Assembly: GCF_019670005.1 (NCBI RefSeq) | Contig: NZ_AP019783.1 | Coordinates: forward strand, 826,501 to 890,500 | Direction of reading: 5' to 3' | From: Methylomagnum ishizawai | GTDB taxonomy: Bacteria > Pseudomonadota > Gammaproteobacteria > Methylococcales > Methylococcaceae | Length of the DNA: 64,000 nt | In this document: positions 1 to 64,000 of the stretch, in pieces | Numbering within the stretch: position 1 is the first letter of the stretch | Layout of the letters: every line of letters begins with the position of its first letter | Notes under the pieces: model-generated | Databases searched by the model: none | Told to the model about the DNA's origin: nothing | Seen by the model: the letters and a program-made list of their open reading frames with translations, nothing else | Translations under genes and position numbers: made by a program

Positions 1-419
1 GTGGTGGCCCCGGTATCGACCAGCAGGATCAGGTTCTTGGCGACCCCGTTGGGACCGACGATGGCGGCGGGGACTTGGTGGTGGCTGCCGCTGCGCTGGG
101 TTTTGATATAGGCGCGGTCGGCGGAGGTTTTGGGGCCGTCCGTGGGTTTGCGGCTGGTGATGCGGACTTGCTCGATGGCGTTGGGCGTGCCGATCAGCAG
201 GTAGTTGTAGTCTTCGAGCAGGGTTTTGATGCGCTGGGTGGGTGTGCCCTCGGCCCGCGCCGCCACCGCGCCGGGTTCCAGCCGGTCCAGGCCCTCGATG
301 GCGAAATGGCCTTGCCGGGCGAGGGTTTCCAGCGCGTCGCGCAGATCGCCCGGCGCGGCCTGGGCCGGCAGCGTCCAAACGCAGGCTATCCAGAGCAAGG
401 GGCGGAGGGCGGTATGCAT
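1..419 (-). CDS. Retropepsin-like aspartic protease, C-terminus beyond window
   Basis: Reading leftward from the ATG at 417-419, the product begins with a Sec-type signal peptide (MHTALRPLLWIACVWTLPAQA). About 100 residues follow, ending at the window edge in LILLVDTGATT. The hydrophobic-D-T/S-G-A motif is the catalytic aspartate loop of clan AA retropepsin-like proteases, so the catalytic domain has only just begun and the rest lies left of base 1. It is probably a periplasmic protease or a protein with an N-terminal secretin-like domain. The stop of glgA lies only 18 bp upstream on the same strand, so the two may be co-transcribed. The family call rests on the DTGA motif alone. Confidence 0.7.
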   Translation of the reverse strand, partial: MHTALRPLLWIACVWTLPAQAAPGDLRDALETLARQGHFAIEGLDRLEPGAVAARAEGTPTQRIKTLLEDYNYLLIGTPNAIEQVRITSRKPTDGPKTSADRAYIKTQRSGSHHQVPAAIVGPNGVAKNLILLVDTGAT

Positions 420-436
420 GAGGGCCTCGGCGACCG

Positions 437-2137
437 CTATTTATCGCGGATATAGTGGTAGATGTTCAGATAATCCCGCCCCGGATGGTTCCAGGAAAAA
501 TCCTGGCGGATGCCGTTCCGCATCAGTTCCCGGAACTCGACCGGATGGCGGTAATAACAACTGATCGCCCGGCCCAGGGCCGATTCCAACCCGCTGTAAT
601 CGTAATCCTTGAACACATAGCCATTGCGCTCATCCTCGGGCCGGTCCGAATAATCCCGGTCGAACACGGTATCGGCCAAGCCCCCGACTTCCCGCACCAC
701 CGGCACCGTGCCATAGCGCAGGGCGATCAACTGGGTCAGCCCGCACGGCTCGAAGCGGCTGGGCATCAGGATGATATCGGCCCCGGCGTAGATGAGATGG
801 GAGAGTTCCTCGTTGAAGCCGATTTCGATATGGATGTCCGGGTTGTCGTCGAGTTGGCGCTTCAAGCCCCAGAAATAATGGTTGATCTGGCCATCGGCGC
901 CCGCCCCCAGCAGCACGAACTGGCCGCGCCGGTGCAGGGTGTAGAACAGGGCGTGGCGCAGCAATTCCAGGCCCTTCTGCGGGTCCAGCCTGCCGATGAA
1001 GGCGATGATGGGTTTGTCGCTGTCGGCCAGCATCAGCCGGTCGCGGAGCGCCCGCTTGTTCTCGTATTTGTCGTCGAGGCTGTCCAGCCCGTAATGGTAG
1101 GGGATGTAGGGATCGATCTCGGGATTCCAGACCTTGTAATCGACGCCGTTGACCACGCCGCCGTATTTGGCGTGGTGGATGTGCAGGGTCGGCTCCAGCC
1201 CGAAGCCTTGGCCCTGGTCCTTGGCCTCGGCGGCGTGGCGCGGCGAGACCGTGGTCACGAAGTTGGAATACACCACCCCGGCCTTCATCAGGTTGAGGGC
1301 GTGCGGGTTGTGGTTGTCGCGCATCCGGTCGTAGTGGGCGTAATACTCGGGGCGGTTGAGCCCGGTGGCGTGCAGGAGTTGGGGGCCGGTCACGCCCTGG
1401 TGCTTGAAGTTGTGGATGGTGAAACACACCCTGGGGTGGGTCATGCCGAGGTGCTGGTAAATCTCGTACAGGAACACCGGGGCCAGGGCGGTCTGCCAAT
1501 CGTGGCAATGGAGGATGTCGGGATGCTTGCCCGATTGCCATAGGAATTCCATCGCCGCCCGCGAGAAGAAGGCGAAGCGCAGCACATCGTCGTCGAAGCC
1601 GTAAATGCAACCCCGGTTGAAGAAGTTGTCGCTGGAGTGCGGTTCGATGAAGAAGCACTGCCGGCCATGCACGAAACCGAAGTACACGGTGCAATGGATG
1701 GAACCGTTGAACCAGGGCACCCACAGGTCGCTATAGGCCTCGTGCAAATCCCAGATATGGTCGTAGCGCAGGCAATCGTACTTGGGCAGGAGGATTTCGA
1801 CGTGGTGGCCCCTGAGCTGTAATTCGTGGGTCAGGCCGAACACCATATCGGCCAGTCCGCCCACCTTGGCGACCGGGGCCAGCTCCGGGGTGAGGTGCAC
1901 GATGAAGAGCTTGGGTTCTTGCGATGTCTCGGGCGGGCTGGGTGGGGCCTCCGGGGCCGGGGGTTCGGGCGGTTGCGGCCATTCCGGTTCGGGGACCAGG
2001 AAGGGCGGTTCCGGTTCGATGGGGGGATAGGCGGGTTCCGGCGGCGTCGCGGCGGGAGGTTCTGGCGTGATGGCGAGGCTTGGCGCGGTGTCCTGGACGG
2101 GCGGTTGTCCGCCTCGGATTGGGTTTTTCGTGGCCAT
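437..2137 (-). CDS. glgA: Glycogen synthase, GT5 family
   Basis: ADP-glucose (or related) alpha-glucosyltransferase that elongates glycogen in the cytoplasm. After a proline-rich, low-complexity N-terminus of about 70 residues comes the GT5 catalytic start (LFIVHLTPELAPVAKVGGLAD) with the KxGGL ADP-glucose motif. The GT-B C-lobe follows (IGRLDPQKG) with the RFEPCGLTQL acid/loop motif. The start is uncertain: ATG at 2137 (MATKNP) is chosen, but a GTG at 2182 would add 15 residues and neither has a strong ribosome site. The Pro/Glu-rich tail is unusual for GlgA and is probably a disordered linker. The neighbouring GH13 gene supports a glycogen role. Confidence 0.9.
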   Translation of the reverse strand: MATKNPIRGGQPPVQDTAPSLAITPEPPAATPPEPAYPPIEPEPPFLVPEPEWPQPPEPPAPEAPPSPPETSQEPKLFIVHLTPELAPVAKVGGLADMVFGLTHELQLRGHHVEILLPKYDCLRYDHIWDLHEAYSDLWVPWFNGSIHCTVYFGFVHGRQCFFIEPHSSDNFFNRGCIYGFDDDVLRFAFFSRAAMEFLWQSGKHPDILHCHDWQTALAPVFLYEIYQHLGMTHPRVCFTIHNFKHQGVTGPQLLHATGLNRPEYYAHYDRMRDNHNPHALNLMKAGVVYSNFVTTVSPRHAAEAKDQGQGFGLEPTLHIHHAKYGGVVNGVDYKVWNPEIDPYIPYHYGLDSLDDKYENKRALRDRLMLADSDKPIIAFIGRLDPQKGLELLRHALFYTLHRRGQFVLLGAGADGQINHYFWGLKRQLDDNPDIHIEIGFNEELSHLIYAGADIILMPSRFEPCGLTQLIALRYGTVPVVREVGGLADTVFDRDYSDRPEDERNGYVFKDYDYSGLESALGRAISCYYRHPVEFRELMRNGIRQDFSWNHPGRDYLNIYHYIRDK

Positions 2138-2332
2138 GGGATGCGTCCGTTTTCCTACGGGTAGTGCTGCGAGTTCGTCCACCGATCCCGGTAACGGGCC
2201 GGTGGCTGGGTTCGTAGGCCGTAGTTTAAGCCATCCCTTATGGCGAAAGAATTGCGGGGAGGCCAGAGGCCTGGAGCTTGAATCCCCAGGTCCAAGGTCT
2301 CCAGCCTCCAGCCCCGTTCCCCAAGGCTCGTT

Positions 2333-3604
2333 TCAAGCCCGGCCGGCCACCAGGATGCGTCCCATGCCGGGGGCGAGTTCGAAGCCGAACGGCGCGGGCA
2401 GATACTCCATGGCCCATTCCGGCGAGGCATCGACCATGGGCGCGACGCTCTGCACGTAATGGTTGAGGTTGTCGGTATGGAAGTACTGCCGGTGCCAAAT
2501 ATCCTTGTTGAGGATGATCAAGGCTTCGCCGCCGGTCTTGGGCGAGGCTTTCCACAGCAGCAGGATGGAATGGTTCGGGTGATAAGGCAGCACCTCGGTG
2601 ACGCTTTCCTCCATGAACACCGGATAGCGGCTTTTCACCGCGTTGACGTGCTGGATGAAGCCGGTCAGGTCGATGGCGGGGGTTTCCCAGTCTTCCGGGC
2701 GGCTGTCCACCACATGCAGGGCTTTGCGGAAACCGTACTCGAAACCCATCGGCATCATCACCCCGGCGGAGAACAGCGCGGCGAATAAATAGCGCTGTTT
2801 CATGGCGTCCGGGTTGCCGTGGACCTCGGCGAACAAGCGGGCGGTGTCGTGGCTTTCCGGGAAGCTGATCGAGGGCACGGTTTCGCGGGTCAGATGGTAT
2901 TGCTCCATCAGCCACGGGCTGGAGAAATCCCACCATTTCGAGCTGTTGAAGATGTAATCGAACCCGGCGCGGGCGGTGTCCTTGGTTTGCTCGGGATTGC
3001 AGCCCAGGGTTTCGGCGGCGAACACCGTATCCGGCCATTTTTTACGGATATCGGCGATCAAGCGCCGCCAGAAATCGCTGGGCAATTGGTAGGCCGCGTC
3101 GCAGCGCAAACCCTTGAAACCCAGCTCCAGCAGGTATTCGACGGTTTTCAGGCAATAACGGTACAAGCCTTCGCGGTCGGAGGTGTGGGCGTGGTCGAAG
3201 CGGGCCAAGTCGTGCCAGACCACTTCCTGGCCGTCGTGGACGCAGGACGGATGGGCGATCTGGCCGTTCTTCTTGGCGAACCATTCGGGATGCTGCTTGA
3301 GCAGGGCCGAATCGTAGGCGCAATGGTTGATGACCAAGTCCACCATCATCGACAGCCCCAGTTTCTCGGCCTCGGTCACCACGGCCTTCATCTGGGCTTC
3401 GGGGGTGGCCGTGCCTTTCTCGGCCAGGAGCTTGGGGTTGAGGGCGAAATAATCCTTGATCGAATACAGGCTGCCGGATTGGCCGGTTTGCTGGACGGGA
3501 TTGACGAAGATCCAATCGAAACCCATATGGGCGGCGCGTTCCAAATGGGGTTTCCATTGGTTCAGGCGGCCCGCCAATAGGGGGAATAGGTTGTAGATTT
3601 TCAT
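2333..3604 (-). CDS. GH13 alpha-amylase-family enzyme
   Basis: 423-residue TIM-barrel glycosidase or transglycosidase acting on alpha-1,4-glucans. The conserved regions are visible: DLVINH (region I), GLRCDAAY (region II, nucleophile Asp), AAETLG (region III, acid/base Glu) and FPESHDTARL (region IV, the His-Asp pair). The barrel starts almost at residue 1 and no large accessory domain is present. The insert around 60-110 recalls maltosyltransferase-type GH13 members, but a substrate cannot be assigned from sequence alone. It lies about 200 bp upstream of glgA on the same strand, which fits glycogen metabolism. Confidence 0.85.
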   Translation of the reverse strand: MKIYNLFPLLAGRLNQWKPHLERAAHMGFDWIFVNPVQQTGQSGSLYSIKDYFALNPKLLAEKGTATPEAQMKAVVTEAEKLGLSMMVDLVINHCAYDSALLKQHPEWFAKKNGQIAHPSCVHDGQEVVWHDLARFDHAHTSDREGLYRYCLKTVEYLLELGFKGLRCDAAYQLPSDFWRRLIADIRKKWPDTVFAAETLGCNPEQTKDTARAGFDYIFNSSKWWDFSSPWLMEQYHLTRETVPSISFPESHDTARLFAEVHGNPDAMKQRYLFAALFSAGVMMPMGFEYGFRKALHVVDSRPEDWETPAIDLTGFIQHVNAVKSRYPVFMEESVTEVLPYHPNHSILLLWKASPKTGGEALIILNKDIWHRQYFHTDNLNHYVQSVAPMVDASPEWAMEYLPAPFGFELAPGMGRILVAGRA

Positions 3605-3725
3605 GGGCTGGGTGTACCGGATAGCGCCCGCCGCGGTATGGGCGGGAAGAGGGGGATTTTAAGTCGCGGCCAGTTCGCGGTTGGGCCAATAGACTGTTTC
3701 CCCCCGGCGCGGGCCGCGTTTGGCC

Positions 3726-4679
3726 CTATTTCGCCTTCACCGCCACGATGATTTTCCCCCGCGCCCGCCCCGTTTGGCTCTGGCCCAGGGCGGCGGCCAG
3801 TTCCGCTAGGGGATAAACACTGTCGATCACGGTGCGGAGCGCGCCTTGCTGGGCCAGACCGGCCAGATAATCGAGATCGGCCCGGTTCGGCTTGACGGCG
3901 GTGAAGCGCAGGCGTTGGCGCGAATATAGCGGCAGGGTCCGGGCCTGGAGCCAAGGGCCGGGTTTGGCCAACAGCGAGACGTAGACGCCCGCCTCGGCCA
4001 ACAGCGGACGCCAAGCCCCGAACGGGCGGTTCATCACCGTGTCGAGGATGACATCGAAACCCGGCTTCGAGGCCGCGGGTTCGCCTTGGGTGTAATCGAT
4101 GACTTCATCCGCGCCCAGGCTCCGCACCAGTTCGATATTGCGGCCGCTGCACACGCCTGTGACCCCCGCGCCCAGGGCCTTGGCGATCTGCACCGCGTAA
4201 TGGCCGACGCCACCCGCCGCGCCGACGATCAAGGCGCGTTGCCCGGCTTGTAAGCCGCCTGGGTCGCGCAGGGCTTGCAAGGCGGTCATCCCGGCCAGGG
4301 GCAGGCCCGCCGCCGCCCGGTCGTCCAGCGCGGCGGGGACCGGGGCGGCATAGGCGGCGTCCAGCACCAGATATTCCGCCGCCGCGCCCTGGGTTTTCAA
4401 CGGCGACATGCCGAACACCCGGTCGCCGGGTTTGAAATCCGCGACTTCCGCGCCGATGGCCTCGACCGTCCCCGCGAAATCGAAACACGGCGTGGCGGGA
4501 AAGCCGGCCAGGCCCACGATCCAGCGCAGCCAACCGCCGCGCAATTTCCAATCGATGGGGTTCACCGAACTGGCCGCCACTTCGACCAGGATTTGCCGGG
4601 GACCGGGCGTGGGGATGGGGATTTCGGCCGGGCCGAGCTGGGCGAGGCCGCCATAGGGTTTGAATTGCATGGATTGCAT
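3726..4679 (-). CDS. MDR-family NAD(P)-dependent quinone oxidoreductase
   Basis: 317-residue zinc-independent medium-chain dehydrogenase/reductase. The N-terminal GroES-like domain includes SVNPIDWKLRGG and GDRVFGM. The Rossmann nucleotide site is ALIVGAAGGVGHYAVQIAKALGA (GxxGxxG), followed by GADEVIDYTQ. There is no zinc-binding cysteine cluster, which favours quinone or enone reduction over alcohol oxidation. The start is well supported: an AGGAG ribosome site lies about nine bases upstream of the ATG at 4679. The physiological substrate is unknown. Confidence 0.9.
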   Translation of the reverse strand: MQSMQFKPYGGLAQLGPAEIPIPTPGPRQILVEVAASSVNPIDWKLRGGWLRWIVGLAGFPATPCFDFAGTVEAIGAEVADFKPGDRVFGMSPLKTQGAAAEYLVLDAAYAAPVPAALDDRAAAGLPLAGMTALQALRDPGGLQAGQRALIVGAAGGVGHYAVQIAKALGAGVTGVCSGRNIELVRSLGADEVIDYTQGEPAASKPGFDVILDTVMNRPFGAWRPLLAEAGVYVSLLAKPGPWLQARTLPLYSRQRLRFTAVKPNRADLDYLAGLAQQGALRTVIDSVYPLAELAAALGQSQTGRARGKIIVAVKAK

Positions 4680-4728
4680 CGGGGATCGCTCCTGTTGCGG
4701 GCTGGGAAGGTTCGGGCGGCGGCGTGGC

Positions 4729-5025
4729 TCACCATTTCAGGCGGATGCCGATGGATAGGGTGGAACTCCATAGTTTGCGGACCGAGCGCAGTTGGAAGGA
4801 CAAGGCTTTCGGCGCGGCGGGCAGCGGGGTGTAGGCATCGAGCAGGGCGCGGAGGAGGCTGCCGCGGGCCGCGCCGCGCCGGGCCGGGACCAGCCAGCGC
4901 AGGAAGGTGGTGGCGATCCGTTCGACGTGGGAGGCCGCCGCGCCGCCATCCCGCCAAGAGCGCAGCAGCGCGGGTAGTGGATTCCTGAAGCGGGACCGTT
5001 GGCGTCTGGCCTGGGGGATTCGCAT
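4729..5025 (-). CDS. Small basic hypothetical protein
   Basis: 98 residues starting MRIPQARRQRSRFRNPLPAL. The start at 5025 is preceded by GAGGA at a good distance, so it is preferred over longer frames. The protein is arginine-rich at the N-terminus, has no signal peptide or clear transmembrane segment, and carries no motif I recognise. It lies upstream of the MDR gene on the same strand with a gap of about 50 bp, so co-transcription is possible. A conserved function cannot be claimed. Confidence 0.5.
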   Translation of the reverse strand: MRIPQARRQRSRFRNPLPALLRSWRDGGAAASHVERIATTFLRWLVPARRGAARGSLLRALLDAYTPLPAAPKALSFQLRSVRKLWSSTLSIGIRLKW

Positions 5026-5182
5026 GGTGGGCTTCCTCGGGATGGGCGGGGACCGGGGCGGTTTCCGATGGACCGGAACGCCGCGCGCCATCATAGCCCA
5101 AACCCGTGCGGGGATCGCGGGGTCGCCGGGAGCGCGCCGGTTTGCTAGAGTTCCCCCCGCGCTAAGCGAACCGGAGGCGAAC

Positions 5183-5491
5183 ATGACCGCGATACTGTCG
5201 ATGCTGGCCGTGCTGGGGACGGCCCTATGGTTTTACCGAACCGCCGGGCGGCGGGGCTTGCCGGGCCTGGCCTGGGCCATCGCCGGGGTGCTGGTCTATT
5301 ACGGCGGATTTTTGTTCTGGATGTACGCCATCCTGCGCCCCGCCATGGGCGGCGGGTTCCAGGTCCATGGCTTTTGGACCGGCATCGGCATGGACCTAAC
5401 CGCGATTGCCTGCGGGGCGCTGTGCATGGCCGGGTTCCGCCATCGGGTCTTGCTGAAAAAAGGCAGCCCGCCCGCCGAAACCCCGTTCTGA
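5183..5491 (+). CDS. Small inner-membrane protein
   Basis: 102 residues, started at the ATG with CGGAGGCGAAC immediately upstream. Three hydrophobic segments are visible: the extreme N-terminus (AILSMLAVLGTALWF), residues 30-50 (AWAIAGVLVYYGGFLFWMY) and 68-85 (GIGMDLTAIACGALCMAGF). A short basic tail follows. No family is recognised. It is transcribed divergently from the small gene at 4729-5025 and converges on the Crp/Fnr gene. Confidence 0.65.
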   Translation: MTAILSMLAVLGTALWFYRTAGRRGLPGLAWAIAGVLVYYGGFLFWMYAILRPAMGGGFQVHGFWTGIGMDLTAIACGALCMAGFRHRVLLKKGSPPAETPF

Positions 5492-5513
5492 ATCCGCGCC
5501 GCCGGGGCGGCGT

Positions 5514-6182
5514 TCACCAGGAGGTCGGCAGCTTGCGGACGATGCGCAACACCTTGCCCTCGGTCTCGATATAGCCGCCCCGGCCCAAATCCTTCATGAT
5601 CCGGCTGACCATCTCGCGGGAGCAGCCCACCACGTTCGCCAAATCCTGATGGCTGGGCTTGCCCCGGATCATCCAACCGCCGTCGCATTCCACCGCCATG
5701 TTCTGCAAGGTTTTCACCAAGCGCCCGTAGACATCGGACAGGGCCAGCCCACGCACGCTCTCGGTCAGGGTGCGGATGCGCTTGGTCAGGTTGTGGATGA
5801 TCGAACCCGCCGCGTCGGGGTGGTCCTTCAGCCAGTTCTGGAAGGCGGTGCGCGGGATCAGGAAGCAGGAGGTGGGTTCCAGGGTGATGACCGAGGCCGA
5901 GCGCGGCTCGCCGTCGAGCAGGGACAGTTCGCCGAACACCGACCCGGCCTCCTGGGTCGAGAGCGTCACCGTGCGGCCCGATTCGTTGCTGAGATAGGCC
6001 TGTATCTTGCCGCTCAGCACGATGAACAGGGCGCCGGCCTCGTCGCCCTCGTTGATGACCACGGCGTTCTTCGGGTAGGTCTTCTTGAGCGCGGATCCGG
6101 CCAGCCGTTCCAGTGCTTCGTCGGACACTTCCATGAAATAAGGGATGGTTTTCAATCCCGCCAGTGCTGGATTTGGCGCCAT
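5514..6182 (-). CDS. Crp/Fnr-family transcriptional regulator
   Basis: 222 residues. The N-terminal cyclic-nucleotide-binding-like beta-roll spans about 15-130 (INEGDEAGALFIVLSGKIQAYL, GSVFGELSLLDGEPRSASV). A dimerisation helix follows, then a C-terminal winged HTH (SHQDLANVVGCSREMVSRIMKDLGRGGYI) whose recognition helix CSREMVSRIMKDL is CRP-like. The four N-terminal cysteines of an Fnr iron-sulphur cluster are absent. The GELSLLDGEPRSASV loop resembles the cyclic-nucleotide phosphate-binding cassette, so a cAMP-like ligand is possible but unproven. Target genes are unknown. Confidence 0.92.
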   Translation of the reverse strand: MAPNPALAGLKTIPYFMEVSDEALERLAGSALKKTYPKNAVVINEGDEAGALFIVLSGKIQAYLSNESGRTVTLSTQEAGSVFGELSLLDGEPRSASVITLEPTSCFLIPRTAFQNWLKDHPDAAGSIIHNLTKRIRTLTESVRGLALSDVYGRLVKTLQNMAVECDGGWMIRGKPSHQDLANVVGCSREMVSRIMKDLGRGGYIETEGKVLRIVRKLPTSW

Positions 6183-6377
6183 GGGCTAGAACTCGCTGCG
6201 AATAGGGTGAAATCCTTCGCATTGTCCGGTTTAGGACGGCGCTAGGCAAGGTAGGCGTTCGGGGCTGTGATGGGGTTCACGCCGGCCCCCCGGTTTGGGC
6301 GGGGGCGGCGGGGGAGGGACGGGTGTAGTAGGGGGGCTTGTTCCAGGGGCTTGTGCGGGGCGGGATGGGAGGGGGGA

Positions 6378-6680
6378 TTAGCGGTCCAAGCCTCGGATTT
6401 CGCGGCGCAAGGTGGCGACTTCGGTTTCCAGGGTTCTGACCCGCTCGCGCAGCCTTTCTATTTCGCGTTGGGAGTCGATCAGTTCCAAGTCATCCCGCTC
6501 CGGCACGCCGTCGGAATTGGTGGCGTTGACGATGGTCGGTGCGGGCCAAGCGCTCGGTGCCCTGCTTCCATGGGCATTCTCGTCATGCCGCAAAATCAAC
6601 AGGCTCGCTACCGCGAGTATCAAGCCGCCCCATAATATTTTCATGCCGTTATCGCTATCGCTATTTTCATGGTGTGACAT
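6378..6680 (-). CDS. Membrane-anchored coiled-coil protein
   Basis: 100 residues from the ATG at 6680 (MSHHENSDSDNG), which has AGGT about ten bases upstream. One transmembrane segment (ILWGGLILAVASLLIL) follows a short polar N-terminus. The C-terminal 40 residues form a clear leucine-heptad coiled coil (IERLRERVRTLETEVATLRREI). The architecture suggests a small scaffold or envelope protein oligomerising through the coil. No family is recognised, and longer starts reading into the upstream region lack support. Confidence 0.6.
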   Translation of the reverse strand: MSHHENSDSDNGMKILWGGLILAVASLLILRHDENAHGSRAPSAWPAPTIVNATNSDGVPERDDLELIDSQREIERLRERVRTLETEVATLRREIRGLDR

Positions 6681-6969
6681 ATGCCAAAGACCTAACTTTA
6701 TCTTGATTTTGACTGTCTTTCCGCTGCGGCGTAGGTTTTGGATCGAACCCATCGCGCCTCTTTTCCTGCGTGTTTCAGGATACAACGCGGGCGCGGTATT
6801 CATAGTGAAGATTACCGCCGAAGTTGTGAACTATTCACATTCCTGGATTCCCCGCTTGACAAACGCGCCCCGAGGGGGTGCCGATCCGGGCAATTTTGCG
6901 GGGATCGGCGCTGGACGTGGACGGGGGATGAGGTGGGGCTGCCCATCGGGGCAATGGGCGCGGAAGCCG

Positions 6970-8445
6970 TCAGGGCGCCCGCAGTCGCGAGGGCCGGAAA
7001 TCCGCCACCAGGCTCACGGCCAGATAAAGCCCGAGCAGGGCGCTGCCGACGCCCCAGGGATTCCAGCCGCAGTGCTGCACGAACTCGCGGTCCACCGCGT
7101 AGAGCGCCAGGCCGAACAGCAGATAGGTGCCGATCCGCGCCAAGGGATAGGGCACCGGGTAATAGCGCCGCCCCAGCAGATAGGACACCAGGGCCATCCC
7201 GCCATACGAGGCCAGATGCGCCCAGGCCGAACCCCGGTAGCCCAGGGTCGGAATCCACCAGATATTGAGCCCGACCGTCAGCGCCGCCGCCCCCAGCGAC
7301 ACCCACGCCCCCATCAGGGTGCGGTCGGTCAGCTTGTACCAGACCGAGAGGTTGACGTAGACGCCCAGGAACAGGTTCGCCATGAGCAGGATGGGCACCA
7401 CGTCCAAGCCCTCGCGGTATTCGGGACCGATGAACAGCTTGAAGGCGTCCAGGTACAACGTCACCAGCAGGAAGATGAACACGCAGAGGATCACGAAATA
7501 TTTCAGCACCAGGGCATAGGCTTTCTTGGCGTCGGCCCGGCCCGCGTAGGCGAAGAAGAACGGCTCCCCGGCGTAGCGGAACGCCTGTACGAACAAGGTC
7601 ATCAGGATCGACAACTTGTAGCACGCGCCATAGACGCCCAGGATGCGGAGGTTCTCGTCCGGGCCGTAGGGCAGCATGTATTTGAGGATGGCGCGGTCCA
7701 GCATCTCGTTGACGACGCCCGCGAAGCCGATGACCACCATGGGCAGCGAATAGGCCAGCAGGGGCCGGATCACCGGCAAGCCCGCCCGCCAGTCGCAGCC
7801 GCGCAGTTGCGGCAGCAACAACAGCATCTTGAACACGCTGGCGATGAGGTTGGCGAGGAAGATATAGCCCACGCCCAGGGCGGGATCGTAGGCCGCGGCC
7901 AGCGGCGAATCCGGCCAAAGCCCGGCCATCCAGGGCCAGCCCAGCAGGAACCACAGGTTCAGGCCGATGGCGGCGGCGATTTCGGTCAGCTTCACGCCCG
8001 CGAAGCGCCAGGCCCGCTCCTCCGCCCGCAGCCGGGCGAAGGGCAGGGCCGAGAGCGCGTCCAGGGCCAGGATCAGGGCGAACCACACCAGATATTCGGC
8101 GTGGTCGGGATAGCGCAAGGCTTCCGCCAAGGGCTGACGGAACGCCACCACAGCGGCCACGAACCCCAGGTTCGCCAGCCCCAGGACCCCCAGGGCCGCC
8201 GGATACGCCCCGGCGGCCTGGGCGCCTTCCCGGTTGCGGAAGCGGAAGTAGCCGGTTTCCAGCCCGAAGGTCAGCAGCACCGCGAAAAAGCCGGCGTAGG
8301 CATAGAACTCCGACACCACGCCATAGGCTTCCGCCTTGAAGGTGTAGGTGTAGAGCGGCACCAGCAGATAGTTGAGGAAGCGGCCCACGATGCTGCTCAG
8401 CCCGTAGACGGCGGTTTGGGTGGCGAGTTTCTTGAGCGGATTCAA
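6970..8445 (-). CDS. Wzx-type polysaccharide flippase
   Basis: About 491 residues with twelve or more transmembrane helices. It begins near LNPLKKLATQTAVYGLSSIVGRFLNYLLVPLYT, the typical N-terminal signature of the polysaccharide transport branch of the MOP/MATE superfamily. It would flip lipid-linked oligosaccharide across the inner membrane. The start is uncertain: a TTG at 8445 is inferred because the homology begins there, and further upstream the frame only overlaps the preceding gene at 8484-8921. No glycosyltransferases are adjacent, so the glycan is unknown. Confidence 0.8.
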   Translation of the reverse strand: MNPLKKLATQTAVYGLSSIVGRFLNYLLVPLYTYTFKAEAYGVVSEFYAYAGFFAVLLTFGLETGYFRFRNREGAQAAGAYPAALGVLGLANLGFVAAVVAFRQPLAEALRYPDHAEYLVWFALILALDALSALPFARLRAEERAWRFAGVKLTEIAAAIGLNLWFLLGWPWMAGLWPDSPLAAAYDPALGVGYIFLANLIASVFKMLLLLPQLRGCDWRAGLPVIRPLLAYSLPMVVIGFAGVVNEMLDRAILKYMLPYGPDENLRILGVYGACYKLSILMTLFVQAFRYAGEPFFFAYAGRADAKKAYALVLKYFVILCVFIFLLVTLYLDAFKLFIGPEYREGLDVVPILLMANLFLGVYVNLSVWYKLTDRTLMGAWVSLGAAALTVGLNIWWIPTLGYRGSAWAHLASYGGMALVSYLLGRRYYPVPYPLARIGTYLLFGLALYAVDREFVQHCGWNPWGVGSALLGLYLAVSLVADFRPSRLRAP

Positions 8446-8483
8446 GGTGGGAAGGGTGGGAAAAGGGGTTCCGTCGCGGGGCT

Positions 8484-8921
8484 TCAGACCAGTCCCAACA
8501 CCAAGCCCAGGGTCAACAGCCCGAGCATGACCAGGAGCGCCTTGAGCGTGAAATCGGCGACCTGGCGGAACAAACGGTCGCGGACCTCGATGAAGCGGGC
8601 CAGGGGTTCGGCCTGGGCGGGCGGCACCTGGGCCGAGGCTTCCAATTCCAGCTCGATCTGGCGGTGGGCGCGGAGTTGCTCGTGGACCTGGCCGCAGCGG
8701 AAGGCGAAATCGGCGATCCGGGCGTCGTCCGGGTCGGGTTCGGCTTGGAGGGAGGCATGGGCCGCCACCAGTCCGGCCAGGGTTTGCGCGAGTTCGTCGG
8801 GGAGGGCAGGGCCGATGGCTTGCGCCTTGGCGGCGAAATCCGGCGGGTCGGCGCGGTATTCGGCGGCGATGAGGGCGTCGAGCCGGGCGAGGCTGGCGGC
8901 GAGGATCGAGTCTTTGTTCAT
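8484..8921 (-). CDS. Tail-anchored hypothetical membrane protein
   Basis: 145 residues, mostly soluble, alanine-rich and helical. It ends in one strongly hydrophobic C-terminal segment (FTLKALLVMLGLLTLGLVLGLV) that reaches the stop, which is a tail-anchor layout. It lies directly upstream of the flippase on the same strand with about 40 bp between them, so it may be part of that transcription unit. No known family is recognised. Confidence 0.6.
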   Translation of the reverse strand: MNKDSILAASLARLDALIAAEYRADPPDFAAKAQAIGPALPDELAQTLAGLVAAHASLQAEPDPDDARIADFAFRCGQVHEQLRAHRQIELELEASAQVPPAQAEPLARFIEVRDRLFRQVADFTLKALLVMLGLLTLGLVLGLV

Positions 8922-9097
8922 GGGCTTTATCGCGGATTCCGGGGGCGGGAAAAGCGGCAGAGTATGCCAGATGGCGGAAGGCCAGTCCGCGGCGAACCAC
9001 AGGTTCGTGCCGGAGGCCGGGCCACGCTTTTTCCGTGCCGCGACTTCGGCTACACTTAGTACTCCCAGCCGGTCGGACCGGCTCCCCTTTCGAAAAA

Positions 9098-9173
9098 GCT
9101 GGCGTAGCTCAGTCGGTAGAGCGGCTGATTTGTAATCAGCGGGTCGTGGGTTCGAATCCTATCGCCAGCTCCA
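9098..9173 (+). tRNA. tRNA-Thr(TGT)
   Basis: A complete cloverleaf can be drawn. The acceptor arm GCTGGCG pairs with CGCCAGC, the anticodon stem is GCTGA/TCAGC with loop TTTGTAA (anticodon TGT at 9131-9133), and the T-arm carries GGGTTCGAATCC. The 3' CCA is encoded. An integrase gene ends 42 bp downstream, so the 3' end of this tRNA is the likely attachment site of the element to its right. Confidence 0.97.
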
Positions 9174-9177
9174 AATA

Positions 9178-9210
9178 AAGCCTTGTAATTCAATGAGTTA
9201 CAAGGCTTTT
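9178..9210 (+). terminator. Rho-independent terminator after tRNA-Thr
   Basis: An 11-bp perfect stem (AAGCCTTGTAA / TTACAAGGCTT) with a nine-base loop is followed by a short T run. It lies just past the tRNA and before the integrase stop, so it can serve both converging transcripts. Confidence 0.85.
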
Positions 9211-9214
9211 CTCT

Positions 9215-10291
9215 TTAGACTTTCCGCCTCAGCACGACGATTGCGTGACTTTTGCGTGAGTCAGTCATACAAGCCTTGTTGGCGGCTTCGATCAGGCTTC
9301 CAAGCTCGGCAGCCGAGTAGTGGGTCGTGATGCGACCCGACTTGTGGCCTAGAAGGTCTTGACGGTCCTCGAACGAGACGCCTGCCGCCCTCAATCTCCT
9401 GCCGAAGGTATGCTTCAAGTCGTGTATCCGTACTTGAGGGAGTTCCGCCCTGTCGCGTGCCTTTTGCCATGCGGAGTTGTTCATGTTGGCGACCGGCTTG
9501 CCCTTATACGTGAACACGAATTCGGGGTGGTCTCCGCGAACTTCCTCAATCACTGACTTGGCAACCACATTCAGGACGACCAAACGTTCGGTGCGATTCT
9601 TGACCGCGTGCGCAGGAATGATAAACACGCTGGTGTCCAGTTCGGGCACCGCTACCTCCCAATCCCAACGGAGATTGCAGACTTCCTGCTCACGGCAACC
9701 CGTGTTCACCTTGAACAAAGCCATTCTTGCCAAGTGAGTGGGCAATTCCTTGAACAGCTTGGTCTGCTCGTCCCAAGACATTGGGTACGGTGCCCTCGCA
9801 TCTCGCTGTTGCAGCAACTTGATTTTCGGTGCCGATTTCAGCCAAGTCAGTCCGTACTCATCCAACCACTCGGTTGCAGCCATGTTCAACAAATGGCGAA
9901 CGGTCTGCAACGCGTAGTTGATGGTGCGGTTCTTGACGCCTTGATTGCGTCGGTCATCGATGAAGGACTGCAACGTTCCCATGTGTACGGATTCCAGCGG
10001 CAGGTCGCCAATGTACGGGTCCAGCAGCCGAAGGTGGAGCGCGTCATCCCTGAGCCTTGCCTTCTGCGACTCGTTGAGATACTTCGTCGCCGCTTCCCTG
10101 AAGCTCCGCTTCGGCCTTACACCGTACACGGTGGCCTGCCGAATCTGCTCCATCCTACGGGCTAGGAAACGCTCCGCTTCTTCGAGGTCGCTCGTTCCAG
10201 TGCTTTCGCAAACTCTTTTTCCTGAGATTTGCTTGTCGATGTGCCAGCAGTCGCCTCTTTTAACGAGTCCTGGAATTTTCTTTCGCGCCAT
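9215..10291 (-). CDS. Tyrosine site-specific integrase at tRNA-Thr
   Basis: 358 residues. It starts MARKKIPGLVKRGDCWHIDK, an N-terminal arm-type domain followed by a core-binding region. The catalytic domain shows the first arginine in TGCREQEVCNLRW, the H-x-L-x-H box as IHDLKHTFGRRL (Lys where Arg is usual), the LLGHKSGRITTHYS stretch and the nucleophilic Tyr in THYS. Its position against the tRNA 3' end identifies it as the integrase of the element to the right. The start overlaps the upstream AlpA-like gene by 130 bp in another frame. Confidence 0.92.
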   Translation of the reverse strand: MARKKIPGLVKRGDCWHIDKQISGKRVCESTGTSDLEEAERFLARRMEQIRQATVYGVRPKRSFREAATKYLNESQKARLRDDALHLRLLDPYIGDLPLESVHMGTLQSFIDDRRNQGVKNRTINYALQTVRHLLNMAATEWLDEYGLTWLKSAPKIKLLQQRDARAPYPMSWDEQTKLFKELPTHLARMALFKVNTGCREQEVCNLRWDWEVAVPELDTSVFIIPAHAVKNRTERLVVLNVVAKSVIEEVRGDHPEFVFTYKGKPVANMNNSAWQKARDRAELPQVRIHDLKHTFGRRLRAAGVSFEDRQDLLGHKSGRITTHYSAAELGSLIEAANKACMTDSRKSHAIVVLRRKV

Positions 10292-10656
10292 GGTTCATCA
10301 CCTCTTTGATGTGGACCAGGACGCCCGTTGCGCTCTTTGTATGCATCGAACCATGCGTCCAGGTCCAGTCGGTCAAACCCTATGCCTTGTGTGCCAATAG
10401 GGAACTCAACGAGGCCAGGACGCACTTCCTTGTTGAACCGATTACGGTCCATGCCAAGGTAGCCAGGGGCATCCTTGAAACGGATGACGCGTGGCAACAG
10501 GTGCATGGAATATCTCGGTGCCGTCGCCGACGATGGCTTCACTTCCAACGTGCTTTCCAGCGACTTTTCCTGACCATCACGCGTTGTGCGTGACGGTCGT
10601 GCGTTTACAATTTTCGATTTCGCTGCTTTTTCAGCGTTTTTTGCAGTGCTTTTCAT
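10162..10656 (-). CDS. AlpA/excisionase-like HTH protein
   Basis: 164 residues. A basic N-terminus (MKSTAKNAEKAAKSKIVNAR) precedes a central MerR/AlpA-type module at about 55-115 (VIRFKDAPGYLGMDRNRFNKEVRP, then GIGFDRLDLDAWFDAYKERNGRP). This layout matches small excision and regulatory proteins that sit just upstream of integrases. The last 43 residues overlap the integrase start out of frame. A role in excision directionality or integrase regulation is inferred from context. Confidence 0.7.
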   Translation of the reverse strand: MKSTAKNAEKAAKSKIVNARPSRTTRDGQEKSLESTLEVKPSSATAPRYSMHLLPRVIRFKDAPGYLGMDRNRFNKEVRPGLVEFPIGTQGIGFDRLDLDAWFDAYKERNGRPGPHQRGDEPWRERKFQDSLKEATAGTSTSKSQEKEFAKALERATSKKRSVS

Positions 10657-10862
10657 GGTGAATGCTCAACGGTTGAAGAAGCACCGTCGTTTACAGTTTT
10701 AGTTTCCCTGCATTTTTCACCTCGATTTCGGCGTTGCTGTCGTTGGAAAAAGTCGCGTTTTTCTGCTGAAAACGCCAACATTGCGCGATTGCGCGACTTT
10801 TGGAGGAAGCACCAACTGACCAAAAAGTGGTAGGAAATCGGCCTAATCACCGACAGGCTGCA

Positions 10863-11750
10863 CTACGACGCATTGGCCGATTCAGCAAACGTTTCGAGCT
10901 TGGCATTCAGATGGTCGTAGAGGCCATTGGTCAATTGCTCAAAGTTTTTCACCTGTCCCTTGCTGGCCTTTTCCAGCCAAGCCAGCACACGGTTTCGGTC
11001 GAGCCTCAGCGTTTGGATGCGCTGCTCCAACTGAACGAGTTGGTCCTTGGTCGGCGTGGGTGCGTGCTTCACGTCATCGACGCTGGGCAAAGTCTCCGGC
11101 GGAGATGCGCGAGCTTCCATGCTTTCTTCAAGGTCTTGCAGAAACACTTCACTGAGTCCAGCCATGCGCAAGGTCGCATCGATCAACGCCGATTTGCTCG
11201 CCATCTTCAGCGACTTGTTCAAGTCGCCGTAATCCTGCTGCAAATTGCGGGCACCAATCCCTTCGGCGACGGTGCGTCCCTGGCTGTCCTTCAGTTCGCA
11301 ACGCAATATCACGGCTTTTAAGCCAACACCAGTCAGCGCAGCTTGTTCGTAGTCCCTCAAACTGGGGAACTGGACGGTGACGCCCAACATGCCGCAAATC
11401 TTTTCGGCACCCGACTTGAACAGAACGGGCTGGCTCCAATGCGCTGGAATTTCGCAGAGCATGGTGAAGCCACTCCGCGCTTGAAGGCACTTGTCCTTGC
11501 CGACGATGTGGATGCGTCCGTAATCGACGTTTTCCACCAACGAACTTTTGATCCAGTGCATGATGGCAGCCCGGTTCTGCTTACGACGCTCCAAAGCCGC
11601 CGCAAAGACTTCCGTAGGCAAATCGAGCGGTGACGCGCTGATGACGGGTAAACTCATGGCCGTCTCAGCCGCCGTGATGACTTCCAATTCCATCGGTGGC
11701 TTGGGTTCGTCCAATGCCGCTGGCTCCCTGTGCTTGGCCCTGGCGTTCAT
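10863..11750 (-). CDS. Possible phage-type single-strand annealing protein
   Basis: 295 residues. The region at about 95-215 (CLQARSGFTMLCEI, VILRCELKDSQGRTVAEGIGARN, LNKSLKMASKSALIDATLRMAGLSEVFLQDLE) has the look of mobile-element recombination mediators that share a K-M-A-K-K/S-A-x-V/I-D-A-x-L motif. The C-terminal 70 residues are helical and basic. A clear RecT, Erf or Rad52 assignment cannot be made by eye, so the function is a weak inference. GAGGAG lies ahead of the start, which nearly abuts the upstream gene. Confidence 0.45.
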   Translation of the reverse strand: MNARAKHREPAALDEPKPPMELEVITAAETAMSLPVISASPLDLPTEVFAAALERRKQNRAAIMHWIKSSLVENVDYGRIHIVGKDKCLQARSGFTMLCEIPAHWSQPVLFKSGAEKICGMLGVTVQFPSLRDYEQAALTGVGLKAVILRCELKDSQGRTVAEGIGARNLQQDYGDLNKSLKMASKSALIDATLRMAGLSEVFLQDLEESMEARASPPETLPSVDDVKHAPTPTKDQLVQLEQRIQTLRLDRNRVLAWLEKASKGQVKNFEQLTNGLYDHLNAKLETFAESANAS

Positions 11751-11751
11751 G

Positions 11752-12060
11752 TCAGTACTCCTCAGGGAGCAAAGCCGTGGTGACGCTACGATCCGCTTCC
11801 GTAATCACCCAGATTTTGATGCTGACGCCTGCCTCTGGCTGGAAGTGATAGGCCGAAAGAATACGGCTGCCTTCCTTCAAGGCCATTTCGTTGGCCTTGA
11901 GGTCGTGGCTATCCAAGTCGCCCCAATCGCCGTGCTGGTGACGGGCAAGGTAAGCGAGCACGGGCAAGCCGTATTGCTCGACCAAGGCACTCACGCCCTG
12001 CGTCATGCAGCATTGGCCCAAAGGGAAGCGTGGCAGCGTCTTTGCCGTTTTTTCGTTCAT
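11752..12060 (-). CDS. Plasmid/ICE-associated conserved small protein
   Basis: 102 residues. The pattern FPLGQCCMTQGVSALVEQYG, LARHQHGDWGDLDSHDLKANEMAL, ILSAYHF, IWVITEADRSVTTALLPEEY is a conserved small protein common on plasmids and integrative elements. It is often misannotated as a restriction or methylase subunit, and its function is unknown. CGGAGA precedes the start. It is one step upstream of the putative annealing protein, with abutting ends, in the same leftward operon. Confidence 0.65.
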   Translation of the reverse strand: MNEKTAKTLPRFPLGQCCMTQGVSALVEQYGLPVLAYLARHQHGDWGDLDSHDLKANEMALKEGSRILSAYHFQPEAGVSIKIWVITEADRSVTTALLPEEY

Positions 12061-12136
12061 GGCATTTCTCCGAAAAACTGGTCAGAGCGACCGGCTGTGG
12101 ACGACCACAGCCGTGTCGTAAGCAGGCACCGAATCG

Positions 12137-12490
12137 CTAGATCGACTTGGCCGTGGTCAGCCGGTTGAGGTCGTCGAGAATGTCGTTGATGGTCGCCAGC
12201 GTCCTTCTCAGCGTTTTTTTCGTGTGCTTTTTGGGATTGATCTGCCGCACCGTTTCCTTCAATTCGGAGACCAGTTCACTCAGTTCTTCAGGCAGGCCAG
12301 TGTCCCTTTTCTTGCCCTTGGTGTCGGTGGTGGGCGTAGGCACCTGGGCATTGGTAGCCGATTCGTCGGTAGCCGTCTGCTCCTTCTCCTTGTTGTCGGT
12401 GGTGCTGGTGTCCGTCGGCACCGCTTGGCCGACGACAAAGGTTTCATTTGCGTTGTTGTCTTGTGCCTTGGTAATGCTCTTGACGTTCAT
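12137..12490 (-). CDS. Hypothetical protein with disordered linker
   Basis: 117 residues. The N-terminal 65 are Thr/Asp/Glu-rich and probably disordered. The C-terminal half forms two amphipathic helices (LSELVSELKETVRQINPK and TLRRTLATINDILDDLNRL). GGAGAACGACT stands before the start, a good ribosome site. No family is recognised. Position and strand place it in the leftward mobile-element operon. Confidence 0.55.
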   Translation of the reverse strand: MNVKSITKAQDNNANETFVVGQAVPTDTSTTDNKEKEQTATDESATNAQVPTPTTDTKGKKRDTGLPEELSELVSELKETVRQINPKKHTKKTLRRTLATINDILDDLNRLTTAKSI

Positions 12491-12566
12491 AGTCGTTCTC
12501 CATTTGAAGATTCAATTAATATGGAAATGACGGTGGCAAGTGCTGCCACCGTCGGAGGCTCAGTGG

Positions 12567-12794
12567 CTAGTCGTCGTCGGTGAGGATTTCGTCGATGTCG
12601 TCCGACTCGTCCTCGTCGGGTAGCTCGACGTACTCAGCGACACATTGGGCAAGGCTACGCACCGTGCGCCCAGCTTCCTGGCTTTGTTCCAGCGCACCGG
12701 CTTGCTTCAGCAAGTCCAGGTAGGTGAGGCTGGTGTCGAGCAGGCAGCGTTCGAGAACGTGCCGTGTGGTGTCGTCGGTGGTCATGGCGTTCAT
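12567..12794 (-). CDS. Small acidic hypothetical protein
   Basis: 75 residues with a helical middle and a very acidic C-terminus (ELPDEDESDDIDEILTDDD). GAGGT lies six bases before the start. It is the first gene after the promoter at 12982-13010, so it leads the leftward operon. No homology is recognised. Confidence 0.55.
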   Translation of the reverse strand: MNAMTTDDTTRHVLERCLLDTSLTYLDLLKQAGALEQSQEAGRTVRSLAQCVAEYVELPDEDESDDIDEILTDDD

Positions 12795-12970
12795 TGCCGT
12801 ACCTCATGTTCAAAAGGCAAAAGGAAACCCTGCCTAGCGCAGACACGCGCAGGCATACGCCACCGTCCAACAGGACGTTGGGAATCAGCTTGATGAGCGA
12901 AGGAAGGCAGGCAGGGGAAGGAAGCGAAGCTATCGATAGCCTAGCGAGGTGAAGTGTTAGACCATAGTTT

Positions 12971-13010
12971 CGCTATGATATAGCGTAACACATTTAGGCG
13001 ATCTTGTCAA
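12971..13010 (-). promoter_or_regulatory. Leftward promoter with palindromic operator
   Basis: On the minus strand, TTGACA (13010-13005) is followed after exactly 17 bases by TACGCT (12987-12982), a good sigma-70 pair. A perfect inverted repeat, CGCTAT-GAT-ATAGCG (12971-12985), overlaps the -10 hexamer and looks like an operator. A second small inverted pair, CATAG...CTATG, lies at 12963-12975. It would drive the operon starting at 12794. Confidence 0.6.
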
Positions 13011-13212
13011 CAAAACGGACACTGCGGTCCCTAGCGTGAAGGGCTAGCAGAAACGGAACAACGAGGGTCAATCGATGGATTAGTGCCATCTGCTTTGGTG
13101 GGTGAAGCTATGCGACTTGAACGAACGAACCATGCTTCCATGTTCAAGCGTATCCTCCTGTGTATCTTAGCGTCCTTGTCAGTTGCGTAGATTGTGATGG
13201 AACCAGGTGCCC

Positions 13213-13274
13213 AGAGGTAGCCCCGGTTGTTTGAACAGGATTTGAGCCGAGATAAGTGGATGCCCTGTTGGGTA
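13213..13274 (-). mobile_element. Solo end of an IS3-family element (relic)
   Basis: 62 bp closely match the terminus of the IS3-family element at 41086-42366, from its outer AGAGG end up to just short of the transposase stop. Shared blocks include CCGGTTGTTTGAACAGGATTT and GATAAGTGGAT. No transposase sequence follows, so this is an end left behind after deletion or a one-ended event. Confidence 0.8.
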
Positions 13275-13329
13275 ATGAATTTTTATTTAGGCGATTAACG
13301 GTTGCTGGACATTAAGAAAAGACCAAGCT

Positions 13330-14040
13330 TTATATTGATAATATTTCTGCGCACAGAGCTGTTGAATCATCGGTAATCCCCTTTTCAATTATAAGATTCT
13401 TGATAGAGGCAAGGAACGTATCAGAATTTGAATGTTGTTGTGATAAGGTAAGTATCTCTCGTTTAGTAACCCGCTTATAAACACCATCTGATAAAAGCAG
13501 AATCCTATCCTTGTTGCGGATTTCAAAGCGGGTCTGATAAAGGTCGAAGTTGCATTTGCCATTCATTGATGATAGCAATATATTTCGACGAGGATAACGA
13601 GCGGCCCTTTCTTTAGTCAAAACCCCTTCTTGTAGGAGCTTTGCAACCTCTGTTTGATCGCGCGTTAATGTTTTTAAACCATTATCTCTAAGGTGATATA
13701 TTCTGGTGTCTCCGACATGACCAACTCGCGCCTCTGCTCCGTTAATCCAGCATACAGATAAAGTTGTACTCCATTGGTCTGGTACATCCTTAGCGACGCC
13801 CTTTATCGCTAGACCCACCTCAGAAAATAATTCAGAGATGCTTACGGGATTGCCCAATTTGGAACAAATAGTAATAGCTAGCTTAGCGGCTTCTTTTCCG
13901 AACCGTGCTGAACCTACTCCATCCGCAATAGCAAGAAGATATCCATCGGGAGGAATTGAGATATAACCAAATGCGTCGAAATTTGATTCTTCATTGCTAT
14001 TGCGTGGCAAACTGAACCAAGATAAATCTAATTTAAGCAC
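13330..14040 (-). CDS. PP2C-family protein phosphatase
   Basis: 236 residues. It has the metal-dependent Ser/Thr phosphatase motifs: LAIADGVGSARFGKEA (Asp-Gly metal site), VGHVGDTRIYHLRDNGLKTLTRDQT and ILLLSDGVYKRVTKREI (Asp-Gly near the C-terminus). It would dephosphorylate targets of the adjacent kinase. Its start overlaps the kinase stop by 8 bp, so the pair was co-translated. The base composition is much more AT-rich than the backbone. This gene looks intact although the kinase is broken. Confidence 0.9.
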   Translation of the reverse strand: MLKLDLSWFSLPRNSNEESNFDAFGYISIPPDGYLLAIADGVGSARFGKEAAKLAITICSKLGNPVSISELFSEVGLAIKGVAKDVPDQWSTTLSVCWINGAEARVGHVGDTRIYHLRDNGLKTLTRDQTEVAKLLQEGVLTKERAARYPRRNILLSSMNGKCNFDLYQTRFEIRNKDRILLLSDGVYKRVTKREILTLSQQHSNSDTFLASIKNLIIEKGITDDSTALCAEILSI

Positions 14041-15337
14041 TAGAATTATCCCAAAGCCTATGTAATATCGGGCTTAGCTCTGATCGATTAACCTGAATTG
14101 ACCATTCCAAATGCTCAATATCCTTTGATACCTGCAATCCACGCACTTGAACTTCCATAACCATCCTATCTGCGGTAGGCGCATCAAGTGAGGGGCCAGC
14201 TAAACGAAAGAAGCGTCCCTCAACAAACCATCGGTTATGGGAAACAGCTAAACCGAGCAGTGCAAGAAGTGCACTGGCCCGTATTCCAACATCCCCTAGC
14301 TCGAATAGCCATGTTAGTTTGTCGGCAATAACATCACAGTAATTGAATCCAAAGCCACCTCGGCGACTATTAACATAATCTATATAATACCTTGAAAATG
14401 CAGCTAGCAAGTCCGGGGCGTTCGATTTCAAGGCAATCAAATGATCTTTAGTAAACGCCCTGACCAATAAATCAAAGCTTTGCGCATTTGGGTCCAGTTC
14501 CTCAAGCAGTAAAAATACGCTATCCCACTGGTGATCTGTTAACTCCTCTCCTGTTTTCAGTAACCCAAAAATTTGCTCTTCCTTTTTAGAGCCAAAATGT
14601 GGAGTTTCATGCTGGAGAGCGTCGTAAAGTGCTGCTCGAAGTTCAGCAACACTTGCATATCTTCGTGCTGGTAAAGTTTTAGTACATTTAGTTGCAACCG
14701 AACCAACTGCCCCAGCAAAATTCACCTCAGTGTAGGGAACTCTAGGGACAGTAGGCCCTACGAAAATATCAAATAAAATAACCCCAAATGAGAAAATATC
14801 TGAACGAGCAGTTGCTCTCTTGAAATTTGAAATCAACTCCGGAGCAGCATATCTATCCGTACCACCTTGCGTACCTGTAGCTGTCAGCGTGGTCGCATCA
14901 CTAGCCGTAACCTTAATTAACCCAAAATCTGAAATTGCATATCGTGGAGACCCATCGGTTTCTTGAAGGCGAAGAATATTTTGCGGCTTCAAATCTCTGT
15001 GATAAATGCCTTGTGAATGAATCCATTCCAACCCAGCTAATGTATCAAAAAGAGCCTTATGAGGATTTCCTCCGAGGGTGTGATCTATCATTAATTCTTG
15101 AGCTAGAGAGCCATCGGCTAGCTCCATTACAAAACGTGGGAGATTGCTCGATAAATCGATTTCATAAACCTGAACTACATTTGGGTGACATAATTTTTCT
15201 TGATAAGTTGCTTAATTATGAAATCGACGCTTGAGGTCAACCTCTGATACGAACCCGGCAGCAATTGCATGATGAATTTGAGGACTGGGATCAAATGATT
15301 TTATAGCGACATTTCCCCATGTATCAGTATGATAATA
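14033..15337 (-). pseudogene. Ser/Thr protein kinase, beheaded and interrupted
   Basis: The catalytic domain contains the VAIK lysine region (GNVAIKSF), HRDLKPQNIL, DFGLIK and the APE motif (AAPELISNF). A C-terminal domain of about 200 residues follows that I do not recognise. Two lesions are visible. First, an in-frame TAA at 15212-15214 separates GNVAIK...RRFHN from ATYQEKLCHPNVVQVYEI. Second, everything 5' of the VAIK strand, including the glycine-rich loop, is lost where the IS5-family element begins at 15338. A downstream ATG could still give a 364-residue product, but it would lack the ATP-binding lysine. It was probably half of a kinase/phosphatase signalling or defence pair. Confidence 0.85.
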
Positions 15338-16488
15338 GACATTATTAAAAACCACTAACTTAGTTGGTATCATAAAAATAAATATTTTTAATTACGTGAT
15401 ATGTTTTCATACGAAACTGCAAAACAAGATGAAAGGACGTTTCTCAGCTTGACGAGTTTGACGGTCCAAGAGTTTTCTGAGCTATGCGTCTTATTCGGAA
15501 GGCATTGGAACGAGTTCACCAAGCAAAGCGAGAGGAATCCCGGCAAGGGAGGACGACCCCATGCGCTGAAAACCATGGAGGATCGCCTGCTTTTCATCCT
15601 TTTCTACCTGAAAACCTACCCGCTCCAGGAAGTCATTGCCTATTCCTTTGGTATTAGCCAGGGGGCCGCCAATATTCTGATCCATCAGTTCAGCCATATA
15701 CTCAAACTTGCCTTGCAGGAAGGCGGTTTTGTCCCGCCAAGGTTAACCGATGAAATGTTGGAAAGACTCAACCAGGAACATCCTCAAGACTACGGCATAG
15801 ACGGCACCGAAAGGCGTATTGTCCGGCCCTCCAACGCGGATGCGGAAAGGGGAGTTTTTTATAGCGGTAAAAAAAAGCCCACACCCTGAAGAACAACCTG
15901 GTTGCCGGTCTGGAAGATATGCAAATCAAGGGGTTGAGCGGAACCCACGAAGGGAAGAAGCATGATAAGAAAATCTGCGACGAGGAGGGTATCCTCTTGC
16001 CGGAAGGCAGCGATCTTTACCGGGACACCGGGTTTCAAGGCCACGAAATGGAAGGGGTGAATATCCATCAACCCAAGAAGAAACCGCGCGGCGGGGAACT
16101 CACGGATGAAGAAAAGGAAAACAACCGCCTGATTTCCAGTATCAGAGTCGTTGTTGAGCATGTGATCGCCGGGGTGAAACGTTGCCGGATTGTGAAGGAC
16201 GTGTTCCGTAATACCTTGTCAGGATACGACGACGATGTGATGGAACTGGCCTGTGCGCTACATAACTTCAGGAGTTATCAGCGCCGCGTTTCCTACTGAG
16301 CGCCAGGAAACGGAATAATAGTCATATCGGCCTTTAGTCCGGTCATTCTTCGGCCATAGATAACCAGAATCTATGGGTTCACATCCTGATTCACAGATAG
16401 GCCATCTGATGATGGTTGAGACGTTTGCCATGCCGGATTTCAGCATGAGTTTGTGAATCTACGTAACAATTGGGTTTTTAATAATGTC
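15338..16488. mobile_element. IS5-family insertion sequence, copy 1
   Basis: 1151 bp bounded by inverted ends GACATTATTAAAAACC. It is nearly identical to copy 2 at 31694-32841 but opposite in orientation, and has three extra bases in the transposase. The flanking dinucleotides differ (TA on the left, TG on the right), whereas copy 2 has TA on both sides. Copy 1 is therefore likely the junction of a deletion or rearrangement joining the kinase remnant to the prophage. Confidence 0.9.
15401..16299 (+). CDS. IS5-family transposase, two-frame (copy 1)
   Basis: The first frame (15401-15889) holds an HTH region (LQEVIAYSFGISQGAANILIHQF) and the first catalytic Asp (YGIDGTERRI). The second frame, open at about 15919-16299, holds the second Asp (LYRDTGFQGHE) and the Glu (VVVEHVIAGVKRCRIVKD). 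They are joined across a run of eight A residues near 15870, so a full DDE enzyme needs a -1/+1 shift there. Such shifts are known in the IS427-type group of IS5. Copy 1 carries one extra codon (ERGVFYSG against ERGFYSG). Confidence 0.85.
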
Positions 16489-16570
16489 TGATGTCTTGAC
16501 CCTGGTCGCCGCCGGGCAATTGCTGGCCGGGTTGGTGGGCGTTCTCCTGCCGGACCGGGTGCGCCTATGA
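16484..16570 (+). pseudogene. Truncated prophage membrane peptide
   Basis: An ATG supplied by the IS end reads in frame into LTLVAAGQLLAGLVGVLLPDRVRL and stops at 16570. The stop overlaps the start of the TraR-like gene by 4 bp, as is usual in this prophage operon. It is probably the hydrophobic C-terminus of a prophage gene whose 5' part was lost when the IS junction formed. Confidence 0.55.
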
Positions 16571-16866
16571 GGTTCGCCGAGTTCGCCCAGGCCGACGCGG
16601 ACGAACGGGCCGAGGTCGCCAGCGAGAGCGACCGCCCGGCCTATCACGCCGCCGAATCCACCCTGATCGCCCTGGCGAGCCGCTATGAGCCCGCCCACGA
16701 TCCCCAGGATCGTGATGCCGAGGGCAACATCATCTGCGCCGAATGCGGCGACCTCATCAGTCCGGCCCGGCTCGCGGCCCTGCCTCACACCATCCGCTGC
16801 TATGCCTGCCAACGGGAAGAGGAGCGGGTCGAGGCGCGGTTACAGCGCGAATACGGGGGGTGGTGA
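16567..16866 (+). CDS. TraR/DksA-type zinc-finger protein of Mu-like prophage
   Basis: 99 residues. A four-cysteine finger, CAEC-x16-18-CYAC, sits inside IICAECGDLISPARLAALPHTIRCYACQREEE, the C-terminal signature of short phage TraR/DksA-like proteins. These bind RNA polymerase or act in late phage regulation. Its start and stop each overlap the neighbouring gene, which shows a tight operon. Confidence 0.85.
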   Translation: MRFAEFAQADADERAEVASESDRPAYHAAESTLIALASRYEPAHDPQDRDAEGNIICAECGDLISPARLAALPHTIRCYACQREEERVEARLQREYGGW

Positions 16867-17270
16867 TGGATATCGATTATCAAGCGGCAGGGTTTTGGTT
16901 GTCCGCCGCCGCCTTCGTCCTGTCCTGCATCGCCTCGGTCAGCGCGGCGGTCATCTGGTTCGGCAACCGCAACCGAGTGACCCAAGTTGCGATAGATCGG
17001 GTCGAGACCAAGGCTGACAAGCTACACGCCAAACAGGAAGGGCGACTGATCCGGCTTGAGGAAGCATCGCGGCATGTGCTGGGTCGGAAAGATTTGGAGG
17101 AGGCGCTAAAACCTCTATACGACATCGTGCGTGACACCCAGCAACGAGAGGCGGGGCTATCCGTCGAGTTGGCCGCGCTCCGGGACGGTATTCGTGAGGA
17201 CTTGAAGGTGGTCCGCTCGGACCTGCGGGCGATGACGGACAAGATTCTTGATCGAGGATTGAATAAATGA
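16866..17270 (+). CDS. Mu gp25-like DUF2730 protein
   Basis: 134 residues. One N-terminal transmembrane helix (FWLSAAAFVLSCIASVSAAVIWF) precedes a long coiled coil (VETKADKLHAKQEGRLIRLEEA through DLKVVRSDLRAMTDKIL). This matches the membrane-anchored coiled-coil protein found between TraR and gp26/27 in Mu-like head operons. The start at 16866 overlaps the preceding stop. Confidence 0.8.
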   Translation: MDIDYQAAGFWLSAAAFVLSCIASVSAAVIWFGNRNRVTQVAIDRVETKADKLHAKQEGRLIRLEEASRHVLGRKDLEEALKPLYDIVRDTQQREAGLSVELAALRDGIREDLKVVRSDLRAMTDKILDRGLNK

Positions 17271-17575
17271 GCCTTAAATCCGATTTGAACGAAGCGTTAA
17301 TCGCCCTTCGGCGGCTGAAAATCCTGGAAGCACTGAAAGATGCGGCGGGCTACATCCGGGACGAAGTGGTGATCCAGAACCAGCTCGCCCTGGTGGGCTA
17401 TCCGGTATCGGTCGCCGACCTCCGCGACGACCTCCGCCACCTCCGGGACCGCGATTGCATCCGGCTGGACACCCCGTCCGGCGTCTGGCTGGCGACCCTG
17501 ACCCGTACCGGCGGCGACGTGGCCGACGGGCGCGGCTCGGTCGATGGCGTGGCGAGGCCGGGGCCGGGGGTTTGA
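17267..17575 (+). CDS. Mu gp26-like winged-helix protein
   Basis: 102 residues with a winged-helix look (LKILEALKDAAGYIRDEVVIQNQLALVGYPVSVADLRDDLRHLRDRDCIRLDT). Size, order and sequence style fit the ArsR-like small protein preceding gp27 in Mu-like phages. The C-terminal tail is Gly/Asp-rich. DNA binding is inferred, not shown. Confidence 0.7.
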   Translation: MSLKSDLNEALIALRRLKILEALKDAAGYIRDEVVIQNQLALVGYPVSVADLRDDLRHLRDRDCIRLDTPSGVWLATLTRTGGDVADGRGSVDGVARPGPGV

Positions 17576-17576
17576 G

Positions 17577-17681
17577 ATGTGGCGTGATTTCTTCGATACC
17601 GGAACATATTGGCCCGCCGCGATTATCGTTTTGCTGGTCGGTGCGGTGCTTGGCGGGATTATTGTGGCGGTGCTGATCTGA
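17577..17681 (+). CDS. 34-residue single-span membrane peptide
   Basis: MWRDFFDTGTYWPAAIIVLLVGAVLGGIIVAVLI: a polar head and one transmembrane helix. It starts one base after the previous stop, and its TGA overlaps the next ATG, so the spacing is exactly that of a real operon member. It could be a holin-like or accessory peptide. The function is unknown. Confidence 0.6.
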   Translation: MWRDFFDTGTYWPAAIIVLLVGAVLGGIIVAVLI

Positions 17682-17887
17682 TGCCCCGGCCCACCCTGAA
17701 AACGCCCGGCCCGCTGCCGCTCGGCGCGAAATCCCAGACCCATCTGGAAGAGCTTGGCCGCGAGGCGGGGCGCATTCTGGCCATGCCCGATTTTTATGAC
17801 CGCCAGCAAGCCGTGCGGGGGCGTCCTCGTGATGAGGCCGCCTTGTTGCGTGCCCTGGTCGCCCGTAAGCAGAAGGAGGGCCATTGA
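17681..17887 (+). CDS. Small prophage hypothetical protein
   Basis: 68 residues (MPRPTLKTPGPLPLGAKSQ, then a helical LEELGREAGRILAMPDFYDRQQAVRGRPRDEAALLRALVARKQKEGH). Start and stop overlap both neighbours by a few bases. It lies immediately before the small terminase subunit. No function is recognised. Confidence 0.6.
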   Translation: MPRPTLKTPGPLPLGAKSQTHLEELGREAGRILAMPDFYDRQQAVRGRPRDEAALLRALVARKQKEGH

Positions 17888-18444
17888 TGCCACCCCGCTC
17901 GATCATCGAAACCCTGTCGCCCGAAGTCCGCGATGCACTAAACGCCAAGCTGGTGGGATCGGCATTCGGCGACCTGGACGGCATGGTGACTTGGCTGGCC
18001 GGCCAGGGTATTACGGTTTCCCGCTCCACCATCGGCGCATATAGCCAGAAGCTGAAAACCACGATGGAGCGGGCCATATCCCGCGCCCGCGAGCGCGTTG
18101 AGGTCGCCCGCGCCCTGGGGCCGATGTCCGACGGCGACAAGGCGGCGCTGCTTGAATCGACCGAAATGGTCTTGCTCGACCAGCTCATGGAGATCATGGA
18201 GTCGTGGGAGGACGTGAAGCCCGAGAATCGGCCTAAGGCGCTGGCCGGGTTGATCCGGGCCGCGAGCGACCTGGGCGGCTCGGCGCGGGGCACCGCGAAG
18301 TGGCGGAAGGAGTTCGAAGAGGGAATCCGGGCGGAAGAGCGGGCCAAGGCGGCGGAAACGGCGGTGGCCATCGCCAAAAAGGGCGGTATGTCGAAGGACA
18401 CCGCCGAGGCCATCCGTCGGGAAATCCTGGGGATCGCGGCATGA
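17887..18444 (+). CDS. Mu gp27-like small terminase subunit, DUF3486
   Basis: 185 residues. It starts with an HTH-bearing N-terminus (MPPRSIIETLSPEVRDALNAKL, GITVSRSTIGAYSQKL) and continues as long helices, as in DUF3486 proteins that precede the Mu gp28 terminase. It should recognise the packaging substrate and pass it to gp28. A TTG three bases upstream is an alternative start. Its stop overlaps the gp28 start by 4 bp. Confidence 0.85.
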   Translation: MPPRSIIETLSPEVRDALNAKLVGSAFGDLDGMVTWLAGQGITVSRSTIGAYSQKLKTTMERAISRARERVEVARALGPMSDGDKAALLESTEMVLLDQLMEIMESWEDVKPENRPKALAGLIRAASDLGGSARGTAKWRKEFEEGIRAEERAKAAETAVAIAKKGGMSKDTAEAIRREILGIAA

Positions 18445-19976
18445 GCGCGGCCCCGGCCAGCCTCCTGCCGTACCAACTGCGCTGGATCGACGATCCCAGC
18501 CCGTTCAAGGTCGCCGAGAAAAGCCGCCGCACCGGCCTAACCTGGGCCGAAGCCTCCGACGATGTGATTATCGCCGCCCTCGCCAAATCCGAAGGCGGCA
18601 TGAACGTGTACTACATCGGCACCGACAAGGAAATGACCGAGGAGTACATCGACGCCTGCGCGATGTGGGCCAAGGCGTTCAACCACTACGCGACCGCGAG
18701 GGAGGATGGCTTCTGGGACGAGGCCGAAGAGGAGGAAGACAAGCACATCAAGACCTTCCGCATCCGCTTCCCCGAATCCGGCCACAGCATCCTGGCGCTG
18801 GCGTCCCGGCCCCGCAAGCTGCGCGGTCGGCAAGGCGTCCTGGTGGGCGACGAGGCGGCGTTCCAGGACGATTTGCCGGGCCTCCTGAAGGCGGCGATGG
18901 CGTTCCTGATCTGGGGCGGCAAGGTCCGCCTCATCAGCACCCATTTCGGCGAGGCCAACGATTTCAATCAAACCCTCCTAGACATCCGGGCGGGTACCCG
19001 CAAGGGTAGCATTCACACCATCGAATTCCGCAAAGCGGTGGCCGAAGGACTGTATAAGCGGATTTGCCTGCGGATGGGCAAGGCATGGACGCAGGAAGCC
19101 GAGGACGCCTGGGTGGAGGACACCTATGCGTTCTATGGCACCGACGCCCCGGAGGAACTGGACTGCATCCCCAGTCAGGGCGGCGGGCTGTATCTGCCCC
19201 GGCCCTTGATAATGCAGTGCATGGCCGAGGGCATCCCCATCCTGGCCTGGGCGCAGCCCGATGATTTCGTGCTCGACCCGGAACGCCTGGACATCACGCG
19301 CCAATGGATCGCCGATACCCTCAAACCCATTCTGGACAACCTGCCGGGGCGGCGTAGCGTCTACGGCCAGGACTTCGCGAGGGATGGCGACCTCTCCGTG
19401 ATCTGGGTTTTGCAGGAGGATGGGGCGCGTTGGCGGATGGCCTTCGCGGTCGAGCTGCGCAACATGCCGTTCGATGTTCAGGCGGAAATCCGCGATGCCA
19501 TCCTGGACCGCCTGCCCCTGCTCCATTTCGCCAACTTCGACGCCAGGGGCAACGGCCAAAGCCACGCCGAAGGCGCTTTGCAGAAATACGGCGAGTCCCG
19601 TGTGGGCTGCGTCAAGGCCACCGTCGAGTGGTATTCGATCTATTTCCCGAAATACAAGAAAGCCTACGAATCCCAGGAAATCGAGGTGGCCAAGTCGGAG
19701 GACATCGTCGCCGACCACCGGCATGTGATCCTCAAGAAGGGCGTGCCGGGGATGGACGACAAGCGGAGCCTGGGCGCGGACAAGCTGCCGCGCCATGGTG
19801 ATAGCGCTGTGGCCGGGGTGTTGGCCTGGGCGGCGACTTTGGCGGAAGGTGGCCCGGTGGATTTCGCCACCGGCGGCCACACCCGCCAGAGCCTGGGCGG
19901 CTACGCCCTGACCGGGGCCGGGAATCGCGACGAGGGGCCGGAGGATTATCGCGACTATGGCGGGTGGGACCTATGA
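18441..19976 (+). CDS. Mu gp28-like large terminase subunit
   Basis: 511 residues from the ATG at 18441. The ATPase core shows FKVAEKSRRTGLTWAEA (Walker A-like, arginine-rich as in Mu-type terminases) and GVLVGDEAAFQDD (Walker B with catalytic Glu). The C-terminal RNase H-fold nuclease has YGQDFARDGDLSVIWVL and an Asp-rich end (HGDSAVAGVLAW). It packages DNA into proheads. It is full length and looks intact. Confidence 0.93.
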   Translation: MSAAPASLLPYQLRWIDDPSPFKVAEKSRRTGLTWAEASDDVIIAALAKSEGGMNVYYIGTDKEMTEEYIDACAMWAKAFNHYATAREDGFWDEAEEEEDKHIKTFRIRFPESGHSILALASRPRKLRGRQGVLVGDEAAFQDDLPGLLKAAMAFLIWGGKVRLISTHFGEANDFNQTLLDIRAGTRKGSIHTIEFRKAVAEGLYKRICLRMGKAWTQEAEDAWVEDTYAFYGTDAPEELDCIPSQGGGLYLPRPLIMQCMAEGIPILAWAQPDDFVLDPERLDITRQWIADTLKPILDNLPGRRSVYGQDFARDGDLSVIWVLQEDGARWRMAFAVELRNMPFDVQAEIRDAILDRLPLLHFANFDARGNGQSHAEGALQKYGESRVGCVKATVEWYSIYFPKYKKAYESQEIEVAKSEDIVADHRHVILKKGVPGMDDKRSLGADKLPRHGDSAVAGVLAWAATLAEGGPVDFATGGHTRQSLGGYALTGAGNRDEGPEDYRDYGGWDL

Positions 19977-21604
19977 GCGCCTGGGATCGATTCAAGCACG
20001 CCTGCGGCCAGTTCGCCGAACCGGCCCAGCCCGCCCCCGCCCCCGAAGCCGAACAAGGCCCGGCCCTGGTCGGTGTCGAGATCGCCTCGACCGGCGAGGG
20101 CCGGGACATCACCCGCGGCTATGTCGATGGCCTGTTCCTGCTACAACCCGAGGACGCCCTCCTGGTCGGCAAGCTCGGCGGCGACCTGGACGGCTACCGG
20201 GCCATCTTCTCGGACCCGGAAGTGAAAATCGCCTGGGACCAGCGGGCGCTGGGCTTGATCGCCCGCGAATGGTACGTCGAGCCGGGGGCCGACGACCGCA
20301 AATCGAAGCAGGCGGCGGACCAGGCGCGGGAAATCCTCACCCACATCGGCTGGGACGAGGCCACCCGCAAGATGCAGCTCGGGGTGTTCTGGGGCCATGC
20401 CTTCGCCGAATGCCTATGGGCGACCGACGGCGCGACCATCACGCTCGACAGCCTCAAGGTGAAGAAGCCCAAGCGCTTCGGGTTCCGGCCCGACGGCACC
20501 CCCGTCCTCCTGACAATGCGCCAACCCATGGGCGAACCCCTGCCGCCCCGGAAGTTCTGGCGCTTCGCCTCCGGTGCCTTGGACGACGACGAGCCGTATG
20601 GGCTGGGCCTCGCGCACTGGCTGTACTGGCCGGTGTGGTTCCGGCGCAACGGCGACAAGTTCTGGGCGGTGTACCTGGAGAAATTCGGGATGCCGACGGC
20701 GGTCGGCAAGCATCCGCCGGGCGCGGAAAAAGCGGAAAGGGACAAGCTGCTCCAGGCCGTCCGCGCCGTACACCGGGATTCGGCCATCACGATCAGCAAC
20801 AACATGTTGATCGAGCTGCTCGAAGCCGTGCGGGCCTCCGGGGCCGACTACGACAAGTTCGTCCAGCGCTGGATAACGACGATCTACCGCTTGATCGTCG
20901 GCCAGGATTTTTCGATCACCGGCGCGGGCGGGCAGTACAAGGGCGACAACCTGATGGACGTGCAACGCTCGCTCATCAAGGCCGACGCCGACCTGATCAA
21001 CGTGTCGTTCGCCCGCCAGGTCGGACGCTGGCTGGCGGACTGGAACTTCCCCGGCGCGACCCCGCCCCGCATCTGGCGGCGGGTGGAGGACGCGCCCGAC
21101 CTGGCCTCGCTGTCCGACACCCATTCCAAACTGTTCACCGTGGGGTACCGGCCCACCCTGGACCAGGTGTCGGAAACCTATGGTGGCGAGTGGGAGCCGG
21201 TGCCCGTCGGCACCGCGCCGACCGGCGGCGACCCCAATCCGCCGCCCCCCGCGCCGGACGCGCCGCCGGTGGAAATGGCGGAAGACACCGCCCGGCCTCC
21301 GGCCCGCGCCGGTACCGGCTGCCCAACCTGCGCCGCGTTCGCGGAGGCCGGACCGCCCGACGCCCTGGACGATCTCCGGGATTTGGCCCTGGACGGTTGG
21401 AAGGCACAGATGGAACCCTTGGTGAATCCACTGTTCGCGGAATTGGACGCGGCCATCGCGCGGGGCGAAACCGTGGCGCAGTTCCGGGCCAAGCTGCCCG
21501 GCTTGATGGAGAAGATGCCGGTGGATCAAGTGGTGGCGGCGCTGACCGAGGCCGGCTTCGTGGCGCGGCTGGCGGGGGAAGTGGGGATCGATGTCAATTC
21601 GTAA
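19973..21604 (+). CDS. Mu gp29-like portal protein, DUF935
   Basis: 543 residues from MSAWDRFKHACGQ. DUF935 features are visible: GLFLLQPEDALLVGKLGGDLDGYRAIFSDPEV near the N-terminus, FWGHAFAECLW and IVGQDFSITGAGGQYKGDNLMDVQRSLIKADADLI in the core. The Pro-rich tail contains a CPTC pair. As the portal it forms the dodecameric vertex for DNA entry and tail joining. Start and stop overlap neighbours. Confidence 0.92.
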   Translation: MSAWDRFKHACGQFAEPAQPAPAPEAEQGPALVGVEIASTGEGRDITRGYVDGLFLLQPEDALLVGKLGGDLDGYRAIFSDPEVKIAWDQRALGLIAREWYVEPGADDRKSKQAADQAREILTHIGWDEATRKMQLGVFWGHAFAECLWATDGATITLDSLKVKKPKRFGFRPDGTPVLLTMRQPMGEPLPPRKFWRFASGALDDDEPYGLGLAHWLYWPVWFRRNGDKFWAVYLEKFGMPTAVGKHPPGAEKAERDKLLQAVRAVHRDSAITISNNMLIELLEAVRASGADYDKFVQRWITTIYRLIVGQDFSITGAGGQYKGDNLMDVQRSLIKADADLINVSFARQVGRWLADWNFPGATPPRIWRRVEDAPDLASLSDTHSKLFTVGYRPTLDQVSETYGGEWEPVPVGTAPTGGDPNPPPPAPDAPPVEMAEDTARPPARAGTGCPTCAAFAEAGPPDALDDLRDLALDGWKAQMEPLVNPLFAELDAAIARGETVAQFRAKLPGLMEKMPVDQVVAALTEAGFVARLAGEVGIDVNS

Positions 21605-21613
21605 TGCCGCGCC

Positions 21614-23041
21614 ATGCCCGTCAAGCTAGACCTCCTCCCCGCCGAAGAGGCCATCAAGGCCCTCGAAGCCAAGGGCTACAAGCTCTCCTTCGACCACCGC
21701 GACGTGCTGGCCGAGGAACACACCAAGAACGTCACGGTCGCCAAGATGCTGCGGGTGGACCTGCTGCAAACCGTCCAGGACGCCCTGGTGCAGACCGAAA
21801 AACAAGGCTGGGATTTGAGGCGCTTTTCCCAGGAGCTCCGGCCCACGCTAGAAAAAGCCGGGTGGTGGGGCAGGCAGGAGATGACCGATCCCCTGACCGG
21901 CGAAGTCAAAACCGTGCAACTGGGCAGTCCCGCCCGGCTTCAGATCATCTACGACACCAACCTCCGAACCAGCTACAGCGCCGGGCGCTGGATGCGCGGC
22001 GAAAGGTCGGCCCAGGCACTCCCCATCCTTCTATATCGGACCATGCGCGACACCCGCGTCCGCCCGCTCCATGCCGCGTGGGACGGGACCGCGCTGCCCC
22101 GGTCGGATGCGTGGTGGGACACCCACTATCCGCCGAACGGCTGGCGCTGCCGCTGCATCGCCTATCCCATCTCCGAGGCCGATGTCCAAACGCTCAAGGA
22201 TTCCGGGCGGGTCGAAATCAAGACCACAGCCCCGCCGACCCGGACGGTCGAATGGACCAACCCCCGCACCGGCGAAGTCCGGCAAGTGCCCCTGGGGATC
22301 GATCCCGGTTTCGACTACAACCCCGGCAAGGCCGCCCAGGCGCATTTGGATGGGCTGTTGAGGGAGAAGGAAGCCGCGCTGGCCAAGTCCATCGCGGCCC
22401 CGGTCCAACCCGCGCCGCGCCGCGCCACCCTGGATAGCCTATCGGTGGTGCAGCAGGAACGCCTGTCGGTGGATTTCCTGGATACCATGCGCCAGGCCGT
22501 GGCTGGATTGCCAAAGCCGGTGAGGACGCCCCTGGCCGCCGAAGGCTATGAGATCGTCGTGGCCCCGGAATTGACGCGGGCGCTGCCCGGCCTGGCCGGA
22601 ATCCGGCCTCGGGGCTATCCCGAAGGGTATGCTTGGGAAAATTCCAGTGGCGTTACGATGGGGAAGACCATCGCCGTAGCCGAACACTATACCGAGTTCG
22701 GCTCCGGGCGGCGCGTGGCCGAGCCGGTTCCGGCGGGAGTCCTGCGGCACGAGGTCGGCCACGCCTTCGATATGGCGAGAGGGCTATCCAGGCATCCAGA
22801 TGTGGTTGCCGCCTATGCCAAGGATGCGTCCGCCCTGCGGGCCGCCCTGCCATCCATCGCCGATCCCGATGCCGTCGACGATCTGGAGTACGCCTTGCAA
22901 CCGGGCGACGCCGGTATAGAGGAAGCGGTAGCCGAAGTCCTGGCCGATCTATCCGGCGGCGGCTCGTTCCAATATATTTATCCAGCAAAAGCGTTCCCGG
23001 CCCTAGCCGGTCTGCTTAAACCCTTACTGGAGGAAAACTGA
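21614..23041 (+). CDS. Mu gp30 (MuF) head protein fused to zincin protease
   Basis: 475 residues in two parts. Residues about 1-240 are the phage Mu F-like minor head protein, with the diagnostic RTMRDTRVRPLHAAWDG...WDTHYPPNGWRCRCIA block. Residues about 270-475 are not part of ordinary MuF. They contain RHEVGHAFDMARGL, an HExxH zinc-metalloprotease site, and a downstream IEEAVAEVLADL that could give the third ligand. MuF proteins carrying C-terminal effector domains are known from polymorphic MuF toxins. The fusion may be a protease injected with phage DNA or acting in head maturation. Confidence 0.85.
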   Translation: MPVKLDLLPAEEAIKALEAKGYKLSFDHRDVLAEEHTKNVTVAKMLRVDLLQTVQDALVQTEKQGWDLRRFSQELRPTLEKAGWWGRQEMTDPLTGEVKTVQLGSPARLQIIYDTNLRTSYSAGRWMRGERSAQALPILLYRTMRDTRVRPLHAAWDGTALPRSDAWWDTHYPPNGWRCRCIAYPISEADVQTLKDSGRVEIKTTAPPTRTVEWTNPRTGEVRQVPLGIDPGFDYNPGKAAQAHLDGLLREKEAALAKSIAAPVQPAPRRATLDSLSVVQQERLSVDFLDTMRQAVAGLPKPVRTPLAAEGYEIVVAPELTRALPGLAGIRPRGYPEGYAWENSSGVTMGKTIAVAEHYTEFGSGRRVAEPVPAGVLRHEVGHAFDMARGLSRHPDVVAAYAKDASALRAALPSIADPDAVDDLEYALQPGDAGIEEAVAEVLADLSGGGSFQYIYPAKAFPALAGLLKPLLEEN

Positions 23042-23042
23042 T

Positions 23043-23255
23043 ATGGCGCGTTTCTTTCTGGGGCTAAAGGAGGGTGGGGATATCCGTGTGCGGTCGCTGA
23101 TCCAGGAGGAAGACTCCAATATCCATGCCCCGTTCAAGACCCTCATCCCCAAGGGCGCGACCTTCCTGGGGCTTTCCTACGAGCGCCTGACCGAGTTGGC
23201 CACCGCGCCCGGCTGGATCGATACCCGCGACGATGGGACCGCGATTGGGCCATGA
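23043..23255 (+). CDS. Small protein after the MuF-zincin gene
   Basis: 70 residues (MARFFLGLKEGGDIRVRSLI, LIPKGATFLGLSYERLTELATAPGW). It begins two bases after the gp30 stop and overlaps the next gene start. No family is recognised. Because effector-bearing MuF genes can be followed by an immunity gene, an inhibitor role for this protein is conceivable but unsupported beyond position. Confidence 0.6.
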   Translation: MARFFLGLKEGGDIRVRSLIQEEDSNIHAPFKTLIPKGATFLGLSYERLTELATAPGWIDTRDDGTAIGP

Positions 23256-23827
23256 CCACCTTCCGCATCGACATCGACGACCGCCAGTTCATCGAATACT
23301 TCAACCAACTGGGACGGAAGCTCGGCGACCTGCGCCCGGCCATGGATGCGCTGGGCGCATTGTTGGAATCCCGCGTCCACCTCCGCTTCGACAGCAAGAC
23401 CGATCCGACCGGCGCGGCCTGGACGCCCTGGGCACCGTCCACCGCCAAGCAACGCGCCAAGTCGGGGCGCGGCACCCTGCTCGAACATACCCGGCGGATG
23501 CTGGATTCGCTCACCCATGTCGCCGACGAGGATTGGCTGGAAGTCGGCTTCGGCGTGCCCTACGCCGCCGCCCACGAGTTCGGGGCGCATGTCCAGGTCG
23601 CGGCCCGGTCCCAGCAGGCCTATTTCAGGCAAGGGAAGGATGGCACCGTCGGCAACCATTTCGTGAAGAAGTCGAAAAGCAATTTCGCGCAGTGGGTCAC
23701 CATCCCCGCCCACGGGTTCGATCTCCCCGCCCGGCGGATGCTGACCGCCGACGGCGAGAACCTGGGCCGGGGCGACCGCGAGGCCATCCTGGCCCGCCTC
23801 CGGGCCTGGATCGAAGAAGGGCTTTGA
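23252..23827 (+). CDS. Mu gpG-like virion morphogenesis protein
   Basis: 191 residues. The signature is that of the phage virion morphogenesis family: FNQLGRKLGDLRPAMDALGALLESRVHLRF, AWTPWAPSTAKQRAK, GTLLEHTRRMLDSL, VGFGVPYAAAHEFGA, PARRMLT. In Mu this protein links head completion and tail joining. It is the last gene of the first head block, and a probable terminator follows. Confidence 0.88.
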   Translation: MTTFRIDIDDRQFIEYFNQLGRKLGDLRPAMDALGALLESRVHLRFDSKTDPTGAAWTPWAPSTAKQRAKSGRGTLLEHTRRMLDSLTHVADEDWLEVGFGVPYAAAHEFGAHVQVAARSQQAYFRQGKDGTVGNHFVKKSKSNFAQWVTIPAHGFDLPARRMLTADGENLGRGDREAILARLRAWIEEGL

Positions 23828-23874
23828 GAAGCCCGTAGCGGCCCGCAAGGCCCAACCCGCCACCCTGGGCCCGG

Positions 23875-24002
23875 AAAAATCGTTATCGCGATTTTTAAAT
23901 GGGGTTTAAACGGGTCTACGGGCCATGTCCGTTTGACGGTCCCGGCCCTCCTGGTCAAGATGTAAAAAGCCTCCCCGATAAGTCCGCGACACCTGTCGCG
24001 GG
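23875..24002. terminator. Two hairpins between the head gene blocks
   Basis: AAAAATCG-ttatcg-CGATTTTT (23875-23896) is an 8-bp stem with T-rich arms. CCGCGACA-cc-TGTCGCGG lies about 90 bp further right (near 23984-24001). Both sit in the 207-bp gap between the gpG-like and gpI-like genes, so this spacer probably ends one transcript and may start the next. Confidence 0.45.
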
Positions 24003-24034
24003 ATTCCTCGCCCCCGGCCCCCTACCATGGGGCC

Positions 24035-25198
24035 ATGAACGCCAATTACCCCCCCATCGAGATCGCCAGCCCCGGCAAGCGCCGGGCGTTGAACGGTGCT
24101 GAATTCGAGTTCACCCCGGCCATCCTGGCCGAGCTGGCCGAATACGATCCCAAGGTCCACGAAGCGCCCATCGTGCTGGGGCATCCCCAACTCGACGATC
24201 CGGCCTACGGTTGGCTGGGGACGGCGGCGGTCGACGCCGCCACCGGCAAACTGGTCGGCACGCCCTCGACCCTGACGCCCGAGTTCGCCGAGGCCGTGCG
24301 GGAGAAGCGCTACCGGAAGGTGTCGGTGTCGATCTACCTGCCGGATTCGCCCGGCAACCCCCGTCCCGGCAAGCACACCATCAAACACGTCGGATTCTTC
24401 GGTGCCCACGCGGTCGCCGACAAGGGGCTGCGCCCGTACCAGTTCGCCGCCGACGAACCCGGCACGCTGGAATTCTCCGACTGGCAAACCTTCGGCGTCC
24501 TGCGCGGCGTCCTGGGCGTGTTGGGGCGGGTGCGGGATTGGGTGCTGGACGAGCGGGGGCAGGAAACCGCCGACAAGCTCGTTTCCCGCGACGATCTCGA
24601 CTATCTGAACCGTTCGGTCGCCGAAGCCGAAATGCGTGAGCAGATGGAGGATATGGCCGATAACCCCCGCCCCCCCATGAACTATGCCGACCCGGAGGAT
24701 TCAACCGTGACCGGAACCACCAGTAAACCCGCCGAGTTCGCCGAGCGCGAACAAAACCTCAAACAGAAAGAAGATGCCCTCAAGGCGCGGGAAGCCGCGC
24801 TGAAGGCCCAGGAGCAAGCCGCCGAGCAGCGGCGTTGCGCCGACTTCGCCGAGCAGCTCGTCCAGGAGGGCAAATTGCTGCCCCGCGACCAGGCCGGATT
24901 CGCCGGCTTCCTCGCCAGCCTCCCGGCGGATGCCCCCCTCGAATTCGGCGAGGGCGAGGACGCCACCAAGACCACGGGCCGCGCCTGGTTCGAGTCCTGG
25001 TCGAAAGGACTGCCCAAGCGGGTGGATTTCGGGGAATGGGACAAGGGGGGCGGCGATGGCGGCGGGGCCGCGCCCAGCGACCAGGAGGTCGCCCGCCGCG
25101 CCCGCGCCTACAAGGCCGACCAAGAGGCCAAGGGCAATTATCCGAGCTTCGCCGAAGCGGTCGACGCCGTCCATAACAACCTGGATCGCCAGCCATGA
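24035..25198 (+). CDS. Mu gpI-like head protease/scaffold
   Basis: 387 residues. The N-terminal half resembles Mu I protease (IEIASPGKRRALNGAEFEFTPAILAELAEYDP, APIVLGHPQLDDPAYGWLG, KYRKVSVSIYLP-like region, HTIKHVGFFGAHAVADKGL). The C-terminal half has a coiled coil (EREQNLKQKEDALKAREAALKAQEQ), as in the scaffold portion (gpZ) read in the same frame. It would guide capsid assembly and then cleave scaffold. The 3' end overlaps the decoration gene start. Confidence 0.88.
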   Translation: MNANYPPIEIASPGKRRALNGAEFEFTPAILAELAEYDPKVHEAPIVLGHPQLDDPAYGWLGTAAVDAATGKLVGTPSTLTPEFAEAVREKRYRKVSVSIYLPDSPGNPRPGKHTIKHVGFFGAHAVADKGLRPYQFAADEPGTLEFSDWQTFGVLRGVLGVLGRVRDWVLDERGQETADKLVSRDDLDYLNRSVAEAEMREQMEDMADNPRPPMNYADPEDSTVTGTTSKPAEFAEREQNLKQKEDALKAREAALKAQEQAAEQRRCADFAEQLVQEGKLLPRDQAGFAGFLASLPADAPLEFGEGEDATKTTGRAWFESWSKGLPKRVDFGEWDKGGGDGGGAAPSDQEVARRARAYKADQEAKGNYPSFAEAVDAVHNNLDRQP

Positions 25199-25678
25199 AG
25201 ACCCCCCTCCTGACCAAGAACCACACCGCCGACGCCGCCATCGGTGCCCACCGGATCGTCAAGGCGGGCAGCGCCGACCGCTACGTGGCCACCGCCACCG
25301 CCGCGACCGACGCCCTCATGGGCGTTTCGGAATACGGCTGCACCGCCGCCGGCGACGGCGTGGACATCATCCAAAGCGGCATCGCCGAGGTCTACTACGG
25401 CGGCACCGTGACCCGTGGCGCGCCCCTGACCGCCGACGGCGACGGCGCGGCGGTCGCGGCGGGCGAGGGCGACCGCGTCATCGGCTATGCGGTGATCGCG
25501 GGCGTCGCCGGCGATATCGGCGAAGTGCTGGTGATCCCCGGCAACGGCGTGTCGAGCTTCCGGGCGGAAATCACCCTGACCGCCGCCCAGGTCAAGGCGT
25601 TGAACGCCGCGCCCATCGCCCTGGTGGCCGCGCCCGGCGCGGGCAAGGCCATCGTGCCGACCCTGGCCGTGTTCTTCA

Positions 25679-26524
25679 GAAGCTGTCTGGCAAAAATTCA
25701 GACGCATTTTGCAAGGGTGGTCCTCAGCATGGCGATGCGGATGACGTTCTCGGCGGTGCCGGTGAGGGTTTCGAAATCCTTGCTCAAGCGGCGGAACGAG
25801 CCGAACCAGGCGAACGTCCGCTCGACGATCCAGCGCTTCGGCAGGACGGCGAAGCCGTCCACGATCCGTTCGGAGATGTGCAGCACCAAGCCCAGCTTCT
25901 CGCTCACGAACCGGACCGCCGTGCCGCGATAGCCCGCGTCGCCGGAGAACGCCTCGATGTTGGGATGCTTCTCCGCCGCCCGGCGCATGACCTCGCAGCC
26001 GCGCACGGTGTCGCTCAGGTTGGCGGCGTGGACCTCGACATGCAGCAGGTGGCCCAGGACGTCCACGACGATGTGCCGCTTGTGCCCCTTCACGAGCTTG
26101 CCGCCGTCGATCCCCCGCTCCTCGCTGGCGTACTGGGTCTTGACGCTTTGCGAGTCGATGATGGCATAGCTCGGGGAGCGGGCCCGATGCTTTTTTTTCG
26201 ACGCCGCGCGTTGATCTCGTCCAGGGCCGCTTCCCAGACCCCGGCCTTGTTCCAGCGGCTGAAATGGTCGTACACGGTCTGCCAGGGCGGGAAGTCCTTC
26301 GGCAGCATCCGCCATTTGATGCCGCCCTCCACCACGTACAGGATGGCATCGACGATCCGCTTGCGCGGATGCTTGCTCGCGCTGCCGCGCCGGTCCTTCG
26401 GTTTGAAGTGGTGTTCGATCAACGCCCATTCAGCGTCGCTCAGGTCGCTTGGATAGCTCATGTCGGGGAACTCGGAGTCAAGGGGGGGTTGACTTTACAT
26501 GATTTATTTTTGCCAGACAGCCTC
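25679..26524. mobile_element. IS5-family insertion sequence in decoration gene
   Basis: 846 bp with inverted ends GA(A/G)GCTGTCTGGCAAAAAT and a 3-bp TCA target duplication (25676-25678 and 26525-26527). The TNA-type target fits the small IS427/IS1031-like group of IS5. Its transposase runs on the minus strand, against the prophage. Confidence 0.92.
25698..26461 (-). CDS. IS5-family transposase, two overlapping frames
   Basis: The first frame (26461 down to 26090) starts MSYPSDLSDAEWALIEHHFKP and carries the DUF4096-like N-terminal domain (KWRMLPKDFPPWQTVYDHFSRWNKAGVWE). The catalytic part is in the second frame (to 25698): Asp in YAIIDSQSVKT, Asp in FSGDAGYRG, Glu in RWIVERTFAWFGSFRRLSKDFE. 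The frames meet at an A/T-rich run near 26200 (KKKH), where a programmed shift is expected. Confidence 0.88.
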
Positions 26525-26832
26525 TCATGGATTACGGGACCACGGCCTACGACGGCATCGCCAGCGGCGAGGACCTGACCATCAAATACACCAACGGCAG
26601 CGGGGCCACCCTGATGACCATCGAGGCCACCGGCTTCCTCGACGCCAGCGCCGACGCCACCCGCTTCGCCCTCCCGACCACCGCCGCCGCCTTCACCCCG
26701 GCCGCCAACGCCGCCCTGGTCCTGCACATGGCGACCGGCGAGATCGCCACCGGCGACAGCCCGCTCAAGGTCCGGGTGGATTACAAGATCATCGACACCG
26801 CCTGGTAACACCATCCAACCACAGGAGCGCCC

Positions 26833-27454
26833 ATGGCCACCAACAATCCCGCCCAAACCCAAGCCCGGCTGACCCAGATCGCCATGGCGGTCAAGCCGCA
26901 GGGCATGATCGCCGACATGGTGCTGCCCCGCGTCGGCGTGCCCGCCGAGCTGTTCAAGTACACCAAGTTCGCGACCGCCGAGGCGTTCACCATCCCCGAC
27001 ACCCGGATCGGTCGCGCCTCCACCGCCAACGAGGTCGAGTTCACCGCCGAGCTGGCCGACGGCTCGACCAAGGACTGGGGCCTGGACGACTTCGTGCCGA
27101 AAAAGGACATGGACAAGTTCGCGTCCGGGGAAATCACCTACGACCCCATGGCGGTGGCGTCGGAAAACACCGCGCTGCTGGTGGCCCTGGCCCGCGAGAA
27201 GCGCATCGCCGACCTGATCTTCGGCTTGGCCACCTACGCCGCCTCCCTCAGGACCACGCTCAGCGGCTCGGACCAATGGAGCCACACCAGCTCCGACCCG
27301 GTGGCCGCCATCGACAACGCGGCGGAGTCCATGCTGCTCAAGCCCAATGTTCTGGTCCTGGGGCGGCGGACCTGGAAGCACCTGCGCAAGAACCAGAAGC
27401 TGGTCGCCGCCGTGCTGGCGCGGGATGGCGTCGGTGCGGCCCCCGGCGTCAGAA
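26833..27454 (+). pseudogene. Mu-like major capsid protein, truncated by IS3 element
   Basis: About 207 residues remain (MATNNPAQTQARLTQIAMAVKPQGMIAD, VPAELFKYTKFATAEAFTIPDTRIGR through NVLVLGRRTWKHLRKNQKLVAAVLARDGVGAAPGVR). This is the N-terminal two thirds of a Mu-type capsid protein. The frame runs into the IS3-family element at 27455 and its 3' end is not found beyond that element, so it was deleted rather than merely interrupted. An ordinary ribosome site (CAGGAGCGCCC) precedes the start. Confidence 0.85.
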
Positions 27455-27508
27455 TAGTTGTCGCCTCTAATTTTCCGAATGAAAGAGGAAAGAAGAGGAC
27501 AATTGCCC

Positions 27509-28006
27509 ATGATTACGACGTATTCCGCAGAGTTCAAAGAGCAAGCGCTTCGGAAGGTGTTTGCGCGTGGCCGCCGGTCGATAAAAGAGGTGGCCGAGGA
27601 ACTGAACATGAACCACTTGACCTTGAAGGGCTGGATGAAAAAGAAATTACCCGAGGCGGTACGCGGCGCGGTGAAGCGGGAGAGGCGTCCCGGGGACTGG
27701 CGCCCGGAGGAACGGTTGGCGGCGTTGCAGGAGAGCCATGGCTTGGAAGGGGAAGCCCTGAACGCCTGGTGCCGGGAGCGCGGCCTGTTCGCCCACCAGC
27801 TGGACGGTTGGAAGCGGGACTTTTGCCGGGATCCAGGGGGCACGGGAGAGGCATCGACGAACGCCCGGGAACTGCGGGTCCTCAAGGAGCGCAACCAGAG
27901 CCTCGAACGGGAATTGGCGCGTAAGGACAAGGCGCTGGCGGAGGCGGCGGCGTTGCTGGTCCTTCAAAAAAAGTACCGGGCGCTCTTGGGGGGAGGGGAA
28001 GAATGA
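27509..28006 (+). CDS. IS3-family OrfA (HTH protein)
   Basis: 165 residues from the ATG at 27509. It starts with an IS3-type HTH (YSAEFKEQALRKVFARGRRSIKEVAEELNMNHLTLKGWMKK) and ends with a leucine-zipper-like coiled coil (LRVLKERNQSLERELARKDKALAEAAALLVLQKK). It overlaps OrfB by 4 bp (ATGA), allowing translational coupling or frameshifting to OrfAB. Confidence 0.88.
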   Translation: MITTYSAEFKEQALRKVFARGRRSIKEVAEELNMNHLTLKGWMKKKLPEAVRGAVKRERRPGDWRPEERLAALQESHGLEGEALNAWCRERGLFAHQLDGWKRDFCRDPGGTGEASTNARELRVLKERNQSLERELARKDKALAEAAALLVLQKKYRALLGGGEE

Positions 28007-29085
28007 CCCCGCCGCAAGAGCGCGAAACCGTGACCGCCCTGATCGACGAGGCCACCGCCGCCGGCGCGCGCCTGGAGCGGGCCTGCGGGGTGCTGGGGTT
28101 GTCCGCCCGCACCGTCCAGCGCTGGCGATCCGGGGACGGCGTCCAGGCCGACCGGCGGCCCGCGCGGGTGTACGTTCCACCCCACAAGCTGAGCGAGGCC
28201 GAGCGGGCCAAGGTGCTGGCGGTGGCCAACTCCCCCGAGTTCGGCCATTTGCCGCCGTGCCAGATCGTGCCCCGGCTGGCGGACCGGGGGGAATACCTGG
28301 CCTCGGAATCGACCTTCCACCGCATCCTCAAGGCCGAAAACCAGTTGGCGCACCGCCGGGCCGAACGGCCGGGACAGCCGCGCGGCAAGCCCAGGGCCCT
28401 GTGCGCCACGGCTCCCAATCAAGTCTACTGCTGGGACATCACCTATTTGCCCGCCGCGATCCGGGGCCAGTTCTTCTACCTCTATCTGTTCCTCGACCTG
28501 TTCAGCCGCAAGGTCGTGGGCTGGCAGGTCTACGGCGAGGAAAGCAGCGCCCTGGCCGGCGAACTCCTGCGCGACGTATGTCGGCGCGAGGGCGTGGCCC
28601 CGGGCCAGGTCGTCCTACATTCGGACAACGGCGGGCCCATGAAAGGCTCGACCATGCTCGCGACCTTGCAATCCCTCGGCGTCGCGGCGTCCTTCAGCCG
28701 GCCCGCCGTCAGCAACGACAACCCCTATGCCGAGGCGGTGTTCAAGACCCTGAAATACCGGCCCGACCATCCGGTCCGGCCGTTCGACGACCTGGCGGCG
28801 GCGCGCCGTTGGGCCGAAGGCCTGGTCCGGTGGTACAACCACGAGCACCGCCACGGCGCGATCCGCTTCGTCACCCCCGCCGAGCGGCATGCCGGCCAGG
28901 ACGCCGACCTCCTGAAGCGGCGCCGAGCCGTCTATGAGGCCGCCCGCGCACGGCATCCGCAACGATGGACCGGTGGCCTCCGCAATTGGCGGCCGATCCC
29001 GGCCGTACACCTGAACCCGGAACGATCAGCCGCGCCAGCCAAGACCCAATCCGAGGTTCACGCCACGCCTCCAAAAGCGGCCTGA
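28003..29085 (+). CDS. IS3-family OrfB (DDE integrase)
   Basis: 360 residues. HTH-like N-terminus (RACGVLGLSARTVQRWRSG), then an rve integrase core: Asp in VYCWDITYLPA, Asp in VLHSDNGGPMKG, Glu in NPYAEAVFKTLKYRPDHP. The size and DDE spacing match IS3-family OrfB. It catalyses transposition together with OrfA. Confidence 0.9.
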   Translation: MTPPQERETVTALIDEATAAGARLERACGVLGLSARTVQRWRSGDGVQADRRPARVYVPPHKLSEAERAKVLAVANSPEFGHLPPCQIVPRLADRGEYLASESTFHRILKAENQLAHRRAERPGQPRGKPRALCATAPNQVYCWDITYLPAAIRGQFFYLYLFLDLFSRKVVGWQVYGEESSALAGELLRDVCRREGVAPGQVVLHSDNGGPMKGSTMLATLQSLGVAASFSRPAVSNDNPYAEAVFKTLKYRPDHPVRPFDDLAAARRWAEGLVRWYNHEHRHGAIRFVTPAERHAGQDADLLKRRRAVYEAARARHPQRWTGGLRNWRPIPAVHLNPERSAAPAKTQSEVHATPPKAA

Positions 29086-29112
29086 ACCCACAACGGCGAG
29101 GCGACAACTACA

Positions 29113-29325
29113 TTGAAATCTTCCGCCCCCAAGTTCAACCCGGCCGAATACCTCATCCGCCTCGTCAGGAAGAACTCCCTCTACCACCTGCCCCATGCCA
29201 TGACGGTCCAGCAGCGGGCCGAGCGCGTCCATCGGCACTTGGCCCAGGCCCCTCCCCAAACACCCCAGCAGGTCAAGAACATTCTCAGCCATATCTACCG
29301 CCTGCCAAAAAGTGGGTGGTCTTAG
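29113..29325 (+). pseudogene. C-terminal remnant, probably of a transposase
   Basis: 70 residues open to the stop at 29323-29325: FNPAEYLIRLVRKNSLYHLP, MTVQQRAERVHRHLAQ, VKNILSHIYRLPKSGWS. The N-P-A/T-E-Y start and helical tail resemble C-termini of IS630-like transposases, but the similarity is by eye only. The 5' part is missing, cut by the IS3 element, so it is a fragment rather than a gene. Confidence 0.45.
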
Positions 29326-29481
29326 GGCGGGAAGGGAGTAACGGATAAACAAAGGGATTGGTGAATAACCTGCTTTTGGGCTTCGATCCGTTGTTGTGGC
29401 TGTGCCAAAGATCATGCCGCACTATCCGGTGGCTCGGGGGGATTTAAAAAAGAGTGATACCAGGCTTGTAAAAGCCATTTA

Positions 29482-30415
29482 GAGGACATCCGGCACATCT
29501 TGTGCTTTGCGCGGCGAACGCTTAAAAGACCCGTCTTTTGCGAAGCGGAAGCGGAGGAGACCCATGAGTTGCCTGGAAATCTCGGACCGGCTGTGGGAGC
29601 ACGTGGAGCCATTGTTGGAGCCGTTCAAGCGGCGCAGGCCGGGCGGCTCCAAGCCGCTGGAGTTCCGGACGGTCATGAACGGGATTCTGTATGTGCTCAA
29701 GACCGGTTGCCAATGGGATTGCCTGCCGGCCTGCTACGGCTCGAAAAGCGCGGTCCACGAGCACTTTCAGAGATGGGTTGCCGCCGGCGTGTTCAAGGAG
29801 ATGTTCCGCTGGTCGGCGGCGGAGTACGAGGAACTCGAGGGGTTCGACCTGGCTTGGCAGTCGATGGACGGCAGCCTGGTGCAGGCCCCGGTCCGCCAAG
29901 CCCGCTGCCAGAAGGACGAGGGCCTGGGGCGCAATCCCACGGATCGTGGGCGCAGCGGTGGCAAGATCCACCTTCAGGTGGACGGGAAGGGGATGCCTTT
30001 CGCCGTCGCGCAGGCCGGGGCCAACGTGCACGACAGCCGCCTGGTGACGGTCACCGTCGAGGCGGCCGTGATCGAGGCACCCGCCGACGCCGGGCAAAGT
30101 CCCAGGCATCTTTGCCTGGACAAAGGGTATGGCTACGAACGGGTCGAGCGGGAAGTCGCGGGACTGGGCTACACCCCCCATATCCGCAAGATCGGCGAGG
30201 AGAAGCGTTCCTGCGACTCCGAGCCAACCCACCCCGCGCGGAGGTGGGTGGTCGAGCGCGCTTTCGCCTGGCTCAAGGGCTTCCGGGCCATCCGAACCCG
30301 CTACACCTGCCGGGGAGCCAACTATCTGGCCTTCCTTCAGTTGGCGTGCGCCCTGATCCTGGGAAGACGGATCGAGGCCAAAACCGTGTAAGCAGTTTAT
30401 GTGCCGGATGTCCTC
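29482..30415. mobile_element. IS5-family insertion sequence (934 bp)
   Basis: Perfect 17-bp terminal inverted repeats (GAGGACATCCGGCACAT) and a 3-bp TTA target duplication at 29479-29481 and 30416-30418. It holds a single transposase gene on the plus strand. The two flanks do not obviously form one gene when joined. Confidence 0.92.
29564..30391 (+). CDS. IS5-family transposase
   Basis: 275 residues from MSCLEISDRLWEHVEPLLEP, the usual N-terminus. A start at 29507 would add 19 basic residues. The DDE residues are in WQSMDGSLVQA, LCLDKGYGYE and RRWVVERAFAWLKGFRAIRTRY. It is a single uninterrupted frame, so the element may be active. Confidence 0.9.
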   Translation: MSCLEISDRLWEHVEPLLEPFKRRRPGGSKPLEFRTVMNGILYVLKTGCQWDCLPACYGSKSAVHEHFQRWVAAGVFKEMFRWSAAEYEELEGFDLAWQSMDGSLVQAPVRQARCQKDEGLGRNPTDRGRSGGKIHLQVDGKGMPFAVAQAGANVHDSRLVTVTVEAAVIEAPADAGQSPRHLCLDKGYGYERVEREVAGLGYTPHIRKIGEEKRSCDSEPTHPARRWVVERAFAWLKGFRAIRTRYTCRGANYLAFLQLACALILGRRIEAKTV

Positions 30416-30482
30416 TTAGTGCCTTGGAGCAGTTGCGCAAATTAGATGCCGCCGTCTGAATCATAGTTTTGAGCACACTGAC

Positions 30483-30677
30483 ATGAGCGCATTAAAGGTC
30501 GGAATTATTTCCTACGAAGAGATGAAAGCAAGGACCATCGCGATTGCTCGCGGAGAATTAAAGCCTTCACCAGACGAACCCAAGATATTCTTTAATTCTC
30601 TGAAATCTCTGGCTGATGTACTGTCAGAGGAAAACAAGCAATTGTTGCGATTACTTTGTAATCAGAGAAGGCCATAG
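30483..30677 (+). pseudogene. HVO_A0114-type HTH antitoxin/regulator, truncated
   Basis: 64 residues (KVGIISYEEMKARTIAIARGELKPSPDEPKIFFNSLKSLADVLSEENKQLLRLL). This matches the N-terminus of the HVO_A0114 family of MarR-like DNA-binding proteins, usually about 110-130 residues long. The winged-helix part that should follow is missing and the frame ends 10 bp before Fic. No partner toxin is seen upstream, where the IS5-family element sits. It is probably a fragment rather than a working regulator. Confidence 0.6.
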
Positions 30678-30687
30678 CGGAGGAACC

Positions 30688-31455
30688 ATGACCACCGATT
30701 CGCGCTTTGCCGAAATCGACCGTCTCAAAGCCCAACTCGACAGCCTCCGTCCTCTACCGCCACATACCGTTCGCACTCTACACGAACAGCAAGTTTTGGA
30801 GTGGACCTACCATTCCAACGCCATCGAGGGTAACACCCTTACTCTCAAGGAAACCAAGGTAGTCCTAGAAGGCATCACGGTGGGCGGCAAACGACTGCGC
30901 GAACACTTTGAAGTCATCAATCACAAGGAAGCCATTGATTATGTGGAAGCCATCGTCAGCGGCCAAGAAGAACTCAGCGAATGGCAAATCAAAGCCATCC
31001 ATCAACTGGTGCTGAAAAACATCGACACATCCAATGCCGGTCGCTACCGTCAGGAAAACGTTCTGATCTCTGGTGCCGAACATGTGCCGCCTGAGTTCAT
31101 CAAACTACCAGGAGCCATGGTAGACCTAATGGCCGAATATCACGCTTCTACCTGCCATCCAGTAGAACGCGCCGCCCGCCTCCATGTGGACTTCGTCGGC
31201 ATTCATCCCTTCGTGGACGGCAACGGTCGAACTGCCCGTTTATTGATGAATTTTGAACTCATGCGCTGTGGCTATTTGCCTGTCATCATCCAGGTTGAAC
31301 AACGCCTAGGCTATTACGACTCCTTGGACCTAGCGCACACCCGTGGCGACTATGAGTCATTTATTGGTATGGTAGTCGAATTGGAACAAGCAGAATTGAA
31401 GCGGTATTTGCGGTTGATTCAAGGCATCACGGACGCTCCAGCACCTGTTCGCTAA
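30688..31455 (+). CDS. Fic-family AMP-transferase
   Basis: 255 residues from the ATG preceded by GGAGGAACC. The N-terminal helix carries the self-inhibition motif (YHSNAIEGNTL, S/T-x-x-x-E-G/N) and the core holds the complete active site HPFVDGNGRTAR. It modifies target proteins, usually by AMPylation, with the inhibitory Glu in the same chain (class II arrangement). The preceding antitoxin-like fragment belongs to another family, so Fic here is probably self-controlled. It is intact and AT-richer than the backbone. Confidence 0.92.
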   Translation: MTTDSRFAEIDRLKAQLDSLRPLPPHTVRTLHEQQVLEWTYHSNAIEGNTLTLKETKVVLEGITVGGKRLREHFEVINHKEAIDYVEAIVSGQEELSEWQIKAIHQLVLKNIDTSNAGRYRQENVLISGAEHVPPEFIKLPGAMVDLMAEYHASTCHPVERAARLHVDFVGIHPFVDGNGRTARLLMNFELMRCGYLPVIIQVEQRLGYYDSLDLAHTRGDYESFIGMVVELEQAELKRYLRLIQGITDAPAPVR

Positions 31456-31693
31456 GCTGCAAATTTTACCCAAACGCCATAGAGGAAAGGTACGACTATG
31501 ATTTTCCTTCGAGATGCTTCTAATAAAATCACGGCTCGCATTCCAATAGGAGACGAAGAACAAACTTTTGATTGTTTGACTAACGTTTGCCAGAATCCCG
31601 TTTGTCAATGCAATGAAATATTTTTTAAATTAACGCCAACCAGTAGTACCGTTGAAAATATTGAACCTTCGAGTCAATTGACGATAGGCATTA

Positions 31694-32841
31694 GACATTA
31701 TTAAAAACCCAATTGTTACGTAGATTCACAAACTCATGCTGAAATCCGGCATGGCAAACGTCTCAACCATCATCAGATGGCCTATCTGTGAATCAGGATG
31801 TGAACCCATAGATTCTGGTTATCTATGGCCGAAGAATGACCGGACTAAAGGCCGATATGACTATTATTCCGTTTCCTGGCGCTCAGTAGGAAACGCGGCG
31901 CTGATAACTCCTGAAGTTATGTAGCGCACAGGCCAGTTCCATCACATCGTCGTCGTATCCTGACAAGGTATTACGGAACACGTCCTTCACAATCCGGCAA
32001 CGTTTCACCCCGGCGATCACATGCTCAACAACGACTCTGATACTGGAAATCAGGCGGTTGTTTTCCTTTTCTTCATCCGTGAGTTCCCCGCCGCGCGGTT
32101 TCTTCTTGGGTTGATGGATATTCACCCCTTCCATTTCGTGGCCTTGAAACCCGGTGTCCCGGTAAAGATCGCTGCCTTCCGGCAAGAGGATACCCTCCTC
32201 GTCGCAGATTTTCTTATCATGCTTCTTCCCTTCGTGGGTTCCGCTCAACCCCTTGATTTGCATATCTTCCAGACCGGCAACCAGGTTGTTCTTCAAGGTG
32301 TGGGCTTTTTTTTACCGCTATAAAATCCCCTTTCCGCATCCGCGTTGGAGGGCCGGACAATACGCCTTTCGGTGCCGTCTATGCCGTAGTCTTGAGGATG
32401 TTCCTGGTTGAGTCTTTCCAACATTTCATCGGTTAACCTTGGCGGGACAAAACCGCCTTCCTGCAAGGCAAGTTTGAGTATATGGCTGAACTGATGGATC
32501 AGAATATTGGCGGCCCCCTGGCTAATACCAAAGGAATAGGCAATGACTTCCTGGAGCGGGTAGGTTTTCAGGTAGAAAAGGATGAAAAGCAGGCGATCCT
32601 CCATGGTTTTCAGCGCATGGGGTCGTCCTCCCTTGCCGGGATTCCTCTCGCTTTGCTTGGTGAACTCGTTCCAATGCCTTCCGAATAAGACGCATAGCTC
32701 AGAAAACTCTTGGACCGTCAAACTCGTCAAGCTGAGAAACGTCCTTTCATCTTGTTTTGCAGTTTCGTATGAAAACATATCACGTAATTAAAAATATTTA
32801 TTTTTATGATACCTACTAAGTTAGTGGTTTTTAATAATGTC
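31694..32841. mobile_element. IS5-family insertion sequence, copy 2 (inverted)
   Basis: 1148 bp, nearly identical to copy 1 at 15338-16488 but in reverse orientation, with ends GACATTATTAAAAACC. A TA target duplication flanks it (31692-31693 and 32842-32843). It interrupts the SEC-C gene. The two copies bracket about 15 kb that includes the whole prophage remnant. Confidence 0.93.
31883..32778 (-). CDS. IS5-family transposase, two-frame (copy 2)
   Basis: Same protein as in copy 1. The first frame runs from 32778 down to about 32293 (HTH and first Asp). The second starts near 32296 (MKNNLVAGLEDMQIKGLSG) and carries the second Asp and the Glu, ending at 31883. The frames are joined at a run of eight A residues on the coding strand. 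It lacks the extra codon seen in copy 1. It is probably functional if the frameshift occurs. Confidence 0.88.
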
Positions 32842-33089
32842 TAAGGAAGCCTTGGAAAGCAAGTATCCGAATATCTATCAAGAGCTTAAGCAAAGACAGC
32901 AACGCCTAAAACTCTTGTACTCCAATTTTTTGAAGGCACATCCAATACGGCAAGTGTCCATCGATAAAAAAGTAGGCAGAAACGATCCTTGTCCATGTGG
33001 TAGCGGCAAAAAATTCAAAAAATGCTGCGGCAAATAATTGTTGAAGCTTTAATGAATAACCTCGTTCGTTTTATTTTCGTGTGAAAGCT

Positions 33090-33416
33090 ATGATCGATAA
33101 ATCTAAACAAGTCGCCATGCTAATTGAAACGATGACGGCGAATTTGCCTATTCCAACGAAAGCGACGGATATACTTGTACGCAACTTAAAAAGTCACTCC
33201 ATAGTTATTACGCCTGATACTCCCTTAGAAATAGTAGACGTTGTGTATTTGGGCGACGAAGGCGGCATCTGCTGTGCTCTGAAAGCAAGCGATGAGCAAC
33301 CGGAAGCATGTGTAGTATCGATAACTCATCTCAGGTTTAGTACATCGCTCTCATTTTTCAAAGAGATACATGCTTACCAAACTGCTAGGATCAAAAAATT
33401 GAAGAAAGCTCGTTGA
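33090..33416 (+). CDS. Hypothetical protein
   Basis: 108 residues from the ATG at 33090 (MIDKSKQVAMLIETMTANLP); a GTG at 33081 would add three. The middle (SIVITPDTPLEIVDVVYLGDEGGICCALKAS) looks like a beta-rich fold and the tail is basic and helical (IHAYQTARIKKLKKAR). No family is recognised. It lies about 50 bp after the SEC-C gene on the same strand and may be its partner. Confidence 0.6.
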   Translation: MIDKSKQVAMLIETMTANLPIPTKATDILVRNLKSHSIVITPDTPLEIVDVVYLGDEGGICCALKASDEQPEACVVSITHLRFSTSLSFFKEIHAYQTARIKKLKKAR

Positions 33417-33483
33417 GAAACAACATGCTGGGCAGGATGATGGCCAAGCCAATAACTCAGAATTATTCGACGGAAAAAATTCC

Positions 33484-34098
33484 ATGATTGCGATCATCGA
33501 CTTCGAGACAACCGGACTATCCCCAGACATGGGAGACCGAGCAACCGAAGTAGCTGTTGTGATGTTGGAGGATGGTCAGATTGTTGACCGTTACCAAAGC
33601 CTGATGAACGCAGGGGTTAGAATACCCGGCTTCATTCAATCCCTTACAGGGATCACCGATGCCATGATCCGTAAGGCACCGCCAGCGGCGGAGGTGATGA
33701 AGGCTTTGGCCCAGTTCGTTGGTAACGTACCGTTAGTCGCACATAACGCCTCGTTCGATTGCAAGTTCCTCGACGCGGAGTGGAGCCGTATCCGGCACCG
33801 GAGGCAACAAGAGTTCGCCTGTTCCCTGCTTTTGGCGCGAAGGCTTTATCCCTATGCACCTGACCACAAGCTGGGAACGTTGGTGCGGTATTTACGCCTT
33901 CCCTCGACCGGGACTTATCATCGCGCCATGGCCGACGCCGAAATGACCGCTCACCTCATCGTGAAGATGGAATCGGACCTGAAGCGCGAATATCAACTCG
34001 ATACAGTTCCCCACGAACTTTTTCGTGTACTTCAGAAGGCACCGAAGGCACAGCTAGCGAGCCATGTTGAAAAAGGCAAAAAACGGCTTGGACTATGA
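33484..34098 (+). CDS. DnaQ-like 3'-5' exonuclease
   Basis: 204 residues. The DEDDh exonuclease motifs are clear: Exo I IDFETTGLSP (Asp, Glu), Exo II LVAHNASFDCKFLD (Asp), Exo III YHRAMADAEMT (His, Asp). It lacks polymerase or other domains, so it is a free-standing proofreading-type or RNase T-like nuclease. In an accessory island it may act in repair or defence. The start follows the upstream hypothetical gene by about 70 bp on the same strand. Confidence 0.9.
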   Translation: MIAIIDFETTGLSPDMGDRATEVAVVMLEDGQIVDRYQSLMNAGVRIPGFIQSLTGITDAMIRKAPPAAEVMKALAQFVGNVPLVAHNASFDCKFLDAEWSRIRHRRQQEFACSLLLARRLYPYAPDHKLGTLVRYLRLPSTGTYHRAMADAEMTAHLIVKMESDLKREYQLDTVPHELFRVLQKAPKAQLASHVEKGKKRLGL

Positions 34099-34106
34099 TT
34101 CATAGC

Positions 34107-34841
34107 TTATGCTTCAAAGTGAGGTCCTTCAGTATTTTCATACTCTTCGGCTTTCTTTTTTTCCTGCTCTAATTTTTGGTCAATACTGCGAGACTTTTTT
34201 GCCGCCCAATTGCGAATTCTAGTTAAAATAGATGGGTGAACAAAAGATTTCGCGAACTTTACCATTTCCGAATCTGGAGCCACTTCTTTTAGAGATTTAT
34301 ACCATAGCTTTGCAAGCTCCTTATTTCCAGTAGAAGAATAGTACGCACACATCACTCCAGTGAATCCAGCAAATTCGGTTACGTGAAACCTATTTCGGCT
34401 GGGATATAGCATCTTAAGGTCGAATTTGTTTCCAAATATTTCTGGAACTTTATCGACCTCACCTTCATTTAGACATATTTGTGCATAATTGACCTTGGCA
34501 AATAAATAGTCTGGATTGTTTTCATAGTTTTCAACTATCAATTGCCGACTGGATTTATGATCTCCTATTCGACCATACGCAGCAGCTAAATAGTTATATA
34601 GGACCGGCATTTTTGGATAGACACTTTTCAATTGTAGAAGCCTAGGGATAGCCTGTTCAGGATTTGTATAGACCAGCTCGTTAAGCTCTTCTAATTGCAT
34701 CTTCACTTGCCTAGGGATTTTGTCCTTTTTGCTAGGCATGGGATCATGAGTAATTTCATAGCTGCTTAGATGCAATTCCTCTCCACTCTTTTCTGCGAGG
34801 GCGATAGCATCCGCTATTTGTTTTGCATGTTTCTTTTTCAT
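34107..34841 (-). CDS. TPR-like repeat protein
   Basis: 244 residues, helical throughout. Repeat-like helices occur at 70-160 (PEQAIPRLLQLKSVYPKMPVLYNYLAAAYGRIGDHKSSRQLIVENYENNPDYLFAKVNYAQICLNEGE), consistent with two or three TPR units. The C-terminus is a basic coiled coil (KSRSIDQKLEQEKKKAEEYE). It is probably a protein-interaction scaffold with unknown partners. It converges with the exonuclease, only 8 bp apart. Confidence 0.65.
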   Translation of the reverse strand: MKKKHAKQIADAIALAEKSGEELHLSSYEITHDPMPSKKDKIPRQVKMQLEELNELVYTNPEQAIPRLLQLKSVYPKMPVLYNYLAAAYGRIGDHKSSRQLIVENYENNPDYLFAKVNYAQICLNEGEVDKVPEIFGNKFDLKMLYPSRNRFHVTEFAGFTGVMCAYYSSTGNKELAKLWYKSLKEVAPDSEMVKFAKSFVHPSILTRIRNWAAKKSRSIDQKLEQEKKKAEEYENTEGPHFEA

Positions 34842-34856
34842 AAGCAGACTTTTATT

Positions 34857-35219
34857 TCATGCTTGAAGAGCGGTTTTGACCCCGTTGTAGGGAATCTCAC
34901 CCGCATCCAGCTGCTCGGCGAAAAATGGCAGCAGCTTGTTCAAATTGGACACATAGGCGGACTGCCAAGCCTCCTTGAGCTTTGCCTTGGCTTCTTCGTT
35001 CACATGTATTTCGCCAGTTCGTTCAATCAGCATCATTGCTACGTCTCCTGAATGCTCGATCACGGCAAACAAGTATTCATCCTGGTCATCGATCAACGAT
35101 TGCCGAAAATCCTCGATATGTTCGGCAAGTTCATTCTCATAAAGGACTTGGCTCATAGGAGCATCGAAGACTAGGACTTGCCGGAGCTGCCGCTGGATTT
35201 GCTTGGCGGATTTATTCTT
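34857..35219 (-). CDS. Hypothetical protein
   Basis: 120 residues from the ATG at 35219 (MKNKSAKQIQRQLRQVLVFDAP). It contains a beta-strand-rich centre (DEYLFAVIEHSGDVAMMLIERTGEIHVNEEA) and helical ends. No known family is recognised. It is the third of a run of leftward genes of similar size (34857-36543), with spacers short enough for one transcript. Confidence 0.6.
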   Translation of the reverse strand, partial: KNKSAKQIQRQLRQVLVFDAPMSQVLYENELAEHIEDFRQSLIDDQDEYLFAVIEHSGDVAMMLIERTGEIHVNEEAKAKLKEAWQSAYVSNLNKLLPFFAEQLDAGEIPYNGVKTALQA

Positions 35220-35244
35220 CATAGTGGAATCCAATAGAAGTGAT

Positions 35245-35574
35245 CTATAGTCGCGTGCCTTGGGCAATCAAACTTAGAACCTCGTCCATGTCCTCTCGCA
35301 CCGCTTCCATACATTCCTGAATGTCTTCGGGAATTTGCGATTGGCTGGCGATATTTTGAATTAGTAAAAGTGCCTGCTTCATTTTTTCCAAGTTCCTCAC
35401 GGATTCCCAACTCATCGCCTCGTTGATATGGAACAGGAGCCTTTCCCAATTTGGGAATCCAGCCTGCTCCACCACCGAACTGCGCAGGTTTTCCCAAGCT
35501 CCTTGGAGATCAGAGAGGATAGTCTTGTGGTATTGCCCTGGCTCCGCGTGAAATGTCATGGTGATGATGCCCAT
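35245..35574 (-). CDS. Hypothetical helical protein
   Basis: 109 residues (MTFHAEPGQYHKTILSDLQGAWENLRSSVVEQAGF, MEAVREDMDEVLSLIAQGTRL), predicted helical. An internal ATG at residue 6 is an alternative start. No family is recognised. It is followed after 25 bp by the gene at 34857-35219, and the two probably work together. Confidence 0.58.
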   Translation of the reverse strand: MGIITMTFHAEPGQYHKTILSDLQGAWENLRSSVVEQAGFPNWERLLFHINEAMSWESVRNLEKMKQALLLIQNIASQSQIPEDIQECMEAVREDMDEVLSLIAQGTRL

Positions 35575-35589
35575 CGATTTATCTTGGAA

Positions 35590-36111
35590 TTAGCCAAATC
35601 GCTCCAATATTTCGATTTCATACAGTGAGCGGAGCCCGTCCCTGAACCCCCATCCCTCGGTGGCGTCTTCAATGATTTCCTCGCACCTGTCCCGAAAACT
35701 GTCGATAAGGCTGTTCTTGAAGATAAATCGGAGCGCATCGCCGTACATGCCTTCCATGCTGTTGTAGAACGGTTCATCGATATCGCCGTATTCGTCCGTG
35801 AAACGCACGCCTTGCTCCACGTAATGCAGCATGATGTCGGTGATTTCGACGGGATTATTCGATAGCTTCTTGAAGTCGTTCACGGCCTTGCGCGCCACCG
35901 ACAGCCTCATCTTGCCGAAACCCCGCTCGGGGAAGAATTCCTTGGTGACGATGGCCTTGTACTTTTCCAGCACGGCTGTGCCATCCGAGCCGAGCTTAGC
36001 CTCGTAGTAGTCCTTGACCACCGGAAATTTTTGGAAGAGGTCAGTGACTTCCTTCACCAGTGCCTTCTGCTCTAAAGTCATCAGGTAGGATTTCAATTCA
36101 GTTGTTTTCAT
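35590..36111 (-). CDS. DUF6155-family protein
   Basis: 173 residues. The pattern LKSYLMTLEQKALVKEVTDLFQKFPVVKDYYEAKL, EFFPERGFGKMRLSVARKAVNDFKKL, MLHYVEQGVRFTDEYGDIDEPFYNSMEGMY is characteristic of the DUF6155 family, whose function is unknown. The conserved ARKA and YGDIDEPFYNS stretches are both present, so the gene looks intact. It lies in the leftward run of small genes. Confidence 0.75.
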   Translation of the reverse strand: MKTTELKSYLMTLEQKALVKEVTDLFQKFPVVKDYYEAKLGSDGTAVLEKYKAIVTKEFFPERGFGKMRLSVARKAVNDFKKLSNNPVEITDIMLHYVEQGVRFTDEYGDIDEPFYNSMEGMYGDALRFIFKNSLIDSFRDRCEEIIEDATEGWGFRDGLRSLYEIEILERFG

Positions 36112-36126
36112 GGGATAGCCGATAGC

Positions 36127-36543
36127 CTACGGAATGAAGATGGGATTATCCTGGATTTCCTCCATGCACTCCTGTAGCGATAAACCCTGGAAGACCTCAA
36201 ACCATTGCCCCGTATGCCGCATATAGCTCAGATTAAACCTATCGAGTTGAACGTATTCCAAGCGTGCGAATTTGACCTCGAAATCCGGGGACACCGCTTC
36301 TGGAAATGGGCAACAATATTTGCCTTGCACGTAGAAATACTGGCGATACCACTTGGTGTCGAGGTCGATCAGGTAGTTGAACTGAGGATCGGCAGGCGGC
36401 GGCTGAATATGCTTGGGTTTCAACACCGTCTCGACCCAATGATCCGCCTTGGCTTTGACCTCTGCTTTGAAATGCTCCGAAACGGTCGGTGCCTTGGGCT
36501 TAGGTGGCGAATAGACCCACATTTTTTTCGGTTTCTTTGTCAT
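36127..36543 (-). CDS. Hypothetical protein, basic N-terminus
   Basis: 138 residues. A Lys/Pro-rich start (MTKKPKKMWVYSPPKPKAPTVSEHFKAEVKAKA) precedes an aromatic-rich core (NYLIDLDTKWYRQYFYVQGKYCCPFPEAVSPDFEVKFARLEYVQ). A single CC pair is present. I recognise no domain. It heads the leftward run ending at 34107. Confidence 0.6.
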   Translation of the reverse strand: MTKKPKKMWVYSPPKPKAPTVSEHFKAEVKAKADHWVETVLKPKHIQPPPADPQFNYLIDLDTKWYRQYFYVQGKYCCPFPEAVSPDFEVKFARLEYVQLDRFNLSYMRHTGQWFEVFQGLSLQECMEEIQDNPIFIP

Positions 36544-36685
36544 GGTGTATCCAAAGTTAAGAGGCAGGTGGCAACATAATCAGCCTAATACTATCAAACT
36601 AAAACATTGAACACTTTGCCAAGAAGTCGCTATGTTCACCGCTCTTGCCACCAAGTCTGCCATATCTCAAAATATCTGTTTGCTA

Positions 36686-37150
36686 TCAGTGCAAAGATTT
36701 GTCTACCTTGCCATCAGAATGTACAGAGGAAATAGTAATTCTGAAGCCTTGTCCTTCTGGTACAAGATCAAAGTCAACTATAAAATGCTTGTCGTTGGGA
36801 TATAACTCATCCTTGCGTTCGATGAAGTATTTTACAACCTCCAACATCCCTATAAGATGAGAGGGCCTCTCACGATTAACTACACCAGATTGCGCGGCTT
36901 TTAGCTCAAGCTCGAATTCTTCTAATACTGAGGAATCGCCGCTTTTTAGAAATTCAATCAACTTAGCTGGTCGCTCTTCTACTGGAAATACAGCCACATT
37001 CCAGCCTACCGCTGCCAATGGAATTACTTTTCTATATTCGTCCTCTGTAGGATTTTTTGACAGCAGAGGCTCAATCATTATGCTGATAGCATTAGACAAT
37101 TTACTTGATTCTTGGTGCCTGTCTTTTTTTCTGCGACTTGCTTTGCCCAT
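36686..37150 (-). CDS. Hypothetical protein, MGKASRRKK start
   Basis: 154 residues. The start MGKASRRKKDRHQ is a basic N-terminus seen in many small uncharacterised proteins. The core is mixed alpha/beta (IPLAAVGWNVAVFPVEERPAKLIEFL, DKHFIVDFDLVPEGQGFRITISSV). No catalytic motif is seen. It is transcribed leftward from its own promoter region, opposite to the H-NS-like gene. Confidence 0.58.
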   Translation of the reverse strand: MGKASRRKKDRHQESSKLSNAISIMIEPLLSKNPTEDEYRKVIPLAAVGWNVAVFPVEERPAKLIEFLKSGDSSVLEEFELELKAAQSGVVNRERPSHLIGMLEVVKYFIERKDELYPNDKHFIVDFDLVPEGQGFRITISSVHSDGKVDKSLH

Positions 37151-37387
37151 GATTAGACCTCAATTTTCAATATGCACGGATTGTTTGGAGCTCCTAGTGC
37201 ATTGTAGCTTATGCTTTGATGGTGAAGGTAGGCTAGAGCAACAAGCAACAAAGCAGGGATTATTAAAGCGACAGATCAAGTAATTGCCGCTTCCGCTACC
37301 CTTGCTACTTTTCATCGATTATGTTTTATTGAGCCTACACCTTGAATGCAAGGCGTGAGCATTCTTTCAATAACATGGGAAATACAA

Positions 37388-37756
37388 ATGACCGAAATCG
37401 ATCTTAACAATTTAGGTGCACTTAGTCTCGAAGCACTCGCCGATTACAAGGAAAAGATCGAAAAGGCTTTTCTCGAAAAGCAAATCGAGAACAAAAAGCA
37501 GGCCCTAGATCAGATCAAATCATTGGTAGACACAGGTGGAATTACGCAGCAAGAGTTGGCGGCACATCTTGGCTTTACGTTTGGAACGGCTGAAGCTATA
37601 GAAAAGCCTGCTCGCAAAAGCAAAGGCCAAAAGGTCGCCGCCAAATATTCAGACCCAGCCACGGGCAAGACCTGGACTGGACGCGGCATGAAACCGAAAT
37701 GGATGAAGGAATATATAGAGCAAGGGAAAAGTGTCGAGGAATTCGAGATCAAATAA
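37388..37756 (+). CDS. H-NS-family nucleoid protein
   Basis: 122 residues. An N-terminal oligomerising coiled coil (LEALADYKEKIEKAFLEKQIENKKQALDQIKSLV) and a C-terminal DNA-binding end with the H-NS-like core KYSDPATGKTWTGRGMKPKWMKEYIEQGKS. Such proteins silence AT-rich foreign DNA. Its location inside the AT-rich island suggests it controls island genes or binds them as a xenogeneic silencer. The start at 37388 gives the standard family length. Confidence 0.9.
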   Translation: MTEIDLNNLGALSLEALADYKEKIEKAFLEKQIENKKQALDQIKSLVDTGGITQQELAAHLGFTFGTAEAIEKPARKSKGQKVAAKYSDPATGKTWTGRGMKPKWMKEYIEQGKSVEEFEIK

Positions 37757-37786
37757 GCTCAGACAAAGCGGGCAACAGAAATAACC

Positions 37787-37821
37787 TAGGTTGGGTTGGG
37801 CATTAGTGCTTGTCCAACCTA
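37787..37821. terminator. Hairpin after the H-NS-like gene
   Basis: TAGGTTGG (37787-37794) pairs with CCAACCTA (37814-37821), an 8-bp perfect stem. It is flanked by a second pair, ATAAC...GTTAT. It probably terminates the H-NS-like gene. It was tested as an integron attC and did not match the core-site consensus. Confidence 0.45.
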
Positions 37822-37931
37822 CTCTTTGTTATGATTTAGGGTGAGTTATATATCAGATAATTGTGGCATGAAATGAGCATCTGAGGATGCAATCAAGCAA
37901 TAGATGTACCCGCAAAATTGAATAAAGGCTT

Positions 37932-38108
37932 CTATTTCTCTGTGGCCTTGCCCTCGACCTGAGGCGCATCCTCTCCAATAAGCATAGGCTTGTTATCTTT
38001 CCAAACCACAGCGTAGTGACCTAAGCGTTTCTTTTGGTCTAACGCCTTGTGAACGGCTTTCTTTAGGCTCTCCAAGATCACTAGGCTTTCATCTGAAGGA
38101 GTGTTCAT
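37932..38108 (-). CDS. Small partner protein of zeta-like toxin
   Basis: 58 residues: [49 protein letters not shown] and a short tail. Its ATG overlaps the toxin stop by 4 bp, so the two are translationally coupled. The core [15 protein letters not shown] recurs in the separate gene at 48589-48786, so this is a real family. It is probably the antitoxin or regulator of the toxin, although zeta's classical partner epsilon is unlike it. That role is inferred from coupling and size. Confidence 0.65.
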
Positions 38109-38677
38109 GGTATCGCGTTCGCTGATATGACTTGATAATTAAACTCATGAATAACGTTGCGAATATTTTGCGTTTGCTCAAAAATCAACTGGGGAGCTTC
38201 TCCATCATTCATATAACAGATACAACGATCAACTTTGAATGAATACCAGTTCAAGAGATTGTGTAAGCTTCGAGAAAAACGTCGCTCTAAATCCTTGAGT
38301 GGAATATTGTGACCACCATGAGCCACTCTTTCCGCAACTCGCAGCTTAGACATTTCCAAACTCGGCAATGCTAGATAGATTAGCTCTACAGCCCAACTCT
38401 GCGCCTTTAGCTTATCGATTAAGCTCAAATAAGTTCTGCCTGAAAGCGTTGTTTCAAAAGCAAAGCTCTCATTTCTATGAATACTGCTTTCTACTCGATC
38501 CAAGAAAATACGGCTTGCTGCCAACATAGATTGCTCTGGTGCAAAAGGCGACAGGCCAGCAGCAATTAAATCAGCATTTACGAAATTAAGGCACTTTGCA
38601 ATTTCTGGTAAATACTCAAGAGCGAAGGTAGTTTTACCCGCTCCGTTTGGTCCAGCGATAATCCAACAAGTAGCCAT
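38105..38677 (-). CDS. Zeta-toxin-family kinase
   Basis: 190 residues from [23 protein letters not shown]; a TTG nine bases further upstream is possible. The Walker A (GPNGAGKT) is followed by [13 protein letters not shown] (substrate Asp) and [13 protein letters not shown], the signature of zeta-like UDP-N-acetylglucosamine kinases and related P-loop toxins. [25 protein letters not shown] gives the arginine lid. It would phosphorylate a sugar nucleotide and stop growth unless inhibited. Confidence 0.88.
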
Positions 38678-38961
38678 GATAACCAAAGATTATAGAGCCA
38701 TCGAAGACATTGGAGGGCTTTTGCGCCGCAAATTCACGCTGACGCCGCCACTGCTCGAACTCGTTCTGCAACTCGTCATTGCCGTTGTCGCCGTCAACGA
38801 CGCGCTCAGCATCAATTCCGAATGAACGCTTGCTCTATCACGGGTAGCGGAATACCGCGCACAAGCTGAGCTGCTAAAATGCTTGCACAGTAGTATTGCC
38901 TCAATTGAGGTTGCGGCTTTCTGGTTTAAGTCCAAATCAATCTATTCAGCGGAGCAAAGCA

Positions 38962-39390
38962 ATGAGTAAGATCAAGTTTTCACTTGCAATCATGGTCGCA
39001 GCCTGTGCGGTCATGAGTTTCAACGCACATGCTATCAATAAGGAATACCGCAAGATGCTGGAGCGGTCAGGGTGCACACAGGTCACCGAAGCGCAAGGTT
39101 GCGATATCAACAAGACGAAGGCGGAAAATGCGAAGGCGGGATTTGGTACGCCAAGTCACGCCAAGTCCACGCCAACCCCGAAATACAAGGATCTTGCCGG
39201 TAAGAACTCGATTGGCGCCATCGACACCATGACCGAGCGTGGCTTCAAAAATGTCGATTCTTTCGAGAGCGGCAACACGCAATACGGAATTTACTACCAT
39301 CCGGGCAGCCACCTTTGTGTCCAGCTCACCATGGCAGACGCCAAGGTGATCGCCGCAGACGACATCCATTCCCACCCCAAGTGTCATTAA
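38962..39390 (+). CDS. Secreted small protein of unknown family
   Basis: 142 residues from the ATG with GGAGCAAAGCA upstream. A clear signal peptide (MSKIKFSLAIMVAACAVMSF, cut near NAHA) gives a mature periplasmic or exported protein of about 120 residues. Four cysteines in the mature part (SGCTQVTEAQGCD, HLCVQL, HPKCH) could form two disulphides. The C-terminus ends in a His/Cys-rich DDIHSHPKCH. Function unknown. Confidence 0.7.
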   Translation: MSKIKFSLAIMVAACAVMSFNAHAINKEYRKMLERSGCTQVTEAQGCDINKTKAENAKAGFGTPSHAKSTPTPKYKDLAGKNSIGAIDTMTERGFKNVDSFESGNTQYGIYYHPGSHLCVQLTMADAKVIAADDIHSHPKCH

Positions 39391-39399
39391 CGAAGCGTC

Positions 39400-39417
39400 G
39401 GTTCTTGCAAAAGAACC
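39400..39417 (+). terminator. Short hairpin after the secreted protein gene
   Basis: GGTTCTT-gcaa-AAGAACC is a perfect 7-bp stem with a GNRA-type tetraloop, 10 bp past the stop at 39390. There is no long T run, so termination strength is uncertain. Confidence 0.5.
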
Positions 39418-39544
39418 CGGCTTAACTACTTCTACTTCGTTCAAGCCTAGCCTGCATGGAAGCAGGCATGAATGATGTGATCACGGAACCAGTTGCGCCA
39501 GATACTTTCTACGCCATGTTGCTTAAATGGTTGCCTTCAAATAC

Positions 39545-39811
39545 TCAAAACAGAAAGTAGCCGTAGTACTCATTTATGGCTTTTCCAGTTGTCGCCATTG
39601 CCCTCCGTCCAACCATCTTTCGCATCAGACGGAGAGTAACTCCGTTGGTGCTGACATGCTTCAAATATTCAGCTTTGGCTCGTTCCGAGTCTTCGGTTAG
39701 CCACCAGGAGAGCGTGGCTAATTCACGCTGATAATAAGCCTTGACTTGCTTGCTATTAGACGGAGCGATGGCAAACAACGCTTGCTTATACCAGCGAATT
39801 CGCGATTTATC
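39545..39811 (-). pseudogene. Frameshifted relic related to that at 53656
   Basis: One frame encodes RIRWYKQALFAIAPSNSKQVKAYYQRELATLSWWLTEDSERAKAEYLKHVS. A shifted frame continues ERWLDGGQWRQLEKP to a stop. The same two blocks (WWPTEEPARAK and EKWLNGGQWRQLEN) occur at 53656-53842, also out of frame with each other. Both are decayed members of one gene family that I cannot name. The 5' end is missing at a TAG upstream of residue ALDKS. Confidence 0.5.
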
Positions 39812-39948
39812 TAAAGCCTAGTCTAAGCAATTCACCCAACTATTTTCCCTAGCAATGCGTCACCGCATCATGCCCAAGCATGGTCGTCAATCTCGCTTGC
39901 CCAGCGTTTGCCTTATTCCCAAAATGTAAAACTCACTTGGAGATTACC

Positions 39949-40590
39949 ATGAAAATCAGCAAGAGATTCACCGATACCTTGGCGCAAGTACAAGCTGGCA
40001 TTAACGAGTTAATGAATATGGCTTATATGCAGGAGTCAGAATATGTCACTGACAAAGATTTAGATACAGGAGCATACAAGTTCTACGACTCAGAAAGCGA
40101 GGAATTTCTACGTGTTCTGCTCGACCTGTTGCAGGTCATCAACTATGGCTATCCACCAAGTACGTTTGAACTGAATATCAATTCATGCTTTTTGTTCGAC
40201 AAACTACCAGAGTTCGACCAACAAATTGAGCTGCATTATGCAACGGTAGTTGGTGATGAAAGGGAAGCCTTTGAATCCGTGTATACAAACAAGCTCTTGC
40301 CGCACTGTCGCGAGAAAGGCTTTGACTTGGCAGAATGTTCGACGGTCTATTATCTGATTGGTAGTGGCGAAGGAATAAGGTTTGATTTTATGAGCAATGC
40401 AGAAAGAGTGATTAACTCAGGCTTTTCTGTTGATGAGGTGTTAGAGCTATTCAAGGCAGAAGCTCGTGGTGAGCCTGAGAGCTTTACGAAGGAAGCTTAT
40501 GCAGGATACTTGGTCGATCCTTCGTTGGGAAATAGAGTGCGTGTTTCTGTTTGGGCTTTACATAGGACTCCATCGCTGAATAAACATTGA
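39949..40590 (+). CDS. Hypothetical protein
   Basis: 213 residues from MKISKRFTDTLAQVQAG, with TTGGAGATTACC as ribosome site. It is acidic and mixed alpha/beta, with no visible catalytic motif, signal peptide or transmembrane helix (FLRVLLDLLQVINYGYPPSTFELNINSCFLFDKL). Function unknown. The gene stands alone and is followed by a large hairpin at 40704-40771. Confidence 0.65.
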   Translation: MKISKRFTDTLAQVQAGINELMNMAYMQESEYVTDKDLDTGAYKFYDSESEEFLRVLLDLLQVINYGYPPSTFELNINSCFLFDKLPEFDQQIELHYATVVGDEREAFESVYTNKLLPHCREKGFDLAECSTVYYLIGSGEGIRFDFMSNAERVINSGFSVDEVLELFKAEARGEPESFTKEAYAGYLVDPSLGNRVRVSVWALHRTPSLNKH

Positions 40591-40703
40591 TTACTTCACA
40601 AATATTCTAGCTAGGATGTGTTACCTATAGTTGGTGGTCATTAAATTAAAGCTCAAAGCTCAAGCGTTCGCACTTTTTTGGTTTTTATGAAAGCTAATAA
40701 TAG

Positions 40704-40771
40704 TGGGCCGATCTAGCTAGTGACTTAAGTGCAGTGAGGCTCACTTAGTAAGCACAAGCCAAATCGGCCCA
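40704..40771. other. Long imperfect hairpin
   Basis: Outer arms TGGGCCGAT (40704-40712) and ATCGGCCCA (40763-40771) are perfect complements. Inside, ACTTAAGTG and CACTTAGT give a further imperfect stem. It lies in the 220-bp space between two converging genes, so a bidirectional terminator is the simplest reading. A folded DNA site or small RNA cannot be excluded. Confidence 0.45.
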
Positions 40772-41145
40772 TTGAGAAAAAACCCAGCATACTCCCTTGC
40801 TGTAGGTATCGATTATTTAACCATCATCCTGTTGAGCACAAATGCCAAAGCCTCTTCGGCCTTTTCAAGGGAAGGATAAGTCTCGTCGTTGCAAACCATT
40901 CCCCATACCACCCGCTGAATCTTGTCATCCGTGATTTTCGACATGAAAAGCAACACATCGGTAGGGTAGCCATAAATCTTACCAGACAGTTTGATTTCAG
41001 TATCGGCAGCGATTTCCTGATTTTTCAAACGTTTGAATTGGTATGTAATATAACTTTTGACAACAGCATCAAGATCCAAGAGTTCAGAGGTGGCTCCGGT
41101 TGTTTGAACAGGATTTAAGCCGGGATAAGTGGATACCCTGCTGGG

Positions 41146-41976
41146 TTAAGCGGCCTTGGGAAGGGCCGGTTGGGATTTGAAGTAGACCTCATCCGGGGTT
41201 TGGCTGTCCAGGCTCGAATGGGGCCGCCGGGTATTGTAGAAGTCCAGGTATCGCCCGATGGATTCGCGGGCCTCGCGGACCGAGCCATAGGCTTTGAGGT
41301 AGACCTCCTCGTACTTCACCGTCCGCCAGAGGCGCTCGACGAAGACGTTGTCGCGCCAGGCGCCCTTGCCGTCCATGCTGATGCGGATGTCCCGGTCGGT
41401 CAGCACCTCGATGAACTCCCCGCTGGTGAACTGGGAGCCTTGGTCGGTGTTGACGATATCCGGCGGGCCGTAGCGGCGCAGCGCCTCCTCCAGGGCCTCG
41501 ACGCAGAAACTGGCATCCATGCAGATCGACACCCGATGGGCCAGGACCTTGCGGCTGGCCCAGTCGAGGACCACGCACAGGTAGACGAAGCCCCGGGCCA
41601 TCGGGATGTAGGTTATGTCCAAGGCCCAGACCCTGTTGGGCTGGTCGATGGTCAGGCCGCGCAGCAGATAGGGGTAGACCTTGTGGGCCGGATGCTTCTG
41701 GCTGGTCTTGGGACGCCGGTAAAGCGCCTCGATGCCCATCTTCCGCATCAGCGTGGAGATATGCCGCCGACCGGCACGGAAGCCTTCGCGGCGCAGCATG
41801 TCCCGCAACAGCCGGGCTCCCATGAAGGGGTGTTCTAGGTGCAATTCGTCGATCCGCCGCATCAGCGCCAGGTCGGAGTCCGGCACCGGCTTGGGCGCGT
41901 AGTAGGCGCTGCCCCGGCTGATGCCGAGCAATTCCGCCTGCCGGGTCAGGGAAACATCATGGTCCCGGTCGATCAT
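41146..41976 (-). CDS. IS3-family OrfB (DDE integrase)
   Basis: 276 residues. HTH_21-like N-terminus (HPFMGARLLRDMLRREGFRAGRRHISTLMRKMGIEALYRRP), then the integrase core: Asp in RVWALDITYIPMA, Asp in IVNTDQGSQFTS, Glu in VFVERLWRTVKYEEVYL. The C-terminus has FYNTRRPHSSLDSQTPDEVYF. It overlaps OrfA by 4 bp and is intact. Confidence 0.93.
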   Translation of the reverse strand: MIDRDHDVSLTRQAELLGISRGSAYYAPKPVPDSDLALMRRIDELHLEHPFMGARLLRDMLRREGFRAGRRHISTLMRKMGIEALYRRPKTSQKHPAHKVYPYLLRGLTIDQPNRVWALDITYIPMARGFVYLCVVLDWASRKVLAHRVSICMDASFCVEALEEALRRYGPPDIVNTDQGSQFTSGEFIEVLTDRDIRISMDGKGAWRDNVFVERLWRTVKYEEVYLKAYGSVREARESIGRYLDFYNTRRPHSSLDSQTPDEVYFKSQPALPKAA

Positions 41977-42278
41977 CGCTTTGCGCTCAGCTTTCCGGCC
42001 TTGCTGAGCGCGCCGGATAAAAAATCGATCTCCAGTGCCTGTTGGCCGATCTTGGCGTGCAGGGCTCTAAGGTCCACGACGGGGTCCTTCTTGCCCTCCT
42101 CGCCACCGAACACGCTGGCGGCCCGCTCCAAAAGCTGGCTCCGCCACTCGCCGATCTGGGTCGGATGGATATCGAATTCCTGTGCCAACTCGGCCAGGGT
42201 CTTCTCGCCCCGCAGGGCCGCCAGGGCCACTTTGGCCTTGAAACTCGCCGAATGGTTGCGGCGTGGTCGTTTGCTCAT
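41973..42278 (-). CDS. IS3-family OrfA
   Basis: 101 residues from MSKRPRRNHSASFKAKVALAAL, the usual N-terminus of this group. The HTH is TLAELAQEFDIHPTQIGEWRSQLLE, followed by a short coiled coil (DLRALHAKIGQQALEIDFLSGALSKA). The frame stays open further 5' but only into the IS end. Confidence 0.9.
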   Translation of the reverse strand: MSKRPRRNHSASFKAKVALAALRGEKTLAELAQEFDIHPTQIGEWRSQLLERAASVFGGEEGKKDPVVDLRALHAKIGQQALEIDFLSGALSKAGKLSAKR

Positions 42279-42710
42279 CGTATGCTCCAGTCCATCGGCG
42301 TTGCCCACGCCGTCGGGGAGCAGTTTATCCACTTAGCCGACTGTTCAGATTTCCGAGGCCACCTCTTTCCGACCGAAAAAGGCTTCTTCGTATATTTTTG
42401 ATTTTTTTACGAATTCGTTGCAACTTAACCTGATCCGATTCTGTCATTTTTGAAGTCATCAAGCTGATTGCTTGTTGCCGTAGGAACGGGTTATTTTTTA
42501 CGTTGATTTTCTCCTTTTCCTCATTCTTCACACCATCACCTTCATTGGATTCCGGTTGAAGCTCCACGATTCCAAGGTTGGGGTTGTTATCATATTTAGC
42601 AGTTGACATATAAACACCTCTTATTAATCTTCCGATCATCAGGAATGATTAAGCCCAAACAAGCCGGTTGCGGATAGCTGCATGCAGTGGACCCATTTTA
42701 TATAAAGGGT

Positions 42711-42738
42711 GAAAAACGGTTTTTTTCAGCCGTTTTTC
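42711..42738. terminator. Symmetric hairpin with A and T tracts
   Basis: GAAAAACGG (42711-42719) and CCGTTTTTC (42730-42738) are perfect complements around a T-rich loop. A/T-rich arms on both sides could terminate either strand. A second, weaker G/C plus A-tract block (AAAAAAAGCGGCTGATTTTT) follows. Confidence 0.55.
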
Positions 42739-43213
42739 AAGGGCATTAAAAAAAGCGGCTGATTTTTGAGGAGCCATTGACAAATGGATAGCATTGTTGT
42801 AGGCAGAAGAATCCAACTTTTTACATACAACTGGGTGCAGTAAGTCGGAGCCGCTATCAAGTGCAGCCTTCAGTAAAAAGGGGGGAAGGTCGAAGCTCTC
42901 TGAGTAAGAACTTATAGGTAATGGCGAGAGTAGGCGTTAACGCCACATGGGATTTGACGGCGTACTACACTGTTCGGAAGAGGTGACAAAAGCGGAACCC
43001 CTAATAAACAGGGGCATTTTTGTAGGCGGAACCTTAGGACTGCTCAACAAGGCAGTTCCTGGTGAGCATGAGAGAGTTAGGAAAGGGAAGCGTACTCTGG
43101 AAGCTTGATTGATCCTTCGTTGCAGAATCGATTTCGTGCACCCGCATGGGGGGCTTTGAAAGCCATTAAGCCTTAGAGTACTTTATGAGTATTTCAACTA
43201 GAAAGTACTGACT
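42739..43213. other. 475-bp gene-free region with palindrome
   Basis: No open frame with a plausible start and composition is found. The stretch holds a perfect 12-bp palindrome GGCGTTAACGCC near 42935-42946, a small stem CCCCT-aataaac-AGGGG near 42998-43014, and purine-rich tracts. The base composition is more even than in the neighbouring genes. It may be a decayed element or a structured RNA, and neither can be shown here. Confidence 0.35.
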
Positions 43214-43927
43214 CTAATTGTTCATAATTAAATTGAAAGCCTGAAGTTTAGGCACTATTTTCATGCAGGCTTGATCTACACAATCACCAATAATCCATAC
43301 TTGACCATTGCCAAGCATTAAGCCTTTGCTTCCTACCGATTCAACCTGCTCGTATGGAAAAGTTGCCATGAATCGCTTAAATTCTTCGTTGATCAAGCGA
43401 TTGTAGTATCTGACAAACTCAGCTTTGTTCTTCGCTTCGATAATCTTGTTGGTATTGAAGTTGAAAGGATAACTTGCTAGATCGGCCAATTGGTCAACCT
43501 GATTGTTCTTGACGTATGTTTGCATGTTCCTGAACATTATCCTAAGGGCGGTCTCTTCGATGCCAGTGGAACCCATGTCAGGAGTTTTGCCGGATAACGA
43601 CTTTGCAGGCTCAGGGCTAACTGAATTCAATACGCCTATTCTTTGCGTGTAGGCTTGCTTTAAGCAGTCGATATTTGCACAGCTATTCCGTTGAGTCTTT
43701 AGCCAACTACGCTGATCTTGAGTAAGCGAAGCCGAGTTACCTGATTTTGCCAAGTTGGTACGGTAAATCTCGGAAAGTTGCTCATCAAGTGCCGATAATT
43801 GCGAATGATTGCAGATTAGCTTTTCAACCTGGGTGCCTGCTTTTACGCAATCAAAACTAGCGGCAATCGAAGTATTGGCAAGCATAATTGTTATTGCTAC
43901 AGCTAAAATGCTTTGACTCTTGCTCAT
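43214..43927 (-). CDS. LprI-like secreted protein
   Basis: 237 residues. A signal peptide (MSKSQSILAVAITIMLANTSIAA) is followed by the LprI/DUF1311 lysozyme-inhibitor-like domain at about 25-100 (SFDCVKAGTQVEKLICNHSQLSALDEQLSEIYR, LTQDQRSWLKTQRNSCANIDCLKQAYTQRI), with its conserved cysteines. A C-terminal domain of about 120 residues, with one further cysteine pair (GDCVDQACMKIV), is not recognised. It acts in the periplasm. Inhibition of lysozyme is a possibility drawn only from the N-terminal family. Confidence 0.8.
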   Translation of the reverse strand: MSKSQSILAVAITIMLANTSIAASFDCVKAGTQVEKLICNHSQLSALDEQLSEIYRTNLAKSGNSASLTQDQRSWLKTQRNSCANIDCLKQAYTQRIGVLNSVSPEPAKSLSGKTPDMGSTGIEETALRIMFRNMQTYVKNNQVDQLADLASYPFNFNTNKIIEAKNKAEFVRYYNRLINEEFKRFMATFPYEQVESVGSKGLMLGNGQVWIIGDCVDQACMKIVPKLQAFNLIMNN

Positions 43928-44065
43928 GCTTCAGGCCATTTTAATTTTCTTGAACTTGGTCAGGTATTCCTAAACGCAAGAATGCAACTAGAAATCTGCA
44001 CTTCAAAACTAAAGCGGCTTACATTTAAGCCCATCTTTTCATGGCATTGAAGGCAATGTTACATG

Positions 44066-46906
44066 TTAGAGTATTTGCGGATAAATCCATGCAGCATTGA
44101 TCATCTGCCTGCTCTCTGGATGTAAATCAGCATTACTGATCACAGAAAGCCGTCGATCAAAAGCTTCGTATGCTTTCTTTCGTAATTCTTTCGCGGTTTC
44201 ACGATTTATCAAAATGGCCGGTGTTTCGGTGAGAGGCTGCAACAACCAGCTTATTAACTCACGAGGGTTTGTCTCTGCTTCTCTTGCTGGGTCTGAATAA
44301 ACTAATGCCGCAATGTATTCTTGTCTCATCCTCGCTCCTTGGTCATTTTGCCAACGAAGTATAGCCGTCACAATAGCCTGCCCCGGTAGCCCAGCAATTT
44401 TTGCTGTAAGACCATCAAAATCATAGCTTTTAGCAGTATAGAGCATATATCGTAATAGAGGGGAATCAAAATCCATCATCTGATATTCACTACGTCGGAC
44501 TGCTAATTCCCTGCTAAAAGTAACGCTAAGCCGCTGTTTTGCCCCCATATTCAAATGTTCTCTTAACTGCTCGGGTATCCTCAGGTCCCAAACAGAATCT
44601 TGATGACGCGTTTGTATTAACTCAATATTCAGTTCTCGCATCATGCCCTGCACGAAGGCACGTAGGTGATCCTGGCTAAGCTTAATTTCGTCCTTAGTTT
44701 CATTGGGGTCGTATCCAGCAAAATACTCAAATAACTCCCGTTGCTTCTCAACAGCGTTACGGGCTTTATCAACCGCCTCTTTAATGTCTTCAATAGTATG
44801 GTTAATCCCGCTTTTCGTTGCTCTTTCTAAAATATCTTCGACCTCTAGTAAATCAGCAATTTCACCTAAAATTTCATCCTCTAATCCATCTCGAAAGTCA
44901 CCACCAAGGATGGCCATATCTTTTACTACTTGCTGAATACGCTGATACATTAAAGTCATAATCTCAGCATCAAGGGTTTGTGGCGCATGAACATTAAAGA
45001 CCACTACAGGTTTCATTTGACCATATCGGTAAAGACGACCTACCCGCTGAACAAGTCGCATGGGATTCCAAGGGAGATCAAAGTTCACCATAATATGGCA
45101 ATGCCGTTGAAGGTTAATTCCTTCACCGCCAGCTTCTGTAGAAATCAAAAATTGGCTAGCTTCCTCAAATTTCTCGATTGCTTGCGCACGTTCTTTATGA
45201 TTCATTCCACCGTGGATCAAAACAACTGATTCAAAACCAAATCGCTCCCTCAGTGCGGTTGCGACATAATCTTGAGTACCTCGATATTCTGAAAATACTA
45301 GAATTTTCTCATCTGGACTATTATGTAGAACTGATTCAATCAGTTGATCAATGAATATGCGAATCTTCCGATCCACCATCAATAAAGCTTGCGCACGCTC
45401 AATAACTTCCTTCAATAGCTGCAACTCACCATCGAAAAACTCTTTTTCCGAATCTACAGAGAAAGCCTCTTCCCATTCGCCAAAAAATCGCTCATCTACT
45501 TCTTCCTCCGAAATTTGAACAAATACAGCTTGCTCAGCTTGCCTTTTGAGCTTATGTAGTCGTCGAATCAAGGCTTTTTCGATTGCAGCTATACTGGAAG
45601 CTGCAAGCTTCCTGTAAATAGTCATTACAAAGCCAATGGCGCGACCAGAAGCTCCTTTGGTTATTCGTCCAGCGGCATATCCTTCTGTGAGATACCTTTG
45701 AAGAATGGCATCGAAATCCTTTTCCTCTTGGCCTAGAGGAACTTCGACTGCCTTGGTAATTTTGCCTCTGAATATGAACTCACCTTTAGCATCAGTTACG
45801 TCGGATTTATGATTACGGATAACCATCTCCCTTAGAAGTTCTGGATTTAAAGAAAGCGTTTCTATATGGTTACGCCATTCTGGGCGAATGATCTCTAGTA
45901 AAGCTTGAAACTTATCTTGTTTACCTTGATGAGGAGTCGCAGATAGCAGGAGAATGGAATCTGTGCGCTTTCTCAGTTGAGCTGCAAGACGAAATCGTTC
46001 GCTAGCACTATAGGTAAGGCCATATTGGGCGCGACTCAAACGATGCGCCTCATCAAACACTATAATATCCCAGTAATCCGCCTGCATTAACTTGTCAAAA
46101 TGCGGAGCCGTCTTTAGCAGGTCTAGCGAGCCAATAACGCAGTCATAATGCTTCCAGTCTCGAACATCATTGATTGTAAAATCTAGCCCATAAATTAAAA
46201 AATCACTTAACCCAAATTTATGGTGCATTTCCTCCTTCCACTGCTTTACCAGTCCTGCTGGCGTAATCAAGAGAATACGGCGGAAGGAACGTCTTTGGCG
46301 TAATGCAGATAGCAACATTCCAACTTCAATAGTTTTACCTAATCCAACGTCATCGGCTATCAACCAATTTAGATTGCCAGACTTTAGAATATGATGAACC
46401 AGATGTATTTGATGTGGGAGCGGATCAATATCCAACTTGGATAGTGCGCCAGTATTTTCATTCCACATTTCCAAGGCATAAGCCAGGGTTTTTAGTCGAA
46501 AACTCTCAGCATTTCCATTTTTGCCGAATTGTCCGGCTTCAAAACGATGGCGAACACCTTTGATGAAGCGTAGATTCTGAAATGGAATCCATATTCTCTG
46601 GCCTGATTCAGAAAACTCTACGAGTACCTGGTCCCTGCCGCCAATCGTGCGGCTTTCCAATACCGTGCCCTCGCCTAAGCTATTACGGCTTCTAGAGCGA
46701 GGAACATCTTGAACTTCCATTCCCAATTGGAAACCGGACTTCAATTTGTCAATAGATACCCACTCAGGACCGTTGCCTGTAAACCATCGAATGTGAGCTT
46801 CAAACTTTTCGGAATCTACCGCTTTTGTTGATATTATCTCTCCCAAGCCAGTATAGCCCTCAAGTTTCACTATGCAGCTCTTTATCGGAATTAGCAGTTT
46901 GCTCAT
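44066..46906 (-). CDS. RapA/SNF2-like DEAH helicase-translocase
   Basis: 946 residues. The N-terminal 120 residues form tandem SH3-like beta modules (VKLEGYTGLGEI, VEFSESGQRIWIPFQNLRFIKG). The SNF2 core has Walker A ADDVGLGKTIEVGM, box II IIVFDEAHRLSR, box III LLSATPHQGK, then helicase C motifs LVFSEYRGTQDY-like and LVQRVGRLYRYGQ (arginine finger). The C-terminal 250 residues are helical. It would translocate on duplex DNA. Layout and island context recall the SNF2 components of defence systems such as DISARM DrmD or Zorya ZorD, but no matching partner genes are present. It starts 10 bp after the acidic TPR gene ends. Confidence 0.88.
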   Translation of the reverse strand: MSKLLIPIKSCIVKLEGYTGLGEIISTKAVDSEKFEAHIRWFTGNGPEWVSIDKLKSGFQLGMEVQDVPRSRSRNSLGEGTVLESRTIGGRDQVLVEFSESGQRIWIPFQNLRFIKGVRHRFEAGQFGKNGNAESFRLKTLAYALEMWNENTGALSKLDIDPLPHQIHLVHHILKSGNLNWLIADDVGLGKTIEVGMLLSALRQRRSFRRILLITPAGLVKQWKEEMHHKFGLSDFLIYGLDFTINDVRDWKHYDCVIGSLDLLKTAPHFDKLMQADYWDIIVFDEAHRLSRAQYGLTYSASERFRLAAQLRKRTDSILLLSATPHQGKQDKFQALLEIIRPEWRNHIETLSLNPELLREMVIRNHKSDVTDAKGEFIFRGKITKAVEVPLGQEEKDFDAILQRYLTEGYAAGRITKGASGRAIGFVMTIYRKLAASSIAAIEKALIRRLHKLKRQAEQAVFVQISEEEVDERFFGEWEEAFSVDSEKEFFDGELQLLKEVIERAQALLMVDRKIRIFIDQLIESVLHNSPDEKILVFSEYRGTQDYVATALRERFGFESVVLIHGGMNHKERAQAIEKFEEASQFLISTEAGGEGINLQRHCHIMVNFDLPWNPMRLVQRVGRLYRYGQMKPVVVFNVHAPQTLDAEIMTLMYQRIQQVVKDMAILGGDFRDGLEDEILGEIADLLEVEDILERATKSGINHTIEDIKEAVDKARNAVEKQRELFEYFAGYDPNETKDEIKLSQDHLRAFVQGMMRELNIELIQTRHQDSVWDLRIPEQLREHLNMGAKQRLSVTFSRELAVRRSEYQMMDFDSPLLRYMLYTAKSYDFDGLTAKIAGLPGQAIVTAILRWQNDQGARMRQEYIAALVYSDPAREAETNPRELISWLLQPLTETPAILINRETAKELRKKAYEAFDRRLSVISNADLHPESRQMINAAWIYPQIL

Positions 46907-46915
46907 AGTACGAGC

Positions 46916-48502
46916 CTATCTTTGCTTAGTTCTAGGCTTTTTTAGTTCCTTATTAGATGTTTGCTCTTTATCTACGTATTTAACAAGTCTTACCCTGTTT
47001 ATGGCCTTGGTTTCAATATCAATGCCAAAGCTTAATAGCTTTTCCTGTATAATTCGCTCATGAAGCGTTCCTGAGTCTGAGCCATCATGTAGCTCTCCGC
47101 AGTAATCAAGATAATCATTGAATTCAAAGTCCACCCAAGGTGCTTCTTGCAGACTATCACGGCTTCTTCCAAGTCGATAATCTAAATAAAATCTGAATGA
47201 CGGGAATTTATCCATGAACAACATGCAATCACGCCAATGTTCATAAATATCGATTAGCAACTTTTCAACCTCTTCAATCTCTGGATAGCCGCCAAAACTT
47301 CGGATCAATGCTAACGCGCTAGGCCAAGGTAAATATCGATATTTCTGTATCATCTCTCCAGGCCATCTATATTCTTCTGAAAATTCAGGATATTGATACC
47401 ATATTTCCCTGGCTTGCTCGGCTAAATCTAGTTCTATAGGCACCAGACCAGATGCCAATTCCCGTCGCATAGATACTTGAGTAGCTGACCACCAATAACG
47501 GTAGAAAACCTTAGTCAGCAATTGAATTCCTACCTCATCCCACCCATATTCCAAGCCTACCTGTATGGCAATCTGATGGGCGCGTTCAATTTTTGAAAGC
47601 TTGGAGTCACTTCTTACGTCAAGAAAATCCGAAGATGAAATATATTCATCAAAATCTGACCCAATTGGCTCAAACTGTTCCCATAGATATTCATTGCTGG
47701 CTTTTACAGTGCTAGACGCTTCTTCTAAAATGTATTCTTCAAGCCAACTTGCATCTATTACATCCTCGGCATCTTCAAGCTCTTCATTAGAATATAGCTC
47801 TTCTTTCTCGGATTCATTTTCTTCATAGCTTAAATCGTTGCTACAGCGATTATATGCATCAACTAATGACCCAGAGGGTTCTTTAAGAGCTTCTTGTGTC
47901 AATACCTTATCTTTTTGATCGCTAGACTGGGCACCTATAATTTCATAAGATATTTCGGACTCACTGCTTTGAGTAGTATCGGTCGAAATAAATGGTGATT
48001 GTTCTGTTTCATCTTCAACATCAAAATGTTCAGCTATAATCTCTGAATCATCTAAGCTCGAACCGTCCGAAGTAAGATTTTCTGCATCCTCGTTATTGTA
48101 ATATTTTCTGCCAAGACGTATTTCGCTTTGCACATTCTCAATAATTTCAACATCAACTTCTGAAATATGATCTATTTGATGCGTATGGTTTAGTTCAGCC
48201 TGAATCGGCTTTTTTTTCATATCAAGCTTGGTAGGGCTGCCTGATGATTTTTTGTCACCCCCTATTATTCCTAATACCTGCTTAAGCAGTTCTGCCGCTA
48301 CCTGAGGCTGTCCTAAAAGCATGTAAGTTCTAGCCATAGCCCTGAGAATCACTGGATGCTCTCCATGCGCAGCAGTAAATTCTTGAAGCAAGGAAAGGCC
48401 GTCATTCATGCGATTTTGATCGGCGAGGCGATTACATTTCAATAGTAATTCTTGTATTAGAGCATTCACCTCTATGTTTTTCAAAGTTGGCTGTTGATCC
48501 AT
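46916..48502 (-). CDS. Acidic TPR-linked protein of unknown family
   Basis: 528 residues in three parts. Residues 1-85 are helical and TPR-like (LADQNRMNDGLSLLQEFTAAHGEHPVILRAMARTYMLLGQPQVAAELLKQVL). Residues about 90-290 are highly acidic and low complexity (runs of Asp, Glu, Ser). Residues about 300-528 form a folded domain rich in aromatics (VGLEYGWDEVGIQLLTKVFYRYWWSATQ, YRYLPWPSALALIRSFGGYPEIEEVEKLL). It is tightly coupled to the helicase gene (10 bp), so it probably controls or recruits it. No catalytic motif is seen. Confidence 0.72.
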   Translation of the reverse strand: MDQQPTLKNIEVNALIQELLLKCNRLADQNRMNDGLSLLQEFTAAHGEHPVILRAMARTYMLLGQPQVAAELLKQVLGIIGGDKKSSGSPTKLDMKKKPIQAELNHTHQIDHISEVDVEIIENVQSEIRLGRKYYNNEDAENLTSDGSSLDDSEIIAEHFDVEDETEQSPFISTDTTQSSESEISYEIIGAQSSDQKDKVLTQEALKEPSGSLVDAYNRCSNDLSYEENESEKEELYSNEELEDAEDVIDASWLEEYILEEASSTVKASNEYLWEQFEPIGSDFDEYISSSDFLDVRSDSKLSKIERAHQIAIQVGLEYGWDEVGIQLLTKVFYRYWWSATQVSMRRELASGLVPIELDLAEQAREIWYQYPEFSEEYRWPGEMIQKYRYLPWPSALALIRSFGGYPEIEEVEKLLIDIYEHWRDCMLFMDKFPSFRFYLDYRLGRSRDSLQEAPWVDFEFNDYLDYCGELHDGSDSGTLHERIIQEKLLSFGIDIETKAINRVRLVKYVDKEQTSNKELKKPRTKQR

Positions 48503-48588
48503 TAGTATTAAAACTTGTTACCTGTTTGGCTTTTAAATTTCCTAGTCTATAGACCCGCTAAAATACCTACCCGAATATTTGCGCTGTT

Positions 48589-48786
48589 TTATGCTGCTCT
48601 ATTACTTTCCTCTTGTAGTTCATCGCTACCTACGGATACTGCCTTTCCATCCTTCCAAATCACGGCATAGTGGCCGAGCTTTCTTTTCATTTTCAATGTA
48701 TCTGCAATTGCTGCCTTCAATGCTTCCAAAACGATTTGGCTAGTTCTGAATGAGAACCCGGAAAATATTATCGGCTTTGAATCCAA
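48589..48786 (-). CDS. Paralogue of the zeta-toxin partner
   Basis: 65 residues (MDSKPIIFSGFSFRTSQIVLEALKAAIADTLKMKRKLGHYAVIWKDGKAVSVGSDELQEESNRAA). The core LEALKAAI...KRKLGHYAVIWKDGKAV matches the small gene at 37932-38108. No toxin lies beside it, so it is either an orphan antitoxin or a family with its own role. It sits between the acidic TPR gene and the UvrD helicase gene, 18 bp downstream of the latter, on the same strand. Confidence 0.65.
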   Translation of the reverse strand: MDSKPIIFSGFSFRTSQIVLEALKAAIADTLKMKRKLGHYAVIWKDGKAVSVGSDELQEESNRAA

Positions 48787-48803
48787 AAATTCAGGTTACT
48801 AGC

Positions 48804-50735
48804 CTAGCTTAAAGATGTGATATCCTTGAGTATCAGGATATCCTCTTGTGGAAAAATGCTCATATTTTGGACGCATGTAAGGGCTTTTTCTGGAGTTGAA
48901 GAAAAAAGGACTACCGCAAGATCGGTTAGTGCTCGTGTGCAGCAAACATAAAATAGTCGTCCTGTTCTATCAATTACAGTTTCCTTGCCATCATCAATGT
49001 TCTTTTGATCTATTTTAGATAGTTCCTTAATGCCTAAATACTTATCATATGAGAATTGGCTATGAGTTCCTTCTTCATCATCTAATATGACCATAACTCG
49101 TTCAAATTCAGCACCTTTGATTCCTTGTTGGGTAGAAAATGGAGACAGGTTGTCTACATAATACTTATAACCCCAAAACTCTGAAGCTTGACAGTTAAGA
49201 AAGACTTCCATTGCTGCCATTTCTTTACTGGTTTCAACCTCATGATCTGACTCGCCTTGAACCTCGCCTAATGGAAGGCTTTCGTCGAGGTAGGGAAGCA
49301 ATCGCTGATCTAATATCAATAATTCATTATCACGGAGGAAATTAAGAACATCTCGATTAGTTGCCCCTGAGTCTGCTCTTAACATTCCTTCAATCTTGAA
49401 GGTAGAGTTTCTTAAGCCAAGTAGAAGTTGCGCAAGGTTTTTACCTTGTAAAGCTTCCTTAGCAAGTAGAGGGCAGTGTAGTCGGAGTAAAGAGATAGCT
49501 GCAAATTCATCATTCCGCTTAACAGCGTTGCTTAGTGGAATTACAAAAGAAATGAATGGTCGCAAAGGCCATGCTGTACCGTCGAGGAATCCACTCTTGA
49601 AAGACTCGGGTGCTTTATCATTCATTGCTGAGTATAAATTGCAAAACCCTAATCGCACTGCTGCCATACGATGCACGATGACAAGTATCTTAACAGACTT
49701 GTTCGCATCATCCTCCGTCCAGATAGGGTCATTATTTTTAATTGATATCCATTTTCTCACAAGCCGAAGATACTCATCCCTATTATGATCGGATGGTAAT
49801 ACAAAAATATGGGCGGATCCTTTTACTGCTTGTTGTTGTCCATTGACAGTGATCATACGACCGCGAGTTTGAACAAGATCGTCGCACCTATTTCGAATAG
49901 CATTGGCAACATTTAAAACCCGAGTAGGACAACGAAAATTCTCATGTTTTGGGATGCTTAACCAGCCATCTTCGGGCTTAATGTCACCGACTCCTGTCAT
50001 ATATATACGCTGCATTGGATCGCCAAAAAATCCAAGACAAAACCGTTCTCTCATCTGCAATTCAACAGCCTTGAGTGCTTCCACAACACCGGCAGTAGTA
50101 TCTTGACTCTCATCGACGAATAGAAAGGGAAACTGTTGAGATAATAGCATCCGTAGTAATGGCCGCTCTGTCAAAAGTTGTGTCCCGACTCTTAAGACAT
50201 CATCATGCCCTAGTAACCCTTTGCTATAATTGCTACCAGTACTATAGTTAAAAGTACGAACCGTTTTAATTTGATGCTTCACAACTTCATAGCGATCAAT
50301 TTCTCTGAGATTTTTTTCTCGCGTCTTTTGCTGTACACGCAGCCCATAATTCGCAGCTTCATTTCTTAGCTCTAATAGTTTTTCATCTACCCGATCTTCA
50401 ACCCATTGCTTCAGATCATTCTGGAACGTGCGGACCAACATCCATAAAAAACTATGTATAGTTGAAACATATATTAAAGGATTATTACTGACATCTGCCC
50501 ATATCTCGCTTGCTGCGATTTCTGTATATGTGATGCATGCGATACGTTGACGATGCTTCGTAAGTTTCGCGCCATGGGCTGTTACTATGGATGCCAATGA
50601 CTTTACTAGGGAAGTTGTCTTTCCAGAACCCGCCCCAGCAACCATCACAAAACTCTTTTTCTCAGGGGCAACTAGTATATCTTTAAGAGTTAAATCCGCA
50701 TGCGTGTCCGGTTGTAAAATGCGGCGCATCTTCAT
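48804..50735 (-). CDS. gajB: UvrD-like helicase of Gabija-type pair
   Basis: 643 residues of SF1A helicase. Motif I MVAGAGSGKTTSLVKSL, Ia ACITYTEIAASEI, II FLFVDESQDTTAGVVEAL, III LGFFGDPMQRIYM, IV/V region with QQGIKGAEFERVMVIL and VI LFYVCCTRALTDLAVVLF are all recognisable. The start overlaps the OLD nuclease stop by 4 bp. An OLD-type nuclease followed by a UvrD-like helicase is the hallmark of class 2 OLD / Gabija antiphage systems, in which the helicase partner activates or extends nuclease action. It is longer than typical GajB, with an insertion in the middle. Confidence 0.85.
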   Translation of the reverse strand: MKMRRILQPDTHADLTLKDILVAPEKKSFVMVAGAGSGKTTSLVKSLASIVTAHGAKLTKHRQRIACITYTEIAASEIWADVSNNPLIYVSTIHSFLWMLVRTFQNDLKQWVEDRVDEKLLELRNEAANYGLRVQQKTREKNLREIDRYEVVKHQIKTVRTFNYSTGSNYSKGLLGHDDVLRVGTQLLTERPLLRMLLSQQFPFLFVDESQDTTAGVVEALKAVELQMRERFCLGFFGDPMQRIYMTGVGDIKPEDGWLSIPKHENFRCPTRVLNVANAIRNRCDDLVQTRGRMITVNGQQQAVKGSAHIFVLPSDHNRDEYLRLVRKWISIKNNDPIWTEDDANKSVKILVIVHRMAAVRLGFCNLYSAMNDKAPESFKSGFLDGTAWPLRPFISFVIPLSNAVKRNDEFAAISLLRLHCPLLAKEALQGKNLAQLLLGLRNSTFKIEGMLRADSGATNRDVLNFLRDNELLILDQRLLPYLDESLPLGEVQGESDHEVETSKEMAAMEVFLNCQASEFWGYKYYVDNLSPFSTQQGIKGAEFERVMVILDDEEGTHSQFSYDKYLGIKELSKIDQKNIDDGKETVIDRTGRLFYVCCTRALTDLAVVLFSSTPEKALTCVQNMSIFPQEDILILKDITSLS

Positions 50736-52999
50736 GCGGCGATCTCAGTTTCTTGAGGTATAGCCGATATAGCGCATTTCTCTGTTGCATCAGCAACCGC
50801 ATCTGCCTCCTGATCAATTTCAAAATCGACTTTAGTCTTTAACCACATCAAGCCTTCTCTAATATAAAGGGGGACTACCCATTCTCCATCTTTACGTGTT
50901 AGAACACCTAATGCAAACTTCGTTTTATCAAATTTTTTTCTTGTTACTCTCTTGTGAAGACCTTCGGCCAAGGCCTGTGGAGTTGCTGGACTCGTTTTGA
51001 GTATTAAGTTAAGTAACTTTTGATTAGTGGCTTGACACCATTCTGCATTCTCTAAACCAAAAGCCTCTTCAAGGGTTCGTCCGCAGAGGGATATAGTCTC
51101 AGCATTCCAGGTTACGGCTATCGGAAGTTGATAAGTAACTCGCACGTAAGAGCCATTTAATTGTTGCTCTTTCGCGCTCGCTGTAGCATTAAACAACTCT
51201 TCAATTTTATGAAGTTTAGGAAGCCACTGAATTAGTGTTTGATTTGCAGTTACAGCACCTTTTTGTGAGGGAAGGCATGTTTTGCCGTATTTTATTTCAG
51301 GTTCGCCTCCTTCTTGGGGAGAGGGAATTTGAATCTCTTTCTCTTCGTCTTCATCTTCGAGTTCCATCTCAGATTTTGTTATTTCACTGACGCTATCAAT
51401 ATCTGTGATTATAAGTGTGGTAATACCTAAAAATTCAATAAGTTCTTTGAAGCGATGGCCAAAAGCCCCACTGACTTCTAAAATACAAAGACAAACTGAA
51501 CGGAGCGATGGTGCTTCTTTCTCAATCATAAGAGGAAGAAGAAGACGCTCAACATTGCCTTCTACTAAAATTGCTGCATCAGCAAAGAAGAGGTCGCAAT
51601 GAGTTAGCTTCAAATAGCGTTGAAGGAAATCCCTATCTTTTGGATTATTACCTGGTTGAAAGCCTGAGAGGTTTAAGACCTGAGTAGTCTGATCTCCATC
51701 TGTAATATGCCGCCGAAAGTAGCGGATGGGTACAAAGCCACGTTCATATAAGATGTGGGCAGAATGAGTAGTTATTACGAACTGACTTAAAAATGCCCCA
51801 TCCTCTTCCTCCGGTACACGGACTAAATCAAGAACATTTCTAATAAAAACTTGCTGTAGTTGAGCGTGGAGATGAGCTTCGGGCTCTTCAATAAAAATGA
51901 GATGTAAAGGAGGACGATTTTCATCAAATTTCCATTTCGAATGAAGATCAAGTATTTCCACTACCATATATATTAAATTCTTGAAGCCCAATCCGTTGTA
52001 GTTGTCTGGCAAATGAACGGCTCCTTCACCCTCTCCAAGAATATAATGTACCTTGGTATCCTGAATCATTACTGTAACTGGATTAAGGGCAGATTTAATT
52101 TCGAGCTTTGGATTATTAAGACCCGGATAACCAAGGTTGGATATACTTTGCAAAGTTTCCTTAAATACATCCATTAGATGCCGGTTTAATTCAGCTTCAG
52201 ATTCGAAAAGAGCTTTCAATGTTGAGTGATCATCTGCGCGCTGTTCAAGATTTCTTTTGTAAAAGGCACTTAATCTTCTTGAGAGATTCTCAGCACGACC
52301 TCCTTGTCCGCTAGAATCCGCGAGGTGACGCTGTGCACTTAAGAAATCGACTTGCATCAATGATTTAAGAATAACACCTCCGCCAGGTTCGGTCGTAATC
52401 AGATCTGGTTCATAGGATGCATTTTGTTCGAATCTTTCATTAAAGCACGCACGATTGAGCACGAAATAACGGAACTCGAATTCATGCTGTAGCTCCTTTT
52501 CTAGATAATCAGTTAAATTTTTTGGCCAGGGGAGATAGCTCCCAGCACCTCCCGTAATTTTTGCAGCGAGATTTTTTCCTTCTTCGAAAGCTTTTCGGTA
52601 ACGCTGCAATAGTTCTAGTGAATTCGATGCTCCAAACTCAACGCGAATACCAACCTCTGTAGTTTGCCAAGCCGTACTCGGTAGTATTGGGAGCACTAGT
52701 CCAAGATCGGATTCAGATACTTTGAACCACAAATCGAGCGTGATAGAAGGTAGAAGAACATCAACGTCGTTTTCTTGAGTATTTTCGCCAATCGCATTGA
52801 GCAATTTCCAAACATGAGAGCTGAAATCAAAAAGAGAGAATCTATCTTTTGAACCAGAAAGGAATGCTTGGATTGCATGCGTGGCAGATGTTTTTCCACT
52901 ATTATTCGAACCAACAAAGATAGATATATCCTTAGCGAGTTCAATATAGACATCGCGCAATCTCCGATAATTCTTAAGTCTATAAGAATATAAATACAT
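50732..52999 (-). CDS. gajA: OLD-family ATPase-TOPRIM nuclease of Gabija-type pair
   Basis: 755 residues. N-terminal ABC-type ATPase: Walker A VGSNNSGKTSATHAIQ, Walker B/signature LIFIEEPEAHLHAQLQQVFI, then VITTHSAHIL. C-terminal TOPRIM: FADAAILVEGNVERLLLPLMI (metal Glu) and LIITDIDSVSE (DxD). It would nick or cut DNA under nucleotide control, protecting against phage. A strong ribosome site GGAGGGGGT precedes the ATG. It is longer than common GajA, with an extra C-terminal domain ending in acidic residues, so it may belong to a divergent branch. Confidence 0.87.
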   Translation of the reverse strand: MYLYSYRLKNYRRLRDVYIELAKDISIFVGSNNSGKTSATHAIQAFLSGSKDRFSLFDFSSHVWKLLNAIGENTQENDVDVLLPSITLDLWFKVSESDLGLVLPILPSTAWQTTEVGIRVEFGASNSLELLQRYRKAFEEGKNLAAKITGGAGSYLPWPKNLTDYLEKELQHEFEFRYFVLNRACFNERFEQNASYEPDLITTEPGGGVILKSLMQVDFLSAQRHLADSSGQGGRAENLSRRLSAFYKRNLEQRADDHSTLKALFESEAELNRHLMDVFKETLQSISNLGYPGLNNPKLEIKSALNPVTVMIQDTKVHYILGEGEGAVHLPDNYNGLGFKNLIYMVVEILDLHSKWKFDENRPPLHLIFIEEPEAHLHAQLQQVFIRNVLDLVRVPEEEDGAFLSQFVITTHSAHILYERGFVPIRYFRRHITDGDQTTQVLNLSGFQPGNNPKDRDFLQRYLKLTHCDLFFADAAILVEGNVERLLLPLMIEKEAPSLRSVCLCILEVSGAFGHRFKELIEFLGITTLIITDIDSVSEITKSEMELEDEDEEKEIQIPSPQEGGEPEIKYGKTCLPSQKGAVTANQTLIQWLPKLHKIEELFNATASAKEQQLNGSYVRVTYQLPIAVTWNAETISLCGRTLEEAFGLENAEWCQATNQKLLNLILKTSPATPQALAEGLHKRVTRKKFDKTKFALGVLTRKDGEWVVPLYIREGLMWLKTKVDFEIDQEADAVADATEKCAISAIPQETEIAA

Positions 53000-53089
53000 A
53001 CCCCCTCCATAAGAATAACAACCAGAATCAAATAGTCGTTTTTAATATCTAAGCTATCTCAAAAGCATTTCTTGCCAAGCATGACAAAT

Positions 53090-53209
53090 TCAATTATCAG
53101 CGAGCAAAGCCGCGTGCTTGTAGTCGGAAGGCTCCAAGTTGCCGCGCAGTTTGTCGGCGGCCAGGAATAGCTGAGCTTCAAATTCGAGATTGGCACCACA
53201 GCCATTCAT
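53090..53209 (-). pseudogene. HsdM N-terminal relic
   Basis: 39 residues: MNGCGANLEFEAQLFLAADK then LRGNLEPSDYKHAALLADN. This matches the conserved N-terminus of type I restriction methyltransferase HsdM (NLxFEAQLFLAADKLRxNLEPSDYKH). Translation stops where the family continues with the V-A-L-G-L-I-F-L region. No other hsd genes are nearby. It is a leftover of a lost type I system. Confidence 0.75.
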
Positions 53210-53655
53210 GACCTTTGCGTCTTCTGATTTGGGGCGTCCTCACGCCATCTTGTTTTCCTTCGTATTGGTTACGGAAGCCGCCAATTTGACTGAAACGCTA
53301 AAAAGCAATGATGGCGCATGATGCGCCTTAATTTTCAGAAATGCTACAGGTTGTGTCGGCCTTGATCGAATGCAAATGTCCCGTAAGCGGCCACCACATG
53401 GCTTTCAACAGAAGAACGACCGAATAGGCGAACACCAACGTCATGGCCTGAGCGAATCATGGCATTGAGCGATGTAGTGATTACCGATGTTTGCGCGGAA
53501 GAATGGCTAGTGTTGTTGCCTGATGCAACTTGACTAGCCTTGCGATGCTGAATGATGGACACAAGTTTCCCTTGTATCCCTGAGCCGGAAGTCTAGCGGC
53601 TGAGTACTGGTGATGGATAGGGAACTAGTTCTCTTGACTTTTGTAGAAAAATCAT
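53210..53655. other. Decayed stretch without a supported gene
   Basis: A 72-codon open frame (53344-53562, minus: LNAMIRSGHDVGVRLFGRSS near its middle) exists but has no recognised family and no clear ribosome site. The rest holds nothing recognisable. Together with the relics on both sides it marks the worn edge of the accessory island. Confidence 0.35.
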
Positions 53656-53842
53656 TCAAGCAGGGGCTGGAGTCAACTCATCACCGGTAGGTACGTAAGC
53701 GGCATCAGCATCATTTTCGAGTTGCCGCCACTGGCCGCCGTTCAACCATTTCTCGCACCATTGAGTGACTTGCTCCGGCAGGGACTGACCAGCTTCAAAT
53801 TCAGCTTGGCTCGTGCAGGTTCTTCGGTAGGCCACCATGAGC
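53656..53842 (-). pseudogene. Relic cut by IS4-family element, paralogue of 39545 relic
   Basis: One frame gives WWPTEEPARAK next to the IS end. A shifted frame gives QAEFEAGQSLPEQVTQWCEKWLNGGQWRQLENDADAAYVPTGDELTPAPA to a stop. One missing A near AGCCAAGCTGAA explains the shift. The 5' end is replaced by the IS at 53843. Confidence 0.5.
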
Positions 53843-55156
53843 TCTTACAAGTGTAGGTTTTTGAAAAAACCGGAGGCGAGACAAAGGGTTAAGGTACATT
53901 GGTGAGTAACGACAAACACCCTGTACCGGAGGAACCGCCATGCCTCGCCCTCCAGAACTGTACCAATGGAACCGGGAGATCGCCATCCACTTTCCCGGCC
54001 TTTCGAAGCCGATGGCGATGGGCTTGGCCCTGTGGAGCCTGGGCATGGTCGTGGTCGGCGCTTGCAGCCTTTCGGCGCTGACCGACTGGTGGTCGTGTCG
54101 GCTGGGGCAGAAGGGCGACGCGGTGCGGGAGCGCCTGCGCGACGTCTACCGTGGGAAGGAGGCCAAGGCCGGGAAGGAGCGCCGCGAACTCGACGTGGAG
54201 GCGTGCCGGGCCCCCTGGCTGGGCTGGGTTTTGGAGGGCTGGGATGGAAACCAGTTGGCGGTCGCCTTGGACGCGACGAGCCTGGGGCAGCGGTTCGTGG
54301 TCCTGGCGGTCAGCGTACTTTACCGGGGCTGCGCGGTGCCGGTGGCCTGGAAGGTGCTGAGGGCGGAACGGAAGCATCCGTGGAAGCCCGAATGGCTGGC
54401 CTTGCTGAGGCATTTTAAGGACGTCGCGCCCGCGTCGTGGACCGTCCTGGTGCTGGCGGACCGGGGGCTGTACGCCAAGTGGCTGTTCGAGGGGATCCAA
54501 GCGCTGGGCTGGCACCCGATGCTGCGGGTGAACTCGGGCGGCACCTTCCGCCCCCGGGGATGGCGGCACTGGCGGCCGTTCACCCGCCTGGTGCCGAAGG
54601 TGGGCGACCGCTGGCAAGGCCGGGGGACGGCGTTCGGCGGCAAGCGGACCCGCCTGGACTGCACCCTGTTGGCCTATTGGGGGGAAGGCCACAAGGACCC
54701 CTGGCTCGTCCTGACGGACCTGCCGCCGGAAGCCGCCAACGCCTGCTGGTACGGATTGCGCGGTTGGATCGAGCAAAGCTTCAAGAAAATCAAGGGCGGC
54801 GGCTGGCAATGGCAGAACACCCGCATGGACGATCCCGAGCGGGCGGAGCGCCTCTGGTTGGCGATCGCCATCGCCACCTGGTGGCTGCTCTCGGTGGGCG
54901 GGGAGGCCGAGGCCGGAATGGCCGCCGCCACCTTCCCGGCCATTCCGGGCTCTCCCCGCCAACAGGCCCACCGCTGGCGGCTGGTGGGGATTTTCCGCCA
55001 TGGCCGTTCCCTGATCCTGGCCGCCCTCTTCGAGCGCCGCGCCTTGCCGGTGGGGAAGGCCCGCCCAGAACCCTGGCCATCGGTGCCAATCCCAACCCCA
55101 GGGGCAACCGTGGCGATCCTCACGGGGGCGGTATGAATAAACCTACACCTGTAAGA
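53843..55156. mobile_element. IS4-family insertion sequence
   Basis: 1314 bp with 19-bp inverted ends CTCTTACA(A/G)GTGTAGGTTT, one mismatch. No matching target duplication is visible in the flanks, and both flanks are broken genes, so deletion or recombination at the IS is likely. It is high in GC like the backbone. Confidence 0.85.
53940..55136 (+). CDS. IS4-family transposase
   Basis: 398 residues. DDE residues: Asp in LAVALDATSLGQRF, Asp in VLVLADRGLYAKWLF, Glu in YGLRGWIEQSFKKIKGGGW. The last segment fits the IS4 Y-(2)-R-(3)-E-(6)-K signature exactly. It is intact, with a good ribosome site (CCGGAGGAACCGCC) before the ATG. Confidence 0.9.
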   Translation: MPRPPELYQWNREIAIHFPGLSKPMAMGLALWSLGMVVVGACSLSALTDWWSCRLGQKGDAVRERLRDVYRGKEAKAGKERRELDVEACRAPWLGWVLEGWDGNQLAVALDATSLGQRFVVLAVSVLYRGCAVPVAWKVLRAERKHPWKPEWLALLRHFKDVAPASWTVLVLADRGLYAKWLFEGIQALGWHPMLRVNSGGTFRPRGWRHWRPFTRLVPKVGDRWQGRGTAFGGKRTRLDCTLLAYWGEGHKDPWLVLTDLPPEAANACWYGLRGWIEQSFKKIKGGGWQWQNTRMDDPERAERLWLAIAIATWWLLSVGGEAEAGMAAATFPAIPGSPRQQAHRWRLVGIFRHGRSLILAALFERRALPVGKARPEPWPSVPIPTPGATVAILTGAV

Positions 55157-55235
55157 GGGAAAAGCCCCTCTCCTTAATCAAGGCCATCACGTCTTGAGTG
55201 GGCTGGGTCATATTGATATTGTCAGTGTCAATCAT
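55157..55235 (-). pseudogene. Truncated divergent regulator gene
   Basis: From the ATG at 55235 the frame reads MIDTDNINMTQPTQDVMALI, then KERGFS, and hits the IS4 end at 55157. The style of MTQPTQDVMALIKERGFS suggests the start of a small HTH protein divergent from the repressor gene, like a phage cro/ner position. The start lacks a good ribosome site, so the call is weak. Confidence 0.35.
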
Positions 55236-55251
55236 GGGGAGAAATTTAGAC

Positions 55252-55285
55252 GGGAATTACGTCAATGTCAACGGAAATTACGTCA
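55252..55285. promoter_or_regulatory. Pair of direct-repeat operator candidates
   Basis: GGGAATTACGTCA (55252-55264) and GGAAATTACGTCA (55273-55285) are 21 bp apart, two helical turns, and flank the repressor start. A near-match in reverse, GACGTAAATTCC, lies at 55439-55450 inside the gene. They are likely autoregulatory sites of the XRE-type repressor. Confidence 0.5.
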
Positions 55286-55696
55286 GGCGGGCGCATAGCC
55301 GAATGGCGAAAAGCAAAAAAGCTTTCACAACAAAAGCTTGCGGATTTAATAGGCGTCAGCCGAAGCTATCTCGGGGATATCGAAGCTGGGCGTAGCGATG
55401 CCTCAGCCAAAATTCTTACGTCAATGGCGAAACATACAGACGTAAATTCCGTCTGGCTTCTAACTGGCGAAGGGATGATGGTGCAGGAGCCGCCCCAGGT
55501 GCAGCCGGAACCGCCGCCACTACCCGAGCCGACGCCCGAGGATCCCCTGGCGCGACGCAAGGCGATGTTGAAGCTGCTGGTGGACCAAATAGACGACGAG
55601 AAAGGGCTAGATGAGATTCAGGTCGAGATTGAGAAAATCGAACAGATGAGGGAACTCAAGCGAGAAGTGGCCGAGCTTCGCCGAAAGGCAGGGTGA
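55265..55696 (+). CDS. XRE-type phage repressor
   Basis: 143 residues. The N-terminal HTH_3 domain (RIAEWRKAKKLSQQKLADLIGVSRSYLGDIEAGRSDAS) is followed by a linker (LLTGEGMMVQEP, as in phage CI-like regulators), a proline-rich stretch and a C-terminal coiled coil (EIQVEIEKIEQMRELKREVAELRRKAG) for oligomerisation. There is no S24 peptidase domain, so it is not LexA-cleavable. The divergent neighbour was destroyed by the IS4 element. Confidence 0.85.
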   Translation: MSTEITSGGRIAEWRKAKKLSQQKLADLIGVSRSYLGDIEAGRSDASAKILTSMAKHTDVNSVWLLTGEGMMVQEPPQVQPEPPPLPEPTPEDPLARRKAMLKLLVDQIDDEKGLDEIQVEIEKIEQMRELKREVAELRRKAG

Positions 55697-55879
55697 GGGA
55701 TTGGGCCGGGATTGTGCCAAGCCGCACAGGTGGCGAGATAGAGAATTAGTTCACTGACAGCGGGCCGCGAAGTGTGTTATTAAGCGGCCTTACATGCCCC
55801 TTGAATGCTGCCAATGCCCCCCGGCGGCGTTATCAAATTATGTGGCGCGGCGGATCCGCTTGGCGGAAATCTATGTGTC

Positions 55880-56382
55880 GCAAGCCGCGCCGACCAGCTC
55901 GCTAAGTTGTTGATCCGGCTACTTCCGCGCTCGTCCGGGCTCTTCCGGGGATTATCAGGCTATCTGTCGCTCCACAGGGTTGACCTCCGGGCGAACCAAT
56001 TCATCCTGGAAGGCCATCACACCAAGGCGGGGAAACGGCGGATGGTGCCGCTCAACGCGGCGGCGCGGGCCGCGATACTATCCAGGGCGAGCTACCGGGC
56101 GGAACGGTGCCCGGATTCGCCTTGGGTGTTCTGCAACGCCGATGGTGAGCGGATCAAGTGCGTCCGGCGGAGCTTCAAGACGGCCTTGCGATGGGCGGGG
56201 ATCAAAAATTTCCGGCAGCATGACCAGCGGCACAGCGCCGCCGTGTTCATGTCGAGGGGCGGGCGGATTTGGAGGAAATCCGGGATGCCTTGGGGCATAG
56301 TGCGGTGAAGACGACCGAAAAATACGCCCATGTCAGCCCCGACCAAGTGCGGGAAACCTATGGACCAGATCATGATCGTGTC
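55880..56382 (+). pseudogene. Decayed XerD-like integrase
   Basis: One frame carries FILEGHHTKAGKRRMVPLNAAARAAIL, WVFCNADGERIKCVRRSFKTALRWAGI and a degraded HDQRHSAAVFMSRG box (normally H-x-L-R-H). A shifted frame carries LEEIRDALGHSAVKTTEKYAHVSPDQV, including the catalytic Tyr. The first catalytic Arg region is lost. It is a tyrosine recombinase inactivated by frameshift and deletion, probably of an older element at the same tRNA site. Confidence 0.75.
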
Positions 56383-56444
56383 ACGATCCGGGCACGATGG
56401 GAACGAAGAACGCCGCGAAAGGCGGCGCAAATCGTTGATTTGAA

Positions 56445-56490
56445 TGGTGCCCCGAATACGATTCGAACGTACGACCTTCCCCTTAGGAGT
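56445..56490 (-). other. 3' tRNA-Arg(CCT) fragment, attachment site
   Basis: On the minus strand the 46 bp read from the anticodon loop CTCCTAA through the T-arm (GTTCGAATC) to GGGGCACCA. This is the 3' part of a tRNA with anticodon CCT. The 5' half is absent: there is no D-arm and no matching acceptor strand upstream. Such fragments are left by integrases that cut in tRNA genes, and a P4-type integrase follows. It is therefore an att half-site (attL or attR). Confidence 0.75.
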
Positions 56491-56737
56491 TTGGGAGTCG
56501 GGTTCGACTAGCATAAGTCGTTCCAGGTACAAGGCCATTTGAAAACAATAGCTTGGGCCATTTTCCCACCTTCCGGGCCACGGGGCAACCGGCTTCCCCG
56601 TGGAGGTAAGCAGAGGGTGGCAAGAGGGTGAAAATGAGGGTAAGAATCCAGGCCCGGTTTTTGCCTTGGGGCGGTCTCTCCTTTGGGCCGGAATCGCTTA
56701 TATTTTGGCTAGTTAGCGATTCCAACTCCCAAAAGCC

Positions 56738-57979
56738 ATGGCCAAACAGAACCCGTCCCTCACTCCCTCGTCGATCCTCAGGGCCAAGCCCGGCGAAACC
56801 GTCCGGCGTATTTCGGACTCGGTGCCGCGCCTCCACTTGGTCATCCAGCCCAGCGGGACCAAGGCTCTCGTCTCCCGGTTGGTCGTCAACGGGAAGAAGA
56901 CCGACCAGACCTTGGCCCGGATCACTTCCACCGACCCCAAGGCCGTGGCCGACATCCTCAGGCAGGCCAGGGAAGAACACCAGAAGCGGTTGGCCCTCAC
57001 CCAGGAGGGGAAGAATCCCTACCGGGAACGGCAGCGCCCACAGGTTCAGCCCGCCGCCGAGTTGACCGTCCGGGAGGTTTTCGAGGCGTGGTTCCAGCAT
57101 TACCGGCAGGTGCCCAGCCCGAAGACCCGGCGGTTGCCCACGGAGAAGACCGTCAGCCAGAACCGGCACCGTTGGGACGCCTACCTCGCCCAGGACTTGG
57201 CCGACGTGCCGGTCAAGGACGTGACCCGGCCCATGTTGGTCAAAATCCTCCAGGGGGCGGCGACGAGGGCACGGGAGGAATCCCGGCAGGCGCTTTCCAT
57301 CACCCAGAGGATGTTCCAGTTCGCGGTGGACCACGGGCATAGGCCCGACAACCCGGCCAGCAGCATCACCACGGCGACCATCGGCACCTCGCTATGCGAG
57401 CCGAGGACCCGGACCCTCGAACTCCCGGAACTCGTGGAGTTATGGGAACGGGTCGGCAAATCCAAGATGGACCAGTCGGTGGCGTGCGCCATCCGCATGT
57501 TGATCCTCACCGCCGCCCGCCGCAACGAGGTGGCCGGGATGCGGTGGGACGAGATAGACGGCGACACTTGGAACATCCCCGCCGCCCGGATGAAGTCCAG
57601 GCAGGCCCATAGCTTTCATCTCGGCGGCTTGGCCCAAGGAATCCTCGACGAGATGCGGCCCTTGACCCTCCACACCGGGTACGTCTTCGCGGGCAGGACC
57701 GGAAGGGCCGTTCCCGGCGATTCCATTTCCCAGGCGGTGCGGCGGTTCGCCAAGCAACACGGCATCGAGGACTTCCGCACCCACGACCTCAGGCGCTCGG
57801 TCGCCACCGGGATGGCCGGGCTCGGTGTCCTCCCCCACGTCATCGAGCGGGTGTTGGCCCACGCGCCAACGAACAAGCTGGTGGCGACCTACCAGCGGCA
57901 CGACTACAAGGAGGAAATCCGGGCCGCGTTGAAGCTATGGGACAAGCAGTTCGGGGACGCCTTGTTGTTGGCGGCTTAG
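56738..57979 (+). CDS. P4-type tyrosine integrase
   Basis: 413 residues. DUF4102-like N-terminal arm-binding domain (LTPSSILRAKPGETVRRISDSVPRLHLVIQPSGTKALVSRLVVNGKKT), a SAM-like core domain (TVREVFEAWFQHYRQVPSP), then the catalytic domain: Arg in LTAARRNEVAGMRWDEI, HDLRRSVATGM box, His in VLAHAP and Tyr in ATYQRHDY. It belongs to the P4/CP4 integrase group that uses tRNA 3' ends, matching the tRNA-Arg fragment 250 bp upstream. It is intact. Confidence 0.93.
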   Translation: MAKQNPSLTPSSILRAKPGETVRRISDSVPRLHLVIQPSGTKALVSRLVVNGKKTDQTLARITSTDPKAVADILRQAREEHQKRLALTQEGKNPYRERQRPQVQPAAELTVREVFEAWFQHYRQVPSPKTRRLPTEKTVSQNRHRWDAYLAQDLADVPVKDVTRPMLVKILQGAATRAREESRQALSITQRMFQFAVDHGHRPDNPASSITTATIGTSLCEPRTRTLELPELVELWERVGKSKMDQSVACAIRMLILTAARRNEVAGMRWDEIDGDTWNIPAARMKSRQAHSFHLGGLAQGILDEMRPLTLHTGYVFAGRTGRAVPGDSISQAVRRFAKQHGIEDFRTHDLRRSVATGMAGLGVLPHVIERVLAHAPTNKLVATYQRHDYKEEIRAALKLWDKQFGDALLLAA

Positions 57980-58683
57980 GCCGTCCAGCCGGACCCGGAC
58001 GCCGGGGAAGGTCTTCCCATCCTCATTCGTAGACGCCCGTAGCTCCACGCTCCGGGGCTTCCCCCTATTACCCCCACCAGGACCACCCCGGCGAACGCCA
58101 GCGGGCGCTACAGTGCCAGCACGGCGGCTCGCGTCCTGGCTGTCAATTCTTCCCTGAACCTGCCTGTCCGACAAGGCGCGTTGGGTACCTATTGCGTGGA
58201 AGCGTCTATCTTTTTGAATTTTCAGGGAAAAATAGGGTATTGTTTTTGAAAAATTTTCCGGGTTATAGTCAATACCCCATTCTTGGCATGGCAGGTATCG
58301 AACACAACCTTTCGAGCAAAATAACTTTCCCCTCAAAACAGCCCAGATACATTTTTGCCTCCGGGAAATCATCAGATACCCGGCATGGGTTTCTATTGCC
58401 TTGAGTTTACGGATTAACTCCGCTGGGGCGATGGGAGCTTTTCAAGCAAAAGTGGGCGCTCGCCTATTGTCGGTTGAATATTGCCATAACTCGCGGCTTT
58501 CATCAACAAGCTTCAAAGGCAAGGGGGAGGTATGTGCGAAAGGAATTAAATAGATACTTATTGGAGTTCCTCTCGGAAACTCGGTGGGCCATAATCCACC
58601 CTTACCAATCCGGGAGAATGCTTTCACCGGGAAGGCAACCCCAAGTTACTTGGGTTTTTACGACTTATCGAGTTGTGGCCTAA
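57980..58683. other. Regulatory spacer after the satellite integrase
   Basis: No supported gene in 704 bp. It contains hairpin repeat A (58029-58111) and an inverted pair GGGTATTG (58235-58242) / CAATACCC (58270-58277) within AT-rich DNA, which may be an operator or promoter region for the AlpA-like operon starting at 58684. The right part is featureless. Confidence 0.5.
58029..58111. repeat. Satellite hairpin repeat, copy A
   Basis: 83 bp. It begins GTAGACGCCCGTAGCTCCAC, continues CGCTCCGGGG, and ends CAGCGGGCGCTAC, whose complement pairs with the beginning (one bulge). Copies B (59413-59497) and C (62426-62509) share the leading block; copy C also shares the closing block. The function is unknown. 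Confidence 0.6.
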
Positions 58684-59076
58684 ATGATCAATGAATACCT
58701 GAATCATCCATACCGGATACTCCGGGGCGAGGAAGCGGCCAAGATGCTTGGCAAGTGCCCGCCAAACCTTTATAGCATCCGTTCGTTTCCCAAAAAGGTA
58801 CGGCTTGCCTCCAATGTTTCGGGCTGGAAGCTGGCCGAGGTATTGGCATATCTCGCCAGGAAACAAGGAACGGTTTACACGGAACCGGAAGCCCGTCGGG
58901 AAGGAATCGTCTACATCACCGACTTGGTTATCCTATTTGGTTTAACCCTTTGGGAAACCAAGCTTTTCGTCACCCGTCCTGAATTCCCTAAAAAGGTGGC
59001 GACGCCGGAAGGCGTTGACGGGTGGAAGCTGGCGGAAGTTCTCGCCTTCATCGACCGGATACAGGAGGCATCGTGA
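58684..59076 (+). CDS. Tandem AlpA-like DNA-binding protein
   Basis: 130 residues made of two similar units. Unit 1 (about 10-63): ILRGEEAAKMLGKCPPNLYSIRSFPKKVRLASNVSGWKLAEVLAYLARK. Unit 2 (about 74-127): VYITDLVILFGLTLWETKLFVTRPEFPKKVATPEGVDGWKLAEVLAFIDR. Both have the F-P-K-K-V...G-W-K-L-A-E-V-L-A core of AlpA/MerR-like winged helices. AlpA regulates integrase and excision in P4-like elements. A covalent dimer in one chain is unusual. It overlaps the next gene by one base. Confidence 0.75.
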   Translation: MINEYLNHPYRILRGEEAAKMLGKCPPNLYSIRSFPKKVRLASNVSGWKLAEVLAYLARKQGTVYTEPEARREGIVYITDLVILFGLTLWETKLFVTRPEFPKKVATPEGVDGWKLAEVLAFIDRIQEAS

Positions 59077-59423
59077 TGGACGCCGAGAGGATATTTATGG
59101 CCCTTGATTTTGACCGGGATGCCAAAGGGCGAATCCTCGGGACGTTGACCAATACCGTGGAAGCCATCCGGTTGGCCATCGGCGGATTGTGGTTTTACAA
59201 GGATTCGGGGTTTGGCATGGTTTGCGTGGACGACCACAGGGCCGGAAGGTGGGGCCACTTCATCAGCGACACCGATTACACCAAGGTTATGCTCGCCCTC
59301 GAAGGTATCGGGTTTCGGAACCCCCGGAAAACCACAGTCAAGCAGGCCGTCCAGTTGGTGGCGGAAGAGAACCGGGGGAAGCGCAATCCGTGGGGCCGCA
59401 GACGCATCTCAGAATGCCCGTAG
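59076..59423 (+). CDS. Small VapE-linker-like satellite protein
   Basis: 115 residues. The segment GRILGTLTNTVEAIRLAIGGLWFYKDSGFGMVCVDDH through DTDYTKVMLALEGIGFRNPRKTTVKQAVQLVAEENRGKRNPW resembles the region just before the helicase in virulence-associated E proteins (weakly conserved N, then ...AV..VA..N..HP). Here it stands alone, ahead of a primase-helicase. It may be a split or ancestral replication accessory domain. The similarity is by eye. Confidence 0.5.
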   Translation: MDAERIFMALDFDRDAKGRILGTLTNTVEAIRLAIGGLWFYKDSGFGMVCVDDHRAGRWGHFISDTDYTKVMLALEGIGFRNPRKTTVKQAVQLVAEENRGKRNPWGRRRISECP

Positions 59424-59497
59424 CGACACGATCCAGGGTTCCCCGGTATTGCCCTACCAGGGAACCCCATAGCGCGGACGGGAAGCCGTCCACGGCA
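59413..59497. repeat. Satellite hairpin repeat, copy B
   Basis: Overlaps the end of the VapE-like gene. The leading block AATGCCCGTAGCGACACG then ATCCAGGG matches copies A and C. It includes GGTTCCC...GGGAACC and a perfect GGACGG-gaag-CCGTCC hairpin at 59476-59491, just ahead of the primase gene. It could act as a terminator/attenuator between the two genes. Confidence 0.5.
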
Positions 59498-59517
59498 CTT
59501 TCAACCAAGGAATCAAT

Positions 59518-61920
59518 ATGACCAGCACAAAAGAAAGCCGCCCGGCTACGGCGGCTGAAGATAATGCGGATTTGCTTGACGAATCCAATGGCAATAATAC
59601 CATTATTTTGGCCCAAGAGGAATTCCTTAAAACGGTTTTCCGGGATATAGACTCGGCTGTGGAGGAAATTTGGATTACGCAGTTCCGGGGAAACCCAAAA
59701 GAGGAAGGAAATTGGAAAGGGCGGGCGTACACACTCGACACCCTGCCGGAATTCAATTCTCGCTGCAACCAATATTTCTCCATCGCCACCCAGAAACGGG
59801 GTTCTTCCAGCCGGACGAATAAGGACGCCTACCGGCGGTTCGCCCTGGTTCTGGATGACGTGGGAACCAAAATCAAAAAGGATTTGCCGTCCCTTATACC
59901 CACCTGGAAAATCGAGACTTCTCCGGGCAACTATCAGGTTGGATACCTTTTGCTCCCCCCGGTTGAAGGCAAGGACCTCGCCAAGTTCAATAACCTCCTA
60001 AAAGGTATTAGAGATTCCGGGTTTAGCGATCCGGGGTCGAAAACCTCTATCCATTATTTCCGGCTCCCCGGCGGGGTCAACGGCGGCCCCAACGGTAAAG
60101 GCCATGTAGTCACCGCCGAACTCTGGAATCCGCAAGCCCGGTATACCCTGGAAGAACTGGCCGAAGCTTTCGATGCGTACCTATCCGGGACCAAAAAGGA
60201 GGCTCCCAAGATACCTGAAAAGGACGCCTATCTTGAAGCCTTATCCGACCTTGGCGTTGTCACCGGGAATGGTCTCAACGACCACGGCTGGATCGACATT
60301 CTTTGCCCTTGGTGGGAGGAACACTCCGACCGGGCGAAAACCGGGGCGGCTTATGGTGTCGGCATGAGGTTCCGTTGCCATCACGGCCATTGCGAGCACC
60401 GTCACTTCCACGACCTACGGCTGTGGATGGCCGGGAAAAAGGTGGACGTGGCGGCGCTGGACCTGAAAATGGAATCCCGTGAGAATTACCTGAAAGTATT
60501 GGCCTATCGGATGGTTTACGACCAAACGAGCCACAAGTATTACGACCTAAAGCACCGGGTTTGGGTGGGTATCGAGCCCTTGAACGCCACCCATTTGGAC
60601 GTGGTTAAGCATCCGGTCCACACCATACTGCTTAAAAGCCCGGAACTGAATAAGGTCATCAACACCACCTATTTGCCGATGGGGTTGCCGTGGAACCGGA
60701 GGGTCGAGGGCGGCGAAGCCTTGCCGACTTCGGCGCGGATGCTGATGGATTCCGGGGTTATGCCGCCACGGGATACCACGTTCATCCCGGACCCGGTGAA
60801 CGAGGACGCCACCAAGGTTCTCAACCTGTGGACGCCGGGGAAAATCAAACCGGCGAAAGACTTCAGGCCGGACATTGCCGACCGCTGGCTTGCCCACCTG
60901 AGATGGATGTACCCGGACCCGGAAGACGCCCAGGCCGTTTTGGACTTCCTGACCTGCGTGGTGGCGTTCCGGGGCACCAAAATCAACTTCGCCCTGCTGA
61001 TGGTGGCGGAAGTGCAAGGGGTGGGCCGGGATACCTTGCTCACGCCCATCCTGAACATACTCGGGCGCGGCAATTATCAACAGCCCAACGCCCAGGTATT
61101 GGCGAACCGCTTCAATGGATACCTGCAAAGCGAACTGATCGTTTGCTCTGAACTGGACGCCGGGGATGGGGATAAGGTCAAGATTTACAACCAACTCAAG
61201 GAAGTTATCACTATCCCCCCGGACTATTACGGGTTGGAGGAAAAAGGGCTCCCCGTGGTGAAGGTCAAAAAGACGGCGAACCTGATTATCAATTCTAACG
61301 ACTCACGGGCTTTGATCCTGGACGCGAACGACCGGCGGGTTGACGTAAGGAAGTGCCCCCGCACCAAGGCGGAAACCCTGGAATATGAAGCCACCGGGGC
61401 GTATTCCGCCTTGCACGACGAGTATGATGGAAAAATCAGGGTGAACGGTATCGCCGTTGATAACCCCAAGGAATCCAAGCAGCAATACCACGAGCAGCTT
61501 TACGCCTGGTTCCTGCAAAACCCTATCAGCCCCACGTTCAACCCCAAGGGGCGGGCACCAACCAGCAGGGCCAAAGAAGAAATGATCGACCGCAGCGCCA
61601 GCCGGGTGGATAGGGAGGTGAGGGAAGCCCTGGACGCCGGGGATGGCCCGTTCCAATACGCCCTGGTGGAATTGAAGGAGGTCGAACACTACCTGCAAGA
61701 CCAAGGGATTCGCTTTGTGGGCAATCAAGTTCTGTACGCCATGGAGCGGGCCGGGTGCAAGAAGTATCCGAAGAAGGTGAAGACGGACAAAACGGCCAAC
61801 AAGAGCCGCTGGTTTTGGATAACCCGCGACACCGACGCTTGGTTGAAAAGGCCGGGGGTGGACCTGAAAAACCAGTACAACCGGGAGAGGGAGGAATACG
61901 CCGACCCGCTGTTTGACTGA
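59518..61920 (+). CDS. Satellite primase-helicase, DUF5906-like
   Basis: 800 residues. The N-terminal primase-like domain has YRRFALVLDDVGTK and the substrate strand TWKIETSPGNYQVGYLLLPP, resembling RepB/archaeo-eukaryotic primase fragments. The middle holds a Cys/His cluster (MRFRCHHGHCEHRHFHD). The C-terminal SF3/D5-type helicase has ALLMVAEVQGVGRDTLLTPIL as Walker A, IVCSELDAGDGDK as Walker B, and LIINSNDSRALILDANDRRVDV as motif C/arginine finger. The invariant Walker A lysine is arginine here. It should initiate replication of the satellite. The iteron region lies directly downstream. Confidence 0.82.
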   Translation: MTSTKESRPATAAEDNADLLDESNGNNTIILAQEEFLKTVFRDIDSAVEEIWITQFRGNPKEEGNWKGRAYTLDTLPEFNSRCNQYFSIATQKRGSSSRTNKDAYRRFALVLDDVGTKIKKDLPSLIPTWKIETSPGNYQVGYLLLPPVEGKDLAKFNNLLKGIRDSGFSDPGSKTSIHYFRLPGGVNGGPNGKGHVVTAELWNPQARYTLEELAEAFDAYLSGTKKEAPKIPEKDAYLEALSDLGVVTGNGLNDHGWIDILCPWWEEHSDRAKTGAAYGVGMRFRCHHGHCEHRHFHDLRLWMAGKKVDVAALDLKMESRENYLKVLAYRMVYDQTSHKYYDLKHRVWVGIEPLNATHLDVVKHPVHTILLKSPELNKVINTTYLPMGLPWNRRVEGGEALPTSARMLMDSGVMPPRDTTFIPDPVNEDATKVLNLWTPGKIKPAKDFRPDIADRWLAHLRWMYPDPEDAQAVLDFLTCVVAFRGTKINFALLMVAEVQGVGRDTLLTPILNILGRGNYQQPNAQVLANRFNGYLQSELIVCSELDAGDGDKVKIYNQLKEVITIPPDYYGLEEKGLPVVKVKKTANLIINSNDSRALILDANDRRVDVRKCPRTKAETLEYEATGAYSALHDEYDGKIRVNGIAVDNPKESKQQYHEQLYAWFLQNPISPTFNPKGRAPTSRAKEEMIDRSASRVDREVREALDAGDGPFQYALVELKEVEHYLQDQGIRFVGNQVLYAMERAGCKKYPKKVKTDKTANKSRWFWITRDTDAWLKRPGVDLKNQYNREREEYADPLFD

Positions 61921-61996
61921 GGACGCGGTAAGGCCGGAACCGGGAAAAGCCACCTGTTCTCACTGTTCCGGCAATTTTCCCGCAGTCTGGTGGGTT

Positions 61997-62228
61997 GGAA
62001 CCCCACCCTGAACCCCAGCCCGGAACCCCTCTTAGCCATTCCCTTTTTCAATATAAGCTATTGATTTATAATTGAATTAAGTAGAGTCAATGAAAGTGGG
62101 GTGCAGAGGGGTTCCGGGGTGCAGGGCTAAACGCAGTTCGGCGGAGCAACGTTTTCATTTCTCGTCGGCGAGCATCAATGGGGAATAAAGCAAAAAATGG
62201 GCTGGAACCCCTGCACCCCGGAACCCCT
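61997..62228. other. Candidate replication origin: iterons plus AT-rich tract
   Basis: GGAACCCC-type iterons occur at 61997, 62009 (TGAACCCC) and 62022, again near 62213 and 62220, and once inverted at 62107. A 20-bp perfect inverted repeat pairs 62107-62126 with 62209-62228. Between the groups is an AT-rich tract (62046-62092). An origin beside the primase-helicase is usual for P4-like satellites. The whole 61921-62677 spacer has no supported gene; apart from repeat C, the rest shows nothing further. Confidence 0.6.
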
Positions 62229-62425
62229 TCCGGCTTCAATGGCGTTTCGGGCCGACCACGGGGACGACGGTTCAACCATCGTCGGCTGAGGGGGTAGGAC
62301 GACACTCGGGGTTGGCTCGGTTGAGCCGTGCCGGGTGAATTGGGTTCCGGCGTTGCCAATCGGCCTCACGGTCGGCGACTGGTGGACCGGAGCCGGGTCA
62401 AGGCTTCCCCACCGCTTAGCCGCTC

Positions 62426-62509
62426 GTAGACGCCCATAGCTCCACGATCCGGGGAATCCGGTGGATAGCCCTGTGCCCCTCTCCCAAGCGAACACCTACG
62501 GGCGTCTAC
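62426..62509. repeat. Satellite hairpin repeat, copy C
   Basis: 84 bp. GTAGACGCCCATAG (62426-62439) pairs with CTACGGGCGTCTAC (62496-62509), a 14-bp stem with one mismatch. The inner block CTCCACGATCCGGGG matches copy A (CTCCACGCTCCGGGG) and, less well, copy B. It lies upstream of the methyltransferase gene, so copies A and C bracket the satellite core. Confidence 0.65.
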
Positions 62510-62677
62510 GGCCCAGCCCAACACGGTAGTTCCCGCATCCGGCATGACTCGGCGTTTGGTGCATATCAATGCTTCGGCTGCCACCATCATCTCCACTGCT
62601 CCGAAACTACAGTTGACTTAGATAGCTTTGCGTGATACTTATAGTCATCTTTTGGTTCATTTTAAAAGGGGTATAAA

Positions 62678-64000
62678 TTGAATAAACAGGCTGTGCTATT
62701 TGAAGATGACTTCTTTGAAGATGAGATTCAGAGGTGCTTTTTTGAAAATATTAAATTATCCGGCTTTTCCTATGAAGAGGTGGATATTGGAGATATTACC
62801 TTCAAGGCTGGGCAGGAGGAGTCTATTCATCGTTGGTACCGGCTAACGCCAAGCTATTCGCCTGAGCTAGTTAGGTTCTTTTTGAAAGAATTTAAATTAA
62901 AAGAAAATGATGTGGTATTCGACCCATTCTCGGGGAGGGGCACAACTGCGATTGAGTGCCAAAAGAAGGGGATAGAGTGTATTTCCTTTGAAATCAATCC
63001 ATTGCTGCAAGCGGTTGGCGAAAAATCATTGCGTTGGTCTAATGACTATGACTTTTCCTTATTTAATAAATATATAACTGAATGTCGGGGGTTGGTTAAA
63101 AAGCACCATAATCAAACCCCTGATGAGGTAGCAGCTTCTTTTAGAACGACCATCCCGATCATTCATGACGTCTATCGCTGGTGGAGGCCAAGTGTATTGC
63201 GAGATTTGATTATATTTAGGAGTGTTTTATATTTTGAATCTTATCGCAATATTCAGGATTTGCTTTGGGTCGCGATAAATAAAGCCGCCCTTGACTGCGC
63301 CAACATACATAGAAATCATCCAACAATTACGTTTGATGATGATCATGGTCGAGAGATTTATGTTGATTATGAAATAGAAAACAATCTGACTGCAATCAGG
63401 AATGATTTAATTAGATATTGTGGTCCAAGGCGGGAAACGTCAAAAATAATATGTTGCGATTCTGTCAATATTGATGCTGGCTTTTTGGGTGACCTCCAGA
63501 TTGACGCGGCAATCACATCGCCACCTTATCCCAATAGATTTAGTTATGTTCATCAGACTCGTCCGCAGTTGCATTTTATGGAATTGCTTAGCGATCGAGG
63601 GGCGGCGACTGAAATCGATCTGAAAGCTATTGGCGGCACTTGGGGGCGTGCCACTTCAATTCTCCAAAAAGAGTTGATTATTCCTGACGAAGAGCTAAAA
63701 CAGCATTTGTGCTATTACGATGAGTTGAGCCGCAAAAGTATTCTTATGTGCAATTATGCAACAAAATACTTTTCCGATATGCGGCTCCATATAAGGGGTA
63801 TTCGCCCTTATCTCAAACAAGGTTTTCGTGGAGCTTATGTTGTAGGTAACTCTCGGCTCTCGGGAATTGAGATTTTCACCGAGGTCATTCTCGGTAAAAT
63901 TTTTGAAAGCGAAGGCTTCTCTGTTCAGAAGATAGTTTCTTTCAGAAAGAGAGGCGGAAGAAAGCGGCTTTATGAAACAGCCGTAGTGGTCAGCCGATAG
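62678..64000 (+). CDS. DNA methyltransferase (SPPY amino-type)
   Basis: 440 residues, complete to the stop at 63998-64000. SAM-binding motif I VVFDPFSGRGTTAIECQKKG (FxGxG) precedes the catalytic motif IV AAITSPPYPNRFSYV (S/D-P-P-Y). The order and SPPY sequence point to an amino-methyltransferase, probably N4-cytosine or N6-adenine. It is AT-rich, unlike the satellite core, so it was acquired separately and is probably cargo. A restriction endonuclease or other partner may follow beyond the window. Confidence 0.9.
   Translation: MNKQAVLFEDDFFEDEIQRCFFENIKLSGFSYEEVDIGDITFKAGQEESIHRWYRLTPSYSPELVRFFLKEFKLKENDVVFDPFSGRGTTAIECQKKGIECISFEINPLLQAVGEKSLRWSNDYDFSLFNKYITECRGLVKKHHNQTPDEVAASFRTTIPIIHDVYRWWRPSVLRDLIIFRSVLYFESYRNIQDLLWVAINKAALDCANIHRNHPTITFDDDHGREIYVDYEIENNLTAIRNDLIRYCGPRRETSKIICCDSVNIDAGFLGDLQIDAAITSPPYPNRFSYVHQTRPQLHFMELLSDRGAATEIDLKAIGGTWGRATSILQKELIIPDEELKQHLCYYDELSRKSILMCNYATKYFSDMRLHIRGIRPYLKQGFRGAYVVGNSRLSGIEIFTEVILGKIFESEGFSVQKIVSFRKRGGRKRLYETAVVVSR

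Follow-up and report, generated by a model that had tools for sequence, protein, structure and literature searches.

We have found that the gene of a SNF2 ATPase and the gene just upstream of it, which codes for a partner protein of 528 residues, form an independent conserved two-gene module that is present in Methylomagnum ishizawai, on plasmids and in several bacterial phyla. The module is strongly supported by searches carried out from either of its two genes. The pair looks like an undescribed anti-phage system, recurring across bacterial phyla amid defence genes, and its partner protein contains a helical domain that none of the libraries searched recognises.

The window that we analyzed is a stretch of 64,000 nucleotides of the M. 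ishizawai genome (contig NZ_AP019783.1, positions 826,501 to 890,500), and the pair lies there in a block at 44066-52999. An earlier, sequence-only reading of this DNA had described a leftward block of five genes, and all five ORFs were found, intact and on the minus strand: gajA (50732-52999, 755 aa), gajB (48804-50735, 643 aa), a small ORF of 65 aa with a TTG start (48589-48786), the partner gene (46916-48502, 528 aa), which is the first gene of the module, and the SNF2 ATPase gene (44066-46906, 946 aa), which is the second. The overlap of 4 bp that had been read between the OLD nuclease and the UvrD-like helicase genes measured 4 bp, and the spacings given then were right within one base, being 17 instead of 18 bp between gajB and the small ORF and 9 instead of 10 bp between the partner and the SNF2 genes. 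The gap between the small ORF and the partner gene is 86 bp. The small ORF itself is outside the conserved module and has no family match, but had been described as a zeta-partner paralogue; it does resemble a second small ORF (37935-38138, E 3e-11) that adjoins a weak zeta-toxin match (38105-38686).

The first two genes of the block are an ordinary Gabija, a known system, as had also been proposed before. GajA, an OLD-type ATPase-TOPRIM nuclease, matched its PADLOC model at 2.2e-266 (residues 1-736) and has an OLD-like TOPRIM (6.4e-16); GajB, a UvrD-like helicase, comes directly after it and matched at 2.5e-235. Both matches span nearly the whole length of the proteins. The shared strand, the short gaps and the similar G+C of the five genes in this genome would fit one combined system of five genes with Gabija, which the sequence-only reading had considered. 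However, in the other loci no close counterpart of the window GajA or GajB was found at distances of up to about 8 kb from the pair, which has no conserved third gene beside it, and the PADLOC scores show Gabija to be complete on its own. The five-gene system was rejected because the other pair loci contain no such close counterparts, and we regard it as extremely improbable: a true Gabija adjoins the SNF2 pair here, linkage of Gabija to the pair was seen in 0 of the other loci examined, and the block consists of two modules side by side.

The pairing of the two remaining genes was analyzed with a SNF2 profile scan of 84,980 species genomes, which gave 80 loci. True relatives (SNF2 proteins 36-65% identical) accounted for 55 of them (L005-L059), while the other 25 (L060-L084) were called HmaA-type on the scanning of 6 of the 25, all HmaA. 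Using an iterated profile of the partner domain, the partner was found upstream of the SNF2 gene in 54 of the 55 true-relative loci, and in the single exception (L009) the contig ends about 190 bp upstream of the SNF2 gene. The same profile detected the domain in none of the 25 HmaA-type loci and in none of 80 SNF2 loci from viral contigs, where the SNF2 matches were all 25-39% identical. Neither the partner nor the SNF2 protein gave any match in the phage library. The single 528-aa protein had no matches when searched against the species-genome contigs, and the family was found with the SNF2 profile. In a tblastn search of plasmids, the C-terminal part of the partner appeared in Nitrosococcus halophilus and Deinococcus actinosclerus, each time directly upstream of a SNF2 gene, and a second Deinococcus plasmid, reached from the SNF2 side, also holds a partner. 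The partner is always the first gene and often overlaps the SNF2 gene by 4 to 10 bp, some larger overlaps in the locus table arising from taking the longest ORF.

The reciprocal search, with the partner or its domain alone against whole genomes drawn by order, class and phylum (about 1,000 in all), found the partner in 7 genomes besides this one, and a SNF2 gene adjoined it in all 7. The partner is rare, with 5 of 369 class-draw and 3 of 398 phylum-draw genomes positive, this genome counted, and its domain was found exactly once per genome in the 20 genomes examined whole. The distance matrices of partner and SNF2 proteins over 54 loci were correlated with r=0.89, a value reached by none of 2000 permutations (largest 0.23). 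In the tree, the SNF2 proteins that have a partner group together in one clade (support 0.79, or 1.0 when one viral SNF2 is added as its sister), separate from HmaA and from the RapA of the host. The co-occurrence of both genes across genomes, which had been proposed as a check, is thus seen from both sides, and what had been a guess of a two-component SNF2 system is now strongly supported. The sister SNF2 comes from a viral contig (L091 8001-10205), is 35% identical and has no detectable partner.

The SNF2 protein has intact helicase motifs and relatives in many genera. Pfam SNF2-rel_dom and Helicase_C were both matched. Its first ATPase lobe (residues 165-348, 45863-46414, minus strand) contains the Walker A motif ADDVGLGKTIE with K191 and a DEAH at 285, and the second lobe (residues 522-629, 45020-45343, minus strand) matches Helicase_C at 5e-24. 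The AlphaFold2 model (pTM 0.82) begins with two small beta-rich units at residues 12-114 (46565-46873, minus strand), with strands in 12-57 and 64-114 according to DSSP on the model. These units may be a tandem Tudor pair as in RapA, and the comparison with RapA and BrxHII follows PMC12839542. An active PD-(D/E)XK site in the C-terminal region was rejected, as the residues with a conservation of at least 80% include no D...(E/Q)xK set, which agrees with the report of an inactive REase in RapA and BrxHII (PMC12839542). In two loci from MAGs (L043 8001-10843 and L044 7815-10660) the SNF2 gene appears as two overlapping ORFs beside an intact partner, owing to a frameshift or an error of assembly.

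Among solved structures, RapA comes closest to the SNF2 protein both by sequence and by fold, and the two share the common SNF2 core and the similar beta-rich N-terminal pair. These likenesses are what one would expect if the pair were a transcription remodeller of the RapA kind, resident on mobile DNA, that acted on host or foreign RNA polymerase complexes and tuned the expression of acquired DNA rather than giving immunity. We consider this unlikely, since the window SNF2 reaches only 206.5 bits on the RapA equivalog model, against a cut-off of 576, and the host already has a true RapA of its own (1273.6 bits, C1:3994509); the gene neighborhoods of the pair, described below, are moreover rich in defence genes. 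The partner domain adjoins the other SNF2 and not RapA. RapA alone is a housekeeping protein, and to our knowledge it does not come with a partner gene of this kind.

The two-gene arrangement was also compared with known systems that contain SNF2 motors. BrxHII of type 3 BREX, HmaA of the DUF499 'BR' systems, DrmD of DISARM and ArmA of ARMADA belong to the same broad RapA-like SNF2 defence family (PMC12839542, PMC12458937), but they act in multi-gene sets with a methyltransferase and an ATPase or another helicase, whereas here the sole constant neighbor is the new partner. Specifically, the window SNF2 obtained 268 bits on the HmaA model (true HmaA proteins 511-1752), 338.7 bits on class 1 DISARM DrmD (NCBIfam cut-off 610), 71.7 of 1500 bits on ZorD of Zorya and 211.7 of 500 bits on DpdE of Dpd, and all these assignments were rejected. 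The accompanying genes are missing as well. The methyltransferase and DUF499 ATPase of Hma/BR systems are not conserved beside the pair (no family in more than 9 of 59 loci) and were not found among the scanned window genes around the block. From the type 3 BREX set (BrxC, PglX-type methyltransferase, PglZ), PglZ and BrxL each matched 1 of 106 neighbors and the set is not conserved. No conserved set of DrmA, DrmB, DrmC and methyltransferase as in class 1 DISARM stands beside the pair, nor is a third gene conserved that would correspond to the YprA-like helicase and methyltransferase of ARMADA, which we judged by the published description alone (PMC12458937).

The partner protein had no match in PADLOC or PHROGs and none over the curated cut-off in Pfam or NCBIfam, and these searches gave only a weak TPR signal. 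In its AlphaFold2 model, built from 37 sequences, confident hairpins at residues 7-84 are followed by a helix (115-142), by disorder up to about residue 300 and by a helical domain at 302-452 that is again confident. The hairpins (48251-48484, minus strand, pLDDT mostly >90) are TPR-like, with profile matches to TPR chains in the PDB, and belong to the variable part of the family. Residues 143-301 (47600-48076, minus strand, pLDDT mostly <50) form a disordered acidic arm with 46 D/E and 8 K/R. The conserved helical domain (47147-47599, minus strand, pLDDT mostly >90) is the hallmark of the family, as seen from the alignment and from the iterated HMM of 142 positions, and this domain of about 142 residues was unrecognised by any library searched. 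Foldseek against the PDB and BFVD listed matches to the TPR part and otherwise unconvincing ones, although, since the query was the full-length model, the search may have overlooked a weak fold match of the constant domain.

The N-termini that precede the domain vary among partners. Besides TPR, a zinc ribbon was recognised by Pfam in one member, CxxC pairs are also visible by eye in the partner at L017, and in Deinococcus there is a long N-terminus of low charge. The description of the window protein as an acidic TPR-linked protein therefore holds for this member and not for the family, in which TPR is one of several N-termini and the C-terminal helical domain is the constant part. In 59 of 63 partners the 80 residues preceding the domain contain at least 20% D/E. 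In two Deinococcus partners (L004 8575-12477 and L090 9967-13914) the N-terminus is about 1,150 residues long, with low charge, and a proline-rich stretch replaces the acidic arm. A tryptophan/phenylalanine motif in the arm was found in 15 of 59 members (1.7 expected from shuffles), but it was tuned by eye and was not used as evidence.

In order to characterize the neighborhoods, PADLOC matches at E <1e-15 were counted in 106 genes near the pair and in 106 genes well away from it in 16 of the same genomes. Near the pair 249 PADLOC models were matched against 21 in the control regions, which is a crude ratio because the models are redundant and several can match one protein. Among the NCBIfam matches in the neighborhood are type I and McrBC restriction (McrC), BREX, Thoeris III, Mza and MADS, whereas ABC transporters and an immunity protein head the control list. 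In Nitrosococcus halophilus, where the pair is on a plasmid (L003 4474-8280), it is near dsr1 (Dsr1), a sirtuin defence gene. From this genomic context we consider a defence role of the SNF2-partner pair likely. The surroundings could also suggest an accessory that supplies DNA translocation to whichever restriction system adjoins, as the most recurrent neighbor family is present in 9 of the 59 loci, and 7 have a type I HsdM-like family, identified by eye. This seems very unlikely to us, since the pair itself is invariant and no neighbor family exceeds 9 of 59 loci, a figure which also indicates that the module is the pair itself. At six loci (L014, L018, L021, L023, L043 and L053) two adjacent large genes, of up to about 1050 aa each, lie beside the pair, and they are possibly a restriction system travelling with it.

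Taken as one functional unit, the SNF2 protein and its partner would be a two-component candidate defence system independent of Gabija, a reading that we favor, with the mechanism proposed here, as reasonably probable. We infer that the two proteins bind each other, the constant domain of the partner docking on the SNF2 protein. The variable N-terminus, whether TPR, zinc ribbon or coiled coil, would sense or recruit, and its swapping on a constant domain suggests interchangeable sensors. The acidic arm may mimic DNA and keep the motor away from host DNA until an invader-specific complex is encountered by the N-terminus, a role that cannot be universal because the two Deinococcus partners have the proline-rich stretch instead. 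The freed motor would then track on double-stranded DNA and strip or block phage replication, transcription or packaging complexes; alternatively, DNA might be exposed to host or neighboring nucleases. Interference by remodelling or exposure of DNA, and not by cutting, is proposed because no nuclease site was recognised in either protein. The complete picture, a new two-component immunity in which a RapA-like SNF2 motor works with an adaptor of new fold, with a swapping sensor-like N-terminus, an acidic arm that checks the motor and protein stripping in place of nuclease cleavage, is put forward tentatively as a possibility.

Two-gene defence systems of a motor and a partner are also known in type III Druantia (DruH-DruE) and Hachiman (HamA-HamB), in which the partner was likewise not yet characterised at its discovery (PMC13316683, PMC12278908), although their helicases are of other families and their partners are unrelated. 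HamA is a nuclease, whereas in the window pair none was recognised. DruH-DruE, a motor system of two genes in which no canonical nuclease domain is present, can stop phage DNA circularisation and replication (PMC13316683), and it may serve as a precedent by analogy, not by homology. DruH is toxic alone and is neutralised by DruE (PMC13316683), so that by the same scheme our partner could be a toxin that the motor restrains until phage proteins release it, leading to abortive infection. The combination of a helicase with a partner that has no known nuclease would fit this toxin-antidote arrangement, as would the frequent short overlaps of the two genes. We nevertheless find it improbable, because the partner domain has no conserved catalytic-looking polar set, its invariant and near-invariant residues in the alignment being tryptophans, one alanine and one phenylalanine, and because DruE is a YprA-type helicase and not a SNF2 protein (PMC12458937).

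PADLOC 2023 does not contain the pair, and no name in NCBIfam 2026, Pfam or PHROGs corresponds to it. No paper describing it was found in our literature search, whose scope ended short of supplementary tables and subscription journals, so that it may already have been listed among predicted systems. BREX, DISARM, Hma and ARMADA all make use of SNF2 motors, with many other genes that obscure the role of the motor, and a minimal pair of a motor and one dedicated partner would allow this role to be tested directly. The partner domain is in addition a new family marker, missing from current defence libraries, and it was this marker that led to the 7 further genomes.

The whole block was probably acquired, given its low G+C, which is 39-43% in all five genes whereas the high-GC parts of the window have 61-68%, and the mobile-element genes on its borders, namely an IS3-type transposase (41146-41976), another transposase (53940-55136) and a tyrosine integrase (56738-57979). 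The first gene directly upstream of gajA is a transposase gene of high GC, followed by a short and a full tyrosine integrase and by a large DUF5906/RepB-primase-like gene, and this region (53940-61920) is a probable mobile-element boundary. Just past the stop of the SNF2 gene there is a terminator-like hairpin (44016-44031, minus strand), which is a consensus match only, and such hairpins were no more frequent in this region than after shuffling of the sequence. At 37346-38686, in the same AT-rich region, a gene for an H-NS C-terminal domain (37346-37756) is found together with the zeta-toxin-like gene (38105-38686) and its small neighbor ORF (37935-38138).
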